Positions 1-40,746 of a stretch of 40,746 nucleotides of DNA are shown here, piece after piece. The DNA comes from Clostridia bacterium (GTDB taxonomy: Bacteria; Bacillota; Clostridia; Oscillospirales; CAG-272): assembly GCA_017473085.1 (NCBI GenBank), contig JAFUNF010000005.1, positions 1-40,746 of the forward strand. The letters run 5' to 3'. The position numbers and the translations under genes are program-made. The stretch's first letter is position 1. Each line of letters opens with the position of its first letter. Under the pieces are notes generated by a model. It saw only the letters and a list, made by a program, of their open reading frames with translations. It was not told where the DNA came from and did not search any database.

Positions 1-240
1 AATTGCAATGCGTCCACCATAGTTGGTGTACTTTTGCAGAATCTCACCAGCAAGCCCAGTGCTGAGGATGAAAAAGTCCTCAACAATCAGTTTTTTGTCA
101 ATTATGATATTCTTTGTGCCTACATTATACTTTGCAGTCATTAGCACATCGAGTGCAGACTGTGCATCTGTAAATACCTTTTCATCGCTGTTTATAACAG
201 CGCATAATATGTTGTTTTGTTCAACTGTTTGGATGGTCAT
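1..240 (-). CDS. DUF4180 family protein (partial, C-terminus outside window)
   Basis: The first 80 residues of a protein reading leftwards off the window edge. It begins MTIQTVEQNN and carries the DUF4180 hallmarks: a TDAQSALDVL segment, then the block VEDFFILSTGLAGEILQKY (about residues 54-72) that is the most conserved part of this small family (usually about 120 aa). The function of DUF4180 is unknown; in other genomes it often sits beside regulators. The ATG at 240-238 is preceded by a GAGGT ribosome site and by a promoter-like TTGAAT (308-303), 17-bp spacer, TATAAT (285-280) on the same strand. The neighbouring genes on the same strand belong to the defence island, but this gene has its own promoter and may be resident chromosome. 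Family assignment is secure from the motif; function is not. Confidence 0.85.
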   Translation of the reverse strand, partial: MTIQTVEQNNILCAVINSDEKVFTDAQSALDVLMTAKYNVGTKNIIIDKKLIVEDFFILSTGLAGEILQKYTNYGGRIAI

Positions 241-279
241 TTGTCTTACCTCGTCAAATTCTTATTTATCGGTGAGTTT

Positions 280-308
280 ATTATATCATATTTTTATGAA
301 TAATTCAA
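280..308 (-). promoter_or_regulatory. Promoter of the DUF4180 gene
   Basis: On the minus strand, TTGAAT (308-303) and TATAAT (285-280) are separated by exactly 17 bp, about 40 bp upstream of the DUF4180 ATG. The match to the housekeeping sigma consensus is good. Confidence 0.65.
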
Positions 309-332
309 GCATTTTCACTCCAAAAGCAGGGG

Positions 333-463
333 CAGGTCATCTATGCCTATCCCTGCTTGATGAGGTGTTATAAGCCCTTGATTTTGCTTGGCTTTTTCAT
401 TCCTAAATGCTAACACCTTCGGGCTTATGTAGGTGACCGTTCCCGAAAGGAGAAGGAACGGTC
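333..463. repeat. Cluster of inverted repeats between DUF4180 and the HTH pair
   Basis: This non-coding stretch has three structures. First, a near-palindrome at about 333-356 (AGCAGGGGCAGG against CCTATCCCTGCT). Second, two interleaved inverted-repeat pairs: AGGTGTTA (363-370) with TAACACCT (411-418), and ATAAGCCC (370-377) with GGGCTTAT (421-428). Their order means the two pairings cross, as in an H-type pseudoknot. Third, a perfect 9-bp hairpin GACCGTTCC (435-443) with GGAACGGTC (455-463). It lies just downstream of the minus-strand HTH genes, so it could be their 3' structured region or a recombination or transfer site. No function can be assigned. Confidence 0.6.
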
Positions 464-485
464 TATATTGAAGGAGATGAGTATG

Positions 486-1073
486 TCATTCTGTTTCGGT
501 GTTGTAAAATCGCTTCATTATTTCTATATGGGCATCCGATTTCATGACGATGCTATATGCGTGTTCATAGTAGAAGTCTATGAGCCATGCTTTCGTTGTG
601 AACACTCCGCTTTGAGCTTTGACGGTTCGCAGAATTTTCTTTTCCATCCATCGGTTAACCGAGGTTTTCGCATAGCCTGTGATTCGGCTCACGTCGGTGC
701 TGTAGAGGAGGTCAGGTTCTGCGTACCATTCATCTTCGAGCCATAGTCTGAAATCTTCGGGAGGTCGGTTGTACAGCATAGGGTGGATTGATGTTTCACC
801 TACGGATTCGACCTTCGGCTTTTTTGCCGAGAACCTTCCGACGGGTATCTTCACAGATGGATCGGCTTGCTCGACCTTGTCGAGGTATTCAAAGAGATCA
901 TCCATCCTTACGGTGTACTGCTTGGTTTTCTTTTCGCTGATCTCACACTTGATGATTCCGTTTTGGAGCATCCACGCCGTCTTGCGTTTGCTGATGTGGA
1001 GAATGCACCGTATGTTTTCGAGGGAGAGCGTTTCGGGATAGTTACTTCTTATTTCTTCTCTGACGGTAATCAT
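486..1073 (-). CDS. Excisionase-like helix-turn-helix protein (195 aa)
   Basis: A 195-residue protein with two regions that look like winged-helix or excisionase-type DNA-binding units: residues about 18-65 (LENIRCILHISKRKTAWMLQ followed by a short wing and DDLFEYLDK) and residues about 120-170 (LLYSTDVSRITGYAKTSVNR and a TKAWLIDFYYEH tail). Such proteins are common as accessory or directionality factors on integrative elements of Firmicutes. Its ATG overlaps the stop of the upstream HTH gene in an ATGA (1073-1070), so the pair is translationally coupled. The base composition is noticeably more GC-rich than the endonuclease gene to the right, which suggests a different origin. The HTH character is inferred from pattern; no partner or target is visible. 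Confidence 0.65.
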   Translation of the reverse strand: MITVREEIRSNYPETLSLENIRCILHISKRKTAWMLQNGIIKCEISEKKTKQYTVRMDDLFEYLDKVEQADPSVKIPVGRFSAKKPKVESVGETSIHPMLYNRPPEDFRLWLEDEWYAEPDLLYSTDVSRITGYAKTSVNRWMEKKILRTVKAQSGVFTTKAWLIDFYYEHAYSIVMKSDAHIEIMKRFYNTETE

Positions 1074-1330
1074 TTGTCACCATCCTTTATCGAGAAGTAT
1101 CGAAGGTTTCCATCCTCGCAATGGTCGGCGAGGTATTCCACGAGATCGATCTTTGCGATTATGTAGGTGTTCTGATACTTGTACGCTTTCAGCTCTTTGG
1201 TTCTTATCATCTCGTAGACTCGGTTCTTTCCGAAGGGGGAGAACTTGGCGACCTTGAGGGGCGACATGATTTCGGGAGCGTTGCGAAGCATGGTTTCGAA
1301 CTCTTTGATTCTTTCTTCTCTTGTTTTCAT
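1070..1330 (-). CDS. Small excisionase-like HTH protein (86 aa)
   Basis: An 86-residue protein that reads MSPLKVAKFSPFGKNRVYEMIRTKELKAYKY in its centre (residues about 22-52). This is the usual layout of an excisionase or MerR-type HTH_17 domain: helix, turn, recognition helix, then a short wing and a final helix (DLVEYLADH). It most likely binds DNA as a regulator or recombination directionality factor. It is the first gene of a two-gene unit with the 195-aa HTH protein, the stop and start overlapping by 4 nt. An AAGGATG ribosome site precedes the ATG. The adjacent non-coding region contains 11-bp-spaced repeats that could be its binding sites; that link is inference. Confidence 0.7.
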   Translation of the reverse strand: MKTREERIKEFETMLRNAPEIMSPLKVAKFSPFGKNRVYEMIRTKELKAYKYQNTYIIAKIDLVEYLADHCEDGNLRYFSIKDGDK

Positions 1331-1392
1331 TTTAGGTTCATCCTTTTCTTTTATTTTTGGCAGACGAGAATTGGATTTACCTACCTTGTTTG

Positions 1393-1421
1393 TTGACAGT
1401 TTGGATTTTCTATGTTATAAT
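1393..1421 (+). promoter_or_regulatory. Perfect-consensus sigma70-type promoter
   Basis: TTGACA at 1393-1398, a 17-bp spacer and TATAAT at 1416-1421, with no mismatch to consensus. Predicted start is near 1428, which is about 280 nt upstream of the next plus-strand start codon. The transcript would pass through the TTCTCGCA repeats and the 1595-1620 hairpin, so it could be a separate small RNA or a long leader. Confidence 0.7.
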
Positions 1422-1456
1422 ATGCTTACACTTGTAGCAATGCAATTTTCAGCAGT

Positions 1457-1486
1457 TTCTCGCAGGCTTCTCGCAATTTTCTCGCA
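1457..1486. repeat. Three 11-bp-spaced TTCTCGCA direct repeats
   Basis: TTCTCGCA occurs at 1457-1464, 1468-1475 and 1479-1486, with start-to-start spacing of exactly 11 bp, about one helical turn. All copies therefore face the same side of the DNA. The arrangement resembles iterons or a multimeric operator. They lie about 30 bp downstream of the predicted transcription start at 1428. Confidence 0.7.
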
Positions 1487-1663
1487 AATTTCCGGGAAGG
1501 TGCGAGGAAAAGTCTAAATCGGGCTGAAAATCGGGGAGGTTTAGGGATTATTCGGGACGATTCGGGAAGTATCCGAAAAGTCTTGAAAAGGAGAAATTCA
1601 AACCCCTGTGGGTTCGAATTGGAATTTGCTACCATTTTTATTTGTTAAAACCAAGATAACTTG

Positions 1664-1692
1664 TTGATTTCGCTTTTATTAAGTGATATAAT
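1664..1692 (+). promoter_or_regulatory. Promoter of the B3-domain restriction endonuclease gene
   Basis: TTGATT (1664-1669), 17-bp spacer, TATAAT (1687-1692). Transcription would begin near 1699, almost at the GAGGTG ribosome site (1699-1704) that precedes the ATG at 1710, so the leader is only about 11 nt. Confidence 0.65.
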
Positions 1693-1709
1693 AAATTTGA
1701 GGTGATGTT

Positions 1710-2849
1710 ATGTTCTACGAATTACAACCCAAAGAGCAACAAGAAAATTATAAATTGATGCTTAAAATAATAGGCAGTTTGACAAAATTATTCTCTGATA
1801 GCAACTCGCCATACTTACCATACCGTGTTCAAGAGAATGTTTTTTGCAAATATTTTGAAGCTGAAAATCTTGCTCGAAGCGACAATTCAGCAGATGCAAA
1901 AAAAGAAAAATTTGGTATTGGTCTTAAAACTTGGGTGGGAAATAACGACCAAAAAATTGCTGAATTTGATAGTTTAAGAGCACAATACGCTACTTTGACA
2001 GGAATTAAACTTGCGAAAAAGATAGCTGAATACAGAAATGAACGAATAAGAGTTACCAAAAACCTTTACGATATTGATAATCTTGTATATCATATTGTTA
2101 AAAGAGTTCCAAACGCTATGCAAATTTTAGAACATTCCTTTGATTACATTGATATAGGTAATATCTCTCTCATTCGCAAGGGGAATAAAAACAATACGTA
2201 TTTTACTGACGGTAAACACACATACCATTTTAGCTTATCAAAAAACACTTTGTATATGCTTTTTGAAAATATGGTATTGTTAGATAGTTTTGATGTTGAA
2301 ATACTTGATGACCCTTATTCGTATTTGATGAATTTGACTGTTCCTACACAAGTTGCCCCCCCTCTTCCCGTTGTTGATAATGTCGAATTAGATACATCAA
2401 ATAAAGTTTGTTTGAGATTATATTCCGTGAAAAAAGGCAAGAAAATTGTGCCTAACAAAAGCGGTTTGAATCAATGGAATGCTCTCGGCAGAAAGCGTAA
2501 TGTAAATGAAATTTACATACCATTTCCTTCCGAAGATAGGAAACGATTTAGAGACTTTTTCCCTGCAAGAAACACATCTTTTAAAGTAATTTTGCCAAAT
2601 GGCAGAGAGATTTCTGCTAAAGTTTGCCAACAAGGCGACAAGGCAATTATGAGCAATCCTAACAAAGAGTTAGGAGAATGGCTTCTTCGCAAAGTTTTTG
2701 AAATTAAAGAGAAAACACTCGTTACATACGATATGTTAGAATTGTTTGGCGTTGATAGCGTAGTTTTCACAAAAATAGAAGATTTGAAATATAAAGTTGA
2801 TTTTGCAGAGATTGGCACATACGAAGCATTTTACGGAGAAAATAAATAA
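1710..2849 (+). CDS. Type II restriction endonuclease with C-terminal B3-like DNA-binding domain
   Basis: A 379-aa protein of two parts. The N-terminal half (about 1-210) resembles endonucleases that accompany C5 methyltransferases: it has Glu42, the segment RSDNSADA (Asp58 and Asp62) and GIGLK ending at Lys73, then a KIAEYRNERI helix. This spacing could be a PD-(D/E)xK-type active site, but that is inference. The C-terminal part (about 228-365) matches the NgoFVII/BfiI-type B3 module: KSGLNQWNALGR, NEIYIPFP, DFFPAR, a Q-GDKAI strand and NKELGEWLLRK. B3 domains read short DNA sequences. The gene converges with a C5 methyltransferase, with a shared terminator between them, which is the usual R-M pairing (system A). 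A GAGGTG ribosome site supports the ATG. The recognition sequence cannot be predicted. Confidence 0.8.
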   Translation: MFYELQPKEQQENYKLMLKIIGSLTKLFSDSNSPYLPYRVQENVFCKYFEAENLARSDNSADAKKEKFGIGLKTWVGNNDQKIAEFDSLRAQYATLTGIKLAKKIAEYRNERIRVTKNLYDIDNLVYHIVKRVPNAMQILEHSFDYIDIGNISLIRKGNKNNTYFTDGKHTYHFSLSKNTLYMLFENMVLLDSFDVEILDDPYSYLMNLTVPTQVAPPLPVVDNVELDTSNKVCLRLYSVKKGKKIVPNKSGLNQWNALGRKRNVNEIYIPFPSEDRKRFRDFFPARNTSFKVILPNGREISAKVCQQGDKAIMSNPNKELGEWLLRKVFEIKEKTLVTYDMLELFGVDSVVFTKIEDLKYKVDFAEIGTYEAFYGENK

Positions 2850-2850
2850 T

Positions 2851-2875
2851 AAAGAGGTGCGTTTGCACCTCTTTT
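2851..2875. terminator. Bidirectional terminator between the endonuclease and methyltransferase genes
   Basis: AAAGAGGTGC (2851-2860), GTTT loop, GCACCTCTTT (2865-2874), with T and A runs on both sides. It serves both convergent genes and overlaps the methyltransferase stop codon. Confidence 0.85.
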
Positions 2876-3836
2876 AGTTTAATATTGCTTTTTTTATTTC
2901 TTCTGCTATTCTTTGAATAACTGTTACAACTACTGAATTTCCTGCCTGTTTATATAATGCTCCATTGCATATTGTCGTAGGTAGCATATAATCTTGTGGG
3001 AATCCCTGCAAGTTAAAGCATTCTCTCGGAGTCAATTTTCTTATTTCACCATTAAACATACGAATTAAAGGAACATTATGTCCTCCCATTCCCATGTTTG
3101 CTGTTAATGTTGGGCAAAGCTTACTTTTATTTTCTCTTACGTAAACTCTACGCCATTGATAACAAGTATCTGATTTTGTAACTCCAGTTACAAGTTCTTT
3201 ATAAAAAGGACATTTTTCTGTGTAATAGAATTTATCGTCCTGCCTTGTTTCAAAGTCAATTACGTCTTTTAGAGTTTTTGTCAGCTTAATTGGTTTAGGA
3301 AAATCAAAGTTTTTATACAATTCTTTGTCCTTGAAACATACCAAGTATATTCTTTCCCTTGTTTGAGGTATATTACCGTAATTTGAAGCGTTTAATACAG
3401 CTGATTTGACAAAATATCCGAGTTTTTCTAATGTATCGCTAATAACTGCAAAAGTATTTCCATTATCGTGTGATACAAGATTTTTAACATTTTCAAGAAA
3501 TATAACTTTGGGATGTTTCTGCTCTATAATGCGTGCAAGTTCAAAAAATAGGTTTCCTCTGCCTTTTTCATCATTAAATCCTTGACGATACCCTGCAACA
3601 GAGAATGCCTGGCAGGGAAATCCTGCTAACATTATATCAAAGTCTGGTATATCTTTATTAGCGTCTAAGCCTCTAATATCACACAGTGCAAATTCAACAT
3701 TTGGGAAATTCAATTTATATGTTACGGAAGCATTGTAATCAAATTCGTTAGCGAAAATAGTCTTAAAGCCTGCTAATTCAAAGCCTTTGTCTATTCCTCC
3801 AACGCCTGCAAAGAATGAAGCACATTTTAATTTCAT
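2874..3836 (-). CDS. DNA (cytosine-5) methyltransferase, system A
   Basis: A 320-aa C5-cytosine methyltransferase that would protect the target of the neighbouring endonuclease. All core motifs are visible: motif I FFAGVGG (residues 8-14), motif IV AGFPCQAFS with the catalytic Cys75, motif VI LENV (115-117), motif VIII QTRERIY (Q158, R160, R162), a target-recognition region at about 200-245, then CPTLTANMG, LQGFPQDY and the terminal AGNSVVV motif X. Length is typical for compact family members. It is clearly a subfamily relative of the 311-aa methyltransferase at 9013-9948. The start is chosen at the ATG behind an AAGAGGT ribosome site. A TTGATT-17-TAAAAT promoter and a 14-bp palindrome lie just upstream. 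Confidence 0.95.
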   Translation of the reverse strand: MKLKCASFFAGVGGIDKGFELAGFKTIFANEFDYNASVTYKLNFPNVEFALCDIRGLDANKDIPDFDIMLAGFPCQAFSVAGYRQGFNDEKGRGNLFFELARIIEQKHPKVIFLENVKNLVSHDNGNTFAVISDTLEKLGYFVKSAVLNASNYGNIPQTRERIYLVCFKDKELYKNFDFPKPIKLTKTLKDVIDFETRQDDKFYYTEKCPFYKELVTGVTKSDTCYQWRRVYVRENKSKLCPTLTANMGMGGHNVPLIRMFNGEIRKLTPRECFNLQGFPQDYMLPTTICNGALYKQAGNSVVVTVIQRIAEEIKKAILN

Positions 3837-3858
3837 TTTTCTTTACCTCTTTCAAAAA

Positions 3859-3872
3859 TGCGGCATGCCGCA
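3859..3872. promoter_or_regulatory. 14-bp perfect palindrome upstream of methyltransferase A
   Basis: TGCGGCATGCCGCA at 3859-3872 lies between the predicted transcription start (about 3877, minus strand) and the methyltransferase ATG (3836). The position is right for an autoregulatory operator or for a methylation-sensitive site. It is GC-rich in an otherwise AT-rich gap. Confidence 0.6.
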
Positions 3873-3883
3873 AATTCTAATTT

Positions 3884-3912
3884 ATTTTAGCATATTAGTA
3901 AAAAAAAATCAA
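3884..3912 (-). promoter_or_regulatory. Promoter of methyltransferase A
   Basis: On the minus strand, TTGATT (3912-3907), 17-bp spacer that includes a T tract, TAAAAT (3889-3884). The predicted start is about 40 nt from the ATG. Confidence 0.65.
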
Positions 3913-3981
3913 TAGTTTTACTAAAAAGAAAAGCAATGTCACACTTCTATTGAATCTTGTTTTTTCTAGATTATATTCGAC

Positions 3982-4013
3982 CTATTCTTTGCTTACTGCA
4001 TATCAAATTGTGA
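3982..4013. repeat. Left copy of the island-flanking direct repeat
   Basis: CTATTCTTTGCTTACTGC (3982-3999), followed after 4 nt by CAAATT-N-TGA to 4013. The same 18 bp, in the same orientation and with the same tail, recurs at 20548-20579 (28 of 32 positions identical). The two copies enclose only minus-strand genes. This looks like one end (att or target duplication) of an inserted unit. Confidence 0.75.
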
Positions 4014-4035
4014 AAGGCACGGATTCCGTGCCTTT
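4013..4035. terminator. Terminator-like hairpin at the left end of the defence block
   Basis: AAAGGCACGG (4013-4022), ATT loop, CCGTGCCTTT (4026-4035). It lies directly downstream of the minus-strand 88-aa gene. The T run on the minus strand is weak. Confidence 0.65.
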
Positions 4036-4039
4036 GCTT

Positions 4040-4306
4040 TTAGTCCCTTAGTGCTTCAAGCATAAGTCTTGCTCCGAACTTGAAGGCGTATGAAAATATC
4101 GCTTTTTCTGCTTTGCTTGAGTATTCACTCCAACAATCATCGAACTTCTCAAAAATCGCCTTCTGCTCGTCTGTTAGCGTTGCCATTAGCTCTTCTTGGT
4201 GTCGAGCTATGTATCCCATCAGTTCCTTCATTTCTTCCGTGTTATTTCTTGCATCATCCTGCGGAGATACATTTCCATACCACAGCTCATCTATCATCTT
4301 CTTCAT
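4040..4306 (-). CDS. DUF6809-like small protein (88 aa)
   Basis: An 88-aa protein starting MKKMIDELWYGNVSP and continuing through NNTEEMKELMGYIARH, LTDEQKAIFEKFDDCWSEY and EKAIFSYAFKFGARL. This is the pattern of a small, all-helical Clostridia family I recall as DUF6809, of unknown function. I choose the ATG at 4306-4304 over a longer frame because an AGGAGA ribosome site sits just before it. The gene overlaps the end of the upstream 82-aa gene by 20 nt, so the two are coupled. It is the last gene of the minus-strand block before the flanking repeat. Similar small genes are common on Clostridia mobile elements; a role in defence is not shown. Confidence 0.65.
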   Translation of the reverse strand: MKKMIDELWYGNVSPQDDARNNTEEMKELMGYIARHQEELMATLTDEQKAIFEKFDDCWSEYSSKAEKAIFSYAFKFGARLMLEALRD

Positions 4307-4535
4307 CTGTGCTCTCCTGATAAAAAGAGGACGAATCATCGCCAACAGGCTTTGAATCGTCCTCTATTTTTAATGCTTCACTAATTACATGCGCAGTCAC
4401 AAGCTTGTCCGTAATCTCAACAATTTCGTCAGCTGTAAGACCTTTTCCTCTGTACCTTTCAAGATCCCTCTCGACAAGCACGAGCACCTTCTCGCTCGTC
4501 CTCGGATACATGCTTTTCAATGCTTCTAATATCAT
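4287..4535 (-). CDS. Small acidic protein of unknown function (82 aa)
   Basis: An 82-aa protein beginning MILEALKSMYPRTSEKVLV. The first 55 residues are helical with a positively charged patch (ERDLERYRGKGLTADEIVE), and the tail is strongly acidic and serine-rich (residues 57-82). I do not recognise a family. The start is fixed by a strong AAGGAGGT ribosome site ending 6 nt before the ATG at 4535; a longer in-frame extension upstream lacks one. It is coupled to the 88-aa gene downstream by a 20-nt overlap. The upstream gap of 81 bp holds no clear terminator or promoter, so it may still be read with the nuclease and methyltransferase genes. Confidence 0.6.
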   Translation of the reverse strand: MILEALKSMYPRTSEKVLVLVERDLERYRGKGLTADEIVEITDKLVTAHVISEALKIEDDSKPVGDDSSSFYQESTDEEDDR

Positions 4536-4616
4536 AATGCTACCTCCTTCGTTTGGTAACACCACAATATCACAGAAAGATTCAAAAATCCAGCGAAATT
4601 TTGAAAAATACAAAAA

Positions 4617-5213
4617 TTATGTGTTTTTAGCAGCAGAAAAATCCATTAATACATGCACAAATCTTATTGCAGAAATATCACCTTCATAACAATAACTATG
4701 TGAATATATTCTAGATACATCGCAAAAATTATTAGATATAATATTAAGGTTTGTGCTAAGTAACGTATTGAGCTTGGAAAAATCTCCTGTTTCGAGAAAA
4801 GCAATCATGATAGCATAATTGCACGGACAAGGATATATCTTCTTTTTTGTAAATCGCTCTATACCTTCACCCACATATTCATTGTCGAAGTTGGATTTTG
4901 TAATATTACCATTAATAAATCTTTTACATTCTGCAACTATTAATTTACTTTCCGAAAAATCCAACCTTATAGAAATATCCATTCTTCCCATATCTAAATA
5001 TGTCGTTTTATCATATGTAGATTCCTCAGTCGTAATTGAACTATGTTTGATCAATTTATTACTTTTTATTGTTTCAACCAAGTAATTTCTTCTTGTATTT
5101 TCAATTGGAATTTCATGAAAAGGATCATCAACAACCATAATTTTATAGGCTTTTACAATGGTATGAACAAGATTTTTTATCATTCGAGTTTTTACATATT
5201 CCCGCAAAGTCAT
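4617..5213 (-). CDS. Small PD-(D/E)xK nuclease-like restriction subunit (198 aa)
   Basis: A 198-aa protein whose centre reads MGRMDISIRLDF then LIVAECKRF: Asp79, and 15 residues on Glu95-Cys-Lys97. This is the PD-(D/E)xK active-site signature seen in restriction endonucleases. A YVGEGIERF segment follows at about 113-121, where many of these folds place a conserved helix. The start codon directly abuts the TAG stop of the large N6 methyltransferase gene (5216-5214), so the two are translationally coupled and likely work together: methylation by the large subunit, cleavage by this one. Family assignment beyond the nuclease motif is not possible by eye. Confidence 0.75.
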   Translation of the reverse strand: MTLREYVKTRMIKNLVHTIVKAYKIMVVDDPFHEIPIENTRRNYLVETIKSNKLIKHSSITTEESTYDKTTYLDMGRMDISIRLDFSESKLIVAECKRFINGNITKSNFDNEYVGEGIERFTKKKIYPCPCNYAIMIAFLETGDFSKLNTLLSTNLNIISNNFCDVSRIYSHSYCYEGDISAIRFVHVLMDFSAAKNT

Positions 5214-8120
5214 CTATATTTCCTCCTCTTCAAAAGAATCAGAAATAAATTCACTAGCATCTAAGATAGCATTTGTTTTTGTCCAATTATAGTTCTCTTT
5301 AGTTTTAGCTAAAATATATGTGGAACCATTATAATACTTTACTTTTCTAGCAATTGAAATGCGCTCGTTTATATTAGATAAACAATTAATCATCAACTGA
5401 TCCAAAGTATCACCATAACCATTCGCATTTGAATCCGCATCTGTTACACACACATAATATGAGTACATTGCCTTATGAACAGATACTCGCAACCAGTTTT
5501 CGCCTAGATAATTTGACAACTCCTTAGCAAAAGTCTTTTCGTATACTTTTAATTCTTCATCATCAGCCATAATACTGCTTTTGCATTTTATAGATGGAAT
5601 CACAAAATCACATGTATAACGAACTAATTCTACTTCTTCTTCGCTAAGTCCGTATGCTTCAAAAAGTATATGATCTATTTTGGATTGCAAATCATCACAT
5701 GCATTTTGCCATTCCAATGAAAAAATACATTCATCGTAATTCTTCTTTGCAACATGCATAGCCTTAACGCATTCTAACAAATCGTTAAGTAATTGCGGAG
5801 ATATATTAGGTATCACAAAATTTTCAATCCTGTCAATTCTGATTTCTGGAGGAGAAAGCTTAAACCAATCAGACATATAGAACTGATAATATTCATAAAT
5901 TTTGGAATTAAGCAATGCCTCAATCAAATAAAGCTCGTCAACTTTTGAATTAGAGTAAAAAGAAACATATGTATTGGTAAATAATAAATCTCCTTCATAA
6001 AACGAAGCTTTTATCAACTCTTGCCCTGTTACTTGCGGACAACGTTTTGTTATTACTTTGTATTTAGAAATAAATACTTCTGTTTTCCTAGGTCTTTCAA
6101 AATCGACTGCTGCATTTACCGAAATTTCAGTAGAATTTACATGATATTTAGTTATAGCTTGCTTAGAAGAATTTAAAATTGGCATTCCATGATATTCAAG
6201 TTTCTTTTTGCGTCTTTTCTCAGAACCCGCAACAACTCCTTCGGATAAACCAATGTTATGCATTCTTATAAAATCTTTGATTTTCCTGTTTTCTTGAAAT
6301 CGCTGTACTAATTCATAATCCAAATATGAACCATACTTTAGAAATCTCCAAAGATAATCGTTTTGAAACTCACAAGATGCAATTTTCTTGCACACCGAAT
6401 GCTCTAATACTATCTTCCTTAAATTATTAGAAAACAGGTTCTTTTTTAAAGAATAATATTTAATGTTACCTACATTACTAGTGATAGATTTTGGAGAATA
6501 CACAATATTTGAGCAAGGATAACTTGCAGATTCAAACAGATCACTGCTCAAGTCAGACATGTCGACAATTTCTTTTATAATGAAATTATCGAGAAGATAT
6601 TTTCTAAACTCATAAGCATTGGTACTCGTAAAAATGCTGTTAGTTACAATAAAAGAAACGATACCATTTTCAGTAATAAAATCTCTCGCACGAACTACGA
6701 AAGATTGCGCAATCTGTCTATCAGATATAGAAATCTTCTTATCTTTGCAATAGTTTTCATGCAAACCAGAAACGCTCGCCCAAGGGGGATTTCCTATTAT
6801 CAAATCGATTTTTTTGCCCGAAAACTTGTTATCAATTTTGGTATCAAAAAAATCACTACAAATCAAATTTTTTCCAACAAGAAGTGGAAATTCATACGAA
6901 TTTTCAATAATATCTCTTGGTGTTAAATAATCCATTAACGCAATATATAAACTAAATGCCGATATGTTTAAGGCTTCTTGATTTTTATCTATTCCAAAAA
7001 TCTGACTAGTAACAATATTGTTTAGAAGACTTGGTGTAATCTCATCTTTTCTTCTCTGATGAAAATCTACAATTCGCTTAAAAAGTCCCACAAGAAAGAC
7101 TCCGCTTCCACACGCCGGGTCAAGTCCTATAAAGCTATCCAAATCTTTATTCTTTTCTAAATAATCAAAAGCTCTAGTGATTGTGAATTCTGACAAATAA
7201 TACGGAGTATAGAATACTCCAGATTTTTTTCTTTCCGTTTGAGAATTTGAATCATTTATTTTTATTTCAAATAATTTCTCATAAATGCTACTTATTAGTT
7301 CTATTGGTATATAAGAAAAATCATATCCCAAAAGAGAAAGTTGAGCTGTTCTCATATCCATTCCACTGAAGAAATCACTTATAACATCAAACGCGTCCGT
7401 TCTTTCCTCAAACAAATCACAATTAACGGCAAAAATATCCCCAGAAAATCTATTTTTCAAAAAATCAAAAAACGAAGTTATATTTTCCCTATTTTTACTA
7501 TGTAACAACTGCAAAAAAGAAGAAACCCCGTACTTTAAAAAAGCATTCTCTGTCAGCATTTTGCGATCTTCCATATACTGAACGAATATACATTTAGCTA
7601 AAAAACTACATGATTCAACAGTATCTATTTTATAGTTTTTTTGCAAAATAAATATTGTCTGCATAATGTTAGATAAAAGTTTTTTATCTACTCTTGCCTC
7701 ATTTGGAAAAAAACTTTTATTTGCTTCCCAAAAGCTGTTATTAAAGATGTTGTCACAACAGATATCCTCTAAGCAGATCTTGTATTTTTCTATTGCATTT
7801 GAAGCAAACAACAGTGACTTTTCAACATCTGATTGGAAATTATTGTATACACGCACTTCATTTGGAAAGATGAATATTGACATTGGAATATCATTTTTAT
7901 TCCAATATATTTTCAATTGACGTTTAACCGCTTCTTCATCTCTAACGGACACTTTTTTTATACACAAGACCGGAATCTGCTTGTTATCAATAACAAGTCC
8001 CAGTAAGACATCAGCATCATTTTTTGCTGAATTGTTAAGTATGAATCTTTCATCAAAGCGAGTCAAAATGTTTCTTTCCGTTTCATTAATATCCTGAGAT
8101 ATTAGAATTTTTTCTCTCAT
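5214..8120 (-). CDS. Eco57I-like N6-adenine DNA methyltransferase (968 aa)
   Basis: A large methyltransferase with the gamma-type N6-adenine order: GVFYTP (residues 301-306), SAM-binding motif I DPACGSGVFLVG (334-345) and catalytic NPPW (444-447), then a long C-terminal half (about 560-960) with a target-recognition region as in type IIG/Eco57I-like or PglX-like enzymes. The first 100 residues resemble the N-terminal nuclease domain of type I/IIG enzymes (VLLGLVIDNKQIPVLCIKK, QLKIYWNK, IFIFPNEVRVYNN), but the acidic residue of the ExK motif appears replaced (LCIKK), so that domain may be inactive. An intact nuclease motif is supplied by the abutting 198-aa gene. Start chosen at 8120 because GGAGGAAGT directly precedes it. 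The upstream peptide deformylase ends only 27 nt away with no terminator. Confidence 0.9.
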   Translation of the reverse strand: MREKILISQDINETERNILTRFDERFILNNSAKNDADVLLGLVIDNKQIPVLCIKKVSVRDEEAVKRQLKIYWNKNDIPMSIFIFPNEVRVYNNFQSDVEKSLLFASNAIEKYKICLEDICCDNIFNNSFWEANKSFFPNEARVDKKLLSNIMQTIFILQKNYKIDTVESCSFLAKCIFVQYMEDRKMLTENAFLKYGVSSFLQLLHSKNRENITSFFDFLKNRFSGDIFAVNCDLFEERTDAFDVISDFFSGMDMRTAQLSLLGYDFSYIPIELISSIYEKLFEIKINDSNSQTERKKSGVFYTPYYLSEFTITRAFDYLEKNKDLDSFIGLDPACGSGVFLVGLFKRIVDFHQRRKDEITPSLLNNIVTSQIFGIDKNQEALNISAFSLYIALMDYLTPRDIIENSYEFPLLVGKNLICSDFFDTKIDNKFSGKKIDLIIGNPPWASVSGLHENYCKDKKISISDRQIAQSFVVRARDFITENGIVSFIVTNSIFTSTNAYEFRKYLLDNFIIKEIVDMSDLSSDLFESASYPCSNIVYSPKSITSNVGNIKYYSLKKNLFSNNLRKIVLEHSVCKKIASCEFQNDYLWRFLKYGSYLDYELVQRFQENRKIKDFIRMHNIGLSEGVVAGSEKRRKKKLEYHGMPILNSSKQAITKYHVNSTEISVNAAVDFERPRKTEVFISKYKVITKRCPQVTGQELIKASFYEGDLLFTNTYVSFYSNSKVDELYLIEALLNSKIYEYYQFYMSDWFKLSPPEIRIDRIENFVIPNISPQLLNDLLECVKAMHVAKKNYDECIFSLEWQNACDDLQSKIDHILFEAYGLSEEEVELVRYTCDFVIPSIKCKSSIMADDEELKVYEKTFAKELSNYLGENWLRVSVHKAMYSYYVCVTDADSNANGYGDTLDQLMINCLSNINERISIARKVKYYNGSTYILAKTKENYNWTKTNAILDASEFISDSFEEEEI

Positions 8121-8147
8121 ACTTCCTCCAAACAATTCATCATGAAA

Positions 8148-8561
8148 TTAGATCAATATTCCATTGCTGTGATCCACTTCATGCTGAATAATTTGAGCTG
8201 TCCAACCCGTGAATGTTTTGATTCGTTGTTGAAACTGCTCGTTTTGATATTGAACCTTGATGGTTTTATATCGTTTGCATTTGCGTGGTCCACCGAGAAG
8301 GGATAGGCAGCCTTCTTCTGTCTCATATAACCCATCTTTTTTGACGATTACTGGGTTATACATAACCATATACTCACCATTGTTGTCAAAAGCGATTATT
8401 CGCTTTTTTACGCCTATCATATTGGCTGCCATTCCAACGCAGCTATCTTTATGTGCGGCAAGAGTATCAAGCAAATCAATTGCGACTTGCTTGTCCTCTA
8501 CTGTTGCATTTTCTGATTTTTGTGCCAAAAATATCGGATCGTGAATAATTTGTCGAATCAT
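8148..8561 (-). CDS. def: Peptide deformylase (short form)
   Basis: A 137-aa peptide deformylase, which removes formyl groups from nascent protein N-termini. The metal site is complete: EGCLSL with Cys85, and QHEVDH with His127, Glu128 and His131. Motif 1 reads GMAANMIG, with Met48 where the standard GxGxAAxQ motif has its catalytic glutamine. From memory this short, Gln-less variant recurs in Clostridia, so it need not be dead, but activity is uncertain. The chain ends six residues after the HEVDH motif (HSNGILI), shorter than the usual 150-170 aa. It lies between the stand-alone B3 gene (11 nt gap) and the N6 methyltransferase (27 nt gap), so it appears to be carried inside the defence operon. 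The ribosome site is weak. Confidence 0.9.
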   Translation of the reverse strand: MIRQIIHDPIFLAQKSENATVEDKQVAIDLLDTLAAHKDSCVGMAANMIGVKKRIIAFDNNGEYMVMYNPVIVKKDGLYETEEGCLSLLGGPRKCKRYKTIKVQYQNEQFQQRIKTFTGWTAQIIQHEVDHSNGILI

Positions 8562-8572
8562 ATTTTTTCACT

Positions 8573-8995
8573 TTACACAGAGAAATCAAAATAATAGCTT
8601 CCGTCATCTAGCAAGCTAACTTCTATATCTGTGCGTCCATAATCCCACAAATCGTTAATAGTTATTCTGTGGTTATAAGCAATCCCCATTCGATCTCTTA
8701 AATATACGCCTAATTCAGATTTATCGTCATACGTAGATATTTGTTTCGGAACTATATCCCCATTTATCTCTTGAGTTCCTTCCAAAAGGCAATTCATTCT
8801 AACTCCATCATCCCATACAACATGGATAATGCTACCGTGGGGAGGAAAAAAAGTTGGAAAACGCACAAGGAAATCTTTCCTTAACGCAATATAGGCATCA
8901 GCGGTACTAACATGTGCGTCGGCAAATCCCCAATTTAATCCCGATCTAGTAGGTACACCACCTTGTCGAGGCGAAAATAATTCTAATCTTGGCAT
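8573..8995 (-). CDS. Stand-alone B3-like DNA-binding domain (NgoFVII C-terminal type)
   Basis: A 140-aa protein that is just one B3-like module, the type found at the C-terminus of NgoFVII/BfiI-like restriction enzymes: VPTRSGLNWGFADAHV, DAYIALR, FPTFFPPHG, VVWDDG, PKQISTYDDKSELGVYLRDR and YYFDFSV. No nuclease domain is attached and none could be, because the gene has its own AAGGAG ribosome site at 12 nt from the ATG and follows the methyltransferase gene by 17 nt. It may act as an added sequence-reading subunit for the LlaJI-type complex or the neighbouring methyltransferase, or be the surviving part of a former endonuclease. Family recognition is firm; the role is inference. Confidence 0.8.
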   Translation of the reverse strand: MPRLELFSPRQGGVPTRSGLNWGFADAHVSTADAYIALRKDFLVRFPTFFPPHGSIIHVVWDDGVRMNCLLEGTQEINGDIVPKQISTYDDKSELGVYLRDRMGIAYNHRITINDLWDYGRTDIEVSLLDDGSYYFDFSV

Positions 8996-9012
8996 ATAAA
9001 ACTCCTTATTTT

Positions 9013-9948
9013 CTAAAGTACATTTTTAATTCTTTCTGCAATTCTTTTAATAATTGGCACAACTACGCTATTACCACACTGCTTGTATGCACTCGGCATA
9101 GGTATCTTTGGAAAGCGGTATTCCTTCGGAAATCCTTGCAGAGCAAGGCATTCGTATGGCGTAATTTTTCTTATACCATAATCATCTTTGATTATGGGCA
9201 CTCTATCAGGAAATGTTCCCATATTGGCGGTGAGTGTCGGACAAACATAGTGCGCTTTTTTAGAAAGACCCGAATCGTATATTTTGTACATGGCTCTTTT
9301 GTCGGTTACGATATTAAAAAGATCCTCGTAATAAATGCTATTGTCTGTATAATAATAGCAAGAATCATGCTTGATGTTCCTTACTAAAATGTCATTAAGT
9401 TGTGTTTCAAGTTTCATCTTATCCGGAAATACAAACCTATCACATTTTTCCCAATCTAAAAATGCTACTATGTATATTCTCGTTCTATGTTGCGGTATAT
9501 TACTGTACTCTATGGCATCCATAACGCGATACTTGAAAGTATATCCATATGGAACTAGTGCGTTATAAATTGTTAAAAACGTTTTTCCGTCATCGTGTTC
9601 CAAAAGATTTGCAACATTTTCAAGGAAAACAACTGACGGACGCTTGTCCTTTACTATTCGAGCGATTTCGAAAAACAAATTTCCGCGCGGATCGTCAAAT
9701 CCTTTTTGCTTGCCTGCTATAGAGAACGGTTGGCATGGAAAGCCTGCAACAAGCACGTCAAAATCGGGGATATCCTCAGTTCTAACGCTCTTAATATCGC
9801 ACTCAACTAAGTGCTCTCCACCAAAATTATGGCGATATGTTTTTGCAGCATCACGATCAAATTCGTTTGCCCAAACAATATCAAATCCGGCTTGTTGGAA
9901 GGCTAAATCTATGCCACCAATTCCGCTAAATAGGCTACATACTTTCAT
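9013..9948 (-). CDS. DNA (cytosine-5) methyltransferase M2 of the LlaJI-like system
   Basis: A 311-aa C5-cytosine methyltransferase. Visible motifs: motif I LFSGIGG (6-12), motif IV AGFPCQPFS with catalytic Cys72, motif VI LENV (109-112), QHRTRIY (motif VIII), a short recognition region at about 200-235, CPTLTANMG, LQGFPKEY and CGNSVVVP. LlaJI systems carry two such enzymes because the target is asymmetric and each strand needs its own methylase; the other is at 14176-15423. It overlaps the R2 nuclease gene by 14 nt. It is closely related in layout to the system A enzyme at 2874-3836, and both have a B3 partner nearby. The ribosome site is poor, consistent with coupling to the upstream gene. 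Confidence 0.95.
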   Translation of the reverse strand: MKVCSLFSGIGGIDLAFQQAGFDIVWANEFDRDAAKTYRHNFGGEHLVECDIKSVRTEDIPDFDVLVAGFPCQPFSIAGKQKGFDDPRGNLFFEIARIVKDKRPSVVFLENVANLLEHDDGKTFLTIYNALVPYGYTFKYRVMDAIEYSNIPQHRTRIYIVAFLDWEKCDRFVFPDKMKLETQLNDILVRNIKHDSCYYYTDNSIYYEDLFNIVTDKRAMYKIYDSGLSKKAHYVCPTLTANMGTFPDRVPIIKDDYGIRKITPYECLALQGFPKEYRFPKIPMPSAYKQCGNSVVVPIIKRIAERIKNVL

Positions 9949-11215
9949 TATCCGTTGCTTTTCCTATCTCATCAATAAGTTTCATAATGTCCTCTGTGCA
10001 ATTTCCTTGCGACCAAACAGAAATCAAGTGCTTGGTGTCAATCAAAAACGCACATATATGTGTGTGAGATAACGCATCGTTTCTCCAATTAGCTTCCGAA
10101 TATCCGATATATTCAAGATTGGACTCATAACCAAAAGGATTATTTAGCTTGTTATAAGGCATAACAAATGCGTTATAAACACACTTGATATTCTCTTTCT
10201 TTTGCAAATTACAGATGATATTATCACCATAAGTAATTTGCTTTTGAATAGAGGTTGTTGTCGGCAAATCGTTTTCATTACCTGTGGTTCCGAAACGATA
10301 AAACTTAGCATCTAGAACATATGCTACCTTCTCATCTACTCTCAAATCACTCGAAATCGGTTCTAAGCGAATCGTGTCAGGCCTTAACGAGGAGGCATCC
10401 TTGGGAGCATATCCGTTCTTCTTTAAGTACCACTTAGCATTAGGATTATACTTGGTTATATCTGTAACATTACTGAAAACATAATCAACCATACGCTCGT
10501 ATACATAATGATACTTATCCACGCCATATACAATTTCTCGCGTTCTGTCAGAATCATCAACGCCTGTAAGAACTCGCAGCATATGGTTTAAGCGAACCTT
10601 TTTTACATCGTCAAAGGTACGCATAAGTTCTGTTTTGATTGCTCGGATATACTTTTTAATTACAGAATCCGCGGTTCTTGCAACAAAGACACTCTTTTCG
10701 TTTAATCCGAATAACCAACCGATTTTTCTGACAGAATCAAATACACACCATTTGTGAGCTTCTGTTATAACATCATCACAATCGTTACGCACCTCAACGA
10801 TAACATTGTTGTAAATTACATTACCGTTAGAGATAATCGGCTGCGTTTCCAAGGTCTTTTTCCAATTAATCTTTCCTTTTCCGTTAGCACGGTAAATCTT
10901 CTCGCTATTGCGATAATAACCGTTAGAAAGGTAATCTCTGATAATCCAAAGATATGACATTATTGCAAACTGATCGTTTTGAGCAACACCGCTATCATTG
11001 TTTGTGTTGATAGCGGACTTGCTCTTTGCCAACGAAATCGTGCGTATGATATTCACAACATCGTGTCTAAATGCTTTTTTATCACCTTTATCAGCTAACT
11101 GATAGGATTCTGGGTAATGAAAATGAATTTCTCCGTTTCTTATGCGAAGACCGACAAAAGAATTTTGTTCTTCATTGGTAACCGAATGAAGAATTATCTT
11201 TCTATCATCATTCAT
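9935..11215 (-). CDS. LlaJI-family restriction endonuclease subunit R2 (McrC-like)
   Basis: A 426-aa nuclease subunit. It has the LlaJI R2 signature GKINWKKTLETQPII with VIYNN (about 114-137) and a C-terminal PD-(D/E)xK site: LRPDTI (Asp280) and VLDAKFYRF (Asp302-Ala-Lys304), then a conserved QKQITYG helix. In this family R2 is the cleaving partner of an McrB-like GTPase, here the gene immediately upstream. I choose the ATG at 11215, which follows an AGAGGA site and overlaps the R1 stop by 8 nt, over a longer frame starting at 11257. It overlaps M2 at its 3' end by 14 nt. Confidence 0.88.
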   Translation of the reverse strand: MNDDRKIILHSVTNEEQNSFVGLRIRNGEIHFHYPESYQLADKGDKKAFRHDVVNIIRTISLAKSKSAINTNNDSGVAQNDQFAIMSYLWIIRDYLSNGYYRNSEKIYRANGKGKINWKKTLETQPIISNGNVIYNNVIVEVRNDCDDVITEAHKWCVFDSVRKIGWLFGLNEKSVFVARTADSVIKKYIRAIKTELMRTFDDVKKVRLNHMLRVLTGVDDSDRTREIVYGVDKYHYVYERMVDYVFSNVTDITKYNPNAKWYLKKNGYAPKDASSLRPDTIRLEPISSDLRVDEKVAYVLDAKFYRFGTTGNENDLPTTTSIQKQITYGDNIICNLQKKENIKCVYNAFVMPYNKLNNPFGYESNLEYIGYSEANWRNDALSHTHICAFLIDTKHLISVWSQGNCTEDIMKLIDEIGKATDNESM

Positions 11216-13460
11216 TGTTTTCCTCTTCTTCTGCGCTTGCGGCAACTCTAGGTTCAAATATTCCTGTCTTGAACACGCCTACTCCGTTTTTCTTATATGC
11301 TTCAATAAGGCTCTCCAATGTATCATATGTATTGAAGAAAATACCGTGGTCAAGCTTTGCTACATCGCTCCACAAGTAGTCAAACACTTTATATGCAAAT
11401 TTCTCAGCATCATTATTCGACAACAGACTTTCTTTAACAAAGAATGCACCGATCTGTTTATCCTCGTTAACCTGAAGATCTTCCAAATGTTTTGCGATAC
11501 AATTGTTGATACTTGTAACGAACTCTTCCCAAGTATACTGTGACATTCCAGGAACAGGCATATCTTTGAACTTGCAATTTTCAAAGGAGTTCTTTATCTT
11601 TACTTTATCCCAACGACGAACAAAAGCAGTATCCAATGTATAAACATTTTGGTCGCTCGTGTTCATAGTTGCAAAGATATCCATATTACCAGGGATTTTA
11701 ATTTCGCTGAAAGTATAACGCTTCTTTTCTTCATCAACAACGAACTCATATGCATTGAGATAATCCATCATACTGACATTAACGATTCCATATTCGCTTA
11801 TGCTGTTTCCATCTCTGTCAAGAAGTTGGAATATATCTCCGAAAATTGCAGGAGCATTTCCTCTGTTAATTTCTTCAATTACAAGAGCTACCTTCTTTGT
11901 AGGATTGCTGATTGCCTGAATCAACGCAAGTGTGAACGGACCAGGATTGAATATATATTCAACGGTATCCTTCTCTCCGTTCTTTCCTTTAACTACCTTA
12001 GGCAAAATTTGACCAACAAAATCAGTATTGGAATAATCTTGATAGAATGTTGTACGAATTACTCTTTCCTTGCTATATGCACCAACATATTCCTTGGTAT
12101 CATTGTCCTTACCTAAAATGTCGTGCTCAATGTGATATGATTTACCGCATCCAGGTGTGCCAAAGAAAATTTTGTTAATTGAAGTGCCTTTTGTGGTTGA
12201 ATAATCAAACGTGTCTATTTCAATTTTTGTTTTAGGCAAATTGAGATACTCAATGTATTTGATATATTTCTTTAGAGCAGCACTTCCTGCTTTTGAAGCA
12301 AGATTCTTTTCATCAAATTCTTTCGCTTCATCGGAAGAATTGTACGTGTCCAAAATTCCCTCGTACTTTTCTACATTGCTATCATTTAGATTTGCATCTG
12401 CAATTAAACCTTTGTTTTCCATGAATTCTACTAGACGCTCTAAAGCACGAGGATAGCCTGCATACTTTTCTCGTCCTGTATAGTCGGGATTATTATACGA
12501 TGTCAGCCAAGGAGTAAATCCTGCGAAAATCTCCGTTTCATCTATTACAGGTGCCTCATCTTCTAGTACAATTTCGTCTTTCTCATATGTACCATTAAGC
12601 AAATCATAAACAACAGATTTATAATCATTAAGCCCCCAAACAGACATTGCAGTCATCAAAGAATGGTGGAAAGTTTCGGACAAATCGCTTCTAAGAATGT
12701 CTTTTTTCAACCACTCTACTTTTCTTGTGTTGGCATAATCAACACTTTGATTTTCGTAGTTATTATTATCAAAATAATAATCGGATGTAACTCTACCTAT
12801 ATGGCACACTTCTCCATCAGCAAACACAACATAGTCGCCTACCTGCATTTCTCTAATGAATCGCCATACTTGACCGACATCTTGTCCTTTCTTTCTTGTG
12901 TTGGTGTTAGGCCATGTAGCATCATATTTCACACCCAATTCTTCCCTATTCCCAACGCTTGACAAATCGCCCATAGCAGACCATCCAATGCAAATATGCG
13001 GTGTATCTTCAGACAAAGCGTCATTTTGCATTTTTATATGAATGCCATACAGATTATGATTGAGAACATCGGAAAACTCATCTTCCGCATCAATGCCTAC
13101 AGTATCACCTTCAAGCAATACGTGTCTATCGCTACCAAACAACTCCAAATAAGATGCATGGCGAGCATCAGTAGGTTTAATTAACTCTACTATATACTTT
13201 GAGCCAACCTTATACATTACCATCAAATCACCGATGGCTAGATCTCCTTCCATCTTCAACAATTTCTGAATATTATTGTCGAATCTAGGATCGGTTGCCA
13301 AAAGTAATGTAACTGTTACTTTTTCCTTCGTAGTCTTTCCTTCACAAATAATTTTTCCGTGATCAGCTAAATCGCCAAGAAACTCACGCAGAATCTCTTT
13401 GGTATAGCTCATTTGCTTTTCAATACTCTGCTTATCTATTTTTCTTATATATACTTTCAT
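11208..13460 (-). CDS. LlaJI-family R1: McrB-like GTPase with DNA-reading N-terminus
   Basis: A 750-aa AAA+ motor of the McrB type. The motor part carries Walker A GTPGCGKS (434-441), Walker B VALVIEE (524-530), the McrB-specific INRGN (531-535), the sensor segment MNTSDQ (599-604) and AFVRRW (612-617). Residues 1-110 end in EGDLAIGDLMVMYKVGSKYIVEL, which fits the N-terminal B3-like recognition domain known for LlaJI R1. A second module at about 138-230 (HICIGWSAMGDLS, FIREMQVGDYVVFADGEVCHIG) looks like an EVE/PUA-type reader, so there may be two DNA-reading domains. It should bind GTP, translocate DNA and activate the R2 nuclease. Start and upstream stop overlap as ATGA (13460-13457). Confidence 0.93.
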   Translation of the reverse strand: MKVYIRKIDKQSIEKQMSYTKEILREFLGDLADHGKIICEGKTTKEKVTVTLLLATDPRFDNNIQKLLKMEGDLAIGDLMVMYKVGSKYIVELIKPTDARHASYLELFGSDRHVLLEGDTVGIDAEDEFSDVLNHNLYGIHIKMQNDALSEDTPHICIGWSAMGDLSSVGNREELGVKYDATWPNTNTRKKGQDVGQVWRFIREMQVGDYVVFADGEVCHIGRVTSDYYFDNNNYENQSVDYANTRKVEWLKKDILRSDLSETFHHSLMTAMSVWGLNDYKSVVYDLLNGTYEKDEIVLEDEAPVIDETEIFAGFTPWLTSYNNPDYTGREKYAGYPRALERLVEFMENKGLIADANLNDSNVEKYEGILDTYNSSDEAKEFDEKNLASKAGSAALKKYIKYIEYLNLPKTKIEIDTFDYSTTKGTSINKIFFGTPGCGKSYHIEHDILGKDNDTKEYVGAYSKERVIRTTFYQDYSNTDFVGQILPKVVKGKNGEKDTVEYIFNPGPFTLALIQAISNPTKKVALVIEEINRGNAPAIFGDIFQLLDRDGNSISEYGIVNVSMMDYLNAYEFVVDEEKKRYTFSEIKIPGNMDIFATMNTSDQNVYTLDTAFVRRWDKVKIKNSFENCKFKDMPVPGMSQYTWEEFVTSINNCIAKHLEDLQVNEDKQIGAFFVKESLLSNNDAEKFAYKVFDYLWSDVAKLDHGIFFNTYDTLESLIEAYKKNGVGVFKTGIFEPRVAASAEEEENNE

Positions 13461-14179
13461 TTCGTTAATACCTCACTCCATTGTTCTGCAATCGCTTTTG
13501 CGAATCCTGGGAAAGTCTTACTTCTCCATGTTCTGCGTTCTTCTGCTGTCTTTGTTTTGGTAAGTCCATCAGAATACCACTTAGGAATACGCTTCCCACT
13601 CTTGAACTCTATGTATTCTCCCTTGTCTACCATTTCCGTGGGAACAAGCAAGGGGAGATTCTTTAACCATAAGCAAGTTGACTTTGAAGCCGCGTCTCCG
13701 AAGAAATACGGCTGTACAACTTGATCAGGTTTTCTGAACTTAGTGTTCATTATTCCAACAGGGTTCTCAATAGCTATGTGTTCGATATCCGCATTTGCTA
13801 ATGCAAGGAAGAAGGCCTCTGCTTCTGCTCTATCTTGCGCTCTGTTCGGAAATCTAGGATGCGGTCTGCGCTGTTCCACAGGCAGATCTTTATCTTCGGG
13901 ATGATAGTACCACTTCGCTCCGCTTACCGCAAGGTATGTGCAAGGCGGATGTGCAACCATCAAATCCCATTTTCCTTCAATATAGAATTCTTCACCGGTT
14001 TCCAATCTACCACCGTTGTTCTTAATTACTTCTAAAACATCTTGATTGAAATGCCATTCGGGATGTCCACCGCTACATTTCAAAATATCACAACTAAACG
14101 CATTGTGACCAAGCTTGCGAAATTCGGTACATACACGCTGACTTTCTTCACAAGCCACCAATACATTTAAGATTTTCAT
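13457..14179 (-). CDS. Phage-type C5-cytosine methyltransferase-like protein
   Basis: A 240-aa protein of the compact group often seen in phages. In place of a standard motif I it has LVACEESQRVCTEFRKLGH; it keeps a PPC motif (AHPPCTYLAVSGAKW) and an ENP in place of ENV (IAIENPVGIMNTKF), with a C-terminal ERRTWRSKTFPGFAKAIAEQW. There is no standard target-recognition region and no motif X, so methylation of DNA cytosine is plausible but not certain. The start at 14179 follows a GGAGG site and overlaps the previous stop as ATGA; a 30-residue longer frame has no such support. Its own stop overlaps the R1 start, again as ATGA, so it is embedded in the operon rather than dropped beside it. Confidence 0.8.
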   Translation of the reverse strand: MKILNVLVACEESQRVCTEFRKLGHNAFSCDILKCSGGHPEWHFNQDVLEVIKNNGGRLETGEEFYIEGKWDLMVAHPPCTYLAVSGAKWYYHPEDKDLPVEQRRPHPRFPNRAQDRAEAEAFFLALANADIEHIAIENPVGIMNTKFRKPDQVVQPYFFGDAASKSTCLWLKNLPLLVPTEMVDKGEYIEFKSGKRIPKWYSDGLTKTKTAEERRTWRSKTFPGFAKAIAEQWSEVLTK

Positions 14180-15423
14180 TTGTTTTTTGCCTCCAATACT
14201 TTGACAATTGCTTCTGCTATACTTTTTGCAAACAGCACAGGAACAGCATTTCCTATCATTTTGTAACAATACGCATTCGAACCGACGAATTCAAAGTCCA
14301 TTGGGAACGATTGTAGCAATGCTGCTTCTCTGATTGTAATTGATCTCGCCTGTTCAACATCGGGATGGATGAACATGAGTCCATCTTTGTAAAGATGTGA
14401 CACTATTGTAGGTGAGGGTTTTCCCCACTCCAAGCTACGATACTTGTTGTGTTTTGAGTCTTTCCCCGACATTATTTTATAAAAGGCCAATTTTTCTTCG
14501 TTTGGAATATCATTCATAGATTCAGATATCCATTTTCTAAAGATATCTATATCGCGAGGATTATGATACCTCGCTTCGTGTTGAGATATAACTTTAGTCC
14601 CTATTAAGCCATGCGATACATTTTTACCGCCAACTTTATACGGCTTATCTAAAGGCATGAACTTTGGCATGTCGCCTATCGCGTCTCTCACTGTTTTGAC
14701 AGGAATAGTAGATTTAACCGAATCCAAGCTAGTATAGAAATCTTCTAGCTCATATTCTCCGCCTTTCTCTACTCCAAATATAATTACTCTATGGCGTTCT
14801 TGAGGAACTTGAAAATCGGATGAAGAATATATCGACTTTTTCATTTTTTCAGGAGTTCTTATCTCATATCCAATAGCAGCAAAGGCTTCACATATACGTT
14901 CTATCACATATCGATCACCTGGTTTCGCACTTAGTATTCCTGGAACATTTTCAAATACAAACACCTTGGGGCGGTAATGGGCCACTACCTTTACAAAACT
15001 TTCAAACAAGTAATTTCTATAGTCATCTCTCATTGAGTTTGGATCTTGCGCTCTTCCCGCAATGGAATAAGCTTGGCACGGTGGGCCTCCGATTATGAGA
15101 TCCACTTTGTTATTTCCTATAAGCCCATCTAAGCCATACTGAGCTACAATCGAAGCATTGGTCTTGCCATACAGTTCTAGTGTTTCATTCGACCAATTTC
15201 CACTAATTAACTCGTCTGTTTTTTGAATGTCAAAATGTACCACTGCAGCGTTTGCCTCGGCTTGAGAGTGGTTCCATCTTTTGATCAATCTATTTCTCAA
15301 TGTATTAACCATAGGAGTTTCCCATTCAACATGTGCGAGTCCATGAAGGCCTTGCATATTGAACCCTTCACTCAATCCTCCACATCCCGAGAATAAATCA
15401 ATAAATGTATATGTATTTTTCAT
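14176..15423 (-). CDS. DNA (cytosine-5) methyltransferase M1 of the LlaJI-like system
   Basis: A 415-aa canonical C5 methyltransferase. Motif I is DLFSGCGGLSEGF (9-21), motif IV GGPPCQAYS with catalytic Cys116, motif VI FENV (157-160), motif VIII VPQERHRVI, a recognition region at about 265-330, and motif X MIGNAVPVLFAKSI at the end. It has a different layout from M2 (longer, PPC with a 40-residue insertion before it), as expected if the two modify opposite strands of an asymmetric site. Its ATG overlaps the TAA of the XRE controller gene (TAATG at 15425-15421), so the two are co-translated. Confidence 0.95.
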   Translation of the reverse strand: MKNTYTFIDLFSGCGGLSEGFNMQGLHGLAHVEWETPMVNTLRNRLIKRWNHSQAEANAAVVHFDIQKTDELISGNWSNETLELYGKTNASIVAQYGLDGLIGNNKVDLIIGGPPCQAYSIAGRAQDPNSMRDDYRNYLFESFVKVVAHYRPKVFVFENVPGILSAKPGDRYVIERICEAFAAIGYEIRTPEKMKKSIYSSSDFQVPQERHRVIIFGVEKGGEYELEDFYTSLDSVKSTIPVKTVRDAIGDMPKFMPLDKPYKVGGKNVSHGLIGTKVISQHEARYHNPRDIDIFRKWISESMNDIPNEEKLAFYKIMSGKDSKHNKYRSLEWGKPSPTIVSHLYKDGLMFIHPDVEQARSITIREAALLQSFPMDFEFVGSNAYCYKMIGNAVPVLFAKSIAEAIVKVLEAKNK

Positions 15424-15647
15424 TATTCCTCTCCGTTTCTGTCACTAGGAATAATATCAACAATGTCGTCCATTGTACATCCAAGCGCTGTACAGATCTT
15501 AACTAAGACATCACTAGATACGGTTGCGCCGTCTTTTTTCATTTTTGCAAGAGTTGCTGGGCTGATGCCTGCTTTTTCTGCAAGGTCTTTGCTTTTCATC
15601 TCTCTGTCGATTAATAGTTTGAATAGTTTCTTATAGCTTGCTGCCAT
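15423..15647 (-). CDS. XRE-family regulator, likely controller (C) protein of the R-M operon
   Basis: A 74-aa Cro/CI-type HTH protein: KLLIDREMKSKDLAEKAGIS, then PATLAKMKKDGATVSSDVLVKICTALGC and a DDIVDIIP tail, the YozG/XRE layout. The start at 15647 follows GAGGTGGAAA; a four-residue longer frame is less likely. It is the first gene of the LlaJI-like operon and shares a TAATG junction with M1. A 19-bp palindrome covers its own -10 box, which is the classic position for a controller protein that represses its own promoter and times restriction after modification. The controller role is inference from position and operator. Confidence 0.85.
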   Translation of the reverse strand: MAASYKKLFKLLIDREMKSKDLAEKAGISPATLAKMKKDGATVSSDVLVKICTALGCTMDDIVDIIPSDRNGEE

Positions 15648-15676
15648 TTTCCACCTCATAAAATTTTATTTTATAC

Positions 15677-15695
15677 ATGATATATTATATATCAT
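15677..15695. promoter_or_regulatory. 19-bp palindromic operator over the R-M operon promoter
   Basis: ATGATATAT-T-ATATATCAT (15677-15695), a perfect inverted repeat around one central base. It covers the -10 box of the operon promoter and lies 30 bp upstream of the XRE start codon. It is a strong candidate for the binding site of that XRE protein. Confidence 0.75.
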
Positions 15696-15712
15696 TTTTC
15701 TCTAGAAAGCAA
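15684..15712 (-). promoter_or_regulatory. Promoter of the LlaJI-like operon
   Basis: On the minus strand, TTGCTT (15712-15707), 17-bp spacer, TATAAT (15689-15684). No other promoter of similar quality is evident before 4617, so it could drive all ten downstream genes. Confidence 0.7.
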
Positions 15713-15819
15713 GAATTTCAGCGAAATAAATTACAAGAACTTTTAATTTTTTACAATTCCGCAAATAAGTGTTTACAGTTCGATTCTTCGCTCTTGGTTG
15801 TTTTCCGCGCAAAAACTAA

Positions 15820-15840
15820 AAGCAGGTCTATAGCCTGCTT
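15820..15840 (-). terminator. Terminator of the SEC-C/nuclease gene
   Basis: Minus strand: AAGCAGG, loop CTATAGA, CCTGCTT followed by TTAGTTTTT. It directly follows (and touches) the stop of the 1216-aa gene and separates it from the R-M operon promoter. Confidence 0.8.
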
Positions 15841-18800
15841 ATAGTTTCAACATTTGCCTCAGCTCATCAAAAGTAATTATTTCAAAATCAATTTCTTTCA
15901 AATCGCAAGAAAAAACTTTGTTTGTAACCATATAGTCTTTTGTTGTGTATTCATCACCATTTTTAATTCCAAATAAATTCAAAATATATGATTTGTTTTT
16001 GTTCAAATACACAATTCTTCTAGCAAACTTCTCATCCTTTTTATCATCCAAAAAGAATGATTTTTGGTGATTAACATATTCATGAATACTACCAACTTTT
16101 TGCAAAAACTTACTTTCGATATTCCAAACAACTTTCTCTAATTTATCTATTGCAATTAAATCGTAGTCTCCTAATTCTTTAGGATGATTTCCGCTCTTGT
16201 CGATTTTGTGAAGAATCATATTTTTACGAACGATAAATCTATCTTCGTTATCAAATAACTCTGCAATGTCTTTTTCCATTCTTTCTTCACACTGATGTTT
16301 CCATTTTTGTAGAAATTTGCATAGATTTTTCAATCCATACTCATATGGCAAATAAAAATTAGGTATTCCATTTTCCCACATAGTAACGAGATCATACGCT
16401 AACAGGGGTGCAAAAATGATATTATTGTCGCTTTTTACCAAAGGCTTTGTCTCTATTCTATTAGTACGTTTTTCTCTTTCCCATACAGGAACATAATCTT
16501 CTAGTTTGCCACTGATTTCTTTGATTTTGGTTTCATCAATTATCAAATAATTTATTGCATCATTTATTTCATTCACTGTGCAAAACGGAGGGGGAGCACT
16601 ACTAATATCTTTCCTTATATCACCCAAATCAACAGTGAACACATCCGGTTTGGTTTGAGCATTTAGAAACCGCCCCACAAATCCAACAGAAAAATACCAT
16701 AGAACAAAAATAACTGCTTCTAATTTCACAGAAGTATCCTTATAAAAGCTCTCATATGCTTCTTTTAATTTTTGTTCAACATTTTCTAGATTTGGAATGT
16801 GATCTTGGGTTGTATAAACTCTATTAGCTTTGTCTTCAAATTCCGTTTCCCAATTTCCTTTATGTTGCAATGATAGTCTGTAATTGTCATGAACTGTCAG
16901 ATCCGCTTCTATTAAACCACCATATGCTTGATCGGAAACGTCTTGAAAATGCAGTAAAATTTCAGAAAAAGCTCGTATAAACATTATGTCATCATATGAT
17001 GCTACTTTGTTTCCTTTATGCTCGACGCTAAGGTTGGTGTCGATCGCATATTCAATTTCTCTAATTCTTTTTTTGTTGTATTCTCTTTCTTGAATGATGT
17101 TATGTAACGCCTCAGCCTTCGCCTCATCTTTTATGGAATCGTTTGAAATGACTCCCAATCTAGAAAGATTTAAATATTTATAATGGATGTTAGCAGCTAC
17201 AGAAGAACAAAGTTTTGTATGCAAATCATATTTGTCAAAGCTACTCAAAGTTTCTTCAAAACGTTTTAATGCTACCATTTGAATCTTGCGTATTGTTAAC
17301 GCTAATTCTTTGGAGCTATAAACACCAGGGTTTATGTTAGCTCTTTTACAATCCATAAACATCTGTCTTTCAACACGAGATCGCAAAGCATCATCAATTT
17401 CATTAGGTATATTGATTAACGAATAATAATATGGAAGTTGTTGTTCGCACATAGCCACATCTTTTTTATCCGTTCTTTTACTGTCAATTGTATGTTTTAT
17501 TTTTTGAAAATCAATCAAATATCCATGCTCCATACATTGAAACAATTCTATCATAAATTCGCACTCAACACTTTTGTCTTCAACATCAATTAAATCTTTT
17601 GACAAAGCATCTTCGTTCACTGCAAATCGTATCAACAACATCCCGTTATGGACGCAAAAATCGCTATATACATATTTTCTATTAGCTTTCAAAAAACCAG
17701 TATTATCGACTGTTTTGGCATAATGCATTGGCATATATAAAACATGAATTTCACTAAAATCATAAAAAGAGTTTTTCTTTAGGTCTTCCTCGAATATAAC
17801 AAAATTCTTAGTTAATATTTCATTTATCATCGCAACCTGTTCTCCTCGAACAGAAAAATCTTTTTGTTTTTCAAAAGAATAATTAAATTGCAAAAATAAA
17901 TATGAATTTCCAATTCTTCTTAAGTATCCTGCAGTAAGGCTTCCCGCTTTGCTATGTATTTGTTTATAGTTCAAAATATCTTTTTCAATCCACTCAAACG
18001 GATTCTCAAAAAGAACTGAATATTTTTTTATCGGATACCATTTTTTTAAATCCAAATATCGTTCAAATACATTCCATGCCGCAATATATGGCTCAACCTG
18101 TATGACATCTAATGGATTTTGTATTTCGTATGGAAGACTTTTTTGATTGCTTAACCATGTTTCAAATATTGCAGAGAGTGCATCGTATCCAGCAAATTGA
18201 TTTTCAAGATTATCCATGAATAATACGAAATCACAAATATCTTGAACACTTTCTGCTCTATACAACAAATACACCACATCGTAAAATAGGTACTTGTATT
18301 TTTCTTTCAATTTAGCAACATTTTCTATATTTATTTTGTTATCATAAACAATATACGCAAACTGATTAAACTTACTCAAATCAATTGCTTTGCTATATCC
18401 TTCTTCGTTAGATATTCCTTCGACAAAGTGTAGTTCGCCTTTTTTAGCGCAGTGTTGTATTTTTAAGATTAAATTATTTATGTTTCCTCTTTGCTTCTCT
18501 TCATTTATGAAGAAAACTGCCGTTTGATTTTCTACAAGTATAAAATCTATAACTTGATTATTTAATCTTTTCGATTCAACATCCTCTATCAAAAAACTCA
18601 TTGTTAATAAATTATGATGTTTTGGATCTTTAGAGAAGTTATTAACAATAGTATTATACATGGCTTGTCTAGCTGCTTGAATAATCTCATTAGAATTCTT
18701 CTGTTTTATCAGCAAATGAAAATAATCTATTATAAAACTTGAATTGAACAAAGGATAATAATTGTTTGAATCAACTTCAATAAAATGTGTTTTTTCAATA

Positions 18801-19489
18801 GAATTGTTCGCCAAAAGTTTAACATACGCATTTCTATCAGATAAGGAAATTTGAGAATAAAAATCTCTGCACTTTATGAAAAAATCTTTGTTTGGCAAAT
18901 AAAGATCGCCTGTACCTTTATCTTCTTCATAAACATTCGACATTTCTAATGAAGTTATTAGCATTTCTAAATAAATTAATGCTTGTTCTATTTCTTTTTC
19001 AATTCCTAGTGAGGCAGATAACGAATAAAGACTTTGAATAAATGGAAATACATAGTCATGACCTGTTCCAAGAAAAACAGGATAGTTGTGCCCATTAAAA
19101 GGAATTACAACTTCACCAAAATCAGCGACTATATCGTCAACAAATGGTGAGTGTCTATATCTTTTTTTAACTAAATTAAAAAAATCCACGAACGTTTTGT
19201 ACGAATTAATCCTTTTGAATCCATTTCTTTTACAATTGCAAAGACAATAATTCAGCGACATAGAAAACACAAACTCTGGTCTGTTATGTCTATTTGCATT
19301 AATAGCAAACACTGCTCTACATAGCTCGAAGTAGTTATATTCATCAAAAAGAGGAATCAGTTTTTTGCACAATTGCAAATTAAGAATTTTCAAATTATTT
19401 TGATTTGTTAAATTGTCTTTTCTTAAACAGCATTTTTTGTATTTTTGACCACTGCCACACGGGCACGGATCATTTCTGTTCATTTTCAT
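15839..19489 (-). CDS. Large SEC-C motif protein with C-terminal PD-(D/E)xK-like nuclease motif (1216 aa)
   Basis: The N-terminus is a SEC-C zinc motif: MKMNRNDPCPCGSGQKYKKC with Cys9, Cys11, Cys20 and Cys21. About 1,050 mostly helical residues with no family I recognise follow. Near the end, LGDYDLIAIDKLEKVVWNIE then SK gives Asp1108/Asp1110 and Glu1125-Ser-Lys1127, the PD-(D/E)xK pattern of nucleases, with a typical tail (RRIVYLN, MVTNKVFS). It may therefore be a large effector that cleaves nucleic acid. The first ATG is favoured by GAAGGAGG at 5 nt. It has its own TTGAAA-17-TAAAAT promoter (19547-19519) and its own terminator, and follows the 264-aa basic protein by 92 bp. Location between a known R-M operon and the flanking repeat suggests a defence role; no named system matches. 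Confidence 0.65.
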   Translation of the reverse strand: MKMNRNDPCPCGSGQKYKKCCLRKDNLTNQNNLKILNLQLCKKLIPLFDEYNYFELCRAVFAINANRHNRPEFVFSMSLNYCLCNCKRNGFKRINSYKTFVDFFNLVKKRYRHSPFVDDIVADFGEVVIPFNGHNYPVFLGTGHDYVFPFIQSLYSLSASLGIEKEIEQALIYLEMLITSLEMSNVYEEDKGTGDLYLPNKDFFIKCRDFYSQISLSDRNAYVKLLANNSIEKTHFIEVDSNNYYPLFNSSFIIDYFHLLIKQKNSNEIIQAARQAMYNTIVNNFSKDPKHHNLLTMSFLIEDVESKRLNNQVIDFILVENQTAVFFINEEKQRGNINNLILKIQHCAKKGELHFVEGISNEEGYSKAIDLSKFNQFAYIVYDNKINIENVAKLKEKYKYLFYDVVYLLYRAESVQDICDFVLFMDNLENQFAGYDALSAIFETWLSNQKSLPYEIQNPLDVIQVEPYIAAWNVFERYLDLKKWYPIKKYSVLFENPFEWIEKDILNYKQIHSKAGSLTAGYLRRIGNSYLFLQFNYSFEKQKDFSVRGEQVAMINEILTKNFVIFEEDLKKNSFYDFSEIHVLYMPMHYAKTVDNTGFLKANRKYVYSDFCVHNGMLLIRFAVNEDALSKDLIDVEDKSVECEFMIELFQCMEHGYLIDFQKIKHTIDSKRTDKKDVAMCEQQLPYYYSLINIPNEIDDALRSRVERQMFMDCKRANINPGVYSSKELALTIRKIQMVALKRFEETLSSFDKYDLHTKLCSSVAANIHYKYLNLSRLGVISNDSIKDEAKAEALHNIIQEREYNKKRIREIEYAIDTNLSVEHKGNKVASYDDIMFIRAFSEILLHFQDVSDQAYGGLIEADLTVHDNYRLSLQHKGNWETEFEDKANRVYTTQDHIPNLENVEQKLKEAYESFYKDTSVKLEAVIFVLWYFSVGFVGRFLNAQTKPDVFTVDLGDIRKDISSAPPPFCTVNEINDAINYLIIDETKIKEISGKLEDYVPVWEREKRTNRIETKPLVKSDNNIIFAPLLAYDLVTMWENGIPNFYLPYEYGLKNLCKFLQKWKHQCEERMEKDIAELFDNEDRFIVRKNMILHKIDKSGNHPKELGDYDLIAIDKLEKVVWNIESKFLQKVGSIHEYVNHQKSFFLDDKKDEKFARRIVYLNKNKSYILNLFGIKNGDEYTTKDYMVTNKVFSCDLKEIDFEIITFDELRQMLKL

Positions 19490-19518
19490 ATATTCCTCCT
19501 TCTTTGCATCTTGAAATT

Positions 19519-19547
19519 ATTTTATCACAAATGCGAGTCTGTTTCAA
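19519..19547 (-). promoter_or_regulatory. Promoter of the SEC-C/nuclease gene
   Basis: Minus strand TTGAAA (19547-19542), 17-bp spacer, TAAAAT (19524-19519), 30 bp upstream of the ATG. Confidence 0.65.
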
Positions 19548-19581
19548 CGAATTACCTTAACATTGTAAACAAGAAACTAAT

Positions 19582-20376
19582 CTACTGTTTCGAACAATAA
19601 TTATAATAAGGGCATCCATTAGGAGTGTTATCCTCTCTTTTTATATCTGTTATTCTTTCTAACAACACTTTTCTTGGACATACTTTCCCTTTTTCAATTT
19701 CCTCTTTAGTTAAACAAACTAGCATATTGTCCTTATGATAAAGTTGTTGAATCCTAGGATTATCTTTGATGAATTTTCTATATGTACGATCAAATTTAGA
19801 GACTCTTTTAAACCTCTTATAATCTAATTCGTCTAATTTGCCATTAACGTACACTGTAACTTCATATATTTTCTTGCCAATTTTATAAAACAGTTTTATT
19901 CTTTCTGCAGTTTTTATTTCCTCTTCAAATATACGATTTAAGATCTCTGATGTTATCAATGCAATTCCTGATCTGATATAATTATACTCTTTATTTGACA
20001 TATCGGCAGGTATCAGTCCAATCAAAGTGGTTGCTAATCCATTTGAAAAAGAAGAGATTAACTTAGGGCTTCTTGAAGTTCTTATGTAATCAAAAATTGT
20101 AATTTTTTCATTGACTGTTTTTGATCTAATTGGTTTGTTACTTATCCTTTTATTATTAGCATTTCTTCTCAATCTTGATGATCTTGGTTGTGTGCTAGGA
20201 GTGAAAAATTGTTTTATTCCATCTTTTACAACTGACCTTTTTTTGTTTTTTGATTGTTTTTTTGCTAAATTCTTTGCTTTTTGCGCGTAATAAATTTTGC
20301 TGCGTTCCTTTTTCGATTTGCATTTTGCTTTACCAGCTTTTCGAAAAGCATTTCTATCTACACCCTTAAATGGCAT
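19582..20376 (-). CDS. Basic protein of unknown function with Cys-rich C-terminus (264 aa)
   Basis: I do not recognise this protein. The first 90 residues are strongly basic and look disordered (KAGKAKCKSKKERSKIYYAQ, then further Lys/Arg runs), as in nucleic-acid-binding tails. The centre is helical (SGIALITSEILNRIFEEEIK), followed by beta strands (FYKIGKKIYEVTVYVNGK). The end has spaced cysteines (KVCPRK and GCPYYNYCSKQ) that could bind zinc or an Fe-S cluster. The start follows an ACGGAGG ribosome site. It lies upstream of, and in line with, the SEC-C/nuclease gene (92 bp gap), so the two may be one unit. It is the right-most gene of the minus-strand block. Confidence 0.6.
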   Translation of the reverse strand: MPFKGVDRNAFRKAGKAKCKSKKERSKIYYAQKAKNLAKKQSKNKKRSVVKDGIKQFFTPSTQPRSSRLRRNANNKRISNKPIRSKTVNEKITIFDYIRTSRSPKLISSFSNGLATTLIGLIPADMSNKEYNYIRSGIALITSEILNRIFEEEIKTAERIKLFYKIGKKIYEVTVYVNGKLDELDYKRFKRVSKFDRTYRKFIKDNPRIQQLYHKDNMLVCLTKEEIEKGKVCPRKVLLERITDIKREDNTPNGCPYYNYCSKQ

Positions 20377-20406
20377 CTCTTTTCCTCCGTTTTTGTATTT
20401 TATTTG

Positions 20407-20435
20407 ATTTTAGCATATATTGTCGATATTGTAAA
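20407..20435 (-). promoter_or_regulatory. Promoter of the 264-aa basic protein gene
   Basis: Minus strand TTTACA (20435-20430), 17-bp spacer, TAAAAT (20412-20407), about 30 bp from the ATG. Confidence 0.65.
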
Positions 20436-20547
20436 GTTTGTTGTGTCTCGAAATTACGACATCTTTTTTCTCTCTATTATTAAAAAGTCAATTTTTTGGC
20501 AAAAACCTTCAAAATTTTGCAAATTTTTTTTAAAATTTTTAGTGAGG

Positions 20548-20579
20548 CTATTCTTTGCTTACTGCGTGGCAAATTTTGA
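20548..20579. repeat. Right copy of the island-flanking direct repeat
   Basis: CTATTCTTTGCTTACTGC (20548-20565), then 4 nt, then CAAATT-N-TGA. It is identical over 18 bp to 3982-3999 and in the same orientation, 16,566 bp away. It lies just outside the last minus-strand gene. Confidence 0.75.
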
Positions 20580-20603
20580 GTTTGGGATTTTTTGCAAGGT
20601 GGG

Positions 20604-20632
20604 TTGACAAAGTTAGTTATTAGAGTTAAAAT
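20604..20632 (+). promoter_or_regulatory. Near-consensus promoter facing the TGACCACA repeat region
   Basis: TTGACA (20604-20609), 17-bp spacer, TAAAAT (20627-20632). The nearest plus-strand gene starts more than 600 bp away, so the transcript may be non-coding. Confidence 0.55.
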
Positions 20633-20695
20633 TGGACAACCTTGAGGAGTGGGGTGATTATGGTGATTTTGTTGTGGGGATTCTCTGCTTTGGGG

Positions 20696-20861
20696 TGACC
20701 ACAATTGGAATATTTGATTTGGTAGGGGTGACCACATTTGGTGAATTGTTAAATGTGGGGTTGGTATTTGGTGGTGTGGATTTTGAAGGTGAGTTGGGGA
20801 GTGGTTGTGGTTTGGCTTTTTTGACCACATGTGAAATATTTAATTTTGAAAATTGACCACA
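20696..20861. repeat. Four TGACCACA boxes
   Basis: TGACCACA at 20696-20703, 20729-20736, 20822-20829 and 20854-20861. The first two share a longer core, GGGGTGACCACA. Spacings are 33, 93 and 32 bp, so the boxes form two pairs each about three helical turns apart. All are in the same orientation. Possible multi-site operator or recombination accessory sites. Confidence 0.6.
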
Positions 20862-21201
20862 GGATCGCCTATTTTGGTGTTTGGAGCAGGTGGAGATAAT
20901 GGACAGGACGGGACGGTTTGGGCAATTTTTCTGGACTAAACAGGTCTAGACGGAGTAAAAAGGGCTAGAAAAAGCAACGACTAATAGTTGGGGTTAGGTA
21001 ATTTCGCATTTTCTTTGCAAGTTCAGCAAAAATTTCCGGACTAAAACGAACTAAAGAAAAAATAATAGTGCTACAAAAAACTAGATAAGACGATTTTCTG
21101 TCTACTACAATACACATTTTTGTATGTTTCCCGAAGTGGTAAGCAAATTTGTTTCTCCTTTGCTGAGCGAAGGAAATTTTTAGAAATAATACTTATTCTT
21201 A

Positions 21202-21230
21202 TTGACAAAAATAAAATTATAGTTTATAAC
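21202..21230 (+). promoter_or_regulatory. Promoter of the hipB-like gene
   Basis: TTGACA (21202-21207), 17-bp spacer, TATAAC (21225-21230), about 25 bp before the ATG. Confidence 0.7.
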
Positions 21231-21254
21231 AATAAATGTTGAGAGGGATATGCT

Positions 21255-21608
21255 ATGAACAAGCAAGGAGTTATGGTTTTGCCAAAAACCGCTGAGATAC
21301 TTGAACAAATGGGTGAACACATAAAGCTTGCAAGGCTACGCAAATGTTTATCAGCAGAATTGGTTGCCGAACGCACTGGCATTAGTCGTGTAACGCTATG
21401 GAATGTTGAAAAAGGAAGTCCTTCTGTTGCAATCGGTATTTATGCTACTGCGCTACATGCACTTGGAAATATGGATACGGATTTCTTATTAGTAGCAAAG
21501 AATGATGAGTTTGGGAGAACGCTTCAGGAACTTGAGCTACCCGTCCGTCGCCATGCCCTAAAAAGTAATAGCAAGATAACCTATGGAAAAGAAAATATAT
21601 GTATATGA
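21255..21608 (+). CDS. HipB-like XRE antitoxin/regulator
   Basis: A 117-aa HTH protein: MGEHIKLARLRKCLSAELVAERTGISRVTLWNVEKGSPSVAIGIYATALHALG is a clean XRE fold, and the C-terminal DEFGRTLQELEL is typical of HipB-like antitoxins. HipB normally neutralises and co-represses with the HipA kinase encoded just downstream. Here the stop TGA (21606-21608) lies inside the start region of a hipA gene, as in intact hipBA operons, but that hipA has lost its body. The gene therefore looks like an orphan antitoxin that still has its promoter and an AGAGGG ribosome site. It may now only repress its own promoter. Confidence 0.85.
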   Translation: MNKQGVMVLPKTAEILEQMGEHIKLARLRKCLSAELVAERTGISRVTLWNVEKGSPSVAIGIYATALHALGNMDTDFLLVAKNDEFGRTLQELELPVRRHALKSNSKITYGKENICI

Positions 21609-21745
21609 AATACGCTTCTGAAATTCTAACTACAGTTAAGGTTAATTGGGAAGCACTTGCTACAAGATGCGGTCTTAGCAGAGGTGAAATAGAAAACATG
21701 TGCCCTGCGTTTAAAGAAAGTGAAAAACACACGGATATAATTTGA
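21583..21745 (+). pseudogene. hipA toxin gene reduced by internal deletion
   Basis: Two ends of a hipA-type Ser/Thr kinase gene are joined. An ATG at 21583 opens MEKKIYVYE, the usual HipA N-terminus, followed after three codons by a stop (21619-21621). In another frame, from 21605, KYASEILTTVKVNWEALATR then CGLSRGEIENMCPAF runs to a stop at 21743-21745; this matches the last helices of HipA. The kinase core of more than 300 residues is missing, so the toxin must be inactive. The short second frame (46 aa) has an ATG but no good ribosome site. Confidence 0.7.
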
Positions 21746-21760
21746 TGAAAGGATTGACAT

Positions 21761-22219
21761 ATGGGATTATTAGAATGTGCAAGTGGCAATTCGCTTTGGC
21801 GCGGATATGACTACTTCAAAGAAAACAAGGTATCAAAGATTGTGCCAGTAGATGATGGTATATACGAAGCCTCCGTTTTGGGAAGTGGTACCGAATTTTA
21901 TAAAGTTACAATCGACATTCCACATCCGAGAAGATCAAAATGCAACTGTCCACATGCAGACGGGAAAAGGCTTATATGCAAGCATATGGTTGCTGTGTAT
22001 TTCACGGTTTATCCTGAGGAAGCGGAACGCATTTACCGTGAAGCAATGGAGTACGAAGTCGCAGAAGAAAAACATCAAGAGGAGATTGCCGACAAGCTAC
22101 CCACCCTCATTCATAAAATGAAAAAAACCGACCTAGAATCAGCAATCCTTCAATTGCTATACGAAGGTCCAGAATGGCAATATCACAAATTTATTCGAGA
22201 GTACTTAGATAATTTTTGA
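21761..22219 (+). CDS. SWIM zinc-finger protein (152 aa)
   Basis: A 152-aa protein with a SWIM zinc finger, CxCx9CxH: Cys61, Cys63, Cys73 and His75 in RRSKCNCPHADGKRLICKHM. The sequence before it (GNSLWRGYDYFKENKVSKI) is the usual strand-helix lead-in of small SWIM proteins, and the C-terminus is a charged helical tail. SWIM fingers bind DNA or proteins; this single-domain type has no known task. It starts 16 nt after the hipA remnant, with an AAAGGA site before the ATG, so it may be transcribed from the hipB promoter. Confidence 0.85.
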   Translation: MGLLECASGNSLWRGYDYFKENKVSKIVPVDDGIYEASVLGSGTEFYKVTIDIPHPRRSKCNCPHADGKRLICKHMVAVYFTVYPEEAERIYREAMEYEVAEEKHQEEIADKLPTLIHKMKKTDLESAILQLLYEGPEWQYHKFIREYLDNF

Positions 22220-22287
22220 CCACCTTATATCTGATTACTTCATATCAAATTTGTATTGAAATTTTTCAAGTTTTTTTATTTTTCCTA

Positions 22288-22315
22288 TTTACTTTTTCTT
22301 TTGTTGTGCTAAAAT
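22288..22315 (+). promoter_or_regulatory. Promoter of the SulP permease gene
   Basis: TTTACT (22288-22293), 16-bp spacer, TAAAAT (22310-22315), about 33 bp before the ATG. Ribosome site GAAAGGA. Confidence 0.55.
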
Positions 22316-22347
22316 TGAATGTGCAATAATTTTGAAAGGACATTTTT

Positions 22348-23877
22348 ATGAAGCCAGAGCTTTTTAATTCATTAAAAAATTACAAAAGAAAAAATATTTT
22401 AAACGACCTTTTAGCAGGTCTTATGGTCGCTATTATCGCACTTCCCCTCTCTATTGCTTTAGGTATTCAATCTGTACCTGCAGGCATGGGAAACGGAATA
22501 CAGGCAGGAATAATCACTGCTATTGTTGCAGGCTTTTTTATTTCTCTTTTAGGTGGTAGTAGATTTCAAATAGGCGGTCCTACTGCTGCCTTTGTCGTTA
22601 TTCTTTTTGGCTATTTATCAAATCCAGATATTGGTATTTTAGGGTTAGCCATAGCAGGAATTATGGCAGGCGTTCTTCTTATCCTAATGGGTCTTTTACG
22701 TGTAGGAAATGTAATGAAGTTCTTCCCTTACCCTATCACAATTGGCTTTACAACAGGTATTGGTATCACTCTTTTAATAGGACAAATCAAGGACCTTTGT
22801 GGCTTTGAGTCCTCAGGCACGGAGGCTATTGAAAAGATTGCTTCCTATATTGAAAATATTCAAACCTTTGACCCAGCAACCTTCTTAGTCGGTGCTCTTG
22901 GACTTTTATGTGTAATTGTAATTCCTAAAATTAACAAAAAAATTCCATCTGCCTTTGTTGCACTTATTTTGTGCACAGTCGTAACTCAGCTACTTAATAA
23001 TTTTGCAGGGACAAGCATTAAAACAATTGGCTCAAGCTATGGAGAAATTGAGGCAGGCTTTAACCTAATTGACTTTTCTATGATTAGCAATGTTAAGATA
23101 CCTAGCCTTATTGTCCCAGCTATTGTAATTGCCTTTCTATGTGCTATTGAAAGCTTGCTTTCTGCAACAGTTGCCTCAGGTATGACAGGCACCTCATTCG
23201 ATGCAAACCAAGAATTGATAGGACAAGGCGTTGCAAATATTTGCTCATCCTTAGTTGGTGGCTTGCCTGCAACTGGTGCTATTGCCCGTACTGCGGCAGG
23301 AATTGAAAACGGGTCAAAAAGTCCTCTTACAGGTGTTTTTCACGCAATTTTCCTTTTAATTATGTATTTTGCACTTATGAGTGTTGTAGGCTTTATCCCT
23401 CTTGCAGTTTTCTCAGCTATTCTTATTTCCGTTGCTATTAATATGAGTAGGTTTAAGCTGTTTTGCAAGCTAAGTGCCTTTGGTATTCGTGATTCGATTA
23501 TTCTAATAGTTACCTGTGCTCTAACTATCATTTTCGACCTTACCTATGGTGTTATTGGTGGTATAGTTATTACTCTTCTTGCAAACATTGGTAGTTTTAG
23601 ACGTGGTCTTTCTCTTGAAGTTGATGGCACTTCAATTAAAGCTAAGGGCTCAATTAATTTTGTCAATGTCAATAAAATTCTTAAGGCTTGTGCCTCTATG
23701 AGCGAAGAAAAGGAAATAACAATTGATTTTACCTCAGTTGAGCGAATTGATGAAACTGCACTCGAAAAGCTTGCCTCCCTTAATCGTTCAATGAACAAGG
23801 AGGAAAGGACCCTTTTACTTATTAATTTCAGTCAACGAGTGCAGAATAGATACGACAGGTTCTTTAAGGTTGTATAA
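22348..23877 (+). CDS. SulP family anion permease with STAS domain
   Basis: A 509-aa membrane transporter. The first 400 residues have the SulP order of about 10-14 hydrophobic segments, opening with NDLLAGLMVAIIALPLSIAL and the substrate-site segment FQIGGPTAAFVVILF; LPATGAIARTA and GMTGTSFDANQELIGQG are also family features. Residues about 425-505 form a C-terminal STAS domain (EITIDFTSVERIDETALEKL). SulP proteins carry sulfate, bicarbonate or dicarboxylates; the substrate here cannot be read from sequence. It stands alone, with its own promoter. Confidence 0.93.
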   Translation: MKPELFNSLKNYKRKNILNDLLAGLMVAIIALPLSIALGIQSVPAGMGNGIQAGIITAIVAGFFISLLGGSRFQIGGPTAAFVVILFGYLSNPDIGILGLAIAGIMAGVLLILMGLLRVGNVMKFFPYPITIGFTTGIGITLLIGQIKDLCGFESSGTEAIEKIASYIENIQTFDPATFLVGALGLLCVIVIPKINKKIPSAFVALILCTVVTQLLNNFAGTSIKTIGSSYGEIEAGFNLIDFSMISNVKIPSLIVPAIVIAFLCAIESLLSATVASGMTGTSFDANQELIGQGVANICSSLVGGLPATGAIARTAAGIENGSKSPLTGVFHAIFLLIMYFALMSVVGFIPLAVFSAILISVAINMSRFKLFCKLSAFGIRDSIILIVTCALTIIFDLTYGVIGGIVITLLANIGSFRRGLSLEVDGTSIKAKGSINFVNVNKILKACASMSEEKEITIDFTSVERIDETALEKLASLNRSMNKEERTLLLINFSQRVQNRYDRFFKVV

Positions 23878-23884
23878 TTTTTAC

Positions 23885-23913
23885 TTGAATTTTTTATTAT
23901 ACTGTGCTATAAT
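23885..23913 (+). promoter_or_regulatory. Promoter of a possible small RNA
   Basis: TTGAAT (23885-23890), 17-bp spacer, TATAAT (23908-23913). It lies directly after the SulP stop and points to a region without a gene. Confidence 0.65.
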
Positions 23914-23919
23914 GTATGT

Positions 23920-24047
23920 GTTACGAATTGTAATTGACCATAAAAGAGTTGCTTAAAACTCTTAAATACTGGCATTATGTTCGGCATTACTTCGCATTGT
24001 GTTACAACGGGAGTCGGACGTCCTTGTTCGACTCCTCTTATTTTTTT
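23920..24047 (+). ncRNA. Candidate small RNA of about 128 nt
   Basis: A promoter (23885-23913) and a strong terminator (24010-24047) bracket about 128 nt with no ribosome-site-supported frame. Inside are a hairpin AAGAGTT (23944-23950) with AACTCTT (23957-23963), and three GCATT words at 11-12-nt spacing between about 23973 and 24000. I find no known riboswitch or housekeeping RNA pattern. Could also be a long leader attenuator for the acyltransferase gene downstream. Confidence 0.45.
24010..24047 (+). terminator. Strong rho-independent terminator
   Basis: GGAGTCGGAC (24010-24019), loop GTCCTT, GTTCGACTCC (24026-24035; one G-T pair), then TCTTATTTTTTT. Confidence 0.85.
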
Positions 24048-24125
24048 GTTGACTTAATCAATCTTTTTTAAAGCATTATTTTAAGATTTCATATTATAGT
24101 TGATAAAGATAACGAGGTTTATATT

Positions 24126-25358
24126 ATGGACAAATCAAAATCAAATAAAAAGAAAAGGGTAAAAAAATGGTGTAAGCCAAGACACAGATTCTTCAGATGG
24201 TTTATTAACACGCTTTTGTTTTTTTACTTTAAGCTTTTGTATCATTTAAAGCTTAGGAAATTTGAGGACAATAAAAGGCAATGTATTATTCTCTTTAACC
24301 ATCAAACACCACTTGACCAGTTTATGCTCACAAGGGTTTTTAAAAATCCTATTTACTTTATTGCCTCCGAGGATTTATTCTCTAACGGCTGGCTATCTAA
24401 GGTTATTGTTCACTCAACTGCACCTATTCCAATTAAAAAGCAGACGGGGGACCCTCGCGCTGTTATAAATTGTATTAGGATTGCAAAGGAGGGTGGCACA
24501 ATTGCCCTCTCTCCAGAGGGTAACAGAACGTATAGTGGCAAAACTGAATTTATGAATCCTACAATTGTGCCCTTAGTTAAAAAGTTAGGGCTTCCCCTTG
24601 CTCTATTCAGAATTGAGGGTGGCTATGGTGTTCAGCCTCGTTGGAGCAATTACATACGTAAGGGTCCCATGGAGGCTTACGTTTCTCGTATGATTGAGCC
24701 CGAAGAATACAAAGCTATGACCGATGAGGAGTTAATGCAGATAATCACCAAGGAGCTATACGTAAACGAGGGCTGTGTTGATAACGAATATCATCACAAG
24801 CGTCTTGCTGAAAATATGGAAAGAGTGTTTTACGTATGTCCTGAGTGTGGTCTTGCTAAGTTTACATCTAAAAACGATATTGTAAAATGTACAAGCTGTG
24901 GTATGGAAATAAGATATTTACCAAGCAAGGAGCTAAAGGGCGTCGGCTTTGACTTTCCCTTTAGATTTACTACTGATTGGTACGATTATCAAAGCGATTT
25001 CGTTAGCAAGCTTGACATTGAAAATATGAACGAAAAGCCACTTTTCGACGATGTGGCTACGATTTCCGAGGTTTTTCTTTACAAAAACAAGAAAAAGCTC
25101 TACAAAAATGCAAAAATACATCTTTACACAGACAAAATTGTTATTGAGCCAGAAAACAGCGAAGCGATTACCTTCAGCTTCGACGAGGCTACCTCTGTTA
25201 CTGTGCTTGGAAGAAGCAAGGTTGATGTTTATATTGACAATCGTGTTTTCCAGCTTAAGGGTGACAGAAGCTTTAACGGCTTAAAGTATGTAAATTTCTT
25301 TACCAAATATAGAAATTTGAAAAAAGGAGACAAATATGCAAAATTTTTGGGACTTTAG
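24126..25358 (+). CDS. PlsC-like acyltransferase with zinc ribbon (410 aa)
   Basis: A lysophospholipid-type acyltransferase, probably making phosphatidic acid or a related lipid at the membrane. It has the catalytic HX4D motif (His59 to Asp64 in NHQTPLDQF), the acceptor-binding EGNR (131-134) and a hydrophobic N-terminal anchor after a basic start. An unusual extra is a zinc ribbon, CPEC (238-241) and CTSC (255-258), followed by a C-terminal region of about 140 aa rich in strands that resembles a PH-like fold (KVDVYIDNRVFQLKG). Typical PlsC proteins are about 240 aa, so this is a long form. The ATG follows a GAGG site. Its end overlaps the GltS-type gene by 23 nt. Confidence 0.85.
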   Translation: MDKSKSNKKKRVKKWCKPRHRFFRWFINTLLFFYFKLLYHLKLRKFEDNKRQCIILFNHQTPLDQFMLTRVFKNPIYFIASEDLFSNGWLSKVIVHSTAPIPIKKQTGDPRAVINCIRIAKEGGTIALSPEGNRTYSGKTEFMNPTIVPLVKKLGLPLALFRIEGGYGVQPRWSNYIRKGPMEAYVSRMIEPEEYKAMTDEELMQIITKELYVNEGCVDNEYHHKRLAENMERVFYVCPECGLAKFTSKNDIVKCTSCGMEIRYLPSKELKGVGFDFPFRFTTDWYDYQSDFVSKLDIENMNEKPLFDDVATISEVFLYKNKKKLYKNAKIHLYTDKIVIEPENSEAITFSFDEATSVTVLGRSKVDVYIDNRVFQLKGDRSFNGLKYVNFFTKYRNLKKGDKYAKFLGL

Positions 25359-26742
25359 TGTTTGGGGAAGCTTCTCCATTGTTGTTTTACTGCTTGGTAG
25401 CTTGTTAGTTGCCAATGTGCTTAAAAAATGTATTCCCTTTCTGAGAGAATCCTTGATTCCTTCATCCGTTCTTGGTGGCTTGATTTTATTAGTTATCGCA
25501 TCAATTTACAAGGCCGTAACAGGTGTAGTTATGTTCGACACTGCTTTCTTTAATGGAAACGGCAGTGAAACTCTTGAAATTATTACATACCACACACTTG
25601 CCCTTGGCTTTATTGCTTCATCACTTAAGACATCTAAAAACAAGATGTCAAAAAAGAGGACAAAGGAAATTTTTGACTCAGGTGTTACAACAGTTTCTAC
25701 ATACCTAATTCAAGCAATCTTCGGTCTTGGAATTACTGTTATTGCAAGCTTAATTATTCCTGAATTCTTTGCAGCAGCAGGTGTACTCCTTCCCTTCGGC
25801 TACGGTCAAGGCACAGGACAAGCTATGAACTATGGAATTAAGTATGAACAATTGGTATATGCTGATGGTTCACTTGGCTTTATAGGTGGTAAGGACTTCG
25901 GTCTTACTATTGCGGCGCTTGGCTTCTTAAGTGCAGCAATTGGTGGTGTTATTCACTTGAACATTATGAAGAAAAAGGGCAAGATTAAGGTTTTGTCCCC
26001 TGAGGAAAAGAACAAGCTTAACGCAGAGGAAATTGAAAATCCAAATGAAATTCCTATGCAGGAAAGCATTGACAAGTTTACAATTCAAATCGCTATTATA
26101 GCCGTTTGCTACGCTATTGCTTATGGCGTTATGGCAGGTCTTAGTGCACTTCTTCCAAATATGTCAAGCACAATCTTTGGCTTTAACTTCTTGCTTGGTG
26201 TTTTAGCGGCAGTTTTAGTTAAGAGCATTCTAAATCTTTTGAAAAAGCGCAACATTGTTAAGAAGGAATATACAAACAACTTCTTGCTTACTCGTGCAAG
26301 CAACTTCTTCTTTGATATTATGGTAGTTGCAGGTATTGCTGTTATCAGACTTGATATGATTGAAAAATATTGGGGCGTGCTTGCAATTCTCGGTATTGTC
26401 GGTTTGGTTATTACCTACGTTTACAACAGAATCGTTGCAAAAACATTATTCGGCGAATACGTTGAGGAGCAATTTCTTGCTATGTACGGTATGCTAACAG
26501 GTACTGCCAGCACAGGTATAATTCTTCTTCGTGAGGTTGATGGAGATTTTAAGACTCCTGCAGCTGATAACTTAGTTTATCAATCCTTGCCCGCAATTGT
26601 ATTTGGCTTTCCAATGATGCTACTTGCTGACTTAGCGCCTTATCATCCATATATCACACTTATAATTCTGATAGCATTCTTTGCAATAATGAACGTAATA
26701 CTATTCAGGTCAAGGATATTCAAGAAAAAGAGTAAAAAATGA
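25336..26742 (+). CDS. GltS-family sodium:glutamate symporter-like protein
   Basis: A 468-aa membrane protein with about 10-12 hydrophobic segments and the GltS signature FGYGQGTGQAMNYG (about 155-168), plus a mirrored motif in the second half (MYGMLTGTASTGIILLREVD), as expected of this inverted-repeat transporter family. It most likely imports glutamate or a related amino acid with sodium. An AAGGAGA site lies 5 nt before the ATG, inside the end of the acyltransferase gene. A long polar loop (about 215-245) separates the halves. Substrate assignment follows the family only. Confidence 0.88.
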   Translation: MQNFWDFSVWGSFSIVVLLLGSLLVANVLKKCIPFLRESLIPSSVLGGLILLVIASIYKAVTGVVMFDTAFFNGNGSETLEIITYHTLALGFIASSLKTSKNKMSKKRTKEIFDSGVTTVSTYLIQAIFGLGITVIASLIIPEFFAAAGVLLPFGYGQGTGQAMNYGIKYEQLVYADGSLGFIGGKDFGLTIAALGFLSAAIGGVIHLNIMKKKGKIKVLSPEEKNKLNAEEIENPNEIPMQESIDKFTIQIAIIAVCYAIAYGVMAGLSALLPNMSSTIFGFNFLLGVLAAVLVKSILNLLKKRNIVKKEYTNNFLLTRASNFFFDIMVVAGIAVIRLDMIEKYWGVLAILGIVGLVITYVYNRIVAKTLFGEYVEEQFLAMYGMLTGTASTGIILLREVDGDFKTPAADNLVYQSLPAIVFGFPMMLLADLAPYHPYITLIILIAFFAIMNVILFRSRIFKKKSKK

Positions 26743-27074
26743 CACACAAAATGAAGCTACAAACATCCCCCTTTTATTCTATTAAAAGTGGGACAAAAAC
26801 AGTGGAAATGCGTTTATATGACGAGAAAAGACAGCTTATCAAGGTAGGCGATGAAATAGAATTTACTCTTTTTAACGGCACTGACACTATTTACTGTGTA
26901 GTTGAGGGAATAAATCGTTTTAGTGATTTTTCTCAACTATACAAGCACTACGATAAGAGTGCACTCGGCTATACCGACACACAGGTAGCAAGTCCTTCGG
27001 ATATGTCGCAATATTACAAAGACGAGGATATTAAAAGGTATGGTGTAGTTGCCATTGAAATTAAGCTTAAATAA
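26739..27074 (+). CDS. ASCH domain protein (111 aa)
   Basis: A single ASCH domain, a small PUA-like fold thought to bind RNA or modified nucleosides: KMKLQTSPFYSIKSGTKTVE, then RLYDEKRQLIKVGDEIEF, and RYGVVAIEIKL at the end. The spacing SGTKTVEMRLYD and GDEIEF is the family hallmark. The start overlaps the symporter stop as ATGA (26739-26742), so expression is coupled to it. A shared terminator follows. Confidence 0.85.
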   Translation: MTHKMKLQTSPFYSIKSGTKTVEMRLYDEKRQLIKVGDEIEFTLFNGTDTIYCVVEGINRFSDFSQLYKHYDKSALGYTDTQVASPSDMSQYYKDEDIKRYGVVAIEIKLK

Positions 27075-27075
27075 C

Positions 27076-27106
27076 AAAAAATCCGTGTTTGAAAACACGG
27101 ATTTTT
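27076..27106. terminator. Bidirectional terminator
   Basis: ATCCGTGTT (27081-27089), TGAA loop, AACACGGAT (27094-27102), with A and T runs on either side. It serves both the ASCH gene (plus) and the XRE gene (minus). Confidence 0.85.
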
Positions 27107-27431
27107 ATTTGCTTGTAAGCTTTATAAATTCGTCAACTACAATTTCAATACTGTTTAAGCAGTCCAAGGGAAGCTTTTCTATCTTTTTAATCAAGGAAGC
27201 ACCTACATCAATATGCTCTGATACGCCCAAAAGATAATCGGCACTAACATTTAGAGTATCGCAAAGCATTTTAAGAGTTGACAAGGATACACCTACCTTG
27301 CCACTCTCAACGTCTGCCAAAAACCTAACACTGACATTAATTTTTTCTGCAAGCTGTTCTCTTGTCAAGCGTACATCCTTTCTTCTTGCTTTTATTCTCT
27401 CTCCGAGAATTATATTTATATCCTTTTTCAT
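27105..27431 (-). CDS. XRE-family repressor divergent from the YccF operon
   Basis: A 108-aa regulator. Residues 10-65 are a standard Cro/CI HTH: LGERIKARRKDVRLTREQLAEKINVSVRFLADVESGKVGVSLSTLKMLCDTLNVSADYLL. The C-terminal 40 residues form a helical dimerisation tail. Three operator-like repeats lie between it and the divergent YccF operon (27450-27518), so it probably represses its own promoter and the operon. A TATAAT -10 box on the minus strand (27480-27475) lies between the first two sites. Confidence 0.88.
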   Translation of the reverse strand: MKKDINIILGERIKARRKDVRLTREQLAEKINVSVRFLADVESGKVGVSLSTLKMLCDTLNVSADYLLGVSEHIDVGASLIKKIEKLPLDCLNSIEIVVDEFIKLTSK

Positions 27432-27449
27432 TATTTCTCCATACTTTTT

Positions 27450-27518
27450 TGAATTATTAGTTCATTTTATTATAATTATACAATGAATTATTAATTCATA
27501 AAATGATGTATCAATTCA
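27450..27518. promoter_or_regulatory. Three XRE operator-like palindromes
   Basis: TGAATTATTAGTTCA (27450-27464), TGAATTATTAATTCA (27484-27498, perfect palindrome) and TGATGTATCAATTCA (27504-27518, 12 of 15 matching). Centres are 34 and 20 bp apart. The last copy touches the -35 box of the YccF promoter. Confidence 0.75.
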
Positions 27519-27519
27519 C

Positions 27520-27548
27520 TTGACAAATGAAGTTTTACATCATATAAT
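27520..27548 (+). promoter_or_regulatory. Perfect-consensus promoter of the YccF operon
   Basis: TTGACA (27520-27525), 17-bp spacer, TATAAT (27543-27548): both boxes match consensus exactly. A promoter this strong usually needs a repressor; the operator palindromes directly upstream fit that. Confidence 0.8.
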
Positions 27549-27608
27549 AGACATATAAAGAGTTATGCTTGCAGTATAACAATTTAATCAAAAGAAAAGG
27601 AGATTTCT

Positions 27609-28562
27609 ATGAAAAAGATTGGACAATTTATTTTTAATGTAGTTTGGGCATTGACAGTGGGTCTTGCCAGTGCCATTTCAAGTGGTATTACAGGTATTGC
27701 ACTTTGCATAACTATCATCGGTATTCCTTTAGGGCTTCAGCATTTTAAGTTTGTAAAGCTAATTTTTGCACCTGCAGGAAAAGTGGTAGCACTTAAATAT
27801 AATGAGCATCCCGTTTTAAATACCTTATGGTTAATTTTCGGTGGATTTGAGTTGTTTACTGTTTATATGGTGCTTGTTGTAATTTTCGCAATAACTATTG
27901 TCGGAATTCCAATCGCAAAGCAATTGTATAAAATCGCATGTTTTTATGCTGCCCCATTTGGTTGCGAAATAGTTAAAGAAAATGAGTATACTTCTACAAA
28001 AAACACTCGCCACGATTTTAATCTTTTAGAAAAAAGAATTTGCGCAAATCCTAACAAGGTAATGTCTACTGCAATTGACGAGTCAGGTGTTGAGAAGGTT
28101 GTAACAGTTAAACAATGGCTTGCAGAAAAAAACGAAGAAGATAAAAAAATCAAAGCTACTAAAGTTGGAAAATTTAAAGAGCGCATTATAGTTTTCGTAA
28201 TAATGGTGGTTATTCTTGTGTTAATTGGTGGTTTGGGGCTACTTATAAGTTGGATAGTTAACGATTCTTCAATTCCAAGTGAATCTGTTTCTTTCATTAT
28301 AATGGGGATATTTTTTGGGGGATTTTTGACAATAGTTTATCTTGCTTTCTTCCTCTCTCATCTTGAGTTTACATATGAGGATAAGATGCTTTCACCACTA
28401 TTTGACCTTTATCCTAACGGAAGCCCTTACGTATCAAGTTTCAAGGGTTATACCTTCTTGGTAAGGCTGGGAATTGAGCCTTATGATAATGGTTATATAA
28501 AAAAATATATGGCTTTTACCGAGGAGGAGTTGAAAAAATTAATAAGGGATGGTGATAAATAA
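27609..28562 (+). CDS. YccF-domain membrane protein (317 aa)
   Basis: The N-terminal 130 residues hold two YccF repeats: FIFNVVWALTVGLASAISSG with ITIIGIPLGLQHFKFVKLIF, then NTLWLIFGGFELFTVYMVLV with ITIVGIPIAKQLYKIACFYA. YccF domains are paired membrane segments of unknown function. A soluble middle (about 130-195) is followed by two more membrane segments (196-220 and 230-255) and a C-terminal soluble tail. The AAGGAG site precedes the ATG. The stop overlaps the ATG of the next gene (TAATG), so both form one regulated unit. Confidence 0.85.
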   Translation: MKKIGQFIFNVVWALTVGLASAISSGITGIALCITIIGIPLGLQHFKFVKLIFAPAGKVVALKYNEHPVLNTLWLIFGGFELFTVYMVLVVIFAITIVGIPIAKQLYKIACFYAAPFGCEIVKENEYTSTKNTRHDFNLLEKRICANPNKVMSTAIDESGVEKVVTVKQWLAEKNEEDKKIKATKVGKFKERIIVFVIMVVILVLIGGLGLLISWIVNDSSIPSESVSFIIMGIFFGGFLTIVYLAFFLSHLEFTYEDKMLSPLFDLYPNGSPYVSSFKGYTFLVRLGIEPYDNGYIKKYMAFTEEELKKLIRDGDK

Positions 28563-30517
28563 TGTTAAAGGAAGCCATACAGTCGCTTTTGAGCGAAGAA
28601 AATGAACTTATGCAAACCCTTTTGCCACTTTTGTTGATCATTATGTTAATTGGTGCAATTCCTATATTGATTATTTATTTGTTTTCCCGTGCTGGTGGCT
28701 TAAAAACAGGAAAGCTTGGCAAAAGCAGATTAGAAAAATATGAGGACGCATATTTTAAATACATAAATGCAAAGGACATTTGCACGGATATCTATAAAAG
28801 TCAAGCTATCGTTCAAATACCCTTTATTCTTGGTGTTGTTTTAATGCTACTGGGTTGGTTTGATACCTTTGGTATGGGTACTAATGGCTCTGACGTTTTG
28901 TTTACTATTGGTGGTGTGCTATTTGGATTTGCCTTTTTAATCTCTCTTGTTAGATACTTTTTAAATGGTGGTTGGGAAGCCTTAGGTAAGGCTACTGATG
29001 GTATGTTTTCCAAATATGAAAAGCCGAATTATGTAACTGAAATTACCTATCAAAAATGGGACGATGAGCCTGATTCCGCATATCGAGAGGTTGAACGAAG
29101 GAGCTACGACAAAAGCATTGAAAACAATGCTATAACCTTTATCATTAATTGTATTGCTTTCATATTCAAGCTTATATATGCTATTGAGTTTGTACTCATT
29201 TATATGATAGACTCACTTCTTGTAACACTTTCATACATAACAGTGTATCAGTTTGGCAGAAATGCTTTGAAAAAAAGTGCAGAAAAGAATTATCGTTTAT
29301 TTGTTGAGGAAACAATTCAAGAGAGCGGTGCCATTTTTAGTGACAATCTTTATGACGACGATGATTACAATGAGATACCAAGAGCTATACACAAGGAGCT
29401 TTTTGAAAAATCTGTCAAGGTAATTAAGGGCGAGGAAAAGCAGGATTTCCTTTTTATTCACACTAATTTCTTTAACGACAATGGCACAAGCTACACAGGA
29501 GTTAAAATAACTAAGCACGTATGCACTTGTGACTACGGAAAAGGAATGTTTAATTATTTTGAAAATGCTTTTGGCAGAATCTGTGTTACAGAATGTATGT
29601 CAGAAAATGATAGGGTTGGATATTTTACAGTAATATTTCCCTTTAAGCCAAGCGAGGAATGGATTAAGGATTGGACATCTACAAACGAAACGCTTGGCAT
29701 CTTAGAATTTACTCAATATGCATTTTTAAAGGATATGTACCTAAAGGGCGATAGAAACGCACAACAAAGAATTCTTTATTATGATAAACAAAATAAAAAT
29801 CTTGTTCCTGTTCTTGTCAAGCCCTGCGACGTTAAGTTTTTAGACGAGGGAGCTGACAACTATTATATCAAAAACAATCAAATGCCTAAAGATGCTATTG
29901 AAAGCGACGATACTTCACCCTCTACTCCTTGGAACGATGAGGATTATGAAGAGGGCGAAATTTTGATATTCAAAATACTAAAGTACGAGCCTGACACAAG
30001 CGTCTACAAGATTAACAAAAAGGAGAAACAGCTTTCTCTTATTGAAAAAATTGTATTGGGTGTAAGCTCAGCATTAACTCTTATTCCATGTGCTATAATT
30101 GGTTGTCTACTTGCCTTTAATGTTGATTTACAGGCAGAGGGCAACGAGCTTGCTTTAAATGCTGTAAAAATTATTACAAGTCCAGCAATGCTTATTCTTA
30201 TAACAATAATGTTGGTTATTGCTGTTGTGCTTCTAATAAAGCGTGAATATATTCTTTTTGAGAAAAATACACCAACGTGGAAAAGAATACTGTTTCTTAT
30301 ATCCGCCAGTGTCTGTGCTTCTTCTGCGCTTCTTACGTTTATTTCATTCGCATCAATTTTTATTGGTTTTACTGGTGTAGTTGTATCCGAAAACGTGTCG
30401 CTACTACTTGTATTTCTTCAAGACCTTTCATCTCTGTGGGAAGCTCTCACTATCATTCCATTTATTGTACTATCAATTTGCTCACCCAGAAGAAAAGCCA
30501 AAATGCAAAAGCAATAG
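28562..30517 (+). CDS. Multi-pass membrane protein of unknown function (651 aa)
   Basis: I do not recognise a family with certainty. Hydrophobic segments lie at about 20-43, 80-98, 110-132 and 190-230. A soluble central part of about 260 residues (about 240-500) contains strand-rich blocks (GTSYTGVKITKHVCTCDYGK and VGYFTVIFPFK), a layout similar to DUF3137-type proteins that place a cytoplasmic domain between membrane segments. At least three more membrane helices (about 505-640) end the protein, before a basic tail (RRKAKMQKQ). It is translationally coupled to the YccF gene and ends in a terminator, so the pair probably forms one membrane complex under the XRE repressor. Confidence 0.65.
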   Translation: MLKEAIQSLLSEENELMQTLLPLLLIIMLIGAIPILIIYLFSRAGGLKTGKLGKSRLEKYEDAYFKYINAKDICTDIYKSQAIVQIPFILGVVLMLLGWFDTFGMGTNGSDVLFTIGGVLFGFAFLISLVRYFLNGGWEALGKATDGMFSKYEKPNYVTEITYQKWDDEPDSAYREVERRSYDKSIENNAITFIINCIAFIFKLIYAIEFVLIYMIDSLLVTLSYITVYQFGRNALKKSAEKNYRLFVEETIQESGAIFSDNLYDDDDYNEIPRAIHKELFEKSVKVIKGEEKQDFLFIHTNFFNDNGTSYTGVKITKHVCTCDYGKGMFNYFENAFGRICVTECMSENDRVGYFTVIFPFKPSEEWIKDWTSTNETLGILEFTQYAFLKDMYLKGDRNAQQRILYYDKQNKNLVPVLVKPCDVKFLDEGADNYYIKNNQMPKDAIESDDTSPSTPWNDEDYEEGEILIFKILKYEPDTSVYKINKKEKQLSLIEKIVLGVSSALTLIPCAIIGCLLAFNVDLQAEGNELALNAVKIITSPAMLILITIMLVIAVVLLIKREYILFEKNTPTWKRILFLISASVCASSALLTFISFASIFIGFTGVVVSENVSLLLVFLQDLSSLWEALTIIPFIVLSICSPRRKAKMQKQ

Positions 30518-30519
30518 AA

Positions 30520-30545
30520 AAAGTCTCCAAAATGGAGACTTTTTT
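30520..30545 (+). terminator. Terminator of the YccF operon
   Basis: AAGTCTCCA (30521-30529), AAA loop, TGGAGACTT (30533-30541) and a T run. Confidence 0.85.
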
Positions 30546-30614
30546 CTTTATTATTTATTGAATTGTAATATATTTTATGGTATCATTTTATTAGTACAAT
30601 TTAAGGAGCTTTCT

Positions 30615-32231
30615 ATGATTAAAATTTTTCCTGTTTCTTCACTTGAAAAGATTTTGCCAAATGGCAAGCGTCCACCTATGGAAAAGGGTGGTGCTATGGC
30701 TAAAAATGAGATTTACTCATTTCAGCTTGCCTATATTTATGATTGCAATCTAAGAGATATAAGGCTAACAATAGATAGTCCAATTAAGGACTTTATTACT
30801 GTAAGACAGGTTGATTACGTGCCCTGCACCTCTCCTAATACTTGGGAAGGTGACGATTATATGATTGCCAAGGAGCCATTTTTATGTCCTGATGTTCTAA
30901 GACCTCTTGACAAGCGTGGAGTTATTGCTCGCTATGGCTTTTGGAACTCTCTTTGGGTTACTGTAAAGGGAGATTTGCCCGTTGGTAAGCACAAAATCAA
31001 ATTTACCTTAGATCACGATTGGAGAGATGCGATTTCTTGCGAATACACACTTGAGGTTTTGGATTTTTCTTTACCCTGTGTTGATTTTACCTACACAAAC
31101 TGGTTCCATTACGACTCAATTGCTAACTACTATCGCTTGCCTGTCTTCTCCAAGAAATACAATGAAATTATGTATAAGTATATAAGCTGTGCTATTGACC
31201 ATGGTATGAATATGCTTTTAGTTCCTATGTTTACTCCACCACTTGATACAAGAGTGGGTAGTGAAAGGCTAACTGTTCAATTGGTTGACGTTTCCTTAGA
31301 AAATGGCGAATATACCTTTAACCTTGACAGGCTTATTGAGTTTATGAAGCAGGCTTCCAAAATGGGAATTAAATACTTTGAAATGAGCCATCTATTTACT
31401 CAATGGGGTGCTACCTCTTGCCCTAAGATTGTAGGAAAGGTGAATGGCAAGACTAAAAAGCTTTTCGGCTGGAAGGATAGTGCCTGTGGCGAAAAATACG
31501 CACACTTTCTCGGTTGTTTTTTACCTCAGCTAAGACAAAGACTTATTGACGAGGGGCTATATGAAAGGTGTCGCTTCCATATTTCCGACGAGCCAAACGA
31601 CCGTTGCCTTGAAAGCTACAAGGGTGCTAAGGAAATATTCAGAAAATCAATGCCTGATGCTATAATTACAGATGCACTTAGCCACTACGAATTTTACAAG
31701 GACGGACTTGTTGACAGTGCCGTTTGTGCAACTGATGCAATCGGTGTTTTCCTTGAAAACAAGGTGCCTAATCTTTGGACTTACTATTGCTGTGCACAAA
31801 GTGACAAGCACCTATCTAACAGGTTTATGGCATTTCCCTCTGCAAGAAACAGAGTGATTGGCATTCAACTCTATAATAACAACATAAAGGGCTTTTTACA
31901 TTGGGGCTATAACTTCTACAATGCAGTTTTGTCTGACGTTTGTATTGACCCATTCTTTACAACTGATGCAGGTGGAGGCTTCCAAAGTGGAGATGGCTAC
32001 GTTGTTTATCCTGGCGATGATGGTCCTTGGGATTCTATCAGGCACGAATGCTTCTTTGATGCTTTACAGGATATGCGTCTTCTCTACGCCTTGGAAAGCA
32101 AAATTGGTCGAGAGAGTGTCGAAAAAATCATTTCGGAAAATGGCTTTGAAAAGGGCTTTGTAAATTATCCAATTGGCAATAAGCCTTTAATGGAATTAAG
32201 AAAACAAATACAAAAGGAGCTTTTAAAATGA
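30615..32231 (+). CDS. DUF4091 (GH123-like) glycosidase-type protein (538 aa)
   Basis: A 538-aa protein with the layout of DUF4091 and GH123-like enzymes: an N-terminal beta-sandwich (about 1-160) and a TIM-barrel-like part. The DE pair of the family is visible in RFHISDEPN (Asp325, Glu326), and the end matches DUF4091 (GIQLYNNNIKGFLHWGYNFY and IRHECFFDALQDMRLLYALE). GH123 enzymes release N-acetylgalactosamine with substrate assistance; the substrate here is unknown. No signal peptide is seen. The open frame extends 78 codons further upstream, but an AAGGAG site points to the ATG at 30615, after the terminator. It overlaps the next gene by 4 nt (ATGA). Confidence 0.82.
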   Translation: MIKIFPVSSLEKILPNGKRPPMEKGGAMAKNEIYSFQLAYIYDCNLRDIRLTIDSPIKDFITVRQVDYVPCTSPNTWEGDDYMIAKEPFLCPDVLRPLDKRGVIARYGFWNSLWVTVKGDLPVGKHKIKFTLDHDWRDAISCEYTLEVLDFSLPCVDFTYTNWFHYDSIANYYRLPVFSKKYNEIMYKYISCAIDHGMNMLLVPMFTPPLDTRVGSERLTVQLVDVSLENGEYTFNLDRLIEFMKQASKMGIKYFEMSHLFTQWGATSCPKIVGKVNGKTKKLFGWKDSACGEKYAHFLGCFLPQLRQRLIDEGLYERCRFHISDEPNDRCLESYKGAKEIFRKSMPDAIITDALSHYEFYKDGLVDSAVCATDAIGVFLENKVPNLWTYYCCAQSDKHLSNRFMAFPSARNRVIGIQLYNNNIKGFLHWGYNFYNAVLSDVCIDPFFTTDAGGGFQSGDGYVVYPGDDGPWDSIRHECFFDALQDMRLLYALESKIGRESVEKIISENGFEKGFVNYPIGNKPLMELRKQIQKELLK

Positions 32232-33076
32232 CGTTTAAGGATATAAATATAAGAGACCCGTTTATACTTACCCACGGGGGCAAATACTATATGTATGGCA
32301 CAAGAGCAAGACTAACCTGGGACCAACGTCTTAACGGCTATGGCTTTGACGTGTACGTAAGCGAGGATATGAATGATTGGCAGGGTCCTATCTCTATTTT
32401 TGAGAAGAAAGAGGGTTTTTGGGGGCAATATGACTACTGGGCACCTGAGGTACACTACTATAAAGGCAAGTTTTATATGTTTGCTTCCTTCAAGGGAGAC
32501 GGCTATCATAGAGGCACTGCTATTCTTGTAAGTGATACCCCAGACGGAGAATTTAAGGAGCATTCCTGTGGTGCTATAACTCCTTCTGATTGGGAATGTC
32601 TTGACGGCACATTTTACATAGAAAACGACACTCCCTACATTGTTTTCTGTCACGAGTGGACACAGGTACACGACGGAGAGGTTTGTGCATTAAGGCTAAC
32701 TCCTGACCTAAAGAGTGCAGTTGGAGAGCCAATTCTTTTGTGGAAGGCATCACAGGCTAACTGGAAATACGATATACGTGATTATGGTGCGTATGTTACT
32801 GACGGACCATTTCTTGTTAAAAATGGCAAGGACTTAATTTGTATATGGTCCAGCTTTTCCAAGGGCGAATACGTTGAGGCTATTGCAAGAAGCGATAATG
32901 GTAGTATCCTTGGCAATTGGACTATTGATGACAAGCTTATGTACGAAAAGGACGGTGGGCATGGTATGATATTTACCGACCTTAAAGGTCAACTAAGCTT
33001 TGTTTATCACGCACCAAACGAAACTCCAAACGAGCGTCCTGTCGTTAATAAAATTTCACTTAGTGACTTATTCTAA
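32228..33076 (+). CDS. GH43-type glycosidase (282 aa)
   Basis: A compact five-bladed beta-propeller glycosidase. Recognisable features: NIRDPFIL (Asp10, the usual general base), YDYWAPEVHYYKGKFYMFAS, LDGTFYI (Asp125) and FCHEWTQ (Glu142, candidate acid). GH43 and relatives cleave arabinofuranosides or xylosides. There is no signal peptide. Its start overlaps the DUF4091 stop (ATGA), so the two act together on one substrate. A long hairpin terminator follows. Confidence 0.85.
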   Translation: MTFKDINIRDPFILTHGGKYYMYGTRARLTWDQRLNGYGFDVYVSEDMNDWQGPISIFEKKEGFWGQYDYWAPEVHYYKGKFYMFASFKGDGYHRGTAILVSDTPDGEFKEHSCGAITPSDWECLDGTFYIENDTPYIVFCHEWTQVHDGEVCALRLTPDLKSAVGEPILLWKASQANWKYDIRDYGAYVTDGPFLVKNGKDLICIWSSFSKGEYVEAIARSDNGSILGNWTIDDKLMYEKDGGHGMIFTDLKGQLSFVYHAPNETPNERPVVNKISLSDLF

Positions 33077-33078
33077 TT

Positions 33079-33114
33079 AAAAAATGCTATCGCAATTTTG
33101 CGATAGCATTTTTT
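33079..33114. terminator. Bidirectional terminator between GH43 and pepD
   Basis: A perfect 17-bp inverted repeat (33079-33095 with 33098-33114; core ATGCTATCGCAA) with A and T runs at the ends. Confidence 0.88.
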
Positions 33115-33116
33115 CG

Positions 33117-34559
33117 TTATTTCTTTAAAAACTCAAGGACAGTGTCGTAAATTCTATCAAAGGAGTCTATTTCCATAGTTTCCTGTGGGGTGTGCAAATC
33201 GTGAACGTTTGCACCTATTGAGATAGCCTCAAGTCCCTTTACTCTTGAGGTAATAAGACCGCACTCAAGCCCTGCATGAATTAGGGTTGGCTCGGTTTTT
33301 CTGCCTGTTGCCCTCTCGTAAGCATTTTGCCAATCGATAACAAGGTCGGAGTCGCTCTCTCCCTGCCAGCCTGGATATCTTTCGTGGTGGTAGGTGGTAG
33401 CACCAATTTCCTTGGCTATTTTGTCTAAATCATTACAGGACATATCGAGCTTTTCTTCAAGGTAGGACCTTGAGGAAAAGCCAATTGTAATTTGACCTTC
33501 CACGTTGCTTCTTATCTTTGCAAGGTTACGTGAGGTCTGGGGTAAAATCGGCTTAGCTTTACGATACTCTAAAACTGCGTTTGGTAGGCTTAGTACCTTA
33601 AGGATTTTTTCTGTACATTCTCTACTGTAATGACCAGTAGAAATCATTTCCTCTATTTTTACAAAAAAGCCCTTGTCCTCGTTTACTAAATCCTTTTTGA
33701 TATCTGCTATTATTTCTTTAATTAACGTTACACATTCGTCGCTTTTTTCTATGCTGTCTACTGTAAAGGTGGCAGTGTTTTCTCTTGGAATTGCGTTGTC
33801 CTTATCTCCTCCTGTTATGTAGGCAAGACAGATAGGAATTTTCTTATTTACCTCACTTAAAATGCTACCCATAACTACGTTTGCATTTTTTCTGCCCTTA
33901 TCAATATCCTCGCCTGAGTGTCCACCACATAGCCCACCTATGGTAATTCCGATTGCAGGCAAAGCATCACTTATACAGTCGGTTGGAATTGTCATTTCTG
34001 TTCTTACACCACCACAACAGCCAATTATTACTGTGTTTTCCTCGGCAGAGTCAAGATTTATCATTCTTTTAGCACTGATTTTTGAATAATCAAACTTGCC
34101 AGCCCCCACAAGTCCTATTTCCTCACTTGAGGTAAATAAGCACTCAATTGGTGGGGTTGATAATGATTTATCTGTCAAAACTGCAAGCATAATGGCAACG
34201 CCAAAGCCATCGTCAGCGCCGAGAGTTGTTCCCTTAGCTCTTAAAATATTGCCCTCTTGAATTAGTGTGATTGGGTCGGTAGCAAAATCGTGGACTGTAT
34301 CATTATTCTTTTCTGCCACCATATCGGTATGAGCTTGAAGCATAATAGCATCCTCATTTTCTCTGCCCACGCTTCCCTTTTTCTTGACTAAAATATTATC
34401 GCTTTCGTCAGCATAATATTCTAATCCATTTTCTATTGCAATATTTTTTATATATTCAACCACACCCTTTTCATTGCCTGAGGCTCTTGGAATTTTTGAT
34501 AGCTCCTCAAAATAATAAAAAGGTAACTGATTTTTTACATTTTTGATAGTTTTAAGCAT
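33117..34559 (-). CDS. pepD: Aminoacyl-histidine dipeptidase (PepD-type, M20 family)
   Basis: A 480-aa dinuclear zinc dipeptidase. Metal ligands and the catalytic set are all visible: QAHTDMV (His77, Asp79), LGADDGFG (Asp116/117), TSSEEIGLVGA (Glu146/147), NLDSAE and GGHSGEDI, with a late HAGLECG ligand near the C-terminus. It hydrolyses a broad range of dipeptides in the cytoplasm. The start at 34559 is backed by AAGGAG; the frame runs 13 codons further upstream without support. It stands alone on the minus strand inside the sugar region and is not part of the glycosidase operons. Confidence 0.93.
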   Translation of the reverse strand: MLKTIKNVKNQLPFYYFEELSKIPRASGNEKGVVEYIKNIAIENGLEYYADESDNILVKKKGSVGRENEDAIMLQAHTDMVAEKNNDTVHDFATDPITLIQEGNILRAKGTTLGADDGFGVAIMLAVLTDKSLSTPPIECLFTSSEEIGLVGAGKFDYSKISAKRMINLDSAEENTVIIGCCGGVRTEMTIPTDCISDALPAIGITIGGLCGGHSGEDIDKGRKNANVVMGSILSEVNKKIPICLAYITGGDKDNAIPRENTATFTVDSIEKSDECVTLIKEIIADIKKDLVNEDKGFFVKIEEMISTGHYSRECTEKILKVLSLPNAVLEYRKAKPILPQTSRNLAKIRSNVEGQITIGFSSRSYLEEKLDMSCNDLDKIAKEIGATTYHHERYPGWQGESDSDLVIDWQNAYERATGRKTEPTLIHAGLECGLITSRVKGLEAISIGANVHDLHTPQETMEIDSFDRIYDTVLEFLKK

Positions 34560-34649
34560 TGCTTTTCTCCTTTTTTTCTTATGCTTTAATTTTATCACTG
34601 TTTTTTCAAAAATACAACTATTTTAACAAATTATTAGGCTTATTTTACC

Positions 34650-34678
34650 TTGAAAAAGCTATTATTATATGTTACAAT
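34650..34678 (+). promoter_or_regulatory. Promoter of the GH92 operon
   Basis: TTGAAA (34650-34655), 17-bp spacer, TACAAT (34673-34678), 30 bp before the TTG start. Confidence 0.7.
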
Positions 34679-34707
34679 TGTCTTAGACTTTATAAGGGGG
34701 TGTTTCC

Positions 34708-36918
34708 TTGTATTTTGAATATGTTGACCCGATGATTGGTACTGTGGGAGACGTGCAAACGGAAAGCGTGCACGGTGGTGGAAAAACACACCCTTGTGCT
34801 TGTGTTCCCTTTGGTATGGTACAGTTAGGTCCTGACACTATAACAGGTGGAGATAACGGCACAGGCTACAACTATGAAAATGACACCATTGAGGGCTTTA
34901 GCTTTAACCATCTTAGTGGTATTGGCTGGTATGGTGACCTTGGAAATATTCAAATCATGCCTATTCTTGATAAAACTGACCTTAGAAGTGGTAGCAACGA
35001 GGAGGTTCCCTTTGAAAAGGGTACTGTTGGTTGGAAATCTCACTTTAGTCACGAAAACGAGGTGGCACAGGCAGGGTACTACTCTGTTCTTTTAGATAGA
35101 TACAATATTCTTGCCGAGGCAACTGCTACCGAGCACGCAGGCATTTTGCGTTTTACCTATAAAAAGTCAGGCAAAAGAGGGGCTATTATTAACCTTTCAC
35201 GCAGAATTGCAGGGCGAGGCTCATATCAAAAAATTAAAATTGAGGGGCAAACAATTGAGGGAGAATTAACCTTTACCTCGGACGACGGTGGCTTTGGTCG
35301 TGGTCGTGGTGGAATTTCGTATATTTTAGAGTTTGCAATTGAAATATCTGCTCCCTTTGAATACGAAATATACGAAAACGAAACGCTTCAACAAAAAGAT
35401 AGCACCTACAAGGGCAAGGACGTTCATTTGGTTTTATCCTTTGATTGTGACAAGGTGCTAATTAAATGTGGTATTTCCTATGCAAGATTAGAGGGTGCTA
35501 AGGAGGCTCTTAGCGAAATAAAGGATTTTGATTTTAATGGAACAAAAAGAAAGGCACAAAGGCTTTGGGAAAAGGAGCTTTCTCGTGTTAAGGTAACAGG
35601 TAGTGACAAAACCGACCTTACGCTTTTCTACACCTGTATGTATCATACTCTTTTAGACCCAAGAAGCTTTTGTGATATAGATGGTAGCTATACAGGCTCT
35701 GACGGAATTATAACCACAAGTGACTACACAAGAAGAACTGTTTTTAGTGGCTGGGACGTTTATAGAAGTCAGTTTCCTTGGCTTTCTCTTGTTCGCCCTG
35801 ACGTTGTGGTTGATATGGTGTCAACTCTTATTGATATAGCAGACGAGTGTGGCACTGCCCTTCCTCGTTGGGAGCTTACGGGTGCTGACTCAGGCTGTAT
35901 GGTGGGTGACCCTGGCTTAATTGTTTTTGCTGATGCCTGTGAAAAGGGTCTATTTGATAATTACAGGCTATACAAGGGCTACAAATATTGCTTAAATGCC
36001 TCTTTGTGTGAAGAACAGGTCGATGGATACAAATTCTTCCACAACAGACCAAAGAGTCCTGTATTTAAGGAGCAGAATTACGAGCCAAATTGCATTAGCT
36101 CTACCCTTGAATTTTTGCTTGCAGACTTTTGTATGTCCAAATTAGCCAAGGTAGTTGATTGCTATGATGAAGGGGAATATTTTTACAACAGGGCTATGGA
36201 GTATCCAAAGCACTACAATAACTCCCTTGGCTTTATGTGTCCAAAGGATGAAAACGGAAGCTTTTTAAATATTACAGACAGGCTTGATACAACGGGCTGT
36301 GTTGAAAGTAACATTTTTCAGCAATCCTTCTTTGTGCCCTATGATATTGAGGGCTTGGCTAAGCTATTTGGCAAGGAAAAGTTTATTTCCTTACTTGAGG
36401 AGCTTTTCGAAAAGGCTGATTTTTCAAGGCTATGGAATGAATATTACAATCATTCAAATGAGCCCTGTCACAATCTTACTCACTACTTTAGTGTGTTAGG
36501 ACAGGAGGACAGAACACAGTATTGGACAAGACGAGTGCAGAAGGAAGCTTATAGGCTTGGACCGTATGGTTTTTGTGGTAATGAGGACGTAGGACAGCTT
36601 TCTGCCTGGTACACTCTTTCAGCCATAGGTCTTGCACAAATTTGTCCTTGCAAGGAGGAGTTTTATTTTAATACTCCCTTGTTTAAGGATATTGAGCTTA
36701 AATTAGATAGTACTTATCACTCTCACAAGGTGAGCAAGACTCTTAAGATTTGCTGTGATAAGGACCCATTGGAATATCCATACATTGAAAGCATTTTGCT
36801 AAACGGCAAATTGCTCGAAAGAAATTATATTACATATAAGGAGCTAACAAATGGTGGCGTAATTGAGCTTACGCTAACTAAGGCTCCAAAAGGAGATAAA
36901 AATGAAGCAAGCATTTAA
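34708..36918 (+). CDS. GH92 alpha-mannosidase (736 aa)
   Basis: A full-length GH92 exo-mannosidase, a calcium-dependent family that trims alpha-linked mannose from N-glycans or yeast mannans. Hallmarks: VDPMIGT and HGGGKTHPCACVPFGMVQL at the start, FSGWDVYRSQFPWLSL in the catalytic domain, HNLTHYFSVLGQEDRTQYW, and GNEDVGQLSAWYTLSAIG near the end. The start codon is TTG at 34708, chosen because AAGGGGGTG lies just upstream and the conserved VDPMIGT begins six residues later. There is no signal peptide, so action is cytoplasmic on imported oligosaccharide. It overlaps the next GH43 gene by 17 nt. Confidence 0.93.
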   Translation: MYFEYVDPMIGTVGDVQTESVHGGGKTHPCACVPFGMVQLGPDTITGGDNGTGYNYENDTIEGFSFNHLSGIGWYGDLGNIQIMPILDKTDLRSGSNEEVPFEKGTVGWKSHFSHENEVAQAGYYSVLLDRYNILAEATATEHAGILRFTYKKSGKRGAIINLSRRIAGRGSYQKIKIEGQTIEGELTFTSDDGGFGRGRGGISYILEFAIEISAPFEYEIYENETLQQKDSTYKGKDVHLVLSFDCDKVLIKCGISYARLEGAKEALSEIKDFDFNGTKRKAQRLWEKELSRVKVTGSDKTDLTLFYTCMYHTLLDPRSFCDIDGSYTGSDGIITTSDYTRRTVFSGWDVYRSQFPWLSLVRPDVVVDMVSTLIDIADECGTALPRWELTGADSGCMVGDPGLIVFADACEKGLFDNYRLYKGYKYCLNASLCEEQVDGYKFFHNRPKSPVFKEQNYEPNCISSTLEFLLADFCMSKLAKVVDCYDEGEYFYNRAMEYPKHYNNSLGFMCPKDENGSFLNITDRLDTTGCVESNIFQQSFFVPYDIEGLAKLFGKEKFISLLEELFEKADFSRLWNEYYNHSNEPCHNLTHYFSVLGQEDRTQYWTRRVQKEAYRLGPYGFCGNEDVGQLSAWYTLSAIGLAQICPCKEEFYFNTPLFKDIELKLDSTYHSHKVSKTLKICCDKDPLEYPYIESILLNGKLLERNYITYKELTNGGVIELTLTKAPKGDKNEASI

Positions 36919-38362
36919 CCCATATATGCCTCTTTGCGAATACGTGCCAGACGGAGAGCCTCACGTTTTTGGGGACAGAGTGTACGTTTACGGCTCTCAC
37001 GACAAGGAGGGTGGCGACTTTTTCTGTATGCTCGACTACGTGTGCTACTCTGCTCCCGTTGATGATTTGACAGACTGGAAGTACGAGGGAGTTATTTACA
37101 AGGCAAAAAACGACCCTGATTACGTGAACCATCACTTTATGTATGCACCTGACGTGGTAAAGGGTAACGATGGCAAGTATTATTTATACTATTCCTTAGC
37201 AGACAGACACGAGTGCAGTTACCTTATGAGTGTGGCAGTTTGCGACACTCCAGCAGGGGAATACAAGTTTTTAGGATATGTAAGGAATCCTGATGGCACT
37301 CCCTTACAGGACTATATTATTTTTGACCCAGGCTTGATTAATGACAACGGAAATATATATCTTTACTATGGTGTTTGGTATGATTTTGACGAAAATCCTA
37401 ACTACACTCGTGAGCAAAGCATAGCTAAGCAAATGGAAATGTACCACAAGACAAGAGAGGAAATTTTGTCCACTCCTGGTGGTGTGCAGGGTCCTGTTTG
37501 CGTTGCACTTGAGGACGATATGATGACAATTAAGCATAAGCCTGTCCATATCTTCCCTATCATTTACAAGGGCACCTCCTTTGAGGGTCACGAGTTTTTC
37601 GAGGCGAGCTCAATAAGAAAAATAGGAGATAAATACTATTTTGTTTATTCCACCTACAATCAGCACGAGCTTGCTTATGCTACAAGTGACTATCCTGACA
37701 GGGACTTTGTTTTTGGTGGTGTAATTATTTCAAACGGAGATATTGGTCTTAATGGAAGATTGCCTAAGGACAGAGTGCGTATGACTGGCAACAACCACGG
37801 TAGTATTGAAAAAATCAATGGGGAGTGGTATATTTTCTATCACAGGCATACACATAAAAACGAATATTCAAGACAGGCTTGTGCTGAAAAAATTGAGCTT
37901 TTGGAAAACGGACATTTTCCACAGGTTGAGGTTACCTCCTGTGGCTTAAATGGTGGTCCTCTTGTTACAAGTGGCACTTATCCTTCTCCTATTTGCTGTC
38001 ATTTGTCAAATGGCGAAATGACTCACGGAAAATTTGACCACACCTTGCCTCATATTACAAACGTGGGCGAGGAAAGATTTATTACAGAAATTATTGATAA
38101 AACAATTATAGGCTACAAGTATTTTGATTTCAAGGGGAAAACAACTCTAAGAATCGTTTACAGAAGTGGCAAAAATCAGCCACAGGGTACACTTTTTGTT
38201 AAGCTTGGACTTGACAATGAGCCAGTTGCGAGCTATGAAATTAAGGGCTCGTTAGAGTGGACCAATATTGATTGTAGCCTTGAGGCTATGGGTACTTACC
38301 CACTTTATTTTGAATACTCAGGAAATGGAGAAATAGACGTAAAGGAATTTACCTTTCTTTAA
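36902..38362 (+). CDS. GH43 glycosidase with C-terminal CBM6-like domain (486 aa)
   Basis: A beta-propeller GH43 enzyme: NPYMPLCEYVPDGEPHVFGD opens the family pattern (Asp17), MYAPDVVKGNDGKYYLYYSL, FFEASSIRKI and NNHGSIEKINGEWYIFYHRH follow. The last 120-130 residues are a beta-rich region (DFKGKTTLRIVYRSGKNQ, PLYFEYSGNGEIDVKEFTFL) typical of a CBM6-like sugar-binding module. It probably removes arabinose or xylose-type residues; exact substrate unknown. An AAAGGAGA site precedes the ATG inside the end of the GH92 gene, so both are coupled. There is no signal peptide. Confidence 0.9.
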   Translation: MKQAFNPYMPLCEYVPDGEPHVFGDRVYVYGSHDKEGGDFFCMLDYVCYSAPVDDLTDWKYEGVIYKAKNDPDYVNHHFMYAPDVVKGNDGKYYLYYSLADRHECSYLMSVAVCDTPAGEYKFLGYVRNPDGTPLQDYIIFDPGLINDNGNIYLYYGVWYDFDENPNYTREQSIAKQMEMYHKTREEILSTPGGVQGPVCVALEDDMMTIKHKPVHIFPIIYKGTSFEGHEFFEASSIRKIGDKYYFVYSTYNQHELAYATSDYPDRDFVFGGVIISNGDIGLNGRLPKDRVRMTGNNHGSIEKINGEWYIFYHRHTHKNEYSRQACAEKIELLENGHFPQVEVTSCGLNGGPLVTSGTYPSPICCHLSNGEMTHGKFDHTLPHITNVGEERFITEIIDKTIIGYKYFDFKGKTTLRIVYRSGKNQPQGTLFVKLGLDNEPVASYEIKGSLEWTNIDCSLEAMGTYPLYFEYSGNGEIDVKEFTFL

Positions 38363-38372
38363 TACACGACAG

Positions 38373-39218
38373 ATGAAAACAATTAAAAATCAATCCTTTG
38401 ACAATGAGCGTGCTCTTTACGAAAGTCAAGACTTATTAGTCCTTGATTGTCGCTTTACAGGAGAGGCTGACGGAGAAAGTGCACTGAAGGAAAGCAAAAA
38501 TATAGAGGCACGAAATTGTTATTTTAATCTTCGCTACCCCTTTTGGCACGACTACAATGCTAAAATTGTAAATTGCGAAATGACAGGTCTTTGTCGAGCA
38601 CCAATTTGGTATTCAAGCAAGATTGAAATTGACTCCTGTGTAATTGACAGTGTTAAGGCACTAAGAGAATGTCAGGACATAGCTATTAAAAATACAACAG
38701 TTAATTCGAGCGAGTTTGGTTGGGATTGCATGGGCATTAGTGCAATTGACTCCTCGTTTTCAAGCGAATACTTTATGGCAAGAAGCAAGAATTTAAGCTT
38801 TAAAAACGTGAAAATGAGTGGAAAGTATTCCTTCCAATACATAGAAAATTCCTTGTTTGAGGACTGTAATTTTGACACAAAGGACGCATTTTGGCATGCA
38901 AAAAACGTAACAGTCAAAAATTCTACTATTAAGGGCGAATATCTTGGCTGGTATTGTGAGGACGTTACCTTTGAAAATTGCACGATAATTGGCACACAGC
39001 CTCTTTGTTATTGCAAAAATCTTACACTTGTAAGCTGTAAAATGATTGACTGTGACCTATCCTTTGAAAGAAGTACAGTTAATGCAACCATTACCTCCCA
39101 TATTGATAGCATTAAAAACCCTAAGAGTGGCTGTATTAAAGCGCTGTCAGTTGGCGAAATTATTAGCGATTATAAGGATTTCGACTGTAAAATTGACACA
39201 GGGTGTGGCGTTTTATGA
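38373..39218 (+). CDS. DUF3737 right-handed beta-helix protein (281 aa)
   Basis: A 281-aa DUF3737 protein: NQSFDNERALYESQDLLVLD, GESALKESKNIEARNCYFNL, RYPFWHDYN, CRAPIWYS and SEFGWDCMG are family features. Repeated short strands (about every 20 residues) with N/D/C ladders indicate a right-handed beta-helix, as in sugar-binding or pectate-lyase-like folds, but no catalytic residue is established for the family. It starts 10 nt after the GH43 stop, with only a weak ribosome site, and its stop overlaps the MATE start (ATGA). Confidence 0.85.
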   Translation: MKTIKNQSFDNERALYESQDLLVLDCRFTGEADGESALKESKNIEARNCYFNLRYPFWHDYNAKIVNCEMTGLCRAPIWYSSKIEIDSCVIDSVKALRECQDIAIKNTTVNSSEFGWDCMGISAIDSSFSSEYFMARSKNLSFKNVKMSGKYSFQYIENSLFEDCNFDTKDAFWHAKNVTVKNSTIKGEYLGWYCEDVTFENCTIIGTQPLCYCKNLTLVSCKMIDCDLSFERSTVNATITSHIDSIKNPKSGCIKALSVGEIISDYKDFDCKIDTGCGVL

Positions 39219-40603
39219 TTAAAACTAAGAAAAAGCTACCCTTAGAGATGCTACCGATAATTTTTGCGCTTGCCTGGCCCACTATGCTTGAGCAACTGTT
39301 ACATACTGCAGTGCAATACATTGACACGGCTATGGTTGGGTCGTTAGGCACAGAGGCTACTGCCTCAGTTGGTGCAACAACTACTGTGAATTGGCTATTC
39401 AGTAGCACGATTTCTGCAATTGGAGTTAGCTTTCTTGCCTACATTTCGCAGGCTAAGGGTGGAAACAGACTAAAGGACGTAAAAAAGGCATCGGCACAGG
39501 CCTGCTTGGCTGTTTTGGTTGTTGGCACATTTTTTACTGTGCTTGCACTAGCCTTAAGTCCATTTGTCCCTGTTTGGATGCAGGTTGACGAGGCTATACA
39601 GAGCACTGCCTCAACATACTTTTTTATTTTATACACTCCATTTTTATTCAGAACTGCAACTATTATTTTCGGTACAGTTTTAAGGTCGGTGGGAGATACT
39701 AAAACGCCAATGCTTGTTGGTCTCTTAGTAAACCTTGTAAATGTGGTTTTAAACTTCCTTATGATTTACCCCACACGAGTGTTTTATATCGGTGGTTTTT
39801 TCATTATTACTCCAGGTCTTAACTTAGGTGTTGTTGGTGCAGGAATTGCCAGTGCAATCTCCTTTGTTGTGGGGGGAGTGTGTATTTTCATTGCTCTTTG
39901 GCGTCACCCTCTTGCTTCCCCAAAGGGTGAGAGCATAATGCCTAATTTTGAAATATTAAAGCCTTGCTTGAAGGTTGCATTACCAAATGCACTTCAACGC
40001 TTTGGTACGTCCTTTGGATATGTTGTTTTTGCTTCCTTCGTAAACTCCTTGGGAGAAATTTCAACTGCTACGCATACAATTGCAAATACAGTTGAATCTG
40101 CCTTTTACATTCCTGGATATGGTATGCAGAGTGCTGCCTCTACCCTTGCAGGAAACGCTTATGGTGCACGAGACAAAAGGAAAATCAAGGACCTATCTTC
40201 TATGATTTTGCCTATTGAGGTTATTTTAATGATAATTTCGGGTGGTCTTTTGTTTATATTTGCGCCCTTTATGATGGGACTTTTCTCAACTGATACCGAG
40301 GTTATTTCCCTTGGTACTACTGTTTTGCGAATGGTGGCAATCTCCGAGCCGTTTTACGGAGTGTCAATTATAATTGAGGGAATGATGCACGGAATGGGAA
40401 AAACAGTTATGCCCTTTGTTACTAATATTATTGGCATGTGGGCGATTAGAATTGTTGGTACCTTTATCTGCACACAAATATTGAGCTTTGGCTTAATTGG
40501 TGCGTGGGCGTGTATGATTTTACACAATCTAATGCTATTTGTTATGTTTTTAATTTACTATCTAACGGGCAAATATAATCCTATGAATAAAAAGCAGACG
40601 TAA
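39215..40603 (+). CDS. MATE family efflux transporter (462 aa)
   Basis: A 12-helix MATE exporter. It begins with IFALAWPTMLEQLLHTAVQY then DTAMVGSLG, the N-terminal MATE signature, and the C-half repeats the fold with TIANTVESAFYIPGYGMQSAASTLAGNAYGA. MATE proteins expel cationic drugs or metabolites with sodium or protons. The ATG at 39215 overlaps the DUF3737 stop (ATGA), so I prefer it to the longer frame from 39203. As last gene of the GH92 operon it may export a sugar-derived product, but this is inference. Confidence 0.92.
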   Translation: MIKTKKKLPLEMLPIIFALAWPTMLEQLLHTAVQYIDTAMVGSLGTEATASVGATTTVNWLFSSTISAIGVSFLAYISQAKGGNRLKDVKKASAQACLAVLVVGTFFTVLALALSPFVPVWMQVDEAIQSTASTYFFILYTPFLFRTATIIFGTVLRSVGDTKTPMLVGLLVNLVNVVLNFLMIYPTRVFYIGGFFIITPGLNLGVVGAGIASAISFVVGGVCIFIALWRHPLASPKGESIMPNFEILKPCLKVALPNALQRFGTSFGYVVFASFVNSLGEISTATHTIANTVESAFYIPGYGMQSAASTLAGNAYGARDKRKIKDLSSMILPIEVILMIISGGLLFIFAPFMMGLFSTDTEVISLGTTVLRMVAISEPFYGVSIIIEGMMHGMGKTVMPFVTNIIGMWAIRIVGTFICTQILSFGLIGAWACMILHNLMLFVMFLIYYLTGKYNPMNKKQT

Positions 40604-40613
40604 AAAAATGATA

Positions 40614-40676
40614 TAATCCCCTTAGAGTAGACACTTGAAAAAACAAAAAGTTTTCAAGACTACTTTAAGGGGATTA
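40614..40676 (+). promoter_or_regulatory. Long hairpin that hides the transposase ribosome site
   Basis: TAATCCCCTTA (40614-40624) pairs with TAAGGGGATTA (40666-40676); AGTAG (40626-40630) with CTACT (40660-40664); CTTGAAAA (40634-40641) with TTTTCAAG (40651-40658). The AAGGGG ribosome site (40667-40672) is inside the stem, so readthrough from the MATE operon would not be translated. It may also act as a terminator. Confidence 0.7.
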
Positions 40677-40681
40677 TTTTT

Positions 40682-40746
40682 ATGCAAAGAAGATCACATA
40701 AGAACAAGAAGTATAGTAAAGAACTAAAGACACTGGCAGTACAAGA
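40682..40746 (+). CDS. IS3-type transposase OrfA (N-terminus only)
   Basis: From ATG 40682 the frame reads MQRRSHKNKKYSKELKTLAV and runs off the window end. The basic start followed by KYSKELK is the usual lead-in to the HTH of IS3/IS150-type OrfA proteins, which bind the terminal repeats. Only 21 residues are present, so the family call rests on this short motif and on the hairpin upstream. Confidence 0.65.
   Translation, partial: MQRRSHKNKKYSKELKTLAVQ

Follow-up and report, generated by a model that had tools for sequence, protein, structure and literature searches.

The ten minus-strand genes between 15647 and 4617 of the window (the whole 40,746-nucleotide stretch of Clostridia bacterium DNA that was analysed) are most probably a same-direction stack of defence cassettes rather than one obligate machine. 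Gene order, protein families, conserved pairing, conserved residues and a composition seam, all read from sequence, point to a LlaJI-type restriction-modification system, a B3 gene with a deformylase gene as accessory cargo, and an N6 methylase paired with a small nuclease-like protein. From the head of the run downwards, the features are:

15677..15712, minus strand: putative run promoter, picked by eye (TTGCTT at 15712-15707, 17 nt, TATAAT at 15689-15684)
15423..15647, minus strand: XRE/HTH_26 regulator (P0001; PF13443, E=6e-20)
14176..15423, minus strand: M1, C5 methyltransferase (P0002; PF00145, E=3e-57; motifs PPCQ, ENV, QxRxR)
13457..14179, minus strand: C5-like protein (P0003; PHROG 757 DNA methyltransferase, E=8e-62)
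11208..13460, minus strand: R1 (P0004; LlaJI.R1-type N-terminal domain and McrB-like AAA part)
9935..11215, minus strand: R2, LlaJI endonuclease subunit (P0005; PF09563, E=7e-33)
9013..9948, minus strand: M2, second C5 methyltransferase (P0006; PF00145, E=8e-87)
8573..8995, minus strand: stand-alone NgoFVII-type B3 DNA-binding domain (P0007; PF20731, E=3e-27)
8148..8561, minus strand: PRK09218-type peptide deformylase-like protein (P0008; NF006670, 199.5 bits against a cut-off of 162)
5214..8120, minus strand: N6-adenine methyltransferase, type IIG-like (P0009; PF07669, PF02384, PDLC03603; NPPW at 444)
4617..5213, minus strand: small nuclease-like protein, Nuc (P0010; E38, D79, E95-x-K97)

All ten ORFs were confirmed present, and the tight packing without a terminator described in the initial annotation is borne out. 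From XRE to Nuc, neighbours are spaced by -1, -4, -4, -8, -14, +17, +11, +27 and 0 nt, and the minus-strand terminator-like sites between 15647 and 4617 all lie within coding sequence (R1, N6 and Nuc), with none in the gaps, on which ground a separate operon set off by a terminator was rejected. Purine-rich stretches resembling ribosome sites, judged by eye, precede the starts and are weakest at M2 and the deformylase. Just upstream of the run, after a SEC-C gene, there is a terminator-like site at 15840-15820. Promoter-like matches are at chance level (82 in the promoter scan, with 78.7, s.d. 8.4, expected), so that a single promoter for the run is not demonstrable from the DNA itself. The TATAAT of the putative promoter sits in a 19-bp inverted repeat (15695-15677) before XRE, the HTH protein at the head of the run, and this repeat, which like the promoter was identified by eye, is a possible XRE operator. 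Restriction controller (C) proteins are small HTH proteins that lead an operon and have an operator of their own; with its HTH domain and its position, XRE may be one. Beyond 4617 the run may continue across an 81-nt gap into two small ORFs (4535-4287 and 4306-4040), behind which a hairpin at 4035-4013 receives a terminator score only for the plus strand. Stacking of unrelated cassettes can give operon-like spacing, as this locus would illustrate for defence cassettes, so that tight spacing by itself says little about whether a system is composite.

The LlaJI-type core

LlaJI of the Lactococcus plasmid pNP40 (PMC1459862) comprises two C5 methylases, R1 and R2, all in one direction, R1 having an McrB-like C-terminus and a role in specificity and R2 a PD...D/ExK motif. 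The window shares this set and its single direction but differs in having XRE at the head, the C5-like gene between M1 and R1, and M2 after R2. Its R1 combines a DNA-binding N-terminus related to the solved LlaJI.R1 domain (6c5d residues 1-117, E=1e-7) with an AAA/GTPase part related to McrB (6hz4, E=6e-9), with GTPGCGKS at 434 and MNTSD at 599, and in R2 the residues D280, D302 and K304 of a PD...D/ExK site are invariant in the four sequences aligned. M2 belongs with R1-R2, and M2-like genes (75% and 74% identical) lie directly after R2 in loci L053 and L054. By these matches XRE-M1-C5like-R1-R2-M2 is a LlaJI-type system, in which M1 and M2 would protect an asymmetric site, the N-terminal domain of R1 would recognise that site, R1 would act as an McrB-like motor and R2 would cut. 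The site recognised by LlaJI is GACGC/GCGTC.

We compared the run with the best 80 of 232 LlaJI loci, all from other genomes, several of which are on short contigs (3.1-21.3 kb), so that some downstream genes go unseen. XRE relatives occur in 9 of these 80, C5-like relatives (79% identical) lie between M1 and R1 in three that are near-identical to one another (L060-L062), and a methylase stands immediately 3' of R2 in 4 of the 79 with a mapped R2. The LlaJI core proposed initially, with XRE at its head and a C5-like gene, thus finds support both in the R1 and R2 matches and in these loci. The mixture of m5C and m6A chemistries pointed out in the initial annotation is not peculiar to the run: a partial N6-type methylase match is present in 8 of the best 80 loci, and in six of them it immediately precedes a C5 methylase and R1.

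The N6 methylase and its nuclease-like partner

P0009 is a methylase of the Eco57I/N6_Mtase kind, and it and the five relatives scanned match the PADLOC type IIG models (PDLC03603, PDLC03623), as illustrated by L220 (E=2e-240 over 10-1030 of 1039). Those models are labelled as restriction and methylation in one protein; here, by contrast, an alignment of 18 proteins shows no conserved [DE]xK over its N-terminal columns (residues 1-125 of P0009), where a nuclease site within the same polypeptide was looked for. A separate nuclease-like gene instead follows N6 directly or stands one ORF further on in 17 of 17 close relatives fetched (from plasmids, IMG/VR contigs and one genome of the order), being directly next in 15 and preceded by a 45-aa ORF in L225 and by a leftover ORF of an interrupted N6 gene in L226. 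P0010, the product of this gene in the window, has no match in Pfam, NCBIfam, PADLOC or PHROGs; used alone as a query it retrieved nothing in plasmid/phage tblastn or a viral scan, and sequence searches, including one with the Nuc profile, found no related solved structure. The idea that it is an orphan of the window was rejected once the genes behind N6 in distant relatives turned out to be its homologues. E38, D79, E95 and K97 are invariant in 18 of 18 small proteins, and this motif conservation suggests a PD-(D/E)xK-like nuclease.

Homology among the small proteins was established in steps. In blastp, L213 and L214 link to the window Nuc at 1e-6, and L023 and L215 link to L213/L214 at 1e-6 to 4e-5, direct comparison of the window Nuc with L215 and L023 being not significant (0.03 and 0.5). 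A profile seeded with these four recovered the remaining 13 of the 17, and a Nuc HMM built without the window protein found it at E=1e-7, the best decoy scoring 0.63. Four distant N6 relatives (L243-L246) that, judged by eye, carry their own [DE]xK-type motif have no Nuc gene, whereas L242 (N6 N-terminal profile, E=2e-22) has Nuc (E=7e-9) after one intervening gene. L241 (E=4e-45 with the same N-terminal profile) counts against the pairing, having no Nuc, but is truncated (372 aa).

The pair is found apart from LlaJI. With the window Nuc as query, tblastn detected no relative in the best 80 of 232 LlaJI loci, a weak result since the same search recovers just 1 of the 17 known N6-Nuc pairs; the claim is carried by the Nuc profile (17 sequences, of which that from L226 is the wrong ORF), which gave no match at E<=1 among the 3514 ORFs of these 80 loci. 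Reciprocally, the 17 N6-Nuc loci (178 kb in total) had no match in the flanks fetched to LlaJI R1 or R2, B3 or the deformylase. This argues against including the N6 methylase and nuclease in a LlaJI composite, as the initial annotation did, and largely matches the pattern of separate neighbourhoods that it had itself named as contrary to its proposal. N6 and Nuc are better read as a self-contained pair, in effect a split type IIG system, in which the N6 methylase, whose N-terminal nuclease-like domain lacks the catalytic motif, would modify DNA and probably also recognise the site, and Nuc would cut unmodified DNA, presumably in contact with it. With a gap of only 27 nt between the deformylase stop and the N6 start, the window pair probably owes its expression to read-through from upstream. 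It appears to be a pair without a name, with DNA-marking enzyme and DNA cutter in separate genes; titles and abstract openings in the literature yielded no split type IIG system. If this reading is true, a second gene would be required for restriction by those plasmid, IMG/VR-contig and chromosomal methylases which present models take for complete type IIG enzymes, and a nuclease family that is nameless in the libraries searched would gain a function.

How far a composite extends

The best composition change point within 4617-15647 falls at 8161, the deformylase/N6 border, with a log-likelihood gain of 32; none of 300 block shuffles exceeded 12.4. Codon-usage distance was discarded as a cassette test, values between cassettes overlapping those between single LlaJI genes. 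The seam, together with the retention of Nuc, without detected LlaJI genes, by all 17 of the close N6 relatives fetched and the failure to detect Nuc, B3 or deformylase in any of the best 80 of 232 LlaJI loci, makes it highly unlikely that the run is a true ten-gene composite, with all parts under the XRE promoter as one regulated system of two methylation chemistries, even though gaps of -14 to +27 nt without a terminator-like site make one transcript possible and the partial N6-type matches in 8 of those 80 loci speak for it. A further point in its favour is L009, one of five further LlaJI loci, where R1-R2-B3 enzyme, an opposed C5 methylase and a deformylase (74% identical) occur together, so that the placement of B3 and deformylase in the window may not be chance. 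The same gene order favours a smaller grouping, in which LlaJI, a C5 methylase, B3 and deformylase would recur together and only N6-Nuc was added later; the seam falls after the deformylase, and the G+C content of B3 and the deformylase is that of the LlaJI genes. We nonetheless regard this as rather unlikely, since it has two cases (the window and L009) to set against 80 loci (the best of 232) with neither gene detected by tblastn, and the closest loci, L053 and L054, have M2 followed by neither. Of the composite architecture first proposed, then, the LlaJI core stands, the joining of B3 and deformylase to it is weakly favoured by L009 and disfavoured by the 80 loci, and the inclusion of the N6 methylase and nuclease is not supported.

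P0007 shares its domain (PF20731) with NgoFVII/PLD-type restriction enzymes but is a B3 domain alone, whereas NgoFVII-like enzymes carry a nuclease domain and a C-terminal B3. The chances are even that it is a remnant of such an enzyme after loss of the nuclease half: in L019-L022 its relatives form the C-terminal portion of longer proteins (349, 319, 355 and 216 aa), and the Lactococcus one is annotated as a PLD-domain endonuclease and adjoins a methylase 44% identical to M1, but the gene comes with an aaggag stretch resembling a ribosome site, its 140-aa frame is clean, and the M2-B3 gap of just 17 nt leaves no space upstream for a remnant.

The deformylase

P0008 carries the EGCLS and QHExDH metal site of deformylases. 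Peptide deformylase motif I is GxGxAAxQ; all 83 aligned members of the subfamily of P0008 carry Met instead of this Gln. In L140 a related deformylase gene lies 18 nt upstream of HamA-HamB, a likeness to Hachiman that stops there, no Hachiman genes having been identified among the window proteins scanned. It is conceivable, though we think it unlikely, that a shallow PRK09218-type clade is repeatedly placed in or beside anti-phage operons for defence, the window being another case beside a split type IIG pair. The defence links were picked by eye among neighbours, an incomplete set with no background rate, and ten proteins were then checked; no PADLOC family matched the 869-aa and 245-aa deformylase neighbours in L153 and L147. 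When 97 neighbours were compared with PADLOC, no one family was matched by more than three of them, the 25 families shown of 130 all being methylases. In the deformylase tree, many forks of which are unresolved, the window copy falls outside a 24-row clade holding the other six defence-linked copies, and the defence label shows no clustering beyond that of shuffles against the other labelled rows. On plasmids, the nearest deformylase (L230, 73% identical) lies among ordinary metabolic genes, which weakens the case for a general role in defence, and titles and abstract openings in the literature yielded no link between deformylase and restriction or anti-phage defence.

The operons concerned are Hachiman, a HamB-like operon, C5-methylase operons and LlaJI. 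P0008 is an extra copy in its genome, where a 35% match is located elsewhere, and a defence deformylase could be a phage-resistant spare or act on the N-terminus of a defence protein.

Packing and composition of the gene run

The ten ORFs, which encode XRE, M1, the C5-like protein, R1, R2, M2, a stand-alone B3 domain (P0007), a deformylase, the N6 methylase and the nuclease-like protein Nuc, all lie on the minus strand and span 15647 to 4617, with successive neighbour distances of −1, −4, −4, −8, −14, +17, +11, +27 and 0 nt. This confirms the tight packing described in the initial annotation. Its statement that no terminator is visible was also borne out, since our search found nothing terminator-like in any gap of the run; the minus-strand terminator-like sites within it all fall in the coding sequences of R1, N6 and Nuc. 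Promoter-like matches were not above those in shuffles (82 vs 78.7). By eye, TTGCTT-17-TATAAT could be identified upstream of XRE, and a 19-bp inverted repeat (15695–15677) encloses the −10 of this putative promoter, so that XRE is plausibly a self-regulating head gene of the run.

G+C content is 0.381 over 8148–15647 and 0.304 over 4617–8120, with the best composition change point in the run at 8161 (gain of 32 log units; maximum of 12.4 across 300 block shuffles). In G+C content, B3 and the deformylase match the LlaJI part, and base composition agrees with N6–Nuc being set apart from that part. Overall, the observed run is confirmed and its composite interpretation is partly supported, stacked cassettes plus one unnamed split system being better supported. 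The window is an entire 40.7-kb contig of a draft genome, and a gene pair at 24.1–26.7 kb is conserved in one same-genus and one same-family genome. As the 19.9-kb stretches fetched from both genomes yielded no matches to the window defence genes, the left half of the window looks like acquired cargo.

The LlaJI-type core

The first six genes (XRE to M2) are a LlaJI-type system, an identification upheld by R2, which matches PF09563 (E=7e-33), and by R1, whose residues 1–117 match the solved LlaJI.R1 domain 6c5d (E=1e-7) and which also resembles McrB structures (E=6e-9) and contains the motifs GTPGCGKS and MNTSD. The PD...D-x-K residues of R2 (D280, D302, K304) are conserved across four aligned sequences. 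LlaJI is described in PMC1459862 as having two m5C methylases, a specificity subunit R1 with a GTP-binding part and a subunit R2 believed to cut; the window core likewise has two C5 methylases, an R1 with a McrB-like part and an R2 with PD...D-x-K. Both M1 and M2 are C5 methylases of the ordinary kind. M2 belongs to the LlaJI system because its closest relatives (75% and 74%) lie directly 3′ of R2 in L053 and L054; R2 has a methylase immediately after it in 4 of the 79 loci with mapped R2. The C5-like protein is PHROG 757 and occurs at 79% identity between M1 and R1 in three of 80 LlaJI loci (L060–L062), which are closely alike.

Those 80 loci, with flanks up to 10 kb, are the best of 232 relatives confirmed by scanning the R2 alignment against genomic contigs of 84,980 species; they measure 3.1–21.3 kb, some stopping soon after R2, and L057 and L007 are apparently one contig. 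Among these best 80 of 232, tblastn (E≤1e-3) found R1 in 79, XRE in nine and the C5-like protein in three, and B3, the deformylase, Nuc and the window protein P0012 in none. A partial N6-type methylase match was present in eight (L057, L059, L063, L091, L095, L110, L113, L126), so the mixture of m5C and m6A pointed out in the initial annotation is not peculiar to the window. In six of the eight the match sits immediately 5′ of the genes for a C5 methylase and R1; these loci may thus combine m6A and m5C protection.

The N6–Nuc pair

N6 and Nuc constitute a pair of their own. Close N6 relatives were taken from plasmids (12 of 20 listed, 109 records having a match), IMG/VR contigs (4/4 found) and one genome of the order (of 388, no other apart from the window genome reached E≤1e-30). 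A Nuc homologue lies behind N6 in all 17, directly in 15; an annotated 45-aa ORF intervenes in L225 and, in L226, an ORF from the interrupted N6 gene (gene after it, E=5e-47). Four of these homologues (L213, L214, L215, L023) seeded the Nuc profile with which the other 13 were found. By blastp, window Nuc links to L213 and L214 (1e-6) and not significantly to L215 and L023, which themselves link to L213 and L214. A window-free profile, one of whose 17 rows is the wrong L226 ORF, picks window Nuc out of 1280 proteins at E=1e-7, the best decoy scoring 0.63. Residues E38, D79, E95, K97, Y113 and H187 are invariant in 18/18, a pattern that is that of a putative PD-(D/E)xK nuclease. Nuc is unnamed in Pfam (window and eight others), PADLOC (18/18), and NCBIfam and PHROGs (window only), and its profile has no match among solved structures.

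Inclusion of N6 and Nuc in a LlaJI composite was not supported from either side. Since tblastn recovers only 1/17 known pairs, the absence of Nuc from LlaJI loci rests on its profile, which had no match at E≤1 in 3514 ORFs (≥60 aa) of the 80 loci; for the N6 N-terminal profile the best E against their ORFs of at least 300 aa was 0.04. Conversely, tblastn with R1, R2, B3 and the deformylase found no match in the 17 N6–Nuc loci (178 kb). The suggested neighbourhood search thus revealed no co-occurrence of LlaJI genes with the N6–Nuc pair in either set.

Window N6 and the five relatives scanned all fit two PADLOC models, PDLC03603 and PDLC03623, which carry the label type IIG restriction enzyme-methyltransferase. 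Whereas that label denotes one protein, here Nuc is separate, and the 18 aligned N6 N-termini (window residues 1–125) show no conserved [DE]xK, with single triplets scattered and Trp as the lone invariant position. Six weaker N6 relatives (L241–L246) served as a contrast set. L243–L246 have by eye their own D...[DE]xK (VEAKRR, FELKG, VEAKKP, IELKKP) and lack Nuc (best E 0.6). The N6 N-terminal profile detects L242 (E=2e-22, set of six), where a Nuc gene (E=7e-9) lies beyond one intervening gene; it also detects L241 (E=4e-45), whose protein is truncated (372 aa) and which yielded no Nuc. Nuc therefore accompanies 18 of all 23 N6 relatives examined, the five without it comprising four with their own motif and one broken. 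Because its absence is confined to such relatives, N6–Nuc is read here as a split type IIG system, in which the N6 N-terminal domain would explain the pairing with Nuc. For a window HTH gene (486–1073), a relative at 40% occurs in L023, the genome of the order in which an N6–Nuc pair is likewise present; this suggests related mobile elements.

B3, the deformylase and neighbouring genes

The proposed joining of the four extra genes to LlaJI fared better for B3 and the deformylase, which, though undetected in 80/80 loci, are echoed in L009, one of five more LlaJI loci (six including the window) found among 394 same-order genomes. There, R2 is followed after 33 nt by a B3-bearing enzyme (67% to P0012), an opposed C5 methylase and a deformylase (74% identical). 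L009 is the only support outside the window for a LlaJI–B3–deformylase group. The closest P0007 relative found is the C-terminus of a PLD-type enzyme in L019 (Lactococcus plasmid p275D), whose gene faces a pair of C5 methylases, one of them sharing 44% identity with M1.

Another deformylase-like match occurs elsewhere in the window genome (35%, C8), and the window deformylase is therefore an extra copy; a degraded match with five internal stops lies at G000:C14:1864-2154 of the same genome. Known deformylases have Gln in motif I where this subfamily has Met (83/83); the second metal motif QHE and its His are kept, with Asp in 82/83, and EGCLS is mostly kept. From 382 genomes of the order, we fetched the 82 better-scoring of 104 deformylase places outside the window, six of which lie in or beside defence genes:

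L009: beside LlaJI and the B3 enzyme
L140: 18 nt upstream of HamA–HamB (E=3e-102, 2e-278)
L143: with PDC-S50 and HerA matches
L146: with a C5 methylase and a GHKL-type ATPase
L147: two genes before a HamB-like gene (E=1e-51)
L153: overlapping a C5 methylase, with another C5 methylase next

The remaining 76 have other neighbours or neighbours without identification, and the nearest plasmid copy (L230) lies among metabolic genes. A single 24-row clade contains all six defence-linked copies but not the window one. The association with defence is a lead, not a result.

Further window genes flank the run:

15839–19489: 1216-aa protein whose N-terminus carries a SEC-C motif, otherwise without a Pfam family; low G+C as in the N6–Nuc pair, terminator-like hairpin next
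2874–3836 (−): second C5 methylase, convergent with the following
1710–2849 (+): 379-aa protein ending in an NgoFVII-type B3 domain
4040–4306: 88-aa gene

As relatives of the C5 methylase and 379-aa protein (56% and 67%) adjoin in L009, 1710–3836 looks like another, putative restriction pair. Relatives of the 88-aa gene lie near defence cargo in L007/L057, L009, L023, L054, L146 and L147, and this gene may mark a mobile-element cargo site.
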